Assembly: GCF_039555335.1 (NCBI RefSeq)
Contig: NC_092631.1
Coordinates: 3,165,001-3,229,000 of the forward strand
Source of the DNA: Amphiura filiformis
Lineage: Eukaryota > Echinodermata > Ophiuroidea > Amphilepidida > Amphiuridae
Length of the DNA stretch: 64,000 nucleotides
Reading direction: 5' to 3'
The stretch's first letter is position 1. Each line of letters starts with the position of its first letter. The position numbers and the translations under genes are program-made. The notes under the pieces are model-generated. The model made no database searches. It worked only from the letters and a program-made list of their open reading frames with translations, and was not told where the DNA came from. This document shows, in pieces, positions 1-64,000 of this stretch.

Positions 1-629
1 TTCAGACGACTTTGTGATTACGTTTTATGACATGACTTTGAACATTCTGACAATCCAACAATATAATACTTATTCCACCTCAGGCTCAGATGACCTTTAA
101 CAATTATAATCAAAAAGACTGATTACTCAATCCCAGGGGTTCCCTGGCTCAATTCAATCTTTATTTTCTGAATGTGTTGATTATAATTGTTACTACTAAC
201 TGACCAGTTGCTCTACCAAAATGTATAAAACCAAAGCAACTATTACCCCCCCCCACTAGTGTCACTCCCAACATCAATTAGTGATGGTATAAACTAACCC
301 TAGTTAACAGTGCAGGTGCCTGGGCACCTTATACCCAGCTTGGTTCCTGTCTGGTCAGATAATTGCTCATAAAATTGTTGAATAGCCTGGATCAGCAGGG
401 GTGCATTTATATCATTTTTCATAGAGCAATTGTTCAAAATATTTAATGTCAAATGGTTCCTAAAAACCTTATTTGTGAATGGATTTTTATCGTTAACAAA
501 ACAAAATGTATGTTTAATATATCAATTATTCCATTAACAGCAATTTCCTAAGTTTCCATCCATAAATAATCACAGAGTATCATCTGTTTACAAAATAAGT
601 GTTTATTTTCAGATTTCCAATTAACCATT

Positions 630-1525
630 ACACAGCAAAAACACTGTTTAAAATGTCGCTGTTTAAAACGATGTTGTTCAAACTTTGAACAACATTGTTT
701 AAAAGACAGTCCTTGAATTTTAAAGAGTGTGTTTAGTTCATGAATAATACCAAAAAGGAACTTTTAAACAACGTTGTTTAAAAAAGATCGAATTTTGAAA
801 AAGAGGGGTTTCCTTCCTTGAAATCAGGGTCAGATTCATCATCATGGCGGATGACTGTGTGATTGACTAGCTCCAAAAGTGGGAAATACCAGACCTAATT
901 GATACATTCAGGGGTAAGTGTTTGGTTTAAAAAAAGTTGTTTGATGTGATAGAGTATTATATGAACACACAGTTGTGTGTTGTACTTGTACATGCTAAAT
1001 GATGCAAGCTGTGCAGTAGTATGCAGCCGTGACAAGTACAGTGTGAGTGTAAGCTTAACCACATCAAATAATATTTAAACCAAACACTCACCTCTGAATG
1101 TATCACATTCACATTGCTCATGCACAGGTGCATGGGGCTGATGTCCATGTCTTACAGTTAGTTCTTCTTGCCCATTCTCCCAAGTAAATTGATTTCAACA
1201 AACAAAAATGTTAAAACTTTTAAACAACAAGTTTAAACAACTATGTATGTTTAAACAATTGTTTTAAACAACAGCTTTAAACAACTGTTTGTTTTAAACT
1301 TTTGTTGTTTAAAATACTTTAAACAACTGTGTACATTTAAACAACTAAAGTTAAACAACCCAGATGTTTAAAACTGTTGTTTAAAAATTGTTTAAAATGT
1401 TAAACAATTGGATGTTTAAAGTTTAAACAACCCAAGGTTGTTTAAACTTTAAACAGAAGTTGTTTGAGTGACCGGCGTAAACAGTGTTGTTTAAAAATTT
1501 TAAACAGTTGTTTAAAATATTTTTT
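630..1525. repeat. GTTTAAAC-rich tract
   Basis: Degenerate copies of the palindrome GTTTAAAC and of TTTAAACAAC recur every ~10-20 bases, most densely at 1200-1525 and more loosely at 630-790. No coding signal is visible. It looks like a short-unit tandem array that has decayed. The rest of 1-1900 holds nothing else I recognise except the foldback at 897-1112. Confidence 0.6.
897..1112. repeat. Foldback element (inverted repeat)
   Basis: The left arm begins TTGATACATTCAGG and runs through GTGTTTGGTTTAAA. The right arm ends with the reverse complement of the same words (TTTAAACCAAACACTCACC, CTGAATGTATCA). The centre also pairs partly. This is consistent with a small non-autonomous DNA element; no target-site duplication is clear. 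Confidence 0.5.
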
Positions 1526-1911
1526 ACTGTGTAACCTTGCTAATAGTTATAGTCAGAAACAGGTATTTTGTCCTGTAGTCCCTGGCAACCCAGTCTGCTT
1601 GTGGCTCACTCGCAAACATACACGACAGAAACCGGCTGTGAAGGAGCCTAATGCACGTAAACAACTTCCTTATAACATGTTTAATAAAATCCGATTTTGA
1701 GTATAATAAAGAAAGTCATGCATATGCAAAATGAAGCAATTACCTATTGCTAACTTGGTAAAATGCATACTCGTAGCCCAATCTTGTACATCATAGCAAC
1801 CAGTTTTGGTTTCGAAATGTTGCAATTAAACATTAGTTCTTTCAAATATGAAACGCTAAAACACAAATCTAGAACAAACAATCATATTTAGAAAGATATA
1901 GCAAACTTTCC

Positions 1912-4411
1912 ATGATAGAGATTGGACCCAAGACAAAGTACACCCAAATTAAGTGTCAATTCAGAATAATCCCACCATGGTGGAAAAACTGGGACTCAAA
2001 TCGAATTCAAGACTATAAAACCAATTTTGATATTGCAGCTATTGATTCTGTATTTGATCAACTTAACAATCTCGATGACTCATCATGTAATCAGGTTTCA
2101 TTGGATAATATATGTAGTGATATTATGTAATATTCTCACAAACCCAGCTTTAAAAACTGGCATAAAGTTATGTAAAAACAGGATTATCCCTACCAAAGCT
2201 AAATTCTTTAAATACCAAATCTTGGTTCAATAATGAGTGTGCTAAAAAAAGTGTGCTATAAAAGGCTTATTAAAAAATCTAAAAATATTTTTTTACAATA
2301 AGCTAAATAACAATCTTAGAAGTCTTAGATCTATTAAGGACACCAAACAATTTGGGAGATTACTCAAGAAAGCCGATGGACCAAAACAACTTGCCCAATT
2401 TCAATGGATGACTTATATCAACATTTCAGCTCACTGAATAGTTCTAGTGATGCGGACTCCAACAACAATCAATCATTCTCTCAATGAGTTCATAAATGAT
2501 GATATCACTGTTGAAGAAGTTACTAAAGCACTGAAGAAACTTAAAAACAATAAGGCTGCTGGTCCTGACGATTTAATTAATGAATTCATTAAGCACTGCC
2601 CAGAGAAGGTTGTTAATATAATCTGCAAATTATTTAATTTGGTACTCAAAACAGGTCTCGTTCCCAAATCATGGTCCATTGGGTTTGTTATTCCAATATA
2701 CAAAAACAAAGGCGCCGCGGCATTACGCTCTTGAGTTCTCTTGGCAAACTTTTTACTTCTATTTTAAACTCTAAAATAACTATTTACATCGACAATACTG
2801 GTATTCTAGGTGAAGATCAAGCAGGATTCCGCGCTGGATACTCCACTTTAGATCTCGTATTTGCACTAAAATGTATCATTGATATCTACTTATCTAACAA
2901 GAAAAGGGTTTACTGTGGTTTTGTTGACTACAAAAAAGCGTTTGACCTAATTAATTGATCTGTGCGTTGGTCAAAGTTAATAGCACAGGGTATTAATGGC
3001 AAAGTCATAAAAGTAATTCATACCCTTTATAATGATGCCAAATCTTGTGTTAAAGCTAACAATGATCTAAGTCAATTTTTCAGTTGTAATCTTGGAGTCC
3101 GGCAAGGCGAAAATCTATCCCCACTCCTTTTCGCAATTTATTTGAACGATCTTGAAATGTCGCTCAGAAATGATGGAGTCTGTGGTCTCGAACTCATCAA
3201 TACACAAGTGACCAAATATTTGAGCAACGATGACATTGAAATGTGGTTGCTCCTCTACGCTGATGATACTATAATTATGTCCGAAAGTGCCTCTGATCTT
3301 CAGAAAGCACTGAACTAACTACATTCATATTGCGCAAATTGGGATCTCTCAGTTAACACTAGTAAAACTAAAATTGTCATTTTTACCCGTGGCAAAATCA
3401 GAAATCGCCCTGATTTCTTTTTTGATCAGATACAATTGAAGTCTGTGATGATTACACTCAAGTTACCTGGGTATCAAGTTGAATTATAATGGTAAATTTC
3501 AAAAAGCAATTAAGAATCAAATTTCCCAAGCAAAACGAGCTATGTTTGCTCTCCTCACAAAAGCATCCAAACTTCATTTACCTGTCGACATCACTTGTGG
3601 TCTCTTCCTATCCTACTTTACGGATGTGAAATTTGGGGTTATGAAAACTGCGAACAAATAGAGTTTTTTTTGCAGGAATTTCCGAAGAAAAGTTCTCAAA
3701 GTCAACAAATACACGACTGACTGCATGATCTATGGTGAGACTGGTAGATACAAATTAAGTAGCACTATAGCAAAAAGAATAGCTAATTATTGGAGTAGAA
3801 TTGTCACGGAAAAGAAATTAAAGTACTCTTTCATTCTATACAATCTCACAAAGTCACTTCACGAAGACATCTCCAACAACTTTTGCTCTAACTGGATTTC
3901 CAAAGTTAATAATATTTTGAATAACTGTGGCTATAGCTATATTTGGCTTGTACAGAACAATCACAACCCAAATTGGTTGAAAATTACTCTTGATAATCAC
4001 TTTTCTATTACAAATAAACAAAATTGGTGCTCTGATGTAGAAAATAATAGTTGTTGCTTTAACTATAAATATTTAAACATAGGTTAATCTTTGAATCAGA
4101 CATTACAAAATTAGCTTATAATGACAGAATAACCCTGAGTAGATTTAGATGTGGTAATCTTAAACTACCGAGTAACTTTAGTGGTAGACGACAATACCGG
4201 CAAATTATGTAATTTGGATGTTATTGGTGACGAGTTTCACTACCTTTTCGTCTGCAATGCTTTCAGCAATGCAAGGAAAAATCATCTGAGCATGTACTTT
4301 TTTAAACACCCAAGCATCTTTAAAATGGCTGAGCTATTCAATTCATCCAATTTAAAGAATGTACGGAAGCTCATTAAATTGATAAAAATCATTGATACAC
4401 AATTTAGATAA
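1912..4411 (+). mobile_element. Decayed LINE (non-LTR retrotransposon), RT region
   Basis: Conserved blocks of a non-LTR reverse transcriptase are read in order across several frames. A pre-RT block with W-F-N-N-E-C-A-K-K lies near 2220. The opening RT block N-N-K-A-A-G-P-D-D-L lies near 2550. The fingers and palm blocks include E-D-Q-A-G-F-R and F-V-D-Y-K-K-A-F-D near 2815-2950. The V-R-Q-G-E-N-L-S-P-L-L-F block is near 3100, and the catalytic Y-A-D-D is at 3256-3267. A thumb-like block with V-N-T-S-K-T-K-I-V-I-F follows near 3350, then C-terminal sequence to about 4411. In-frame stops and frameshifts (for example at 2730, 2957, 3318 and 3470) mean it is dead. The endonuclease domain is missing or unrecognisable. 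The clade (CR1, Jockey or RTE-like) cannot be fixed by eye. Confidence 0.85.
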
Positions 4412-4559
4412 ATACTGTCTTCTATCCATTCCTATAACTTAACTTATTGCGATATCATAATTTTTTCATATAACTATTGGTGCATTTAATCCCTAAACTT
4501 AGTTGTAACTGCTTGTATCCTTGTAATATTTATTAAGTTAACTTTATGTACATAATTAT

Positions 4560-4735
4560 ATAAATTAAACAATTTATCTTAGCTATGTTAGCGCCAAGGC
4601 GCCACCTATGTATTTACTTTAGTGTTTTGTTCTCTCATACCCCGGAAGGGGTCGATAGAGATCTAATAAAACTCCATCACTTGATGGACGCCATACCATA
4701 CCATACCACACCACTCCACGCCATACATAAATTCT
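4560..4735 (+). repeat. Probable LINE 3' end with CCATA-type tail
   Basis: Downstream of the LINE coding remnant is an AATAAA-containing stretch (near 4665), followed by a short imperfect array of CCATAC/CCACAC/CCACGC units. Non-LTR elements often end in such short tandem units, so this is a reasonable 3' boundary, but no target-site duplication was found. Confidence 0.4.
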
Positions 4736-4786
4736 CCCAGTCACATTTCCCCAATATGAAATTTAAAAAAAAAAGTAAAATTAAAT

Positions 4787-4868
4787 TTGGCGGAGGCGGG
4801 GTTCGAACTCACGGCGCACCGCTTTGGACACACTATGAACCCAGCGCCTTAGACCACTCGGCCACTTG
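4787..4868 (-). mobile_element. tRNA-derived SINE head or tRNA pseudogene
   Basis: Read on the minus strand there is an A-box-like GTGGCCGAGTGGTCTAAGGC and a B-box GAGTTCGAACCCC about 30 bases further on, followed by an A-rich tail. The 3' acceptor strand (CTCCGCC) has no complementary 5' strand, and no 7-base anticodon loop closes properly. A functional tRNA gene is therefore unlikely. The layout resembles Leu/Ser-type tRNA-derived SINEs. Confidence 0.55.
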
Positions 4869-5847
4869 TCTTGTTAGTATCCATTTGAAACTTATTTGAA
4901 GATAAAAAAAACAACATAGGCCTACCACGTGACAAGCAAAGGCAGAAAACGTACCATATTTTGGAATTTTATTTGCCTAAAACATTAATGTGTATTAATA
5001 GCGCTCAATTGTTGTTAACTGCGTGTTCTATATACAAAAAAATCCAACAATAAACATGATAAATGGGCGTCTATATGGACAATACATTATATCGATTTTG
5101 ACACGTGCTCGTGTCTCAGCACATTTCCATGGTCAGTAAAATACTATAGAAGAACCTACCATTTTTCTTGTATACTCGTTCGATGTTTTGATCAAGTATG
5201 TAAATAATCGACATTAGACCCCAAATGTTTTTACAGGAAATAAAAGATTAGATTACCATAAAAACGAAACAGTAATCTTTGGTGGGGTCTAATGTAATAT
5301 TCACATAGAATTTTGAACGTTTTTTCTATCCTAATTCTTGCTCAATTAAAAAAATATTTTGGCGTATATAAAATTGAAATAAAATTCTCTGCCTCTTAAA
5401 CGACATCAAATGTGCCACAATTGGGTATCACGAATCGTTATATATGATGTGCAGTTAATATTCATATTTTCTTTTATACAGAGGATGCTTCAGTTTTGAC
5501 AGGAAAAATATTTTCTTGAAAACCCTCTCACTCGGTTATTTTAAAAAGGTAACCACGCTTCCCTAGAATGTGCAATAAATTAGCATTAAATTTTTTCTTA
5601 TTCTAACAGCAAGCGTTTCTAAAATGCAGTATGGCGAAATGTGGTGAATACCATACCATAGTTAACATAACAACGTCCGATTTTGGTGATTTTGGTATCT
5701 AATTATATGTTTTCTTGCATGAGAAATACAACTTAGTCACTTAAGACATGTTAAAAGACAAACAAATATTGCGCACTTATACATATTATAGGTTAATGAA
5801 CGCGTATTACTTGTTGGGAGATATATTCGACAAAATAATGCACGCGT

Positions 5848-5914
5848 GCTGATGTTGATGCGTCTAATGCATGCGCCCCAAAAGGGGGAGTGCATTAGAC
5901 GCATCAACATCAGC
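5848..5914. repeat. Perfect 24-bp inverted repeat, 19-nt loop
   Basis: The arm at 5848-5871 (GCTGATGTTGATGCGTCTAA and on) is exactly reverse-complemented at 5891-5914. The loop is C-rich then G-rich and could pair further. It is probably a small MITE or a recent inverted duplication. Confidence 0.8.
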
Positions 5915-7442
5915 TATCATTGATTTACATGTACAGCTCTCTTCCCTAGAAAAAGTGGCACAATTGTGATTTTACTCTTTCGTTGTTAAATAAACATATC
6001 TCGAAATTGGAACAAGCACATTGAACAGAACAAACGGCATTTGAGAGCTAAGACTACGCCCGTGACGTTGATGTAAGCATTATGTCACAACGGTATTTTC
6101 TAATTGCCAAAGAGGGCGCTTTTCACTTGCACAATTTTTTTGGAGACAGGATGTATATAGTTTTTGGCGAAGCCTGGGGGGTGGAGTCCACTATGACAAA
6201 AGTAAAAAAGCAACAACTTGGGAACAGACAAAACGTTGGGAAGAAAATTTAAGAACTTGACAAAGACTCACAACATTGCTGCTTGAAACTGAAAATCCAC
6301 AGCAAAAACCCGAAAATACGCAACAAAGAGCGGAAAAGTTGCTTTAGTCACGACGAAAAATGCACTCAACAACGTCAGACTCCTATACAATCAAGGCCAC
6401 CGTATTCCGACGTTTGCAGTGTTTTGCCTTTGCAGCAGAAGTTAAGTTTTCGATTGTCTGTATGCTGCGACCTTATTCTAATCTTTCAGCTCAAATGATT
6501 AGTTTTGCACCTTCGCTGGTATTATCGATCGATATATTGTAACGTGTCCATAACAAATAAATGTGTATTTCTTTTTAACAAAATATTAGTTTTAACTCTA
6601 ATAAATGTCCCCTTTTGATTTTGAGCCGAACAAATGAAACAAAACAAAAAAAATTGCTATTTGGTTTCAGCTCGTACATGTCGCCACGCCGTCGATCGTG
6701 ATTTGATTGGTTCTGTTCATGTGTTATGACCATCCCATATATACCGTGTACAGTGTTATGAACATCGCGTATGCATTCGTATAAATATATTAAAAATCTC
6801 AAAATTGTTGCATATACAGGGTGTGTTAGTTTATTCAAGTACATTACAATCATGTTAAAGTTTGAAAAACATTTAGGGCTGATTGACGGAGTGATACGCA
6901 GTCCTCCTCAGCAAATGTTACAACATGGCTTCAAAATTGAGTCCCAACGTTTTTTGTGGCGTCAAAGATCGCGTTTTGTGTTCTCCGCAGTGATTTTCGG
7001 TGGCCCGCTGCGATCTTCACTTTTCGCCTAAATTAATGATCTGCTTTGTTCGGGGCGTTGTTCGATTTATAGACGCCTGCTGCAGAGGAACATTCTACGG
7101 TAAATTTTAGCTGCTGTGGAAGAGAAGACGAGTACCCAAAATTAGCCACGTCGCGACGTCTGTCGTAAAAAAACCAAAAACGCGTTCGACTATAAAGAAA
7201 TGAGATTGACTATTATTTTGGTAAAGCCAAGGATAATAGAAATCAGGATGTGGCAATAGTTAATTTGCATGTGTCCAATGTTAATAGCGTATTGTTATTA
7301 AAATGACGTCGTGACCGGGCTAGGGGCGATAATAATACCCACAGACAGGGCCTGACTCGAATTCTATATTGGGTTAAATGCGCAAGTAAATAGCTGTTAA
7401 ATGATTAGCTTTCCATAAAATACCATTTCGTTATAAAATAAA

Positions 7443-7674
7443 TGTGATGCGATCAAGCAAAATCAGTCGGAACTGATATTAAATTTTCAGTTAATATAGG
7501 ATCGTAAAAAACATTTACAAATCTGAATTTTGCAGAAAACCCCATTGAAATTGAACAACCAGTTCCAAAGATATGAGCAATTAAAGAGTTTCCAAAACAA
7601 TAAATATTTCCTATGGCTATTATCTCAAAATCAATATTTCCAAGTTCCGACTGATTTTGCTTGATCGCATCACA
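7443..7674 (+). mobile_element. MITE family A, copy 1
   Basis: A 232-bp element with ~30-bp terminal inverted repeats starting TGTGATGCGATCAAGCAAAA. A second copy lies in the opposite orientation at 11548-11792. There is no coding capacity. The flanks do not show a long target duplication. Confidence 0.8.
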
Positions 7675-8462
7675 AATGTTAATTGTTCAAATTATTGTGT
7701 GTAAAGTAAGCACGTGAATTTTTAGCATCTAAATTGCTGAGCTCGGGTGAAATCTAGCTAAATCTAGAAGTGTCAAATTCTGCTGCATCACCCCATCAGG
7801 ATGATAGAATTCTATTAAAAATATTGAATTCTAATAGATGTGCAGTAAATACGATTTATCAGCACTTAAAAAAGATGTTAACTGACCAAGATAAACAATC
7901 GAGTATACTAAAACCAGCCACCAATCTTAAAATACTGCAGGCTGGCCCACTTGCTTTTCAATACCAGACACGTCAATACTTCAACCTCAGTGTGACCTCA
8001 GTCAAACGTTTTTGATTCATTTGTGCTTTACTAACCCCGTAGTCACTATTGTGTGATTTTCTTTACCTACTTATAAAATCAATAATTCACTGATGATGAA
8101 ATATGAACACACAGACAAATACGGCGCTATAATGCAATGTCACGTGCTGAGGTATACATGTTTTTGTGACTTCAAATACTCTCTGGTACTTCATATTTTT
8201 ATATACCTGTCATGCATTTCCTTCCTATTATTGACAGTAAGTCCTAATTTCGATATTGCTATGAAAAAAAGACATTCCCTTATCAAATTAGAAGAGTTTC
8301 TTGGAAAAAAACCTATCACTGCTGCCTGAGGGGATAATAGTAATTGACCTCATTTCCGCCCGTCGTGACCGCGATTGAGGGCGTTTTTTCTTCAACAGGT
8401 ACGATTCGCTAAACTTACGATACCTTAATGTGGTGACCTCAAACACATGGGTCGAGTAAGAG

Positions 8463-8774
8463 CCCGGGGAGGGGGTTCTTCGAAAAAAATTGTACGGGGG
8501 GTGCCACGCAGACTTTCGTATGCTGACTTTCTCTATACCTACTTTTTGCTGTTTTGCTACCCATCAGTATACCAATTTTCAAGAAAAAGCACCCAAAAAC
8601 ACCCAAATTTGCCATAATTGGGCGTTTTAAGTGCAATTTTTCCAAAATGCACCCAATTGGGCGCATTGGTATCTGCTGAAAACCCACCCATCGATATACC
8701 AAAATCGCTGAAAAGGTACCCCAAAACCGTGGCACATCCCCGTATACCTTCAACCAGGGAGAACCCCCTCCGGG
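8463..8774. mobile_element. hAT-like MITE with 8-bp target duplication
   Basis: The termini are CCCGGGGAGGGGGTT and its near reverse complement. The element is flanked on both sides by the identical octamer AGTAAGAG (8455-8462 and 8775-8782). Eight-base target duplications are characteristic of hAT transposases. The interior has no ORF of interest. A related, degraded copy occurs at about 34200-34800, and elements with similar C/G-rich ends lie at 56453-56775 and ~31140-31437. Confidence 0.8.
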
Positions 8775-9569
8775 AGTAAGAGCTGATGTGAATTATTCAT
8801 AACCGATCGATACATTGCCCCACTTTGTTGAGAGCAAGCCAACAAAAGTCGCCATACGTTTGCGTGGCTAATACAAAAACCGTGAATTTAGTGCCATCCC
8901 CTCTGGTAAAGCGCACCTTGGATTGGGAGAAGAGTGTTCACTGAATTAGCACGATTGAAAGTTCGTCGAAGGTTAAATCAAAATAAACTAAAAATGCACC
9001 CAGCATGACAGTTAGACGAATTAGTTTCAGTCCAGAGGTTCTAGTCAATCGATACATTTTTTTCATTTACATAATCAGTTCCAATCTAATGATTCCATTC
9101 ATTTAGTAGCTCTAGCAGCAGTAACTGTTTTCTTTTATTTACATGTATTACCGGGTCTACACAAAATAAAGATTATGCGTTATCAAATATAAAAGGTGTT
9201 GTACCCGGTGTTGTACCTGATCAGGACCTATATACTATCAGGATATCAGTACATCCCTTTATTGTATCCTATCACTCTACATCGTCCTTCACCCGTTGCC
9301 AGGACAGGAACACTAGATTCACATGTATCTGTACGCATATATTATACGTATGTATCATGGTATCCTCTGAGCTGATGTTTTGTTTTATACGTCATCTATT
9401 CTTTGACGCTTGTCAGTAAGTGAATGTTTTGTTCTGTGTGGGACTGAAGCATTCGGACTATACCCTTTAAAGCTCGCTCTTGATAATTTGGATAGGGAAT
9501 ATCAAACAATCGTCACTGAAGATAAACACGCAAACTTTCATCAAACTCTGTATTTACGGTCTCACCAAC

Positions 9570-9848
9570 ATGAACGGAATTAGTAGTAACACACATTCGA
9601 ACAACCCATCAGATGACATGGATAAATTACCAAATGGGACGCAACTCCGAAGTTCAAGCAAAAATGACGTCGAAGATAGCAGCAGTCATGAAGGCGACAT
9701 CAGCAGTGACTATGGGGACGACGATGATGATGATGATGTCTTCGTAGATTACAGATATGGATGGTGTGGATGGTCGCCAGACTGGATACAAAGATTTAAC
9801 CAGCCACAATGGCTTCTCGTATTCCTATGTCTTTATGCACTTGTACAG
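9570..9848 (+). CDS. Gene 1 coding exon 1 (residues 1-93)
   Basis: The start codon exon encodes the polar cytosolic N-terminus, with a seven-aspartate run written by a GAC/GAT repeat (residues 50-56). It then encodes R-Y-G-W-C-G-W and the start of helix 1. The donor CAG|GTAATA is phase 0. The frame runs open past the donor for 22 codons, but the paralogue and family splice exactly here. Confidence 0.93.
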
Positions 9849-12800
9849 GTAATAAAGTATTGTTGGGGGGGACTGATTGGTGACATCATTTGTCGTTTGT
9901 TGCATTATTTGTGACGTGTCATGTCAAAAGGAGACACTTTTGGGCAGGTTATCAATTTTGAGGTTTTTACATATCTTAAATATAGAGATATTTTGCTCCA
10001 CAACGCCGTTTTCCCCAATGCATATGAAATCGGATATTTCTAAGCGAAGATATTGAGTTTGTAAGTTATGATATCATAAATTTGGAAATTGAGATATCGG
10101 CCTTTAAAAATATTATTGACAATGTTGAGAGTAGGAATTACCTTGAAAAATGACTCAAAAAATACAAGATGCCAGTTATATTCCTGTCTGAAACTATCAG
10201 ACAATATTTTCAACATTAATAACATGTCAAATTCGCAACAAACCCAAATTGTGAAAAAATTACCCCTGTCAGATTTTTGGCTATATCTCCATTTACGATC
10301 CTGCCCAAAAGTGTCTCCTTTTGACATGACACGTCACATTTTATAAGTGTATCAATAATTTCAAAGTTTCATGTATGGATTTACCAATTCTGAGTACAAA
10401 AACCCTCTCTTTCAATAAACAAGATATCCAAATGTTTCATTTGTTTGCCCGCGCTCTCTGTCGTTGCTATATAATCATGATAATAGAAAGATATTCATTG
10501 GATTGTACTGCATCTTGTGTTGCACGGAGCTACCTCTTAATTTGTTTTGCAATAAAAAATAATTTGTTGTACTTCATTAAACATGACAACAAATGTCACA
10601 GTGAACGAATATGAATGAAAAGTTATATTGGGTACATACCATGCATACTGGCAACAGAGATCAGGGTGTGACGTAATTTCCCGCAATCGTGTGAAATGCT
10701 TCATATGCTATTCGTTCCACATACCCAATACACACTATGGGAAATAATGTTTGTAGAAATTGATCAGAATATTTTACTGAACAGACTATAATTATTAGAG
10801 TATGGTACATCAGTTCGATTCGATTAATAAGATACGCTCCATTGCTTAGCAGTTGTTTATACTGGTCACTTCGTTTGAGTACATTTGATGAAATATGACT
10901 TTTATTTACGGCTCGGATAGCCACGTTTTCACATATTTTTTGTGGGATCTGAGAGCACTTCAGACATATCGAATTACTACAGATAGGGCGGTTGCAATAA
11001 CGGTTCTCACGTATTTTTTGTGTTATCTGAGAGCACATCAGGCATATCGAATTGCATTGAGGAATGTCCTTCTGATTTTGAATTTCGCGATATAATACAC
11101 ATTTTATGGGAAATGATTAAGATTAATATTTTGACCTTTCATAGTGAAGATATAGATTTGTTTCCAAAAGGACCTAATTTTTTTAATTTTTAATGTTGGG
11201 ATGCGAGTACAGAATACTCAGCAAACAGGATAAAATCTAGAACATTTGAAGTGTTTGTTATATCATTTACATAAAGTATAAAAAGTAGGGGCCTAGTATC
11301 GACCCTTGTGGAACACCACAGATAATATCGTTATGTTCAGGATCACATGAAACATAATGCTTCCTAAAGTTATGCTTGAGCGGAGATATATATAATAGTT
11401 GCGGGAACATATTAACCGTCTCTCGTAATGTTTAACTAAATGATCATTGCTCTAAATACACACTATATCGGTTTTGGTTAGAATAAATTTCTTTGCATTA
11501 AACAAGCTAGCATTTTATTCACGATTGGCGGTTTCATGGTCAATATATGTGATGCGATCAAGCCAAATCAGTCGGAACTCGGAAATATTGATTTTGAGAC
11601 ATAGCCAAACAAATGAAATATTTCCTTTTGTTACTTTTTGTTTGGAAAGTCTTTCATTGCTCATATGTTTGGAATTGGTTGTTCAATTTCAATGGAATTT
11701 TCTGCAAAATCCAGCTTTGTAAATGCTTTTTCCTATCCTAAAAGAAACTGAAAATTTCATATTTCCGACTGATTTTGCTTGATCGCATCACATATATACA
11801 TGTTCAGGATGATGATGGTAGATCTTTCACGATCACCATTTCCGGTTTGCCGGGCCCCAACTGTAGATGGTGTATCAGTCAGGAGTTTTAAATATAAACT
11901 ATCGTATTTTAAATATAAACATTTTGTTTTTGCAGTGTAGCAAGCATAGATTGAATTCAGGCTTATTCCAGTCTTGGTTTATATATACCGTAAGCCTAAT
12001 GGCGCACCTTGGCTCTTTTTTCTCGGGGTAAATTTCATGTACAAGTAGATAGAGAGCTCCCTGCTCTAAAAATCCCAGCAAGAATTAAGGGTGAGTGCCC
12101 TTATTTGCTGGTGGGATTTTTATGGGAGGGCACTATTAGTTTGTGTCTAAAATTCCAGTTATGTCAAGGGAGCCTTTAGCGCCATTAGGCGAACGTTTAC
12201 GGTATGTAGCATTTTCTATTTCATAACTGTGTATTATTTTTGTGTTTCTTTAGGGTCTTGTCATCAATGGTCTAATAAATGTAGTTATATCAACCCTGGA
12301 AAGGCGGTTTGATTTACCAAGCACTCAAACAGGTGTAATATCAAGTACATATGATATATCAACTGCACTCTTGGTCGTGTTCGTCAGTTATTATGGAGAA
12401 AGAAGTCACAAGGTACGATAAATATATCGAGGGGTCAGAGCCAAAAGGCCTTAAGTACAAAGATGCCATTTAATGATACATTATGCGTTTTTGTACTTGG
12501 GGCCGAAGTTCTGGCTCTCACACATTCATGTATTAGTGTTGCACATTTGGCTGATATCAGTTTCTGCAGCTATAATTCAAATTCAATTCAATTTAAATTT
12601 AACTTCCAGTTCATGGTATACAATCATAATATTATGGTGCCCAGTGTTGTAAGGATTATTTTACTACCAAAATCTTTGAGGCAGAACTTTTGAATGGTAC
12701 CACTTCAAGGTTACAAATACATTATGTGTATTATATTCATGACATTTGGCTACACACTCTCTAATCAATTTCTCATCTGTAGACTACCACTACCGGAACA

Positions 12801-15800
12801 TTATTCAAGTTATTGACCTTTTCTTTTCAGTTGTATTTTGTTGTTGTTTTATTATCAAAACGAATGTATACTGCGCACAAAAAGTATCCGAACACTATAA
12901 ACATGATAAACAAAAACAATATCTTAAAAATACTTAACTAACTTACCAAATGAAGTAAATCAATATCAAATATATAAAGTGGACGCCATTTCCCATTTGA
13001 GCGCATGTCTGAGACTGTCTATCTATAGTGATGATAACAGGGTCAACTTTTCAGCTCGAGTACAAGAGTCTTCCAATGTTTCTATAATTTGTCTTACTCT
13101 TCTGTTATTTCTGATACGGGTATTTTTAAGTAAAACAGAAACATGTTATCAAAATATGCTTTTTACCTGATATGATAATTCGTGAACATGTAAGCCTATA
13201 TATTTTCATGTTTTATAACATATATATTAACGCGCTTTTCTAATTGATACATCATTATGAGTTTGGCAGAATGCCGGATAATGATAGTCAGGCTCACATC
13301 ACACACTATAGGTGGCGCTATTCGTCCATAGGGAAGTGGAATGTGCCTGTACGGTCCAAAAATGGCTTTACTGTGGGGCTCAATGGAAAAAAATTACTAA
13401 AAATTCATTTTGACAACCAAAACCTAAGTGATGTTGACTTATGTTGGTACTGGCATAATAATGGATTCATAAGCTATCACATAGTGCAATCTATGTTCCA
13501 CCAAGTGGACGCTCGTTAAAGCGCAAAAGCAAATTGTGTGCAAATCAAGACCATCCAAAACAGCTTTCTTACAGTAAAGAATAGGAGGTCATCTGGGGTC
13601 ACATACAGTAATGTACATTGTACATGTGCCTGCTGTCACAATTTCACACACAAAATTTTGGACAATTTGGTGACACTATTTTTGTCTGTAACTTCAAAAG
13701 TATATGCACTAGAAACATGATTGACCCCTTATTGTTTAGGTAATTTGATTCTCTTTCAAATGAAAGAACTTTCAGCTAAAAATATTGAACTTCATAATTT
13801 TATGAACATACCTAATAATGATTTGATCCTTTAATCAGTATCAAGAAAAAACATCAAGGCCCTAGGGCCGGCAGGCCCGAGGCCGGAGACTCGTATACTT
13901 GACTTCTTTACTAATGGACTTCCAATATTGAAGGGCACCGCAGGGCAAGAAAGCAAGAGTAATCTTAATGTAACATTAACCAACAGAGGAGGTACAGAAG
14001 GTACCTTTGGCACCGCTTGCGAGCGGGGTTGCTCGCACCTTTTACAGTGCTTATAAGTTTAACTTATGTAAGACAACGGCCTGAACATATCGATTATTTA
14101 ATGGTGGTTCATCTTGAGTGAGCAGCGAAAAAGTGCGGTACATACGCGGTCAATTTATAACGCTGCCGTGCTGCACCCTCATATTTATCTTGATTCTTTA
14201 TGTCCATCTTTTCGTCTTTTATCTAAATCAGGCAAGATGGGTGGCTTTTGGTTGCGTAATTATGGCCGTCGGCTCTGTCGTATTTGCACTACCGCATTTT
14301 CTCACGGGCTTACATACCAATATTTCAGGATCTTTACTTTGCGTGGAAAATTCTCCGAATGAATGTCAAAGGTCATCTGATTCTGTTAACTTATCCAACT
14401 ATTTGTATGTGTTTCTGGCAGCACAAGTTATCCATGGCATAGGGTGTACACCTCTCTTTAGCCTCGGTGTTTCCCTGATGGATGAATCAGTATCAGTGCA
14501 TCAGTCTTCTTTATATTTAGGTAAGTGTGGAACTTTGGCTCTGGTGTGCGAGGTTCTCGGTTCATTTCTCGATGAAAGCAAGCAATAACTATGAATACCA
14601 TTGTGCGATCTGCCAAATAACTACAATAACAAACAGATGCGGTGCATAACACAAACTTCGCTACCGACTTCATTCAAACTTTAGAATTGACGAATATGGC
14701 CTATCAATATGCACCCCTCTTTTTAAAGTCAAAGTACACCCACGGGGGCATATGCCCCCAGTCAGAACTCTTGCCCCCCCCAGTAAAAACCCAAAATTAC
14801 GAAAAATTCACTTTTTGCGGTAATTTTGCGCAAAATTGGTTGATTTTGCCCCCCTTGAAATTCACTTTGTCCCTCAATGCCCCCCGAACAAATTCCTGGC
14901 GCCGTCACTGCCAAAAATCCTATCTGATGACGTTCTTTTTAAGTGCGGCAACCCAATCATGGCAATTGTCCTTTTTTCAGAACTTATAAACACTATAAAA
15001 TTATAAGCATTAGGTGCCCTTGCCTGAACAGAATTCATCGTTCCCTTAATAGTATCTGTCAATGAGGTGACCAGATCACCAGGCTGTCATTATAGCTATA
15101 GCCGGGATAGAGTCAGAAAATGAGAGTGACGATGACCGTATTTGCCGGAAACCCTAACCCTAACCCCGGGCCTAACCCTTAACCGTTCCGGCAAATACGG
15201 TCACCTCTCTACTGGTATGACACAGATGGCTCAATGAGTTACATTACCTCGTGTGGTGTTTGGTTCCCAGGAAGTGAGTTTTACCTGAGGAAATCTGTGC
15301 TTAAATGGTGATAGCTCAAAGTTCAAAGTTCCAAACTCGTAGCTCGCTACAAGAGTTATTACCATCGATTTGGTTGAAAAAGGAAGTGAGACATGATCAT
15401 TTCTGTTCAAGCAGTGGAACCTAATGCGAAATGTCAAATTCTCTCGTTTCTGCAAATTTGTATTGTAAATTTGGAACAAACAAATATGATTTTGCTCCAT
15501 TTATTTAAAGATTCTACCCCAATGACCTCCATTTTTCAAAATTATATACTTACTGACCCCTGCCCTTTTTTCATTTTGTTTTACCCAATGACCCCCTTTT
15601 TAAAGCCTTAATGTACGATTTCCGTCAAATTTTGATTTTGTTATTCTTTATTCAGAATGTGAAATAATATTAGTAATAACTGACGAGAAGGGTTGCTGTC
15701 TATTTTAGGTTGAAATAACAAGGTAAAGTGAAAGAACCCCCACTGGTTATTTTGGCCATTTAACACGCAGTTCTATATGGGAGGACATATTATCATAATT

Positions 15801-18800
15801 TTTAAATTATGATAATATGTCGAACTTTGTTCTGTTGACCTACAAAGACAACAAATTTGGCCGATTCCGTTTAGGTGCAAGTTGGGACGTGTGTAAACAT
15901 TACAAATATGCAAAAAATCAGGTTTAAAAACAAAATCCAATTTCATATTATAAGATCATACATTATGGCTTTAAAAACAATTTATACTAGGGTTGGAACG
16001 ATTTAAATCACGATTTAAAAGGGTATTTCGCGATCCATACCCATTTTCTCAAAAAGGGTGATATTTTTATACCACTGGAAACCTCTGGCTACGTAATGCT
16101 TATGTACAAAAAAGTTCTTGCAGATTGATTCATTTAGCAAAAATATAGTGAAATTTGAAATTCGTTCTGGTGTACCAGAGCGAAATTACAACACATTGTC
16201 CAAATCATGCATAACTCGCATACGCAAAATCGGAATCAACTGAAATTTTGGGAATAAGCTTTTTTCGTGGATATCTACTGAAAATGTCATAAAAGAGAAT
16301 GCTAGGATTACGAAATACTCCTTTAAAAAAAAAAAAGGTGCTACTACACTTCCTGACTAAAAATTCCAGTGTAGTAACTGGATTCCTTACCCCTATAATA
16401 TACAAAACTTTTGTTACCAGTGTGTTATTATTTTTTGATAAAAATGCAAAAATAATCACAAATTTATCTGGGGGTGTAGTACCACCTTAAACTACTGCAG
16501 TGATTTATTTGATTTTGCTACAGGCATTTTCTTCGCAATGTCGACATTGGGTCCTGCCATTGGATATATGGGTGGTGGATCACTTCTTAACATATACACA
16601 GATATTGGACAAGTGGATATTTCAAGGTCAGAGTTCAAATCAAGATTTTATGTTACCTAAAGAGGAAGCCCCGCCTGAGCAGTTCTTCTGGGGGGGGGGG
16701 ACCAAACCTGCCTGGTTATGAAATGAATCAGTGACAAGATTATCTCCGAATCTGAGAGGTGCGAATTAATGCAATAACATCAAAACATCAATTCAGAGAT
16801 TACCTTGTCAATGGTTAATTTGATAACCAGGCAGATTTGGTTCACCCCATAAGAACTGCTCTGTTGGGGCTTCCTCTTTAATGCTAATACAAAGTTGTTA
16901 ACAGAAAATAAAAGAATAAACTACGCCATCTTTAGGGACCGGTCTTTTGTGTTTTTCTTAAGGGCTCTGGTAACAACGTTTGCACAGTATTTTTGTGGGA
17001 CTGACATGAGAACACATCAGACATATCGAATTACATTCTGAATACGAAGAATGTCTTTTTGATATCAAATAAAAAATTCAAAATTATTTGATATTAGAAG
17101 GACATTCTTCGTATTTAGAATACAATTCGATATGTTTGATGTGCTCTCATGTCCCAAAAAATACTGTGCAAACGTTGTTTATACCAGAGACCTTAATTTA
17201 CTTTTTTTTTAAAAATAACATCGCTTTACGTGTCACGATATATAATTTGTGTACGCAGTTTTCTTTTGACATGTTTGATGTCTAGAGAATCATCCCTGGG
17301 AATCATCTTTTGTTAACATGTCGATAGTCCGAAGCGCCATTAGTCCGAAAACCCAATAAAAGTATTATAAAACCTCGACATTAGACTCACCCTATACTTC
17401 TCCCTAACCCATAACCTAACCCTAATCCTAATCCTAAACATTGACCCAAAACCTAACCCTAACTATAAATCCTAAAATGCCTCACATCTTTAACTTTAAC
17501 CATTTTCTGACTTTACTATGGGCTGACAATCTTTTTATGTGTATAAAATACATATTTGTGTAATTTGCATGATAAACAGCAGGTCATTCCTATAATTCGC
17601 ACCTACCGTTGATGGGGTGAACGTCGATATCACACCTTGGCCTCACTTTAGTACACTTCTTGTCCTCGCCTTCGTTATTTTATATCTATGTTTACCCCCA
17701 TCAACGGCAGGAAAGTACCAATTATAGTAATGGTCTATACAGCTGAAAATGAGTTATACACTGGTTACGTATTTCTCTTTATACAACTATTTCATGTACA
17801 GCTTAGATGTTACCCCTAATGATCCAGGTTGGGTAGGGGCATGGTGGCTAGGTTTTCTCATCTTTGGAATCTGTGTTAGTCTACTCGCTATCCCTATCGG
17901 AGGATTCCCAAAAGAATTACCAGGTAAGCTTTACGGTGTGTCAAAGGAAGAATGCCCGGAAATGAGGAATGAGAAATTGAGACGATGATGATGATGATGA
18001 TGATAATAATTTGTTTTAAATAGTATATTTTTCAGATGAGTTGCAGTGAATACTGTATATGATTTCTATTGGTGTGGTTGTAGTGATGATGATGATGATT
18101 ATGATGATTACGATGATCATTACAAAGTAACATTAATTGTTATTCAATTAAGGGATCAAGTCAAAACTCGACCGCCGGTTAACCACCGGTTAACCACCGG
18201 TCGAGTTACTTGACCGCCGGTTAACCACCGGTTAACCGGCGGTCGAGTTTTGATTTGATCCCTAAGATTATGAATGATCATAATCACAGGTTGATAGAAA
18301 CGTATACGTTTTCCTGTTTGTGGATCTCCATTTCAGTGGCGTAGCCGGGGGGGGCAAGGAGGGACAGCTGCCCTCTCTGTGAGAAGTGTTTCCCCCTCTT
18401 TCCCCCTGAGATGGGACGCTTTTAAAAAAATACATTTTTGACCATTTTCGTCAAAGTTGCCCCCCCTTGAAATTTGCTTTGTCCCCTTTGCCCACCTAAT
18501 TCTGAAAAAGTGCTGTCTACGCCACTGCTCCGGCAATTAAGCAATATCTCAGCTTTACGACTGTTTATGTTGTTTATGTTATCTGCAAAAGTATCCAGTA
18601 CAACAAGGTATAACTAAAACGCGGTATTAAAACTTTGATACTAATTATAATAATTTGAATCCTTCCTAATTACAGCTACCCAAAAAGTTCGCGCAAAAAA
18701 AGTCTCACAAGCCCACCAGTCAAGCAGTGATGAAAAAGTAACAAACCCAAGCTTTGGAACCAAACTCAGCGATTTCCCACGTGCTATCAAGTACCTGCTT

Positions 18801-21800
18801 CAAAACCCGACCTTCGTGTTTCTCGTTCTTACTAGCTGCGCTGAAGGATTGATTGTGAGCGGGATGGCTACATTTGGACCGAAATTTATTGAAACACAAT
18901 TTGGAAAGACTGCTGGACAGGCGTCTCTCTTGATGGGTAGGTAAATTATTTTACTGATATTTGTTAAGGGCTCTGGTAGCAACGTTTGCACAGTATTTGT
19001 GTGGGACATGAGAGCACATTAGACATATCGAATTACACTTTCATGCGCGTATTTTGCGGGGGGCTTTGGGGGCGCCAGCCCCCCGGGGGTAAAAAAGGGG
19101 CGGCGAAAAAGAGAAAAAGAAAAAGAAAAAAAGGGAAAGAAGGAAGAGAAAAAGAAAGAAAGAAAGAAAGAGGAAAGAAAGAAAGAGAAAGAGGAAAGAA
19201 AGAAAGAGGAAAGAAAGAAAGAAAAGAGGAAGAGAAAAAGAAGAAAGAAAGAGAAAAGAAAGAAAGAGAAAAAGAGGAAAGAAAGAAAGGGAAAGAGGAA
19301 AGAAAGAAAGAAAGAAAGAAGAAAAAAAAGAAAAAAAAAGTTATGGGTGGGGCGGCACATACAAGGAGGCTCCTTGTAATCAGCACTGAGAAGAAAAGAT
19401 GAGGGATAGGGGCGGCTTGTAGGGCGGCACATATCAAGTACGAGATGTAACCAGTCAGGAGAAAAGGGGAGATAGAGCAGCTTGTAGCCAACCAACCATG
19501 ATGGAGAGATAGAGGGGCGGCACATACCAGGAATGCAGATAGAGGGCGGCTTGTAGCCAACCAACCTTGATAGAGAGATAGAGGGCGGCACATACCAGGA
19601 ATGCAGAGAGAGGGCGGCTTGTAACCAACCAACCATGATAGAGAGATAGAGGGGCGGCACATACCAGGAATGCAGATAGAGGGCGGCTTGTAGCCAACCA
19701 ACCTTGATAGAGAGATATAGGGGCGGCACATACCAGGAATGCAGAGAGAGAGGGCGGCTTGCAGCCAACCAACCATGATAGAGAGATAGAGGGGCGGCAC
19801 ATACCAGGAATGCAGACTGAGGGTGGCTTGTAGCCAACCAACCATGATAGAGAGATAGAGGGGCGATACAGGCCAGGAATGCAGATAGAGGGCGGCTTGT
19901 AGCCAAGCAACCATGATAGAGAGATAGAGGGGCGACACATACCAAGAATGCAGACAGAGGGCGAGGCGGCTTGTAGCCAACCGACCATGATAGAGAGATA
20001 GAGGGGCGGCACATACCAGGAATGCAGAGAGATGGCGGCTTGTAGCCAACCAACCATGATAGAGAGATAGAGGGGCGATACATACCAGGAATGCAGATAG
20101 AGGGCGGCTTGTAGCCAACCAACCATGATAGAGAGATAGAGAGGCGACACATACCAGGAATGCAGATAGAGGGCGGCTTGTAGCCAATCAACCATGATAG
20201 AGAGATAGAGGGGCGACACATACCAAGAATGCAGACAGAGGGCGAGGCGGCTTGTAGCCAACCAACCATGATAGAGAGATAGAGGGGCGGCACATACCAG
20301 GAATGCAGATAGAGGTCGGCTTGTAGCCAACCAACCATGATAGAGATAGAGGGGCGGCACATACCAGGAATGCAGATAGAGGGCGGCTTGTAGCCAACCA
20401 ACCATGATAGAGAGATAGAGGGGCGGTACATACCAGGAATGCAGATAGAGGCGGCTTGTAGCCAATCAACCATGATAGAGAGATAGAGGGGCGACACATA
20501 CCAGGAATGCAGATAGAGGCGGCTTGTAGCCAACCAACTATGGGAGAGAGATAGAGTGGCGGCACATACCAGGAATGCAGATAGAGGGCGGCTTGTAGCC
20601 AACCAACCATGATAGAAAGATAGAGGGACGGCACATACCAGGAATGCAGACAGAGGGCGGCTTGTAGCCAACCAACTATGATAGAGAGATAGAGGGCGGC
20701 ACATACCAGGAATGCAGATAGAGGGCCGCGGCTTGTAGCCAACCAACCATGATAGAGAGATAGAGGGCGGTACATACCAAGAATGCAGATAGAGGCGGCT
20801 TGTAGCCAACCAACCATGATAGAGAGATAGAGGGCGACACATACCAGGAATGCAGATAGAGGCGGCTTGTAGCCAACCAACTATGATAGAGAGATAGAGG
20901 GGCGGCACATACCGGGAATGCAGATAGAGGGCGGCTTGTAGCCAGCCAACCATGATCAGGGGGGGCCGGCCAAGATTGGCTCAATTTTGACGTTATCATT
21001 GGTTTTACACGTAAACACAAAAATGTCTCAAATTATTCCAAAACTGTACGTATGTTATTAAGCACTATTTTATCAGTCTAAATCCGTTAAGGTTCGCCAG
21101 TGAACCTCATTGTAAGTACTGTTTTTTTAATTTTTTTTTATGCATAACGCACGATATGTTACGATATATACTGAAAATTTCCCCTACGTTATTAATGAGT
21201 TACGTGGTGTAGTGGTTACGGATCTCGCCGCCCACGCAAAGGGTCCTGAGATCGATTCCCATCCCCGGCGATGATTAAAAATTTTTCTTTTTCTTTTTTT
21301 CTTTGAATTTAAAATTATTTATTTTCATGTGAAAATGTATATATTGCACAGGAAATATATTTTGTGCATTTTTTTTTCTGTAATGGGGCCACCCGGCCAA
21401 TAGAGCTAAGAACGGATCTTGGCTCCGGGGAAAAATAATTGCGTCCATCGTGCAGGCAGTGTTGCCGTCATATTGTCTGTTTTGTTTACGCTTTTGGCTG
21501 TTGCCACATTGAATAATGTAGTCCACCATCGTCTGACCATGATAGAAAGATAGAGGGACGGCACATACCAGGAATGCAGACAGAGGGCGGCTTGTAGCCA
21601 ACCAACTATGATAGAGAGAGGGGCGGCACATACCAGGAATGCAGATAGAGGGCCGCGGCTTGTAGCCAACCAACCATGATAGAGGGATAGAGGGGCGGTA
21701 CATACCAAGAATGCAGATAGAGGCGGCTTGTAGCCAACCAACCATGATAGAGAGATAGAGAGGCGACACATACCAGGAATGCAGATAGAGGGCGGCTTGT

Positions 21801-24800
21801 AGCCAACCAACTATGATAGAGAGATAGAGGGCGGCACATACCAGGAATGCAGATAGAGGGCGGCTTGTGGCCAGCCAACCATGATAGAGAGATAAATGGG
21901 CGGCACATAACTGGAACGCAGATATAGGGCGGCTTGTAGGGCGGCAGATAGAGAGAAGTGGCTTGTAGGGCGGTACTAACCAGAAGGATGGTTTGTAAGT
22001 GAGACACACTCCAGGAGGACCAGTCAGAGAGAGAGAGAGATAGAGGGGCGGCACATACCACAACTGCAGCTTCTAAAAGACGGGGGATATATAGAGAGGA
22101 GGCTTGTAGGGCGGCATAAACCAGGAGGGTGACTTGTAACCAGCCAGGAGAAAAATAGATAGATAGAGCCCGGGAGATAGAGGGGCGATTGAAAGGTGGC
22201 ATAATTATATATTGACGCTTATTGAAATAATTCACTATTTCCAGAATAAGACTTATTTTGCTATTTGGTGACGATAGCGCAAGTTTTAGTTGCTTTTAAC
22301 ATGTAAAACTAATCAAGAAATTAGCTGAACGCTAGAGTAAAACCTTTTTTGCCATGAAGCGGTTATTTAAGGTTAGCAACTATTTTAAAACTTGCATTAA
22401 TCAATTCATAGCGAGTGTGTAGAGGAACTCAGATATCACAGATATACATTTGTTGGTCCTGTGGTTCTTGAGTTATGTTGTAAAGAAGGCTAAAACAACA
22501 AAACTTTTGTAGAATGTACATAACTCATTAACAACAATAAACATGCGCGTATTTTTTGGGGGCTTTGGGGCGAAAAAAGAAAAGAAAAAAAGACGAAAAG
22601 AAAAGAGAAAAGGAAAAAGAAGGAAAGAGAAAAAGAGAAAAAAGGAAAAGAAGGAAAGAAAAAAACACAAAGAAGAAAGAAAATTACGCTTATCACCTAT
22701 AGGGCGGCACATTTTAGTAGGGTGGCGTGTAATCAGGCAATAATAGGGGGTGACAGAGCACTTTTATGCCTACAGGGTGGCATATACAAGAAGGGCGCCA
22801 TGGGGCGACACATACAAGGAGAGCGGTGGCTTGTGAAAAAAATGTGTGTCAGTCATCCATAAAAGGGCGGCACATGGTCAACTTGTATCCAAGATAAAAA
22901 AAGGGGGTGCAAATGTACAACAAGTCTAATATGCCCACAGGGTGACCTCACAAGGAGGGCGACTTGCAGGCGCGTAGCAAGCGGGGGGACAGGGTGGACG
23001 AAGTCCATGGGCCCAAGGGTTCAGGGGCCATGAGCACAAAAGCGAAAATTAAATAAGGCCTTAAGGGCTGATAATGAAGAGTAGGGCCAGATTTACCATT
23101 GGGCCAGATGGGCCCGAGTTCAGGGCACCCAAAATAACAGCAATTTTTTTGGCCAAAATAGGGCAAAATTGTAAAATTTTCCAGGCTTCGCGCGCACAAA
23201 TAGCAACATTCGTGTTGATCTGGGGCTAAAATAGTCTATGTTAAACGTAAACCATAACTTGGCCACTGACTTGAGTGCATATGCCTTCCTCGGCACATGA
23301 GTTCGGGGCCTCAAATTTTGTCCTGGTCCAAGGGCCCCATATAGGTTTAATCCCGCCCTGGTTAAAAGGACCCGTACTGTTCCTTGTCCATGGGCCCCTG
23401 ATGCTCTTGCTACGCCCCTGGCGACTTGTGACGGGTGGCACATGCAAGGAAGGCGGTTTGTAACCAGGACAAAAGTAGAGGGAGGGGGAGAAAAACACTT
23501 GTTGGTCATCTATAGGGCGGCACATCGTGACTTGTAACCAGGGGAAAAGAGGGGGTGAAAAGGTAGATCACACTTTTTGACTATATGGGCCTGCACTACA
23601 TGGAAGGTGGCTTGTGGGGCAGCACACAGAAGTATGGGGGATTTTTTTTGGGGCGGCACATATACAAGGAAGTCGGCTTGTAACAAGGACAAAAAGTAAA
23701 CTGGGAGAAAAATGCTTATCAGCTACCTATTTGTAGGGCCGCACATGTTGGCTTGTAACCAAGAGAAAGAGGGGAGCGGCGGAAACGTACAACAGACGTT
23801 ATAAATATAGATGAAGGAGGGCGGCTTGTGAGGTGACACCAGGACAAAAGAACAGGAAGGGAGGAGAGAAAAACGCTTGTCAGTCACATATAAATGGCGG
23901 CACGTCGTGATTCTTAGTGGAAAACGGTATATCACGCTGTTTAACTATGGGCCTGCACTGTGACACATAGAAGGAGGCCGGGTGGCTTGTGGGCGGCACT
24001 ACATAAAAGTAAGGTGGCTTATGGGGCGGCACATACAAGGAAGATGGCTTATAACCAGGAATAAAGCAGATGAAGGAGAGAAAACCGCATTTAAATGGTG
24101 GCTTTCAACAGTTGTGTAACGACGGGGGCAGAGGGGGCACGTTCCCTGGGCGCCACCCTTAGGGGCGCCGAATTGACCAATTCAACATCGATTCTGCGCC
24201 CCTCCTGGCGATAAAAGTCAAAATTTTCGCACGCTTCGCGCGCATTTGAACACAAATTAATTTGAAAGATCAATTGACGATATTCAACTTCATTATAACC
24301 AAAATTAATGAGTGATAAAGGGGAGAAGGAGAGGAAAATTAACGCCATGCATGACCATTCCTTAACTAAGGGAGACAACAGGAACTTGCCGCCCTGCGTT
24401 GGGTTCAGCGCCTCTTTAATTGGTTTTGAGCCCGCGTCCAAGCAGTGAAAATCTTAATTTCAACAAAACTAATCATTATGAAAGATTGTTTTACGGCCGG
24501 CAAAATTCAGAGGGTCAGAAAAAAACCGAATAAACGCATGATCAGATACAGTGCCCCCTCGATGGATTTTGAGCCCCTTCCAAGCAGTAAAAATCAAAAT
24601 TATTGCGCGCTTCGCGCGAATTTCAACAAAACTGATTATTTTGCTTTGATCATTAAAACTAAGAGAGTAAAAAAGGTACGTGCAGCCGGTGTTGGAATCA
24701 GCACCCGTCGGTGGATTTTGAGCACCTTCCATGATGCAAGCGACAAAAATGTTTCCGAACCTCTTGCGAATTTAAAACTAATCCTTATGAAAGACAGTTT

Positions 24801-27800
24801 TTCAAAGCCAAAATTTTCAGAGGGTAACAAAAATCTTATAGCCCCGTGCCATTAGCGTTGCACGGAAGTCAATTATATTTTGTCATATAAACCTAAAAAA
24901 GGCCAATTATTCCACTTCTGTTTAGCTTCAATCATGGTAAATTTTTCTGGCGCTTCGAGCGAATTTGTACCATAAACTAATTTTGTCACTGAAAGGCTCT
25001 GGCTTCACTGTACTTCAAGGCATTTTCCAACCCACCCATGTTAAAAAGAAATCTACGCCATTGTCCATAGAGCAGGGTGGCAAGTCATTCCCCTACCTGT
25101 TCATTCGAGAGAAATGTTGTGACAATTTATGATTTGCATCTTCCTTTTGGTCTATTTTAGACCCAAACTTATAGCCAAACATTTTGGAACATTTAGTATT
25201 AAAATGCCAGATTGGATCGCGCTTCTCGCGCATTTATCTCGGCAAACTCATTCTCTGTGAGTAGATCTATGAGACGCCCATTGGAAATTCTTTTTTTTTT
25301 CATCTCAAACTTGAACACAATCACAAATCTCAAAAAGGAGAGTCATAATTCCATCCTTTCTATATTATGTAAATCATTAATATGAGTGCTATATGCAGCT
25401 CCTCTGATGCCTGTAATAAGCATAAAACTCATGAGCTGGATCAAAACACCGGGACTAAATTGACCAAATGTTGTAAAACGCCTATACATCTTCCTTTGGC
25501 ACAATTGTCCTCAATTGTGTTCATTTTAGCATTGAAACTGCAATTTTTCGCGCTTCGCGCGCACTTGTCCCGGTAATGTTCTCTTAGTAGCCCTTAGGAA
25601 TTTCGGCCCCTGGCTCGGTGACTCCGATCATGCCGATACATCCCTTTTGAATTTTTAGCATTGAAATAGCAAATTTCTGCGCGCTACGTGCGCACTTTTT
25701 CAAAAATTTCCCGGTAAAGGAATTATGGGGACAGCTTGGAAAAAACTTGGGTTACAGATGTGGGGAGGGGTGTCTTCTATTTGATGGGCCAGAGGTGGCA
25801 CTCATGTTGCGCAGGGACCAGCAAAAGGACATCACTCCTCAGACAACCAACCCCCTGTGAATGAATACACAAGTGAAAAGCAAAATTTTCCAACTTCGGA
25901 GGGAGAACATCCACCCTCAGACTTGTCAGATACCCCCTGCATATGGTTAAACAAGTGAAAAATGATGCATCAGATGGCTCCAATTTGGACCTTTATTAAT
26001 TTTGGCAAAATTGTACAATTATTTCGGAGGGAGGACATCCACGCTCAGACACCCCTTGGTGCATCGTTAAACAAGTAAAAACGATGCACCAAACGGGTTC
26101 AATTTGGACCTTCATTTAGCAAAGTTTTCCAACTTGGCAGGGGAACATCCCCTCAGACACCTTCCCCTGGTTCAACAAGTGAAAAATCATACCCCAGATG
26201 GCTTCAATTTGGAACTTCATTTGGCAAAATTGTCTAACTTCGGAGGGGGGATCCTCCTCAGACACTCCCCTGCTATTGGGTAAACAACTTTGAAATTATA
26301 CATCGAATGACTTCAATTTGGACCTTTAATTGGCAAAATTTTCCAACTTCGGAGGAGGGAAATATCTCCCTCAGACACCCCTCCAGCTTATGGATAAACA
26401 AGTAAAAAGTGATGCACCAAACGGTTTCAATTTGGACCTTCATTTGCAACATTTTATGAGGGGGGAACATCTCTCAGACACCCCGTGCCTGTGGATAAAC
26501 AAGTGAAAAATGATGCACAAAATGGCTTCAATTTGGACCATCATTCTGAGCAGACAACCTCCTACGTATAGATAAACAAGTGGCCGTTTTCTCTTCTCTT
26601 TAGAACACAAAATCAGTTTTGGTCCACGAATTGCTTCATTTGGGCCTTCATTTTCACTTTTTCTAAGTATAATTTTACAATATAATAGTGTCAAAATCGT
26701 CCTGTATCTTTTCTCCAGGGCGGCACAAACCATCTCAGCCCCCCGGGGTAAGGGCCTTCTAGATACGCCACTGACTTTGAATACGAAGAATGTCCTTCTG
26801 ATATCAAGTAATTTTGATGTTTTGAAATTGGCGACATAATACAAATTTTATGGCAAATTATTAAGAATTAATATTTTTGAATTTAACAGTCCTCAAAGTA
26901 AAAATTTACAAATCTAATGATATTTACTTAAAGTGTTTGTAGCTGGGAGGAAACGCCTAAAAAGTTAAGGTCTTTTTGGAAATAAAAATGCGTATATCTT
27001 CAATATGAAATGTCAAAATTTTCAAATGATCATTCGCTTTTCTTCCCAGATACATACACTTTAAGTACATATCATTAGATTTATAAATTGTACTTCGAGG
27101 ACTGTTAAATATGAAAAATTAAAAAAATATAAATTTTTAATAATCTGCCATAAAATTTGTATTATATTTATATATATATATATATTCAAAAAATTATTTG
27201 ATATCAGAAGGACTTTACTCACGTACAATGTCGCTATCCGAGCCCTTAAGTTACACGATCTGATCCCAATTGGTCTCATGTGATACGACCTGCAGCAATT
27301 ACTATCTCCATCATTATTGTATCATCATTCCTTTGTCATCATCAACAGGTCTTTGTACCGTACCAGGTGGTATATTTGGGACGTTCCTTGGAGGTTATCT
27401 ATCCAAAAGATGGCAGCTTAAAGTCCGAGGGATGCTTAAACTTTGCTGTGGCTCAATCGTCGTAGCTCTGATTGCAATGTCTGGTATTTTGTTGCGGTGT
27501 CCGCAGGAATATTTGGTTGGAGTCAACGTCGACTACAGTGGAAATGAGTAATTAATTTTTAATTGAATATTTGATTAGTTCTTAATTATTTATTAATTAG
27601 TCATTTTCATATGGCTATATAATGAAAGACATAGATTAAAAGACTAAGGGCAAAGGCGCGCCGTGATTGGTTGGCGACCTGCGCAGTACGACATTTTCTG
27701 TCTAGTTGTCAGAATTTTAGACGCGAACTAGTCTTTTTTTTTATCTCTGTCTTTCATTATAAAGTATACTGCGCACAAGAACTATTTCTTGAAGACACTA

Positions 27801-30800
27801 AAACTAAATTTTGAAAAAAATGTGTCAAAATATAGAGAAACTTGTTCTGCGTAATTTGGTGACAGAAATTTAAATTGGCTTTTCCCTCGGAGCATGCAGA
27901 TATTGAACACAATGGAGTGAGCGTTTATCGCTCAGGCAGTAATTAATGAGCCCGCAAGGCAGCGGAAACCCTTGAAGGAGGAAGCATCCAAATATGTCAA
28001 TCTATACTTTCATATGCGCGTATAGCTTAGTGGAATACAATAGCATCGTGCCTAATAAGGTATTAAAGTACGCAGGACAAAATTCTCCAATCGATCTCTT
28101 TTTTTAATGCCTTTAAGAAATTATTTCTGTTTTAAGTGTTTAGATACTTTTTGTCTAATATCTGATGTCAAGAAGATTGTAAATAATAATTTATAACAGT
28201 CATGTTTGAATTTTTATATAACAGTGCTTTAACTTATTTCATAATACCAGAATTGTCTCGGACAGAGTTCTTTCAAACGACTGTAATGCTAACTGTGAGT
28301 GTCCACGGACAGAATTTAATCCAATATGTGGTGATAATGGAATGGAGTACTTCGATCCCTGTTTTGCTGGCTGCACCGTTATGTCAGATGATGCACAGGT
28401 AGGTCTGGTACTATATTCATGCCTTTCGGTCTCCAGACGCCATGTTCCCGGAACCACCGCTAGGTGGCAGCACACGACTTAAGCTTTGAAGGAACACCTG
28501 AATTGCTTTCATATGCTCAGACCTGGTAATGCTCTGAGATGCCCGAGATATCTATGATTTAGCCACAATTTTGACATTGTAGCGCATGGAATGCCTTAGG
28601 ATGGTTTCAAAAGGGTTGGAAACGCTGATAAATATACGAAACAGCATAGATCTGGGCCAAAAAAGTGCATTTAATCAACAGCTCTACTAGACCCGTGACG
28701 TCTGCGCGACGTCACGGGTCTAGCCGGGTATAGCCCCCTTCATCTGGCCAGACGCCACCAACGGCATCTATCTCTAGTTCCGAAAAACTCTGGGTTCGAA
28801 AACAACTAAAACAGTAATAACCCATCTTTTGCAGGCAGTACCTCTTACACGTGGCAATAGCAAATTGTTCCAAAACAGTGCCCTACCATAAACAATAACT
28901 CATTCCTCAAAACAGTGCCCATAGCAATCAACGTCAAGTCAACATTCTATAGGTTATTTAAATTGTTATGTAAAAACATTCTAGAAACGCTCGTTTGCTC
29001 ATTTTGCCAACCAGAATACAGCAAAAAAGTAACGCCACATGATGGGGAAATACATTTCAAATTTCGGAGTAGTGATCCAAGAGATTGGGAGGTTCATGTT
29101 ATGAGTGTAAATGCTGATTGACACTCTTGGACGCCAAGTTAAGTTGATCATGCGCATTGTTGACTCTTGATCCTTAATTCCTATGGTAAATTCGTAAGCA
29201 GCCATTATTCCACAACTAATAACATAACTATATCGAAACAAAAATAATGTCCATAAATGTCCATTTTGCAAAACTAACGTTTTCTTGGTCATTCTTCTGT
29301 CTTCACACAGTCATTTGCCGAATGTTCTTGTTTAGAACTCACCAATACAAATTCAACATTAACCGCATCTTCTGGGAAATGTCCTAAGGATTGCGGTTAT
29401 CTGCCGTTGTTCCTGGTGACATTTGTAGTAGTGATGATATTCCATTTTATGTCGGGCGTTCCGGGTATTTCATGTCTTTTAAGGTAGATTTCGTGTTTTC
29501 TTTTTATCTTATTTATCAAATGAAAATGTAACGCTAGGAGGGTTTGACACGGGGCTTGACCTTGAAACCCTCTCCACGTCGAGTAACTCGATCTGCTGCC
29601 GTTGGGTTTGGTTATATTTCAAATCAAGTTTGTATTCGCCATAGAGGTGATGATGTAATAGGATTAACTACCATAGTACTAGGTTAAAACAAGTTTTGAA
29701 TATATCTCACTTCACGTTCACGCGCACGTTCACGTGGTACCTCTGCATTGAAACATAGGGAACAGGGATAAAGACCTGGATCGTAATTCTATATAATATT
29801 CATGTCATGCTGATCACTCGCACCTGTAAAATTAGTATCATTGAAAAGAGCGGTATTGTATTCAATCTATGATTGCAGACATTACACAGGTGATGTGTGC
29901 AACCTGCTTGTAGTGCAACGTGATGTATTCAAAACTTGTTTTAATCTATTGCTATGGCAGTTAATCTCCTGTTAAATTATCACTTCTATGGCGAATAGTA
30001 CCCTCACGTCAGGCGTGTAATGATTAAATGAATCAACATTATGCCGGGACAGTAGTTTTGTAGTTGTAACGTTTTTTAAAAAAAGTTAAAACTTTTTTTA
30101 ATTACCGACCCAATTGGCAGTGTCAAACACGTTTAGGTATAAATCTGGTTTGGGGGCACTAATATGTAAAATGTCCTGGTTGAATCTTAAAACATTTTGC
30201 GATTTCCATCGATTCCCCCAAGAATAAGCGGTCCTTCTAATCAAACATACCCGTGTGTTCTAAGTTCTTTAATTTTACACCATTATATGTATTTTACGTA
30301 CATCAGTGGTGTAGCCAGGATTTTTAGGTAGCTAAAAAGGGAACATAATGTGACAATAGCCAAAAAAGAGCCGGTGAAAACAGCCTAAAATTTAAAATAT
30401 CACGGCGCCCAGCATCCCACAGGGTGGCACAGGGTGGGCTGTACCCCTGGCTACGTCACTGAACCCATCTCAATAGCGATTCGCTAAGATTTGTTTGCCC
30501 TTTCATTACACATTATTTTACAAGAGTCAAATGTCATTACAGGTCTGTTCCAGAATCTCAGCGTTCTCTTGCACTGGGTGTACAATGGTTAATTCTGCGC
30601 TTGCTAGGTAAGCTCAAACTCCTTGCCATCTCTCGATATGTATCTCTTTTCCTCAGGTCTGAGTAATTAGACTCAAAGCTAAAGTGACCAAGGCCTTTGT
30701 CAGTGTTGGAGGACTCGGGACTCGGACTCGGACTCGAGTCCGGACTCGAGTCCTTTTTTCGAGGACTCGGACTCGGACTTGGACTCGGAAGCTAAGGACT

Positions 30801-33800
30801 TGGACTCGGACTCGGACTCGGACCCCAAGGACTCGGGGACTCGGCTTCGAGTCCTCCTCGAGTCCGGCAAAATAGGGTATTTTTCGTTCATTGTAAACTT
30901 CTTCTTATGCTTGATCAATGATCACATCACATGATTGATTTAAGTAATTTTACATGCAAATAAATTCAGTTTATAAATAAAAGTACAAGTACAACCAAAA
31001 AGCAAGATTGCTTTCAGTTATATCTTTAATTGGTTAAATGGATTTTAATCATAATCGTTTGTTTTGTACGGAAAGTCCAATCAACGGAAAGCCCAATCGG
31101 ACATTGTAACAGCATAACTGCTTGGTTAGGCGCAAGTCTAGAATATACATGAATAATAATTTGTGGGCAAAATAGGGCTTGATGAATTGAAATTTCAACA
31201 TTTTTGTGGAGGTCTGTGAACTAAAATTGGGCCATATTATAGGCTTTAAAGCTAACAAATTCAAAATGTTTCCAAATTTGAGCTAAAGAGCTACAATTTT
31301 TAGAGTGTTAGGCTCAATGAACTGGAGCATGATGCAAATGTGGGTCTCAAGGAACTACCAGAGAGCATGAAAAAGGGACCCTTGACAGCCACACATAGCC
31401 TACAAGTACCACCTTGTGTGAGTGACCCCCCCACTCCCGGAATAATACTGCATAGGCCTACAGCCAGATCCAACACCCTTTCGTTTGGCACCTGAAGTTT
31501 GGTAGTGACATCATATTTTGATTGTCATATTGCATCTTTTGCCTCTTTAAAACACAAGCCTTATAAGTTGGGGTGGGGAGTCTGTGAGTATAGTCTGATT
31601 GGGGGAAGGTAAAATTAGGGGCAAAATGCTCTAAAAAATGCTCTAAAATTGCTTAGAAAACAGTACGGAAACGCTTACATATTATTCAAATTTGCCTGCT
31701 CGCTGCGCTCGCAACATATATCCAAGGTTTGTAAATTGGGATCCCCAAAAATAGCATGTGCAAAGGGGTGCAAATTTTTTTGGCAGGCCGGGAGTGGGGG
31801 GGGCAAGCGATTTTTGGCAGGCTGAGAGGGGATATAGTTGGGTCCAGAATGGAAGTCCTGTTCTCGGTTTGAGTACAAGAAGTTTTGAAGGAGCTTTTTT
31901 ATTTATAGATTTGAGGACGCTGAATAAAATGAGAGGGGTCTGACCCATCGAAAAATGTGGGGAACTCTCGCTAGAGGGCGTTTTTCAAAATGGCCGCCAA
32001 AATCCCTTAAAAGCATCTCTTGCAATTTCACACCTTCCCGGGCTCCGCATAATTATTGCACAGCCCCAAAACTATACTAGGCATGCAAGGTGGGACTATT
32101 AAATTATGTATTTACAAGAAAATAATATAGAACTAAAATTCTGGTTAAATATAGGCCTATGTTGATAAAGTATTGGTCAAAACCTCAGGGCTTGAATTTG
32201 ATACATAAGGACTCGGACTCGGACTCGGACTCGAACATTGAGGACTCGGACTCGGACTCGGACATCAGAAATTGGCAAGGACTCGGACTCGGACTTGGAC
32301 TCGGACACCAAGGACTCGGACTAGGACTCGGACTCGGATGACGAGGACTCGACTACAACACTGGCCTTTGTTGATATTTTGATTAAGTTGCTCTTAAATG
32401 CCGCGATGTTTGCACATGGGTGTACAATGGCTTATTCTGCACTTACTAGGCAAGCTCAACCCCCTTGCCCTCTCCCTAAAGTGATCAAGGTCGATGTCGA
32501 TATTTTGTTTATAAGAATGCATACCTTTGGTAGATTCATTGTTGCTGTTATTATATTGTTGTTGTTGCTCTAGACTTCTCCGTAGCCCACTTGCCCATTT
32601 TGCATACTCTGGCTATTACATTTAAGCATAAAACACTGATTTGTATTAATTTGTGTGCAATTGATATATTTTCACATCTGATATTTTTCAGTCACCATAC
32701 TCCCTCTGTTTGTTAGCTTCCCAAGTGGACTACTTACTTTGGGTTGCGGTTTAGATTCTTTTAAGAAATTGACATAACTCTCCACAGAGTCCAGTGTTAA
32801 AACACTGGACTCTGTGGAGAGTTAGGTCAATTTCTGGCCTAACTAAAATTGGCCATGATGTAATGCATCTTTAAATTGATCTGGCTTGTGATTGGTCGTC
32901 CAGATCACGATATATATCCTCCGGGGACGTCCCATTACCATTAACTACATCGTACACAACAATCTATGGAAGTTGCGCCACCGTTTGTGGTGGCGCGAAA
33001 CTCTTAGTAATGCATGGACGTACATTTTAGCGCGTCATATTCTACCATGCTTAGTAATTGGATTGATAAACAAGTATGATTGACAGTGTGTTTTAGAGAC
33101 CAAAGTCCCGGGGTAAAGTTCTGCTTAGAAGTCAAAGTACATAGTCGGATTTTTTACGCGGGCTTTCGCGATCAAATCAGAATTGTTTAGTACTGAAGGG
33201 AGCCATTATAATTATGCAAGATATTTTGCATTCAATAACTTTTATTGTCACTAATCATCTAATTATATAAACTCTTTATGACCATTTTACTATTGAACAC
33301 TTTAATTTTAACATGTTTAATAAACATCAGTATAATTTTGAGTTCAACGGAATGCGTTCATCATGATTAAATAATAATAATATATATTTTTATCAAAATT
33401 CGACTATGGCATAGTCTACTGTTGCTCTGAAAAGGAGGGCTAACAAATAAAGAATTTTTCAATATTACATCAGATCATAATCCAAGTGAAATTATCTCAT
33501 GAATTGACTGTTACAGGTACCATACCAGGTCCCATAGTCTACGGCGCAACCTTGGATACATCGTGTCTTCTCTGGCAAGAGACCTGCGACGGTGACCAAG
33601 GATCATGCTTTCTTTACGACGCTAAAACCATCTCATGGAAGATGTTTCTTCTTGGGTTTGGGTTTCAATTCATAGCTCTTGTATTTTTCCTCATGGCTCT
33701 GTGGAGCTACCGTAGCCCTGATGATGTTGTTGAAGCTAAAGATAACGCAAATAAAACAATAGGAAATTCTGATTCAGATCTTACCGCAGATCATGCAGAT

Positions 33801-33953
33801 GATCATAATCAAAATGACAAGAGATTGCATAGACTCATTTCACAGAGTAGCCAAGCAGCAATACTGCCTAATGAAAGTCTACCTGATTATGACATTGATG
33901 GATTTCAACCAAGTTGCAAGCTGTCAAATGGGAGACTGATGTCGTATGTGTAG
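9570..33953 (+). CDS. Organic anion transporting polypeptide (SLCO4A-like), gene 1
   Basis: A spliced gene for a 12-helix plasma-membrane carrier of the OATP/SLCO family, which moves amphipathic organic anions (steroid and thyroid hormone conjugates, eicosanoids and xenobiotics in known members). Coding exons: 9570-9848, 12254-12412, 14232-14520, 16524-16626, 17802-17923, 18676-18936, 27349-27547, 28251-28398, 29311-29483, 30543-30607, 33517-33953. All introns are GT-AG and the phases join exactly, giving 2235 nt (744 residues plus stop), normal for the family. Visible marks are R-Y-G-W-C-G-W (62-68) before helix 1, E-R-R-F-D-L after helix 1, the OATP signature N-D-P-G-W-V-G-A-W-W (283-292), and a Kazal-like loop with ten cysteines (482-548). 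There is an acidic D7 run (50-56) and the C-terminus is S-Y-V. The ATG at 9570 has A at -3 and is the first in frame beyond a TTG. Untranslated exons are not resolved. It is convergent with a paralogue at 47808-37639. Confidence 0.95.
9910..10338. mobile_element. MITE family B, copy 1 (38-bp perfect TIRs)
   Basis: The 429-bp element begins TGTGACGTGTCATGTCAAAA and ends with the exact reverse complement over at least 38 bp. It sits 62 bp inside intron 1. A second copy is at 54775-55202. The interior is non-coding and AT-rich. Confidence 0.88.
11205..11400 (-). mobile_element. LINE reverse-transcriptase fragment
   Basis: The minus strand translates to C-D-P-E-H-N-D-I-I-C then G-V-P-Q-G-S-I-L-G-P, the well-known RT block of CR1/L2/Jockey-type LINEs. 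After a frameshift comes N-D-I and L-F-A-E, a decayed form of the F-A-D-D catalytic block. The fragment is short, broken and lies antisense in gene 1 intron 1. Confidence 0.75.
11548..11792 (-). mobile_element. MITE family A, copy 2
   Basis: It has the same termini as 7443-7674, with the interior in reverse orientation. It is 245 bp long, flanked by AT-rich TATA-like sequence, and inserted in gene 1 intron 1. Confidence 0.8.
11986..12207. mobile_element. MITE with TACCGTAA..TTACGGTA ends
   Basis: The ends are TACCGTAAGCCTAATGGCGC and a right end that reverse-complements to TACCGTAAACGTTCGCCTAA with the same GGCGC core. The middle contains a second inverted repeat around AAAAATCCCAGCAA (12067-12122). 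The right end stops 46 bp before exon 2 of gene 1. Confidence 0.7.
12254..12412 (+). CDS. Gene 1 coding exon 2 (residues 94-146)
   Basis: The acceptor TTTAG|GGT and donor AAG|GTACGA give a 159-bp phase 0-0 exon. It encodes the end of helix 1 (G-L-V-I-N-G-L-I-N-V-V), the loop T-L-E-R-R-F-D-L-P, and helix 2 with S-S-T-Y-D-I, closing with G-E-R-S-H-K. All are standard OATP positions. Confidence 0.95.
12850..13830. other. Intron 2 sequence without a recognised gene
   Basis: AT-rich intron with a TATACTGCGCACAAAAAGTA word near 12868 that recurs in altered form near 27767, suggesting a dispersed repeat. A 91-codon open frame at 13244-13519 has no family motif I know and no splice context. I do not call it a gene. 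Confidence 0.4.
13845..13965. repeat. Dispersed GC-rich repeat (GGCCGGCAGGCCCGAGGCC type), copy 1
   Basis: It contains GGCCGGCAGGCCCGAGGCCG, then a TAATGGA-TTCCAATAT block and CCGCAGGGCAAGAAAGCAA. Related copies lie at 37140-37250 (and inverted at 36160-36235) and at 44985-45070. All are non-coding. Confidence 0.65.
14232..14520 (+). CDS. Gene 1 coding exon 3 (residues 147-243)
   Basis: The exon is 289 bp, phase 0 in and phase 1 out. It encodes helix 3 (A-R-W-V-A-F-G-C-V-I-M-A-V-G), F-A-L-P-H-F, an extracellular loop with sequon N-I-S (176-178), helix 4 and the cytosolic M-D-E-S-V end. It is 9 bp (three codons) longer than the paralogous exon, the difference falling in the extracellular loop. 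Confidence 0.95.
15132..15202. repeat. Inverted repeat enclosing CCCTAA-like units
   Basis: The arms TGACCGTATTTGCCGGAA (15132-15149) and its reverse complement (15185-15202) flank degenerate CCCTAACC sequence. It is a small palindromic element in intron 3. Confidence 0.7.
15784..15821. repeat. AT-rich 18-bp hairpin
   Basis: GACATATTATCATAATTT is followed, after two bases, by its exact reverse complement. It is an intronic hairpin of unknown significance. Confidence 0.7.
16015..16326 (+). mobile_element. TTAA-flanked MITE family C, copy 1
   Basis: It is bounded by TTAA on both sides, with ends AAGGGTATTTCGCGATCC and (inverted) AAGGAGTATTTCGTAATCC. The core contains a palindrome around TTTCGTTCTGGTGTACCAGA. 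Three further copies lie in this window. TTAA target duplications are typical of piggyBac-type transposition. Confidence 0.85.
16323..16490 (-). mobile_element. TTAA-flanked MITE family D, short copy
   Basis: The ends AAGGTGCTACTACAC and GTGTAGTACCACCTT are inverted and bounded by TTAA. The right part matches the complete copy at 61581-61948. It shares its left TTAA with the family C element and ends only 33 bp before exon 4. Confidence 0.8.
16524..16626 (+). CDS. Gene 1 coding exon 4 (residues 243-277)
   Basis: The exon is 103 bp, phase 1 in and phase 2 out. It encodes helix 5 (G-I-F-F-A-M-S-T-L-G-P-A-I-G-Y) and G-S-L-L-N-I-Y-T-D-I-G, a highly conserved OATP stretch. It matches the 103-bp exon 4 of the paralogue. 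Confidence 0.95.
16958..17196. mobile_element. TTAA-flanked foldback MITE (family E)
   Basis: Both ends carry TTAA. The arms of ~105 bp are near-perfect inverted copies, starting AGGGCTCTGGTAACAACGTT and containing GAATACGAAGAATGTC. Partial relatives occur at 10915-11150, 18962-19035 and 26770-27249. Confidence 0.85.
17320..17470. repeat. Degenerate CCCTAA tract next to ATTAGTCCGAAAAC
   Basis: The words GATAGTCCGA and CATTAGTCCGAAAACCC are followed by degenerate CCTAACCC repeats. The same combination occurs at 47180-47290, and related CCTAA plus GGACTAATGAACC sequence occurs at 55870-56010 and 57390-57525. It is a dispersed element rather than a true telomere. Confidence 0.6.
17802..17923 (+). 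CDS. Gene 1 coding exon 5 (residues 277-318), OATP signature
   Basis: The exon is 122 bp, phase 2 in and phase 1 out. It contains the family signature at the start of helix 6, N-D-P-G-W-V-G-A-W-W-L-G-F-L. The usual basic residue of the D-x-R-W form is glycine here, as in the paralogue. It ends F-P-K-E-L-P before the donor G|GTAAGC. Confidence 0.95.
18151..18263. mobile_element. Palindromic MITE with CCGGTTAACC repeats
   Basis: The terminal arms AGGGATCAAGTCAAAACTCG and the reverse complement at the right end differ by one base. Internally there are several copies of ACCGCCGGTTAACCACCGG. The whole 113-bp element is nearly self-complementary. Confidence 0.8.
18334..18527. mobile_element. hAT-like MITE, CAGTGGCGTAG ends
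   Basis: It starts CAGTGGCGTAGCC and ends CTACGCCACTG. The flanks CTCCATTT and CTCCGGCA match at only four of eight bases, so the target duplication has decayed. A related element is at 30304-30461. Confidence 0.75.
18676..18936 (+). CDS. Gene 1 coding exon 6 (residues 318-405)
   Basis: The exon is 261 bp, phase 1 in and phase 1 out. It encodes the large cytosolic loop between helices 6 and 7, then L-S-D-F-P-R-A-I-K-Y-L-L, helix 7 and F-G-P-K-F-I-E-T-Q-F. An alternative donor GTAAAT ten bases downstream would break the phase of exon 7; the phase-1 donor GTAGGT matches the paralogue. Confidence 0.93.
18962..19035 (+). mobile_element. Truncated family E element
   Basis: It begins TTAAGGGCTCTGGTAGCAAC and follows the left arm of the 16958-17196 element until ATATCGAATTACA. 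It is then cut by the CATGCGCGTATTTT sequence that starts the purine tract block. Confidence 0.7.
19037..19345 (+). repeat. Polypurine (GAAA/GGAAAGAAA) tract with GC-rich leader
   Basis: The leader CATGCGCGTATTTTGCGG and G-rich sequence are followed by ~245 bases of almost only A and G from 19096. The same leader plus a purine tract recurs at 22541-22690, so the two are copies of one unit. The tract could adopt triplex (H-DNA) structure. Confidence 0.8.
19480..20956. repeat. ~70-bp minisatellite, main block
   Basis: About twenty imperfect tandem copies of a ~70-bp unit made of GCGGCTTGTAGCCAACCAAC, CATGATAGAGAGATAGAGG and GGCGGCACATACCAGGAATG. Unit lengths vary by a few bases. The minus strand is stop-free in all three frames for long stretches, producing spurious long open frames (up to 644 codons). 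It lies in gene 1 intron 6. Confidence 0.93.
20957..21535. mobile_element. 579-bp insertion in the minisatellite, 8-bp target duplication
   Basis: The tandem array is interrupted by unrelated AT-rich DNA starting CAGGGGGGGCC and ending ATCGTCTG. The octamer ACCATGAT is present on both sides (20949-20956 and 21536-21543). The C-A-G...C-T-G ends with 8-bp duplication fit a hAT-like element, although the inverted ends are very short. It contains the tRNA-like sequence at 21188-21262. Confidence 0.65.
21188..21262 (+). mobile_element. tRNA-like sequence (Gly/Val-like), probably SINE-derived
   Basis: An A-box-like TGGTGTAGTGGTTACGGATC and a B-box-like GATCGATTCCC are spaced as in a tRNA, with a CTCGCCGCCCACGC middle recalling tRNA-Gly. 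The acceptor and T stems do not pair. A T/A-rich tail follows. It is not a functional tRNA by eye. Confidence 0.5.
21536..22190. repeat. ~70-bp minisatellite, second block
   Basis: The same unit as 19480-20956 resumes for about five clear copies (to ~21905). It then degrades into partial units with GGCGGCTTGTAGGGCGGC words. Confidence 0.88.
22541..24085. repeat. Degenerate second copy of the purine-tract/minisatellite block
   Basis: The CATGCGCGTATTTT leader and purine tract (22541-22690) are followed by scattered, diverged GGGCGGCACAT and GGCTTGTAACCAGG units up to about 24085. The order matches 19037-20950, so this is an older or eroded duplicate of the same block. An hAT-like MITE is inserted at 22967-23420. 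Confidence 0.7.
22967..23420. mobile_element. hAT-like MITE with perfect 8-bp target duplication
   Basis: The ends CAGGCGCGTAGCAAG and CTTGCTACGCCCCTG are inverted, with flanking octamer GCGACTTG on both sides (22959-22966 and 23421-23428). It is 454 bp and non-coding. Confidence 0.85.
24225..25710. repeat. Spaced GCGCGCTTCGCGCGC palindrome repeats
   Basis: A GC-rich palindrome followed by ATTT/ACTT appears near 24232, 24604, 24952, 25220, 25549 and 25679. Intervals are mostly ~270-370 bases, each embedded in otherwise AT-rich, weakly similar sequence. It looks like a long-period, highly eroded tandem repeat. Confidence 0.6.
25780..26640. repeat. ~125-bp degenerate tandem repeat
   Basis: Roughly seven units each contain CAACTTCGGAGGG, a CTCAGACACCCC block, GTTAAACAAGTGAAAAATGA and CAATTTGGACCTTCATTTGG. 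Length and sequence vary strongly. The open frames here are by-products of the repeat. Confidence 0.75.
26770..27249. mobile_element. Foldback element related to family E
   Basis: The left arm contains GAATGTCCTTCTGATATCAA and ACAAATTTTATGGCAAATTA. The right arm carries the reverse complements (GCCATAAAATTTGT, TTTGATATCAGAAGGAC). It ends GAGCCCTTAAG, the family E terminus with TTAA. The left end is truncated. It ends ~100 bp before exon 7. Confidence 0.75.
27349..27547 (+). CDS. Gene 1 coding exon 7 (residues 405-471)
   Basis: The exon is 199 bp, phase 1 in and phase 2 out, after the 8.4-kb intron 6. It encodes helix 8 (V-P-G-G-I-F-G-T-F-L-G-G-Y), K-R-W-Q-L-K-V-R-G-M-L-K and helix 9, then the start of the large extracellular loop. 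The donor is AATGA|GTAATT. Confidence 0.94.
27618..27763. mobile_element. Small MITE, ATAATGAAAGACA ends
   Basis: The ends ATAATGAAAGACATAGATTA and the reverse complement near 27740-27763 frame a GC-rich core (GGCGCGCCGTGATTGGTTGG). It is an intron 7 insertion of 146 bp. Confidence 0.7.
28251..28398 (+). CDS. Gene 1 coding exon 8 (residues 471-520), Kazal-like domain
   Basis: The exon is 148 bp, phase 2 in and phase 0 out. It carries C482, C486, C488, C497, C508 and C512 in the pattern C-N-A-N-C-E-C...P-I-C-G-D-N-G-M-E-Y-F...C-F-A-G-C. This is the Kazal-like extracellular loop between helices 9 and 10. A second AG fifteen bases downstream would also keep frame. The 148-bp choice is supported by the identical length and aligned residues in the paralogue. 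Confidence 0.92.
28688..28722. repeat. 15-bp perfect GC-rich hairpin
   Basis: TAGACCCGTGACGTC and its reverse complement surround a 5-base loop. It is intronic with no evident function. Confidence 0.7.
29311..29483 (+). CDS. Gene 1 coding exon 9 (residues 521-578)
   Basis: The exon is 173 bp, phase 0 in and phase 2 out. It completes the cysteine-rich loop (C525, C527, C544, C548) with the sequon N-S-T at 534-536, then helix 10 (L-P-L-F-L-V-T-F-V-V-V-M-I-F-H-F). Confidence 0.95.
30304..30461. mobile_element. hAT-like MITE, CAGTGGTGTAGCCAGG ends
   Basis: CAGTGGTGTAGCCAGG and the inverted CCTGGCTACGTCACTG bound 158 bp. It is related in its ends to 18334-18527. It is inserted 81 bp upstream of exon 10. 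Confidence 0.75.
30543..30607 (+). CDS. Gene 1 coding exon 10 (residues 578-600)
   Basis: The exon is 65 bp, phase 2 in and phase 1 out: R-S-V-P-E-S-Q-R-S-L-A-L-G-V-Q-W-L-I-L-R, the conserved cytosolic loop and start of helix 11. A decayed duplicate lies at 32408-32492. Confidence 0.95.
30708..30868 (+). repeat. GACTCG hexamer array, copy 1
   Basis: Imperfect repeats of GACTCG/GGACTC, with inverted CGAGTC words in the middle, begin just after CAGTGTTGGAG. A similar array is at 32206-32353. It yields spurious arginine/threonine- or serine/glutamate-rich open frames. Confidence 0.85.
31140..31437 (+). mobile_element. Degraded relative of the 56453-56775 MITE
   Basis: Shared words in the same order include AAAATAGGGCTTGATGAA, TTTGAGCTAAAGAGCTACAA, GAACTGGAGCA and AAAAAGGGACCCTTGAC, ending GTGAGTGACCCCCCC. 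Both ends are eroded and no target duplication remains. Confidence 0.7.
32206..32353 (+). repeat. GACTCG hexamer array, copy 2
   Basis: Uninterrupted runs of GACTCG are separated by short spacers. The array ends GACTACAACACTGGCC, resembling the inverse of the sequence that opens copy 1 (CAGTGTTGGAGGACTCG). Confidence 0.85.
32408..32492 (+). pseudogene. Decayed duplicate of gene 1 exon 10
   Basis: From TTGCACATGGGTGTACAATGG onward it matches the 3' half of exon 10 and its first intron bases (30572 onward), with one inserted base and about nine substitutions over ~66 positions. The donor GT has become GC (CTAG|GCAAGC), the 5' half and acceptor are lost, and the insertion shifts the frame. It is a dead exon copy downstream of the real one, in intron 10. 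Confidence 0.8.
32764..32835. repeat. 72-bp near-perfect palindrome
   Basis: AGAAATTGACATAACTCTCC and following sequence is mirrored with one mismatch around a central AA at 32799-32800. It can extrude a cruciform. It lies in intron 10. Confidence 0.85.
33517..33953 (+). CDS. Gene 1 coding exon 11 (residues 600-744)
   Basis: The terminal exon is phase 1 in. It encodes helix 11 (G-T-I-P-G-P-I-V-Y-G-A), D-T-S-C-L-L-W, a short cysteine loop, helix 12 (F-I-A-L-V-F-F-L-M-A-L-W-S-Y) and a ~90-residue acidic, serine-rich cytosolic tail with N-E-S-L-P-D-Y-D-I-D-G-F. The C-terminus M-S-Y-V fits a class I PDZ ligand (S-x-V). The stop is TAG at 33951-33953. Confidence 0.95.
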
Positions 33954-34095
33954 CTGGATATGCCTTGAATGGTCTCAATGTGGATCAGGTCCGCGTGAAA
34001 GGTCTCAATCTGGATCAGGCCCGTATGAATGGTGGGTGGCCACAGATTCCGGAGCCTTTAGGGTCTTTATTGAGCTTATAGAATCCCGTCTTCAT

Positions 34096-34101
34096 ATTAA
34101 A
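34096..34101 (+). promoter_or_regulatory. Possible poly(A) signal of gene 1 (ATTAAA)
   Basis: ATTAAA lies 143 bases after the stop codon. It is the first signal-like hexamer I see in the 3' flank, but nothing else confirms it. Confidence 0.3.
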
Positions 34102-34199
34102 GATACCCTTCCCAGAACATGGGAGACACTTGACTTCCCTATCCATCTACCATTAGGCTAGTTGTTTGCTATTCGTATCGCTTCTGCTGGGAGGAAAAA

Positions 34200-34800
34200 T
34201 ATTAGTACAGGGCAAAGTTGGGTGAGTTATCACAAACAATACCGACATGGGAATTTGGGACACATACGATAGCTCCCGGGATCTTCGACAAATTATGCAC
34301 CGGGATGTGCTACGTAGACTTTCATATGCCCATTTTATCTATATGTATCTACTTTTTGCTGTTTATGCAACCCATCAGTATAGAGGCCTTGCATGTGACG
34401 TATCATCCCGTAAATATGGCGGACTACTCAAATGCATTCAACAAAAGCATGATTGCAATCTACCGGGACAGTTCGTCTCACACACATAACCCTGCACTAC
34501 GATCAAATAGGTTGATGACAACATTTGATTGAATGGACTGCACTCCGCCATAACTACGGTGAAGGACACCGGCTCAAATCCTTTGTTTGGAGCCAATCGA
34601 TAATTTCATGCAGGGCCTCTATACCATTTTTAAAAACCAAAAACACCAACATTTGCCCAAATTGTGTGCTTTTAAGTGCACTTTTGCCCAAATGCGCCCA
34701 AATTTTCTTCACTAAAACCCACCCATCAATACAAGCTATACCAAGTACCTCAAAAACCGTGACACATCCCAAAAACCTTTACTATCGCCAGTTCTTGGGT
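34200..34800 (+). mobile_element. Degraded, interrupted relative of the 8463-8774 MITE
   Basis: Shared blocks include GACTTTC-TATGC, CTACTTTTTGCTGTTT, CAACCCATCAGTAT, AACACC-CAAATTTG, TTTTAAGTGCA and CCGTGACACATCCC. About 230 unrelated bases separate the two halves. The termini are no longer clean. Confidence 0.6.
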
Positions 34801-34839
34801 TAATTTACCCCAAGTGACTATGAACAATAACAATAGATC

Positions 34840-35055
34840 TGTACAAACACAACTGATTTTTAAACTTTTATTAAACTTATTGCAGTATACGGCAATTCTC
34901 AGGCCTTATTGGGCCTTCCTGCCTTTTCCTTTTCCGCCATATATTTTTGTTTGTGTGTGTCTTTTATATTTTATTGTATTTGATATATTTCTTGATGTTG
35001 TTGTATATTTTATGGAAATAAACGAATGAATGACTGATTGAATGAATGAATGAGC
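34840..35055 (+). mobile_element. LINE 3' end with GAATGA tail
   Basis: AT-rich sequence ends in GGAAATAAACGAATGAATGA followed by more GAAT units, a typical microsatellite tail of CR1/L2/Jockey-like LINEs. Its opening TAGATCTGTACAAACACAAC recurs at ~59668. Confidence 0.5.
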
Positions 35056-35934
35056 GTCCTTGAAGATCCTCCCAAGGTCCAAAAGACTTACTGACGTCAC
35101 CACTAATGATATAGGCCTACGTGCTGGCACAGTGGCATTGATAATGAATAAAGAACCAAACAGGAAAGATGAGATATACCACAATATGTAACAACTCTGA
35201 CATGTCTGATGACATACATTAATCACTTGATTTATGAGCCCGTTCAGTGGAAGCGACTGGATCTCCCACCCCAAGAAGATCATCACTCTGTCACCATAGT
35301 ACAAGATCTTCATCGCTGTTTTCTGAGATTCAGGGAAAGTCTTAGGCATATATAATACAATTTTGATAGCAAAATTGAGGTAAGCCTCACGTGAAGAGGG
35401 TTGATGGTAGGAATGGGACTGTTCTCAAATTGTGTCATGTACCCTATTCTCAGTTTGTCAATCTGCCATTACCAGCAGAGCGGTCAGACAACTAAAGCAG
35501 CCATATTGTGGTCCAGGCATGGCCCCCAGTTAGTGAAACCTATTTTAGAATTTCAATTCCTACCTTCATAATAACAGGTCTGTTTGTTATCACTGCGGGC
35601 GAGCCTTCACTGAAGAGTGGCTCGTGGAGCAAGCGGAAGACTTCCATTTTTTCGACACAGAAGGTTTCAGGAAAAATTGCAATGGGTGCATTAAGGTATG
35701 CAGTGACCACGTTCAAGAGTGAGCTAGAAAGAATTGGGTTGTACTCATTATTAAGTACCTTGTTCTACGAACTTCATGACCGCCCCTCGTAAAAAGCAGT
35801 ACAGGCGAGTGCCAATAAAGACCCTAAATACTCTTATCTTGCAATACAAATGTTGAATGCGTCAATCCTGGGAGTTGACAAAAATGAATATAGGCAATGC
35901 GTTTTGTTAGATTGAAAGTAATCTTGCAAGCAAA

Positions 35935-36130
35935 CTTCTACGGTCTTCCGAAGATCCACAAATGGCACGCTCCCTTGAGTAAGCTTACAATGTAGCAAAA
36001 CACGTCGCCTATATTATTGGACTGTTGGTTGGGAAATCTAAACATCACATGGTCAACTCCCAGGATTTTGTCAACAAAGTTCACGACATATATTTGGACG
36101 ACAATGAGACCATAACCGAGACCAGTCCTT
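35935..36130 (+). mobile_element. Penelope-like element RT fragment
   Basis: The translation reads N-F-Y-G-L-P-K-I-H-K, a hallmark of Penelope-like reverse transcriptases. After a frameshift and small deletion it continues Y-N-V-A-K-H-V-A-Y-I-I-G-L-L-V-G, then V-N-S-Q-D-F-V-N-K-V, matching the next RT block. The fragment is dead. The preceding open frame at 35508-35792 has no clear family match. Confidence 0.8.
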
Positions 36131-36154
36131 AAGGTTACGTATTCACCTTGCTTT

Positions 36155-37205
36155 CACTCCTCACCATGGGAGTTTCCGGCCTCGGCCCTACCGGGCTTGC
36201 GGCCTTTGATGTATTTAAGCCCCGAGGGGATGGGGCGAAGTATCAAGAACTAGAGCGGTTCTCGACTTGCGCGGTTCTCGACGCAAAGCGTCGGCCACAA
36301 TGCCTCCACCTTGAGGCATATCATTTTAACCAGTGATGACCTCTGGGTGACCTTGGATGACCCTGGAATGATCTTCCAAAAATTTGACTCTAAATGTTGA
36401 CTGTACCCACCAAGTTTCATGCCCATACGGCAGTTTTTGCTAATTTGACCTCAGATGACCCCTGCATGACCTCGGGTGACCTTGACCCACTGACCAATAC
36501 AAACTTGTTCTGTCTAGGGTCAAGATGCACCCACCCACCAAGTTTGAGGAACGTGCGACCCCTAGTCTCCGAGAAAATGGTATTTTGCTTGTTACGCATA
36601 AATTATGCAAATTAGGTACTTAATTACCATATTTTGTGCTGAAAATCTAATCAGGTCAAGAACCTCTGGCCCTGCTACTCCCCACCAAGTTACGTCACTG
36701 TAACCCATACGGATCTCCAGATAATCTGTTCACAAGGTTTTTTGGCTTGATACGCATCAAATACGCATAAATTATGCAAATTAGGTACTTAATTAGCATA
36801 TTTTGCACTGAAAATCTAATCCGGTCGAGAACATCTGGCCACGCTACTTCCCACCAAGTTACGTCACTGTACCCCATACGGATCTCCAGATAATCTGTTC
36901 ACAAGGTATTTTGCTTATTACGCATATTACGCATAAATTATGCAAATTAGGTACTTAATTACCATATTTTGCGACGAAAATCTCCTATAATTTGAAGACC
37001 CCCAATAACCATCCCTCCACCAACTTGCATCACTGTACGTCTTACCAGTTCTGAGAAATTGCACTCGCAAGCTCGGACGGACAGAGAGACAGACAGACAG
37101 ACGGACAACCAGGAAACATAATACCTCCGGTGGAGGCATAAAAACATAAAGGCTGCAAACCCGGTAAGGTCTGAGGCCGGAAACTCCCATAGTGAGGACT
37201 TGCAA
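36155..37205. mobile_element. Foldback element with internal tandem repeats
   Basis: The ends are inverted: GGGAGTTTCCGGCCTCGG-type sequence at 36168 and its complement at ~37170-37190, with GGGCTTGCGGCC matched by GGCTGCAAACCC. Inside, a ~160-175-bp unit containing CGCATAAATTATGCAAATTA and CATACGGATCTCCAGATAAT repeats about three times (36593, 36767, 36918). The right part has a CGGACGGACAGAGAGACAGA run and ACCTCCGGTGGAGGCAT hairpin. The downstream boundary block matches 13845-13965. Confidence 0.7.
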
Positions 37206-37567
37206 CTAATGGAGTTCCAATATATAAAATACCCCGCAGGGCAATAAAGCAAAACAGAGGGCGTAAATATAGTCATCCTAAACTGCTCTATATAGTCCGT
37301 TTAGAGTAATTTGTAAACTGACTATATACGGCAATTTAGTTAGGAGACCAAGTTAAATACGCACTTCATTTTTCATAGAGCGGTATCTGTCCGCTTTTAC
37401 GCAAACTTGCCTAACATGCCTAATGAAACGCGATTTTTCTAAACTAGAACCAGGTAAGTCTATCAGACGAAGTTAATGTGAGCCTTATTAATTTTTATAT
37501 ACTTACTGCGCATATTAAAAAATAAATTGTCAACAATTACCAGTTAACATGATTTAGGTAGAGTCTC

Positions 37568-37573
37568 TTTAAT
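37568..37573 (-). promoter_or_regulatory. Possible poly(A) signal of gene 2 (ATTAAA)
   Basis: On the minus strand ATTAAA lies ~65 bases after the gene 2 stop. The position is plausible but unconfirmed. Confidence 0.4.
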
Positions 37574-37638
37574 GTTCAAAGCTTTAAAACGATTATTGTC
37601 CTTGGAAGTTTGAAGACAAGATATCTTCACTGACCCGA

Positions 37639-47808
<10,170 letters not shown>

Positions 47809-47829
47809 ATTGTATGTAATGTCACGCAA

Positions 47830-48766
47830 ACTAATAACAGATTTTTAGAAAAAGCATAAACTTGACGACAAGGCTAACTTGAAACTTCGACCGAAGTGAC
47901 ACTTTCCAGATGATTTTAAATATCTGCTACAATTATGATTGCTACATGCATGTATAATGTAGGCAGACACATTCCACATTTCAGTCATACAGTCTAATAC
48001 ACATGACAACTTGGACACAAAGCACCATGTTAATGGCTTTCAAGTTAAAACAAATTTCAAGTAGTATAATATGGATTATTACTTCACTAGTTCCTCAGAA
48101 ATGTCAGGCATTGTTCGCGCTGTCCTGTGCGATCAACAGAGTGAAACAAACTCGTCTACATCATATCGTGACATTGGTAGCATAATGAGAGACTTTATTT
48201 TGTACCGCGTTTCGCTCATGCCAGTGACAATGTAAATTTATGCGTATTATGTAGTTCAAATATACTTTTCGAGGCTGTATATTGTTACTGTTCAACGATC
48301 TGCAAGAAAAAGCAGAGTCATCGTATTGACACAGAACTTAAATGACTTTCATATAAGATATAAGAAACAATAATATAAGAACAAAAGAGGTGCAGGTGTG
48401 TGTCAGTTTATCTCGTTTGCTTGCTGTGGGGATTGTTTGTTTGTTCGTTTTATTTATAGAAATTTACTTTATAATTATTCCCATCACTTGTTTATAGCCG
48501 AAGTGTAAAAACTATATATTTAAGAATACTCAAGTAATGTCCTTTTTGTAAGAAGTCCTTTTATATGTAGCATAGGACATACAGCAAAAAGTGCGTTTTT
48601 AACGATTTCGTAGGACTGATGTTTCAAATGGACAAATCATATATATCAAAATGTTCATGAGAGTCTGGATAATCTTTTCTGCTATGTTGCCCAATTTGTA
48701 ACCCGTGCGTTCTATTCCGTTTCCGTGGCGACGATTTGTGTCTTTTTTTTAACCTAATATCACATT
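47830..48766. other. 5' flank of gene 2, no recognised gene
   Basis: AT-rich sequence with no open frame of interest. It should contain the gene 2 promoter and any untranslated exon, but no core promoter element is convincing. Confidence 0.5.
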
Positions 48767-49111
48767 TTAAAAGGGCATTTCGTGATCCACAGCCTCATCC
48801 CCCACTTTTCTAAAAAAAAAGTTGAGATTTTTACATCACTGGAAACCTCTGGCTACATAATGTTTATGTACAAATTATTTCTTGCAGATTAATTCGTTTA
48901 GCAAAGATATCGTGAAATTTGAATTTCGTTCTGGTGCACCAGAACGAAATTACAACGCATTGTCTATGGAGCAGTGTAATACACATAATCATGCATAACT
49001 CGCGAACGCAAAATCGGAATCAACTGAAATTTTGGGAATAGGTTTTTTCTTGGATATCTGATGAAAAATGACATAAATAGAGGATGCTAGGATCACGAAA
49101 TACTCCTTTAA
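48767..49111 (+). mobile_element. TTAA-flanked MITE family C, copy 2
   Basis: TTAA at both ends, AAGGGCATTTCGTGATCC left and (inverted) AAGGAGTATTTCGTGATCC right, with central palindrome TTTCGTTCTGGTGCACCAGA. 345 bp. Confidence 0.9.
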
Positions 49112-49599
49112 CTAGCTATTTCTTTGAAACTAAATGGAATAGAAATTTCATTTTGGTGTGCACCATACAGACACATGAATATTTAATATCGATGAACAGA
49201 ATTCTCACTTCATTCAATGCATTTGATTCGTGGGTGAAAATGTCATTTTTTATATTTCTGGCCAGAGGTGACCCCCCCCCCAAATGGGAGATTTCTTACA
49301 AATGATTATCACGGAAAGATGAATCAATTTGTTGAGATGGATGTTTGGATCAAGACACACAAAGTTTCTCACAAACACCGAAACTGTCAAACGTGGAGTG
49401 TATTCGGGCAGTACCGGAACAAAGTGGACCAATGTTTTTTAAACACGATAAAGCGCAGCCAGGATTATGTCAACAACATCACTGGTGTAAACCTTGTTAA
49501 TAAACCAAATGCTTCTGGTCATAGGTGAAATTGATGCGTACTGAAACCCACTAAAGAGTGATCCAACTCCCTGGACAGAGGCAACGAAGTGCGCTTGAT

Positions 49600-50690
49600 T
49601 GGATATCAAAGGTGCATTTGACATAATGGAATTTGCTCGAAACTAATGCATGGCAAAAGGAGTATCCGGCAAGCTTCTCACTTGGATTAGGAGCTACCTG
49701 ACAGATAAGGCAAGTTGCCTTAAGTATTTCCTCCATCAATGCATCAGTTCCCCAGGGGTCCATATTGGGCCCACTTTTTTTCTCCGTCTTCATTGATGAC
49801 CTTGGTGATGAGTGTGAAAACCAACTCTACCTCTACGCAGATGATTCCACCTTGTTTTGTTAGATTACATCTGGAGACAACTCTGAAGTCGTTTCTGCTG
49901 CTAGCCTGAACAGAGACTTGGAGAGTATAAGGATCTGGGCATACAGATGGAAGGTGATATTCAAGTCATCGAAATGTAAGACAATGACAATATCAACAAA
50001 GAGGAATCCAACCAAGCTAGATCTTCTTTTTGGTATCACCTAACTAGCTGAGCAGGTGGAGCTGAAGATATTAGGAGTCAGTCTACAGCAAGCTAACCTG
50101 GACAAAGCACTTTTCTAACGTCTCATCCAGAGCAGGACAGAAGCTGGACGCTCTGAGGAGAGCGCATAAACTTGGTGTCAGAGGCAGAGCAACCGTTTAC
50201 AAGGCTCAAGTTCGCAGTGTGATGGGATATGCCTCACTGTCTTGGATGAGTGCCAGCGCTACAACTCTAGGATTACTACATGTAGACTTTATCAGCTTCT
50301 ATCCAGAGTAAGGCCCTTCAAATCATAGGCTTGAGCGAAGAGGAAGCAAGTACAGAGCTGAACATCGCATCTCTCCATCAAAGACGTCAACATGGTCAGG
50401 TGGCTGCAGCAACAGTTCTCAAAATGTATACCAGCTACGCCATCCACCAATCAGATCTGAAAGGCACCACCAAAGCCATTTGTAGTCAGAGGTGCTACCC
50501 GCTCCAGCAGTACCAGTGTCTAGAACTGTATCTACTGGCAGGAACTTCATCCACACTGCAGTTTACGTTTGGAATAGCCTACCAGATGGAGTAGTCGGAG
50601 ACGTAACTGACTACGGCGCATCATCCTTCAAGAGCAGAGTGCATAAGCATCTTATTGCACGTGTCTGATGCTTCAAACGCGGGGTGTCAA
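49600..50690 (+). mobile_element. LINE remnant, RT C-terminal half
   Basis: Across shifting frames: L-D-I-K-G-A-F-D (~49620), G-V-S-G-K-L-L-T-W-I-R-S-Y-L (~49660), V-P-Q-G-S-I-L-G-P (~49750), L-Y-A-D-D-S-T-L-F (YADD at 49834-49845). Then come a thumb region with S-K-C-K-T-M-T-I-S and a C-terminal D-Y-G-A-S-S-F-K-S-R-V-H-K-H-L. Several stops and frameshifts mean it is inactive. It is a different lineage from the 1.9-4.4 kb element. Confidence 0.85.
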
Positions 50691-50699
50691 ACTTGTTTT

Positions 50700-53600
50700 G
50701 GCATAAATCTACTCCTATCAAAGTGAATTGAAGTAGACCTATTCACTTTCTTTACTTAAACAAGAGCACCAATGGTGCTGCAGCTCATTTTCCCTAATTA
50801 AATATGCAAATTAGTTAATTAATATGCTTAACATTTGAGTATTTTTTGTTTATATCAATTACTTTGTACCAAGTTTTAAATTTCTATGATCTTCACACAA
50901 AACCGATTACACCTGTCTCACCTTAATATAAAGCAGGGCCAAATTTTTACGAGCTGCATAGTCAATAAGATAACAATAATGTTAATTGGACCACTAAGTA
51001 CTTATCTTGGAGACAAACAAGTGGGTGAGAAGCAAAACAAGAAACAATTATATTGAGGGTTTAGGACCATACACTGCAAACCCAAAGTGCGTATATTTCA
51101 GCAGATCCTCTAAAATTGGTTTGGCAGTAACAATGAGGGATTAATTACTAAATATAGGCACAAATTTAGACCACTATTTGGGGAGTATACAATCCAGAAG
51201 ATCAGACCTCAAATGTAGTCTGATAAATAGACTCAAAATTAGACACTATAAGCCCAAAACAGCATAGGGTGCATTTTACACATGGGTGGTTCTGGAATAA
51301 GAAGCAAACATGGGTAACATTGTGGGATCTTATAAATCATTGCAAAGGAGCAATTTCCAGTTCAGTGAATTGCTAGCAAACAATAAGCATGGATTTCAAT
51401 GGTGATGTTATTAATAGTATTACATACTGCAGTTACTGTCCGTTTTCCTATACACAATACACAGTGCTCTCACCATTGACGCGTGACCTCTACAAATGAT
51501 GTACGTTGGAAGAATGGGCACATGCCTAGTTAACATCACTGTGTGAAAAATAACCAGCCAATATTTTAGTTATTCTCCAATCTTCTAGCAAATATATTTC
51601 TCTAACATGACCTAAAATTACAGCTAGGTTAGATGTTCAGAAATAGTCGCACTTTTGTAAAATATGAGTGAGGGCAAGGCATAGCTAGCCAACTCCCCGT
51701 GTTAATTGAATGGAGATTTGACCGAAAATATTAGTATCGGACCGCTCACTTCTGAAGAATGAAACTAAAAAAGGGTATAAGCTACATTTTAACTATTCTA
51801 AATAGGTTCTAGAAAATATAGTTTTGTAACATGTCCCTAATTTTTAGCTAATTTAGATGTTTGGAGAGGGTCGCACTTTTGTGTTTTAGGAAGGATATGT
51901 AAACGACAGATAACACCAAAAATATGAAGAAATTATTTCCAAACCGTGTTAAGTCAACAATCATTATGTTGCTCATTTTGAAGAATGCTGGTTAACAAAA
52001 AGCAGGTCTTTGTCTCATTTCGTGAACAAAAGTACACATACCATTGTTTCCTTTCGTTTCCTTTATAATCGGTTACCCAACTGAAGCTATAATACCAGCT
52101 TTATTGTGATGTCGCACATTGAAAACAGACACTTGTGCACAACCAGAGAAGATCTGATTTAATCAGTTGAGCTGCTTCAATGAGTGTTATCTTGGTTTAA
52201 TAGCTTTTAATGGGGTTTAAGTCCTGCAAAGGTCGAAATGAATTCTACTGTAGACATGACTGCATCATGATTTGAGCAGTAATTTTACATATAGTTGTAC
52301 AACAATCAACATTGAATAATAGTTAGTGATCTTCAGAAAAAGTGTATAACAAACCAATTGGGAGGGAGCTAGCAGACCATGAATGTGTCTATAATAATTG
52401 TTTCCATAAGTAATTTTGTCCAGTATCAGTTTAACAAAGGCTAATACTCTAGATTCATATCTAATCTCCAATACTAGAAGTTTTGCTGAATTTAGACGTT
52501 CTGGGTTTGCAGTGATAGCTGCTCCATAGACATTTGGGTAATTTCTGCATTCTATATTGTACACATTTTACACCTGGCAGCTATTGCAGGTAGGGGTTTC
52601 TTGCCCTAAACCCCTAATGTGTACTTTATCTCTTATACAAAATTGTAAAAACACATCTAGGTAGGGTTTATGCAATAGCTGTCAAGTGCTTTATTTTTAA
52701 GATTATGTATAGGGTAGCTATTGCAGATACGACCTTCTCGATATAATTACTTTCACGACATGTTTGCCTGATCTAATTAAGTGTATTTAATTAGCTCTCA
52801 GTTTATTTGCTCAGTATTTTATGACTGCTAAGCCTTTATAGTTGTTTACTGGCCCCCCCCAAAAAAAAAAAACACCTCCCAATTGGAAAAATTACACATT
52901 ATTAGCACATAGCAGCACCATTGAGTTATTAGTTAGCCTTGGTGCAATATCTATGGACTTGCAAAATGTATGGCAAGCAACACTGAAAAGCAAACATTGA
53001 AGCCGCACTGAAGCAATTAAAATTCAACATCTCTTTTACAAAATCGCCAGATCAAGGAGTTTGAACAGTGTTTGTAATATGATCAGCACCACAAACAGTC
53101 TGTAAAGGAGACTATTCTATGAAATCTGGTAAAATTTTCGTAAGAAAATGCTCCAAAAATCACACTTTCCGTCCGAATTTTCCTAGCTAATTAAGTAACA
53201 ATCATGAACGATCATGCAAAGATTGCTCCCTCAAATTAGCAGCTCCATTGGTCAAACGATGTAGCAAGAGAAAGTAAAAAACATACAGAAATATGGACTA
53301 CACCTATAGCTACATTTGCGAGCAAATGAGCTAAAAATGATGTTCGCATTTTTTACCATGAAAAATTATTTTGCACATTTCTAAATAAATGTCGAAAATT
53401 AATTCAAATTGAAAATTTTCACGTGCTTCTAATGATTAGACCCAGCGGTCCTAGCAAGTCCTTTTGTATGTCCTTTTTCGCTCCTAAGACATTGTAAGAA
53501 GTCCTTTTTTCTCCTAAGTCCTTTTTCGCATTACATGTCCTTTTCCGCTCCTCAGAAGTCCTTTTTACGAGACTGAACTACTCGTATAAACTATAATGTT

Positions 53601-54130
53601 CAATTTTAATTGAATGTTTACCTTAATTGCCTTTATTGTATATATACCAAACGTGATATATCACGTATATATTTTACACCTCACTGAAACTCCTTTAGAC
53701 ACCATGTATGTTAGAATATGTGTTATATTTTGTTAAGGTTAGTCCTAACCCTGGAATTGTGAAAACCGTTGGGACGTACTCGTAACTGGTAAATTGTTGG
53801 TCTGAAGTATTTATAAAAAGTATAGGCCTACAAAAAAGCCCTACATAATAGAATGGCAAAGACAAATTTGGGCAAAAATAATCCTTTTTTGAGAAAATAC
53901 CCCCGTTTTTTACCGTTTTTGCAGCGATGGTCCAAGTGTGTGAAAATATTGGATCCAAAAGATAATAATGATAAATTGGATGCTTTACGCCCAATGTTTA
54001 TTGGTCTCGCTACTCTATAGCTCGACCAATAAATATGAGCTCAATCAAATCCAATTTTATATCAATTGTTTTCACCTATCGCTTATGGTACTTTACTAGG
54101 CTGTCTTCCGCCCAAGCCAAAAAGTATAAT
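50700..54130. other. Intergenic stretch, no recognised gene
   Basis: AT-rich DNA with only short open frames, no family motifs, no splice-consistent exons and no clear tandem array. A small cluster of GTCCTTTTT words lies near 53455-53570 and also ~48540. Confidence 0.5.
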
Positions 54131-54136
54131 CCCTAA

Positions 54137-54479
54137 TTAAAGGGCATTTCGTGATCCACAGCCTCATCCCCCCACTTTTCTCAAAAAAAGTTGAGATCTT
54201 TATATCACTGGAAACCTCTGGCTACATAATGTTTATGTACAAAATATTTCTTGCAGATTAATTCGGTTTGCAAAGATATCGTGAAATTTGAATTTCGTTC
54301 TGGTGCACCAGAACGAAATTACAACGCATTGTCTATGGAGCAGTGTAATACACATAATCACGCATAACTCGCAAACGCAAAATCGGAATCAACTGAAATT
54401 TTGGGAATAGGCTTTTTTCGTGGATATGTACTGAAAAATGTCATAAAGAGGATGCTAGGATCATGAAATCCTCCTTTAA
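54137..54479 (+). mobile_element. TTAA-flanked MITE family C, copy 3
   Basis: Same ends and central palindrome as 48767-49111, ~343 bp, with TTAA at both borders. Confidence 0.9.
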
Positions 54480-54774
54480 GTTGACCTATTTCTCAACTAT
54501 AATTAAAATATTTATTTCACCAATTCTTAAGTAAATAAAATGTTGCACAAAATAAGAGACCCAGGGAGAATCACAGTCGAAAAGTGCAAAAAGTAATAAA
54601 AAAAAAACCCAAAACAGACAATGTATTCTTTTAACATTTAAAGTGTAGATTGATTGCAGATTTCTTTTTTACCATAATAATAATGCTACCTATTTTTGCA
54701 TTCTGAAAGACGTCAAATGCATAATATATTATCTTGATCAATTAATGTTTTGAATTTATTAAAAAACAAACATA

Positions 54775-55202
54775 TGTGACGTGTCATGTCAAAAGCAGAC
54801 ACTTAGTTTTGGGCAGGTTATGAATTTTGAGGTTTTTACATATCTTAAATATAGAGATATTTTGCCTCACGACGACGTTTTCCCCAATGAAATCGGACAT
54901 TCCTAAGCGAAGATATTGAGTTCGGAAGTTATGGTATTATAAAATTGGAAATTGAGATATCGGCCTTTAAAAATATTATTGACAATGTTGATACTAGAAT
55001 TGACTTGAAAAATGTCTCAAAAAATACAAGATGCCAGTTATATTCCGGTCTGAAACTATCAGACAATATTTTTAACATTGATAACATCACAAATTCGCAA
55101 CAAACCCAAATTGTGAAAAAAACCACCCACCGGCAGATTTTTGGCTATTTCTCCATTTCCGATCCTGCCCAAAAGTGTCTGGTTTTGACATGACACGTCA
55201 CA
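54775..55202. mobile_element. MITE family B, copy 2
   Basis: Inverted ends TGTGACGTGTCATGTCAAAA, interior ~90% like 9910-10338, flanked by TA on both sides. Confidence 0.88.
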
Positions 55203-55564
55203 TATGATTGTGTGATTTACTCCTGCTCCGAAGTGTTCTAAATAACACCACTTTCAAAAATCAAGTGGAGAGATGCATCATGCTTCTGTTTGAGGGTAAT
55301 TTTTTTATAATGGTGCCTACCTTTTTGTGGGCAAAATAATTTACCGGTGGGCATTTTTGGGCATGGGCAAGTTGAATTCACTGGGTGGGCAAATTAATTT
55401 ACTGGGTGGGCAAATGCCCATTAGTCTCCTGTTATTTACCTCCCCACCGGGCGTATGTGTAACTGGATAAATGAAAAAAAGGAAAGTTTTTTATTTCAAA
55501 CTCTAATGGTGACCCGCAGGTCAAATTGCTAGAATTGTACATTAAACACACCTATAAACAGACA

Positions 55565-55795
55565 CAATGCAATTTCCAGGCAGCAGCTTAATCAGCGCCA
55601 ATAATGCAACATTGAAACAAACAACTATACAAAAATCCAATCCAACCCAACCACATCCCCCAGTAGGCAATGAGGATAAAGTGTCTTGCCCAAGGACACA
55701 ACACGTTGGCACGAGCGGGGCTCGAACTCACAACCTATGGATTATGAGTCGGGCGCCTTATCCACTCGGCCACACGAGCTCGGCCACACGTACAC
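55565..55795 (-). mobile_element. tRNA-derived SINE
   Basis: On the minus strand an A-box-like GTGGCCGAGTGGATAAGGCG and B-box GAGTTCGAGCCCC are spaced as in a tRNA. They are followed by GTTGTGTCCTTGGGCAAGAC, a body motif shared by many invertebrate and fish SINEs. A 5' acceptor pairing is absent, so it is a SINE, not a tRNA gene. Confidence 0.75.
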
Positions 55796-56452
55796 ATGAC
55801 TTGAATAGTCTCAATGTGGATGTGGACATCACCTCGGGTGAAATCGGGAGGGTATATCAGCAGTGGGAGCATAGCCCTAATTCTAACATATAACCTAAGC
55901 CCAAATCCTAACCATAAATATATGCCTGCAATCCTAACCCAAATTCTAGCACTAATCTTAAATGCCCTAAACCCTAACTTTAATAATTTTGGACTAATGA
56001 ACCTTCAGACTAATATACTGTTCCCCTAAACCAATAAATGTGAACATTTTGTTCCTTACAAACGTTCCTAGCTCTCTATTAAAAGCAGGCCTTAAATTGA
56101 TGCTTTAAAATGAAAACCCGATTCGGAAATTGCCATGCAAATAAGGTCACGCTTCAAATGAGAAAATATTGAGTACATGTAGCGATAAAGTCTACCTGAA
56201 TATGACATTGATGGATTTCAACCGAGTGATCCAGAGTGATAATGTATGTGTAGCTGTATAGGACTTGAATAGTCTCAATGTGGATAATTCTTTGATGTTG
56301 TTATACCAACTCTTCTTTCAAAAATTACTTCTGTTTCCCACCCACTTTTTGGTCCTATACAACTATCGGTGTCCGGTTAGGTACTGATTTAACATCACAC
56401 CTTGGCGATATAATAAATTGTATCAAGCATAATAATTAACAGTTGCATAGTG
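55796..56452 (+). repeat. Duplicated segment, copy 1 (first part)
   Basis: GACTTGAATAGTCTCAATGT, ACCTCGGGTGAAATCGGGAG, CCTAA-rich sequence and an OATP last-exon fragment follow in the same order and with >90% similarity at 57315-57968. Copy 1 continues after the inserted MITE at 56453-56775. Confidence 0.9.
56187..56285 (+). pseudogene. OATP last-exon fragment, copy 1
   Basis: The translation K-S-L-P-E-Y-D-I-D-G-F-Q-P-S-D matches the gene 1 tail E-S-L-P-D-Y-D-I-D-G-F-Q-P-S. The following bases GTATGTGTAGCTG and CTTGAATAGTCTCAATGTGG match the gene 1 stop region and 3' UTR (33942-33984). Only ~100 bases remain, with no acceptor or helix 12. It derives from gene 1 or a lost third paralogue. Confidence 0.8.
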
Positions 56453-56775
56453 CCCGGGGGGGCACTCAACTTAAATTTTGGTAGGGGTGTGCGGCGCGGA
56501 GCGCCGAACTTTGGGAACTAAGAACTGATTTTCGGGTAAAATAGGGGCTTGAAGAACTGAAATTAGGGCCAAATTATAGGCTGTTGAGCTAAAAATTTCT
56601 AAATTATTTCCCAATTTGAGCTTAAAGAGCTACAATTGTCAGAGTTTGAGGCTCAAAGAACTGGAGCAGATCCAAATGTGGGGCTTAAGGAACTGCCGGA
56701 GAGCCTGAAAAAGGGACCCTTGACCGCCGCACATACCCGTACCACCTTAACATGTGAGTGTCCCCCCCCCCCCGG
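56453..56775 (+). mobile_element. hAT-like MITE with target duplication and empty-site paralogue
   Basis: 323 bp from CCCGGGGGGGCACTCAACTT to GTGAGTGTCCC...CCGG, flanked by GCATAGTG on both sides (56445-56452 and 56776-56783). The duplicated segment at ~57966 has the same locus with a single GCATAGTG and no insert. Confidence 0.9.
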
Positions 56776-56917
56776 GCATAGTGTTATTGTTTTTCATTTA
56801 AATAAAAAATGAATGCATTTGCTGTACAAATGTTCAGGGTACAATAAAAAGTGCCTTCGGTACCTCTTTGGGCATCGATAGCGCTATAGGACCAAAAAAG
56901 ATGTTGTGCCTTAGATA

Positions 56918-57178
56918 AGGCAAAGTTGCCTTAAGTATTTCCTGCATCACTGCATCAGTTCCCCAGGGGTCCATATTGGGCCCACTTTTTTCTCCGTCTT
57001 CATTGATGACCTTGGTGATGAGTGTGAAAACCAACTCTACCTCTACGCAGAAGATTCCACCTTGTTTTGTTAGATTACATCTGGAGACAACTCTGAAGTC
57101 GTTACTGCTGCTAGCCTGAACCTCGGAGACTTGGAGAGTATGAGGATCTGGGCATACAGATGGAAGGGCATACAGATG
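56918..57178 (+). mobile_element. LINE fragment, copy of 49715-49960
   Basis: AGTTCCCCAGGGGTCCATAT, TTCATTGATGACCTTGGTGA and CTACCTCTACGCAGAAGATT are nearly identical to the 49.7-kb LINE, with YADD changed to Y-A-E-D. It ends in a small duplication of GGGCATACAGATGGAAGG. Confidence 0.85.
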
Positions 57179-57314
57179 GAAGGTGAAAATAATTTACTGG
57201 TGGGCATTTTTGGGTATGGGCAAGTTGAATTCACTGGGTGGGCAAAATAATTTACTGGGTGACACTAGTCTCCTGTTATTTACCTCCCTGTCAGGCGAAT
57301 GTGTAACTGGATAT

Positions 57315-58103
57315 ATGACTTGAATAGTCTCAATGTGGATGATGTGGACATCACCTCGGGTGAAATCGGGAGGGTATATCAGCAGTGGGAGCATAGCCCT
57401 AATTCTAACATATAACCTAAGCCCAAATCCTAACCCTAAATATATGCCTGCAATCCTAACCCAAATTCTAGCACTAATCTTAAATGCCCTAAACCCTAAC
57501 TTTAATAATTTTGGACTAATGAACCTCCCGACTAATATGCTGTTCCCCTAAACCAATAAATGTGAACATTTTGTTCCTTACAAACGTTCCTAGCTCTCTA
57601 TTAAAAGCAGGCCTTAAATTGATGCTTTAAAATGAAAACCTGATTCGGAAATTGCCATGCAAATAAGGTCACGCTTCAAATGAGAAAATATTGAGTACAT
57701 GTAGCGATAAAGTCTACATGAATATGACATTGATGGATTTCAACCGAGTGATCCAGAGTGATAATGTATGTGTAGCTGTATAGTACTTGAATAGTCTCAA
57801 TGTGGATAATTCTTTGATGTTGTTATACCAACTCTTCTTTCAAAAATTACTTCTGTTTCCCACCCACTTTTTGGTCCTATACAACTATCGGTGTCCGGTT
57901 AGGTACTGATTTAACATCACTCCTTGGCGATATAATAAATTGTATCAAGCATAATAATTAACAGTTGCATAGTGTTATTGTTTTTCATTTAAATAAAAAA
58001 TGAATGCATTTGCTGTACAAATGTTCAGGGTACAATAAAAAGTGCCATCAGTACCTCTTTGGGCATCGATAGCGCTATAGCCCAAAAAAGATGTTGTGCC
58101 TTA
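57315..58103 (+). repeat. Duplicated segment, copy 2
   Basis: Second copy of the 55.8-56.9 kb segment without the MITE. It ends at TTGTGCCTTAAAC, where copy 1 joins the LINE fragment. Confidence 0.9.
57709..57807 (+). pseudogene. OATP last-exon fragment, copy 2
   Basis: Same as 56187-56285 with a few substitutions (CTACATGAATATGACATTGA), including the same changes relative to gene 1. It was therefore duplicated after its capture. Confidence 0.8.
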
Positions 58104-58109
58104 AACATT

Positions 58110-58206
58110 GAATTCTTTCATTTCGGATGTAATTTTATCCAGTTTTTTTTTAAACTTCAAAGAAATTCACTTTGTTTGGCAATTATGATTTTGAATTTCC
58201 AAATCA
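58110..58206 (+). repeat. Inverted repeat arm (partner 59482-59577)
   Basis: GAATTCTTTCATTTCGGATG through TTGGAAATTCAAAATCAT-type sequence is present as reverse complement 1.3 kb downstream. The intervening DNA has no gene. Confidence 0.75.
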
Positions 58207-58470
58207 TACACATACGCACTAACATCTCCAGTACATTTTACTAGTAATGTTTAAACGCCCAAAACGCATTATACGCATACTATTCAAAATGCGATACGTG
58301 TGCGAACACAGTACGCGTATATGACAAACAAGTGTGCTTACGCACAAACATGCGTAGTACATAATTAGCCTCACGTTATAAAAGGTCAGCAGACCTTGCT
58401 CGTCCTTCAACATGTTTGAGGGGAGTATGCCGATTTAATTTGGTTACGTAAGGTATCCTTTCAAAGCAAA

Positions 58471-58608
58471 CACTATGGACCACAAGAGCCTCGGGCCCAA
58501 TGGCACAGTCCAATAACCTCAATTACATAATCATAGTGCAAAATTTGACCTCAAGTTGCAGAGTATGAGTTTTTGTACCCAAATCTTCAAAGGTCATTCA
58601 ATGAATGT
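58471..58608 (+). repeat. Inverted repeat arm (partner 62039-62175)
   Basis: CACTATGGACCACAA, GCAAAATTTGACCTCAAGTT and AAAGGTCATTCAATGAATGT are found inverted at 62039-62175, 3.4 kb away. Confidence 0.8.
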
Positions 58609-59262
58609 ACACATGTATTGGGGTATAAGAACTTCCCCTGATAGATGAGAATGTTGTGGATCTTAATGAAATGAACTGGGAATTGTTTCATTGTAAAAGT
58701 TCTAATGTTGTCCTCGAGAGAGACAGTTATATATGCTTCGCTATGCATCAGTGTGTTAAAACAGGCTACCATTGCAAAATATTATGAAGCGAGAAAAACG
58801 TGCGTCTGGTTGTACATAACACGCGGGCAAGACAGGCAAAACAATAATGTAACATTAATGTTTCACATTCCCTCCCCCTCCATATCAATGTTTAAGCAAA
58901 CACTTGACTAAACGTCATTTAACTTGAAGGTTACTACTTGTTTATAAAGAATGCAAATGAAGTGCTCAAACCTTAACATTTTCCTAACACCCCATCCCTC
59001 CCCCTCCCCCTTCCCCACCAATCAATGTTGGGTTCTATTAGGCTCCCGTGACCAAACAAATTAGGATTCAAAATTGCAGAGTCCGAACACGGAGGCTATT
59101 CATAAGACCCAAATCAACATTGTTACGGGGGAGGAGGGGGTCGAATATGGTGCGTGGTCCTCAAGTGTCCCAAGACTAGTTTCCGTACTTTGCGTTTTGT
59201 TTACAAATTCCTTTCCGATGTTAATGACATTTAAATAAAAAAAAAATTGACAGTGATTCGTC

Positions 59263-59343
59263 GTCATCATTAACATTATCACCATCATCATCATCATTAT
59301 CATCACCATCATCACCATAATCATCATCATCACTACCATTGTC
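59263..59343 (+). repeat. ATC-rich microsatellite
   Basis: An ATC/ACC/ATT trinucleotide array of ~80 bases. The methionine/valine-rich minus-strand open frame is an artefact of it. Confidence 0.85.
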
Positions 59344-59481
59344 AAAGGAATACATTTCTTAAATCACGTTTTTAAACTTGAGCCTAGTTTGCCACCAAAA
59401 AATATCAACTACCAGATAAGGCTCAAATAAAAATAAAGAGAACTATTTACAGTCCATTTAAAAACAAATTTGTTTTAGATA

Positions 59482-59577
59482 ATGATTTGGAAATTCAAAA
59501 TCATATTTCCAACACAAAGTGAATTTCTTTGAGGTTTAAAAAAAGTGGATTTAATTACATCCGAAATGAAAGAATTC
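59482..59577 (-). repeat. Inverted repeat arm (partner 58110-58206)
   Basis: Reverse complement of 58110-58206 with scattered substitutions. Confidence 0.75.
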
Positions 59578-60317
59578 GGTGTTCTTACCCGTCTTCAAAT
59601 CACCATCCCATAATATGACAGAGACTAGACTTGCCTAGTACATCTCAAATGACTCGAACAATATTAGATCTTTACAAACACAACTGATTTTCAAACATTT
59701 ATTAAACTTCTGCATAATTATTGAAATCCATTATATATAAACCAGTCCAGGAGTGCGCCTTATATGGATCGCCAGTATAGCATAATAATACTCTCATACC
59801 ACATGGCTACATTCATCTCATTGCATCTCCATCTGGTCAGTAGTTTGGCTGGATCATAGACCCTGAAAACAGGGTCTATGGCTGGACCAGGAAATTATAT
59901 ACACATGTATCAAGCACATGTGCTCTATGCGAGATAACTTCCTGGATTTCAAAAGGCCAATGGACAATCTGTAAAAGCAGAATTTTTTCGTTTATCTTTT
60001 ACATATTCTTTAATATATTGGCCATTGGCTTTCTGATAGAAATAAGATAATCTTGATGTGTTTACAGTTTCCCATAAGATCACCACACACTGTACAGACA
60101 AATTCAAAGGTTTTACTTCCCATATTTAGCATTGTTCTAAGACTGATAATTTAAGCTGAATTATAGGTCAGTTTGCACCTAGACCATGATCTAGATCTGA
60201 CATTTGCACACACGAATGATCGAAGCAGGTCATTGGCAGCGATTGAATCCACATTTACACTTTGTTTCACCTCTGGTTTGGAAGTGAAGTACATGTGTGT
60301 TTTGCTAATAATTGCTG

Positions 60318-60796
60318 TATCATGTATATGTGCTAAATGGTGTACATATACATACAAAAGCAGCTTGTTGGCATGCTTGCAATGCAGCTGTGTAAAAAGT
60401 TCGACACAACTACCAAACTTTAAGTGAAACAACATGGTGATTGTACCTTAAACACACGCCCACATCAGTGCCAGCAGTGACCAACTTTGATATTAATTGT
60501 TATGCTGGTCACATTGCAAATCTGAAAGATACATATTAATGTGAGATCATATAATCAAAATGTTGGACATGAAATAGTTGGCTTAGTAACCTTTTTAGAT
60601 GCACAAGCCTGACTGGCCAGTATAGAACCCTCACTGGGAAGCTGCTGAATTTACCAAACAGCTTCTAGACCAACTTCCTTCCCAATGTTGTTTCACTTAA
60701 AGTTTGGTAGTTGTGTCAGTACTTTTTACGCAGCTGCATTGCAAGCATGCCAACAAGCTGCTCTTATACATGTACACCATTTAGCATAATACATGG
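60318..60796. mobile_element. Foldback element, GCAGCTTGTTGGCATGCTTG arms
   Basis: The arm at 60318-60433 is repeated inverted at 60687-60796 with ~90% identity over ~110 bp. The ~250-bp centre is unrelated. There is no coding signal. Confidence 0.8.
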
Positions 60797-61580
60797 GGTT
60801 TTTTATTTTGGATTAGGTAGGGATGTGCTTCAAGGATTCTGTAAAAATACCCCCAACATTGACCAAAATCTGATGGATTTTTTTTGATCATATATGTTCA
60901 AAATTATGATAAATTTACCCTATTCTGGAAAATTTGTGACAATTTTGCTACAAATAATTAAGAATCTGCACCTTTTCCAGATTTTGGAGGGAAATTTTCA
61001 ACAAATTAATGCCTATCTCCAAACCAGCTTTCTGAAAATTGTGATCCAAAGTCTGAAAATGCACCCCAAATCGCCGCACATCCCGTACGTATACCCACCC
61101 AATAAGAACCCGCCCCACCTCATGGAACTATTCAATCCTGCCCCTAAGACTCCAGTCTTAGCTTCAAAAAGATTTAATTTTGTATCTGTATATATAATTT
61201 CATTGCACATATTTTCCATAAATACAGTTACCAAGGTTTGTATATTACAAACAAAATTATACAAATATTCTCCTCAAATCAAGAAAATTTACATCTCTAG
61301 CCTTAAAAATCAAAAACTTATCAAGATCATTCAAACTATATATAATTCTGAGTACAAATTAAAATTTTCATATCCCTCTGTTCTGTCTATAACCTCTTAA
61401 TTTCTTAAGGACAAACAATATATCAAAATCTGCAAATACCATTATTCCACAACCATTTTGATTAAGGTTTTGCATCTTAGAAAACTGCAAAAATCCCCCC
61501 ATAGCGCCGCCACTGTATAACTCATCATCCTACATGATGCAAACACACTCATCCTTCAATCACCCTGTCCACAATTTAAA

Positions 61581-61948
61581 TTAAGGGGGTACTACACCCC
61601 TCGATAAATTTGTGTCTATTTTTGCATTTTTCTCAAGAACTAATAACACAGTGGTAACAAAAGTTATGTATATTATAGGGGCAAGGTATCCAATTACTAC
61701 ACTGAAATTTCAGTGACCCAAGACAAGCGGTTCGTTATTTATGATAAGAAATAAGGTACCGCTAGGATGTACCTCATTTCCGATCATATATACTGAACCG
61801 CTTGTCTTGAGTCACTGAAATTTCAGTGTAGTAATTAGATTACTTGCCCCAATAATATACATAACTTTTGTTACCAGTGTATTTTTATTTTTTGAGAAAA
61901 ATGCAAAAATAGTCACAAATTTACCACAGGGGTGTAGTACCCCCTTAA
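61581..61948. mobile_element. TTAA-flanked palindromic MITE family D, complete copy
   Basis: TTAAGGGGGTACTACACCCC and its inverted partner bound 368 bp. The two halves are ~165-bp inverted copies containing AAAAATGCAAAAATAGTCAC and CACTGAAATTTCAGTG. Confidence 0.9.
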
Positions 61949-62038
61949 GAACAAATGTGATTGATGGAAGCGGCATTCACTAGGATCCACAACATGCTCA
62001 TCTATCAAGGCACAATTATTTAAGCCCAATACATTTGC

Positions 62039-62175
62039 ACATTCATTGAATGACCTTTGAAAATTTGGGTACAAAAACTCACACTCTGAAACTTGAGGTC
62101 AAATTTTGCACTATGATTGTTTAATTGAGGTTACTGAACTATGCCATTAGGATGAGGCCATTGTGGTCCATAGTG
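62039..62175 (-). repeat. Inverted repeat arm (partner 58471-58608)
   Basis: Reverse complement of 58471-58608 with a few changes and small indels. Confidence 0.8.
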
Positions 62176-62646
62176 ATTGTCTCCTCCTTTTAATTTCTCC
62201 CTCTAATTTCTTTAGGATACATACAAAAAGTTCAAATGCAAAAACTGATATATCCAGTAATTTCAGCAAGCATCTTGCATAATATTCATACATTTATACA
62301 CCACACAAACACACATCTTTGAAACATTTACAAAGCAACATTATACTAATATAAATACAGACACTTAAAACAAAATACCCTTATCAAAGAAAAAGCTGCA
62401 ATTATAAACTGTCCTCTCTGAAACAAATAGCAGCTAGGTTGTACAATAACTTAAAATACACCACAACCCACGAGCTTCACTATATTCAGTGTATGATAAT
62501 GATACACCATTCTCAAAATAATCAGAAGTGTGTTCGATGGGAGTGGCATACTATATTGTACAAGTATGCCATTAACACCTATTAATTATATGTGTACAGT
62601 CACACACATAGTATTTTAGCTGTATTACCTATGCAAGTTTATCCTC

Positions 62647-62989
62647 TTAAAGGAGTATTTCGTGATCCTAGCATCCTCTATTTATGTCATTTTTCATTAG
62701 ATATCCACGAAAAAACCTATTCCCAAAATTTCAGTTGATTCGATTTTGCGTTCGTAAGTTATGCATGATTATGTGTATTACACTGCTCCATAGACAATGC
62801 GTTGTAATTTCGTTCTGGTGCACCAGAACGAAATTCAAATTTCACTATATCTTTGCTAAACGAATTAATCTGCAAGAAATATTTTGTACATAAACATTAT
62901 GTAGCCAGAGGTTTCCAGTGATATAAAAATCTCAACTTTTTTTGAGAAAAGTGGGGGATGAGGCTGTGGATCACGAAATGCCCTTTTAA
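62647..62989 (-). mobile_element. TTAA-flanked MITE family C, copy 4
   Basis: Same element as 48767-49111 in reverse orientation, 343 bp, TTAA at both borders. Confidence 0.9.
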
Positions 62990-63349
62990 TATAAAAACAT
63001 GGTATATTATTCCCAGAACAGTCTGGTTACATGTAAGTCATGTACATTATTCAACCTAATAAAAGAGTCCCTACCCCAATCAACACCACTGTGGACATCT
63101 CACTTCTGTATAATTGTCCTCTTTTGAGTGAATTTATCATAATATGGGGTGAAACATGGAAATTAAAATGGGAAACTCATCTGAGTATTGACTTGCCATG
63201 GATTTTGAGTAAGTTAAATATGACACTAATAGGTTTACTATGGCATAAGTTCAGAACTTAATTCATATAAATACACACCACAAAATTAAGCTACATTCAG
63301 ACACTGACATCACAAAATTGAGCTATATTCAGACACTGGCCTTACACTA

Positions 63350-63512
63350 TTTTTCACCCTGATGCGGCAGTGATGTCAACGAGTTGAGGCAGCTGTTTTG
63401 TGGTGTCTTTAAGAGCATGTGTGAGTATGCTAGCTCTTTGAGCGAACACTAGCGATTTGAAGCTGTGCCCAATGAAATGCCCACTGATGTCACTGTCACA
63501 TCAGGGTGAAAA
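63350..63512. mobile_element. MITE, TTTTTCACCCTGATG ends
   Basis: TTTTTCACCCTGATG-GGCAGTG and the inverted CACTGTCACATCAGGGTGAA bound ~163 bp. TGATGTCA is present at the inner side of both arms. Confidence 0.75.
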
Positions 63513-63781
63513 AGAATCCTTTGTTTGTAATGCAGAAAATAGGAATACATGAGGGTAATATTTGTGCAATTCAAAATGTACATCTTACACAACCAATACT
63601 TAAGTATTCTCACTGATAATTTCTCTCAGCATTTCTATGCAAATGATAACTTTTTACAAGCTTAATAAAACTTTTGAGAAATGATGCAATTATTTATATT
63701 TTGACTGAACAAGTGCATGAACCCTATGGTGCACTACCAATTGAATACCTAAGATATAACCCATAATATTCCAAATATTGG

Positions 63782-63817
63782 TGGAAGAAAGGCCCAATGG
63801 AGCGGGCCTTTCTTCCA
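63782..63817. repeat. 14-bp perfect hairpin
   Basis: TGGAAGAAAGGCCC and its reverse complement surround an 8-base loop. The stretch 63818-64000 contains nothing I recognise. Confidence 0.7.
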
Positions 63818-64000
63818 TGGACACCATGATTAAGTGTACTGAAAGACTATTTAGAGAGTTGACTTGAGCCCTTCTTTCACACACAAAGAACTGTGTGCTA
63901 GAAATAAAATACTGGGTCGAATTTATTTTTGTAAAATAGTGGAGTTGGGCCCTTCCGCTTACGTACTCAATTGTTAAACACTCCAGAGATGATATCCTCC

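Follow-up and report, generated by a model that had tools for sequence, protein, structure and literature searches.

We found that the flank of a pair of OATP genes carries, twice, a slice of about 100 bp that matches the end of one of these genes, and the best explanation, to which we assign a probability of about 0.6, is that the slice was copied there as a repair patch, that the stretch bearing it was duplicated later and that further insertions came last, in copy 1 only. In particular, a slice of ~100 bp comprising part of the terminal exon and the start of the 3′UTR would first have been copied ~22 kb downstream, its source being OATP gene 1, a close paralogue or an older allele, and it would probably have served as patch material when a break next to small mobile elements was mended by template switching. 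A stretch of ~0.9 kb that contained the slice would then have been duplicated in tandem, the gap between the copies being filled with an internal piece of a reverse-transcriptase element, and, later still, a SINE-like element and an element with G-rich ends would have entered copy 1 only. Divergence suggests the order OATP slice (10–15% from gene 1, depending on the alignment), tandem copy (2.3% between the copies), then copy-1 insertions. The homology, the tandem pair, the slice that parts its copies and the insertion-free sites of copy 2 are observed, whereas the direction of copying, the sequence of steps, the repair mechanism and the absence of a function are inferred. All positions are those of the window, by which we mean the whole stretch of 64,000 nucleotides that was analysed.

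The window holds two OATP genes that lie tail to tail and whose exons pair up in the same order. The features at the end of gene 1 that matter here are the following.
exons from ~9.5 kb to 33953, + strand: OATP gene 1
~47.8 kb to 37.64 kb, − strand: OATP gene 2
33513..33953, + strand: last exon of gene 1, which ends ...NESLPDYDIDGFQPSCKLSNGRLMSYV followed by the stop TAG (identified by Pfam OATP and by homology to the last exon of gene 2)
33874..33985, + strand: donor-like stretch (last 25 codons of gene 1, stop and 32 bp of 3′UTR)

Judged from their sequences, both OATP genes are real. Five of the six exon frames submitted to Pfam matched OATP above the cut-off, exon 1 of gene 1 being the one that gave no match, and the last-exon frame of gene 1 (33444–33950) did so with an E value of 5.2e-15. 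When compared with solved OATP structures in the PDB, the last exon of gene 1 matched 13 distinct sequences with E values of at most 1, the best of which was a chain named OATP 1B1 (E 8.6e-08), and the upstream part of this exon matches gene 2 at 59–64%. Both proteins terminate in S-x-V, which we take to be a PDZ-type C-terminus that fits a class I PDZ ligand; the excerpted text of PMC9479004 describes some OATPs as being routed by PDZ motifs. Several repeats accompany gene 1. A 30-bp unit occurs about twice in its 3′UTR (33966–34023), with the copied slice stopping within the first unit, and a tandem satellite of 68–69 bp (19480–21939, in arrays of ~21 and ~6 copies) lies in the gene-1 intron that separates the exon at 18654 from the one at 27345. 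An element of ~430 bp with inverted ends is present at 9907–10339 and at 54772–55203, in copies that are 90% alike, one of which begins ~50 bp past the end of the gene-1 exon-1 homology.

The tail of gene 1 recurs in the flank as a longer fragment, tail B, and a shorter one, tail A, as follows.
56187..56285, + strand: OATP tail fragment B, copy 1 (spans the coding tail, the stop region and the first UTR bases, with 13 bp fewer than gene 1)
57709..57807, + strand: OATP tail fragment B, copy 2
57299..57340, + strand: tail A, copy 2 (limited to the stop region and the first UTR bases, the coding part before them being absent)
55453..55469, + strand: left half of tail A, copy 1
55798..55821, + strand: right half of tail A, copy 1 (the 24-mer GACTTGAATAGTCTCAATGTGGAT)

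With blastn, 33874–33985 aligned to 56187–56285 with 86 of 112 columns identical and 13 gap columns (E 2e-20), and to 57709–57807 with 84 of 112 columns identical (E 1e-17); in a gappier alignment of gene 1 with the two copies of tail B, 89/99 and 87/99 ungapped columns were identical. The match is far better than chance, since local alignment of 33512–34100 with 55250–58200 scored 107, whereas none of 200 dinucleotide shuffles exceeded 34; a chance-level match, which would have refuted the initial annotation, is therefore not what was observed. Tail A of copy 2 scored 59 (maximum 31 in 500 shuffles), and in copy 1 the two halves of tail A are parted by the SINE-like insertion. Exact copies of the 24-mer lie at 55798, 56262 and 57317, and at 57785 there is an exact copy that comprises its last 23 letters. 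These findings agree with much of the initial annotation, which had placed two ~100-bp copies of an OATP coding tail and stop region 22–24 kb from gene 1 inside a duplicated segment, together with shorter relics of the same UTR near 55800 and 57318. The distance is correct, both relics lie within the longer tail A (the one at 57317 belongs to a 45-bp match, 57296–57340), and all pieces of tails A and B fall within a tandem pair, 55333–56913 and 57186–58103, that is wider than had been claimed.

In this region, neither the piece of exon that directly precedes the tail (score 20, against at most 32 in shuffles) nor the gene-1 UTR beyond the tail (score 25, shuffle maximum 36) found a match, and no 3′UTR sharing with gene 2 was detected. 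Because the exon before and the UTR after are without a match and the similarity starts within the last exon, the flank holds a slice and not a copy of the gene. In the frame of gene 1, tail B of copy 1 reads SLPEYDIDGFQPSDPE and then a stop; being 13 bp shorter than gene 1, tail B is frameshifted and ends early, and the slice is probably functionless, inert rearranged DNA. Two letters common to tails A and B differ from gene 1, so that the donor may have been a sequence other than gene 1.

The segment that bears these tails is built as follows.
55333..56913, + strand: tandem unit, copy 1, with two insertions that copy 2 lacks
57186..58103, + strand: tandem unit, copy 2, free of both insertions
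55475..55797 (ends approximate), − strand: SINE-like insertion with a tRNA-like head, in copy 1 only and absent from copy 2
56453..56775, strand not assigned: 323-bp insertion with G-rich ends, in copy 1 only, flanked by the 8-bp repeat GCATAGTG
56913..57172, + strand: internal slice of a reverse-transcriptase element, forming the spacer between the tandem units
57150..57183, + strand: perfect 16-bp tandem slip at the spacer's right-hand junction (2.1 copies, 100% matches)
57867..58090, strand not assigned: short element with inverted termini that adjoins, and does not surround, fragment B

Once the two copy-1 insertions are removed, the tandem copies agree at 894 of the 915 letters aligned (15 gap columns), and copy 2 retains the insertion-free sites. 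The 8-mer GCATAGTG is present at 56445 and 56776 in copy 1 and once, at 57967, at the corresponding site of copy 2 (it also occurs once at 42173, within a related element), and a relative of the G-rich-ended insertion lies in an intron of gene 1 (31159–31444). The SINE-like insertion is tRNA-Leu-like at a relaxed ARAGORN threshold only; at default settings no tRNA gene was found in the window. (Note that the tRNA-like part of this insertion is overlapped, at 55707–55779, by a sub-threshold Rfam match to Plastid-ycf2, with 33.3 bits against a cut-off of 65.7, that is probably due to chance; the two Rfam matches obtained for 48000–64000 are both far under their gathering scores and were taken as chance.) The right end of each tandem unit is the short TIR-type element, whose inverted termini are 44 nt long and 73% complementary at 57867–58090 and 42 nt long and 76% complementary in copy 1, and which has a diverged relative at 42128–42289.

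The spacer between the units is 95% identical to 49703–49959. The frame of this relative at 49702–49860 matches positions 114–160 of the 205 in the RVT_1 profile, and was the one frame of the four compared with profiles to give a match, the spacer's own frame giving none. (A further reverse-transcriptase piece at 2959–3315, with an RVT_1 E value of 1.7e-12, probably comes from a different element than the one at 49.7 kb, to judge from 29% over 66 residues.) As read from the alignment, the spacer is joined to its neighbors with overlaps of ~1 bp, in addition to the 16-bp slip. Given that the reverse-transcriptase slice and the slip separate the tandem copies, this join would be best explained by template-switch repair, and the OATP slice may, by analogy, have arisen in the same way. 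The unit joins slices that are without their donors' ends, one of them with a slip at the join, which points to template switching: the OATP slice has neither the 5′ part of the exon nor the further UTR, and the reverse-transcriptase slice is likewise internal. One point against this explanation is tail A: each unit bears this further, shorter copy, whose flanks differ, and to account for it another patch or a duplication within the unit is needed.

A transposon of the Pack-TIR or Helitron type may instead have captured the OATP tail and carry it, with the tandem pair as two of its copies. In favor of this reading, the tandem unit is crowded with small mobile elements, a TIR element begins 59 bp past fragment B, and the excerpted text of PMC8277862 gives 370 Pack-TIRs in 100 animal reference genomes. 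We consider this possible but unlikely. A Pack-TIR holds its capture between the TIRs of one DNA transposon, whereas fragment B (57709–57807) lies to the left of, and outside, the inverted termini at 57867–58090; because the slice is beside, not within, the TIR element, we do not class it as a Pack-TIR. For copy 2, 12 inverted pairs were listed; the 4 that have fragment B between their arms are 12–16 nt each and none of them is exceptional, the longest being 57235–57250/57851–57866 (81%). Helitron captures have as their hallmarks a 5′ TC, a 3′ CTRR with a hairpin, and dispersed copies. In the 64-kb window no dispersed copies of the core of the unit (57341–57866) were seen: aside from a CCCTAA-like stretch and the matches to the OATP tail, it is present only as the tandem pair, in contrast to a repeat of ~345 bp with four dispersed copies. 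(The members of that family, at 48764–49111, 54139–54480, 62647–62989 and 16007–16326, are 80–97% alike.) Reading of the unit ends, which have no independent definition, revealed no target duplication. The suggestion in the initial annotation that a gene fragment was captured and amplified by a repeat survives in part: copying followed by duplication is most likely, but a pick-up by a mobile repeat is less probable, as the TIR element at 57867–58090 does not enclose the fragment and the core is seen in the window only as the tandem pair.

Copying could also have run the other way, with the final codons, the stop and the first UTR bases of gene 1 all coming from a repeat that inserted there. 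In each of its three settings (gene 1, tail A and tail B) the stop/UTR block (GTATGTG...GTGGAT) is sharply bounded, and the protein homology between the last exons of genes 1 and 2 stops at 33884 (NESLP), near the start of the shared stretch. Moreover, the very ends of the two genes are unlike at the DNA level (33862–34100 of gene 1 against the end of gene 2 scored 17, with a shuffle maximum of 27). However, position 33884 is already 11 bp into the shared stretch, the codons S-L-P within it are common to both genes, one blastn alignment of gene 1 with gene 2 continues to 33907, S-x-V terminates both proteins, and no further copies of the shared stretch were found in the window. The entry of the gene-1/gene-2 homology into the slice (to 33884 and 33907), together with the shared S-x-V, favors the donor stretch as genuine OATP coding sequence. 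The evidence on direction is modest, since gene 1 past 33907 is without likeness to gene 2 and the end at 33907 appeared only when the gene-2 exon served as the query. On these sequence comparisons it is more likely that the donor stretch is true OATP coding sequence and that the flank copy is derived, and we regard the reversed direction as improbable.

More doubtful again is the other suggestion of the initial annotation, that a dead third OATP gene, on the + strand, has left the slice as its last trace. The window already has a pair of OATP genes, the slice spans the 3′ end of a gene and, read in its frame, it closes with what could plausibly be an alternative C-terminus, but no other convincing OATP exon piece was found in the 64 kb outside the two genes. 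With 22 exon translations, tblastn (hits below E 5 printed, sense-strand hits within the two gene spans left out) recovered the two tails at E 0.001 and 0.018, the remaining hits having E values of at least 0.13. With 25 exon and UTR pieces, blastn (E up to 0.05, low-complexity filter on) recovered the partner gene, the tails and seven weak hits with E values of 0.001–0.05 that we judged to be repeat-like or chance: four, at 18.0 and 59.3 kb, came from gene-1 exon 1 and pair an acidic stretch of that exon with simple repeats, while the others were one to exon 6 of gene 1 (25.2 kb) and two to exon 11 of gene 2 (3.4 and 59.3 kb). The upstream part of the last exon, as noted above, has no match beside the slice, while the slice itself is ~87–90% alike on ungapped columns. 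A dead gene is unlikely, then, because it must have lost all but its last 100 bp with that part still so well preserved. The OATP slice looks like ordinary non-working genomic debris, not a hidden third gene.

Least probable of all is that the unit belongs to a mobile, multicopy family of ~0.9 kb that carries an OATP stop-codon/3′UTR block in its own body and spreads gene tails (a stop and possible PDZ-motif codons) across the genome; were the unit a dispersed family, it would represent gene-tail shuffling in an animal. A processed retrocopy was ruled out, since the match covers part of one exon only and has no A-run, 56285 being followed by AATTCTTTGATG. Exact-pattern scans of viral contigs and of prokaryote contigs returned zero matches each, as expected for animal DNA and thus uninformative on whether the unit is a wider repeat, and a literature search on OATP clusters in sea urchins and echinoderms gave nothing relevant among the matches listed.

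As explained by patch repair and later duplication, the locus is a small, well-preserved case of a gene end that was copied to intergenic sequence and afterwards duplicated, and its successive layers can be ordered: the donor slice, the filler slice, the tandem copy and the insertions confined to one copy. In practical terms, it warns against calling a third gene from a 100-bp OATP match in this region. The general class for comparison is the unprocessed pseudogene fragment, which the slice resembles in being a frameshifted gene piece near its likely parent and from which it differs in being a single partial exon, remains of other exons not having been found in the window. As far as the excerpted text of Tan et al. 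goes (PMC8277862), single-copy Pack-TIRs in animals come mostly from gap filling, and animal TIR elements are reported to have had gaps filled with small slices. The present slice is like these single-copy Pack-TIRs in being short (the median duplicated size given there is 224 bp), in having a nearby donor and an adjoining TIR element and in showing, at this locus, no sign of later transposition; it is unlike Pack-TIRs in that it lies outside the terminal inverted repeats. The internal slice of an unrelated element between the unit copies, the tiny overlaps and the 16-bp slip resemble the templated (filler) insertions that the excerpted texts of PMC2567098 and PMC11724301 describe at double-strand breaks.
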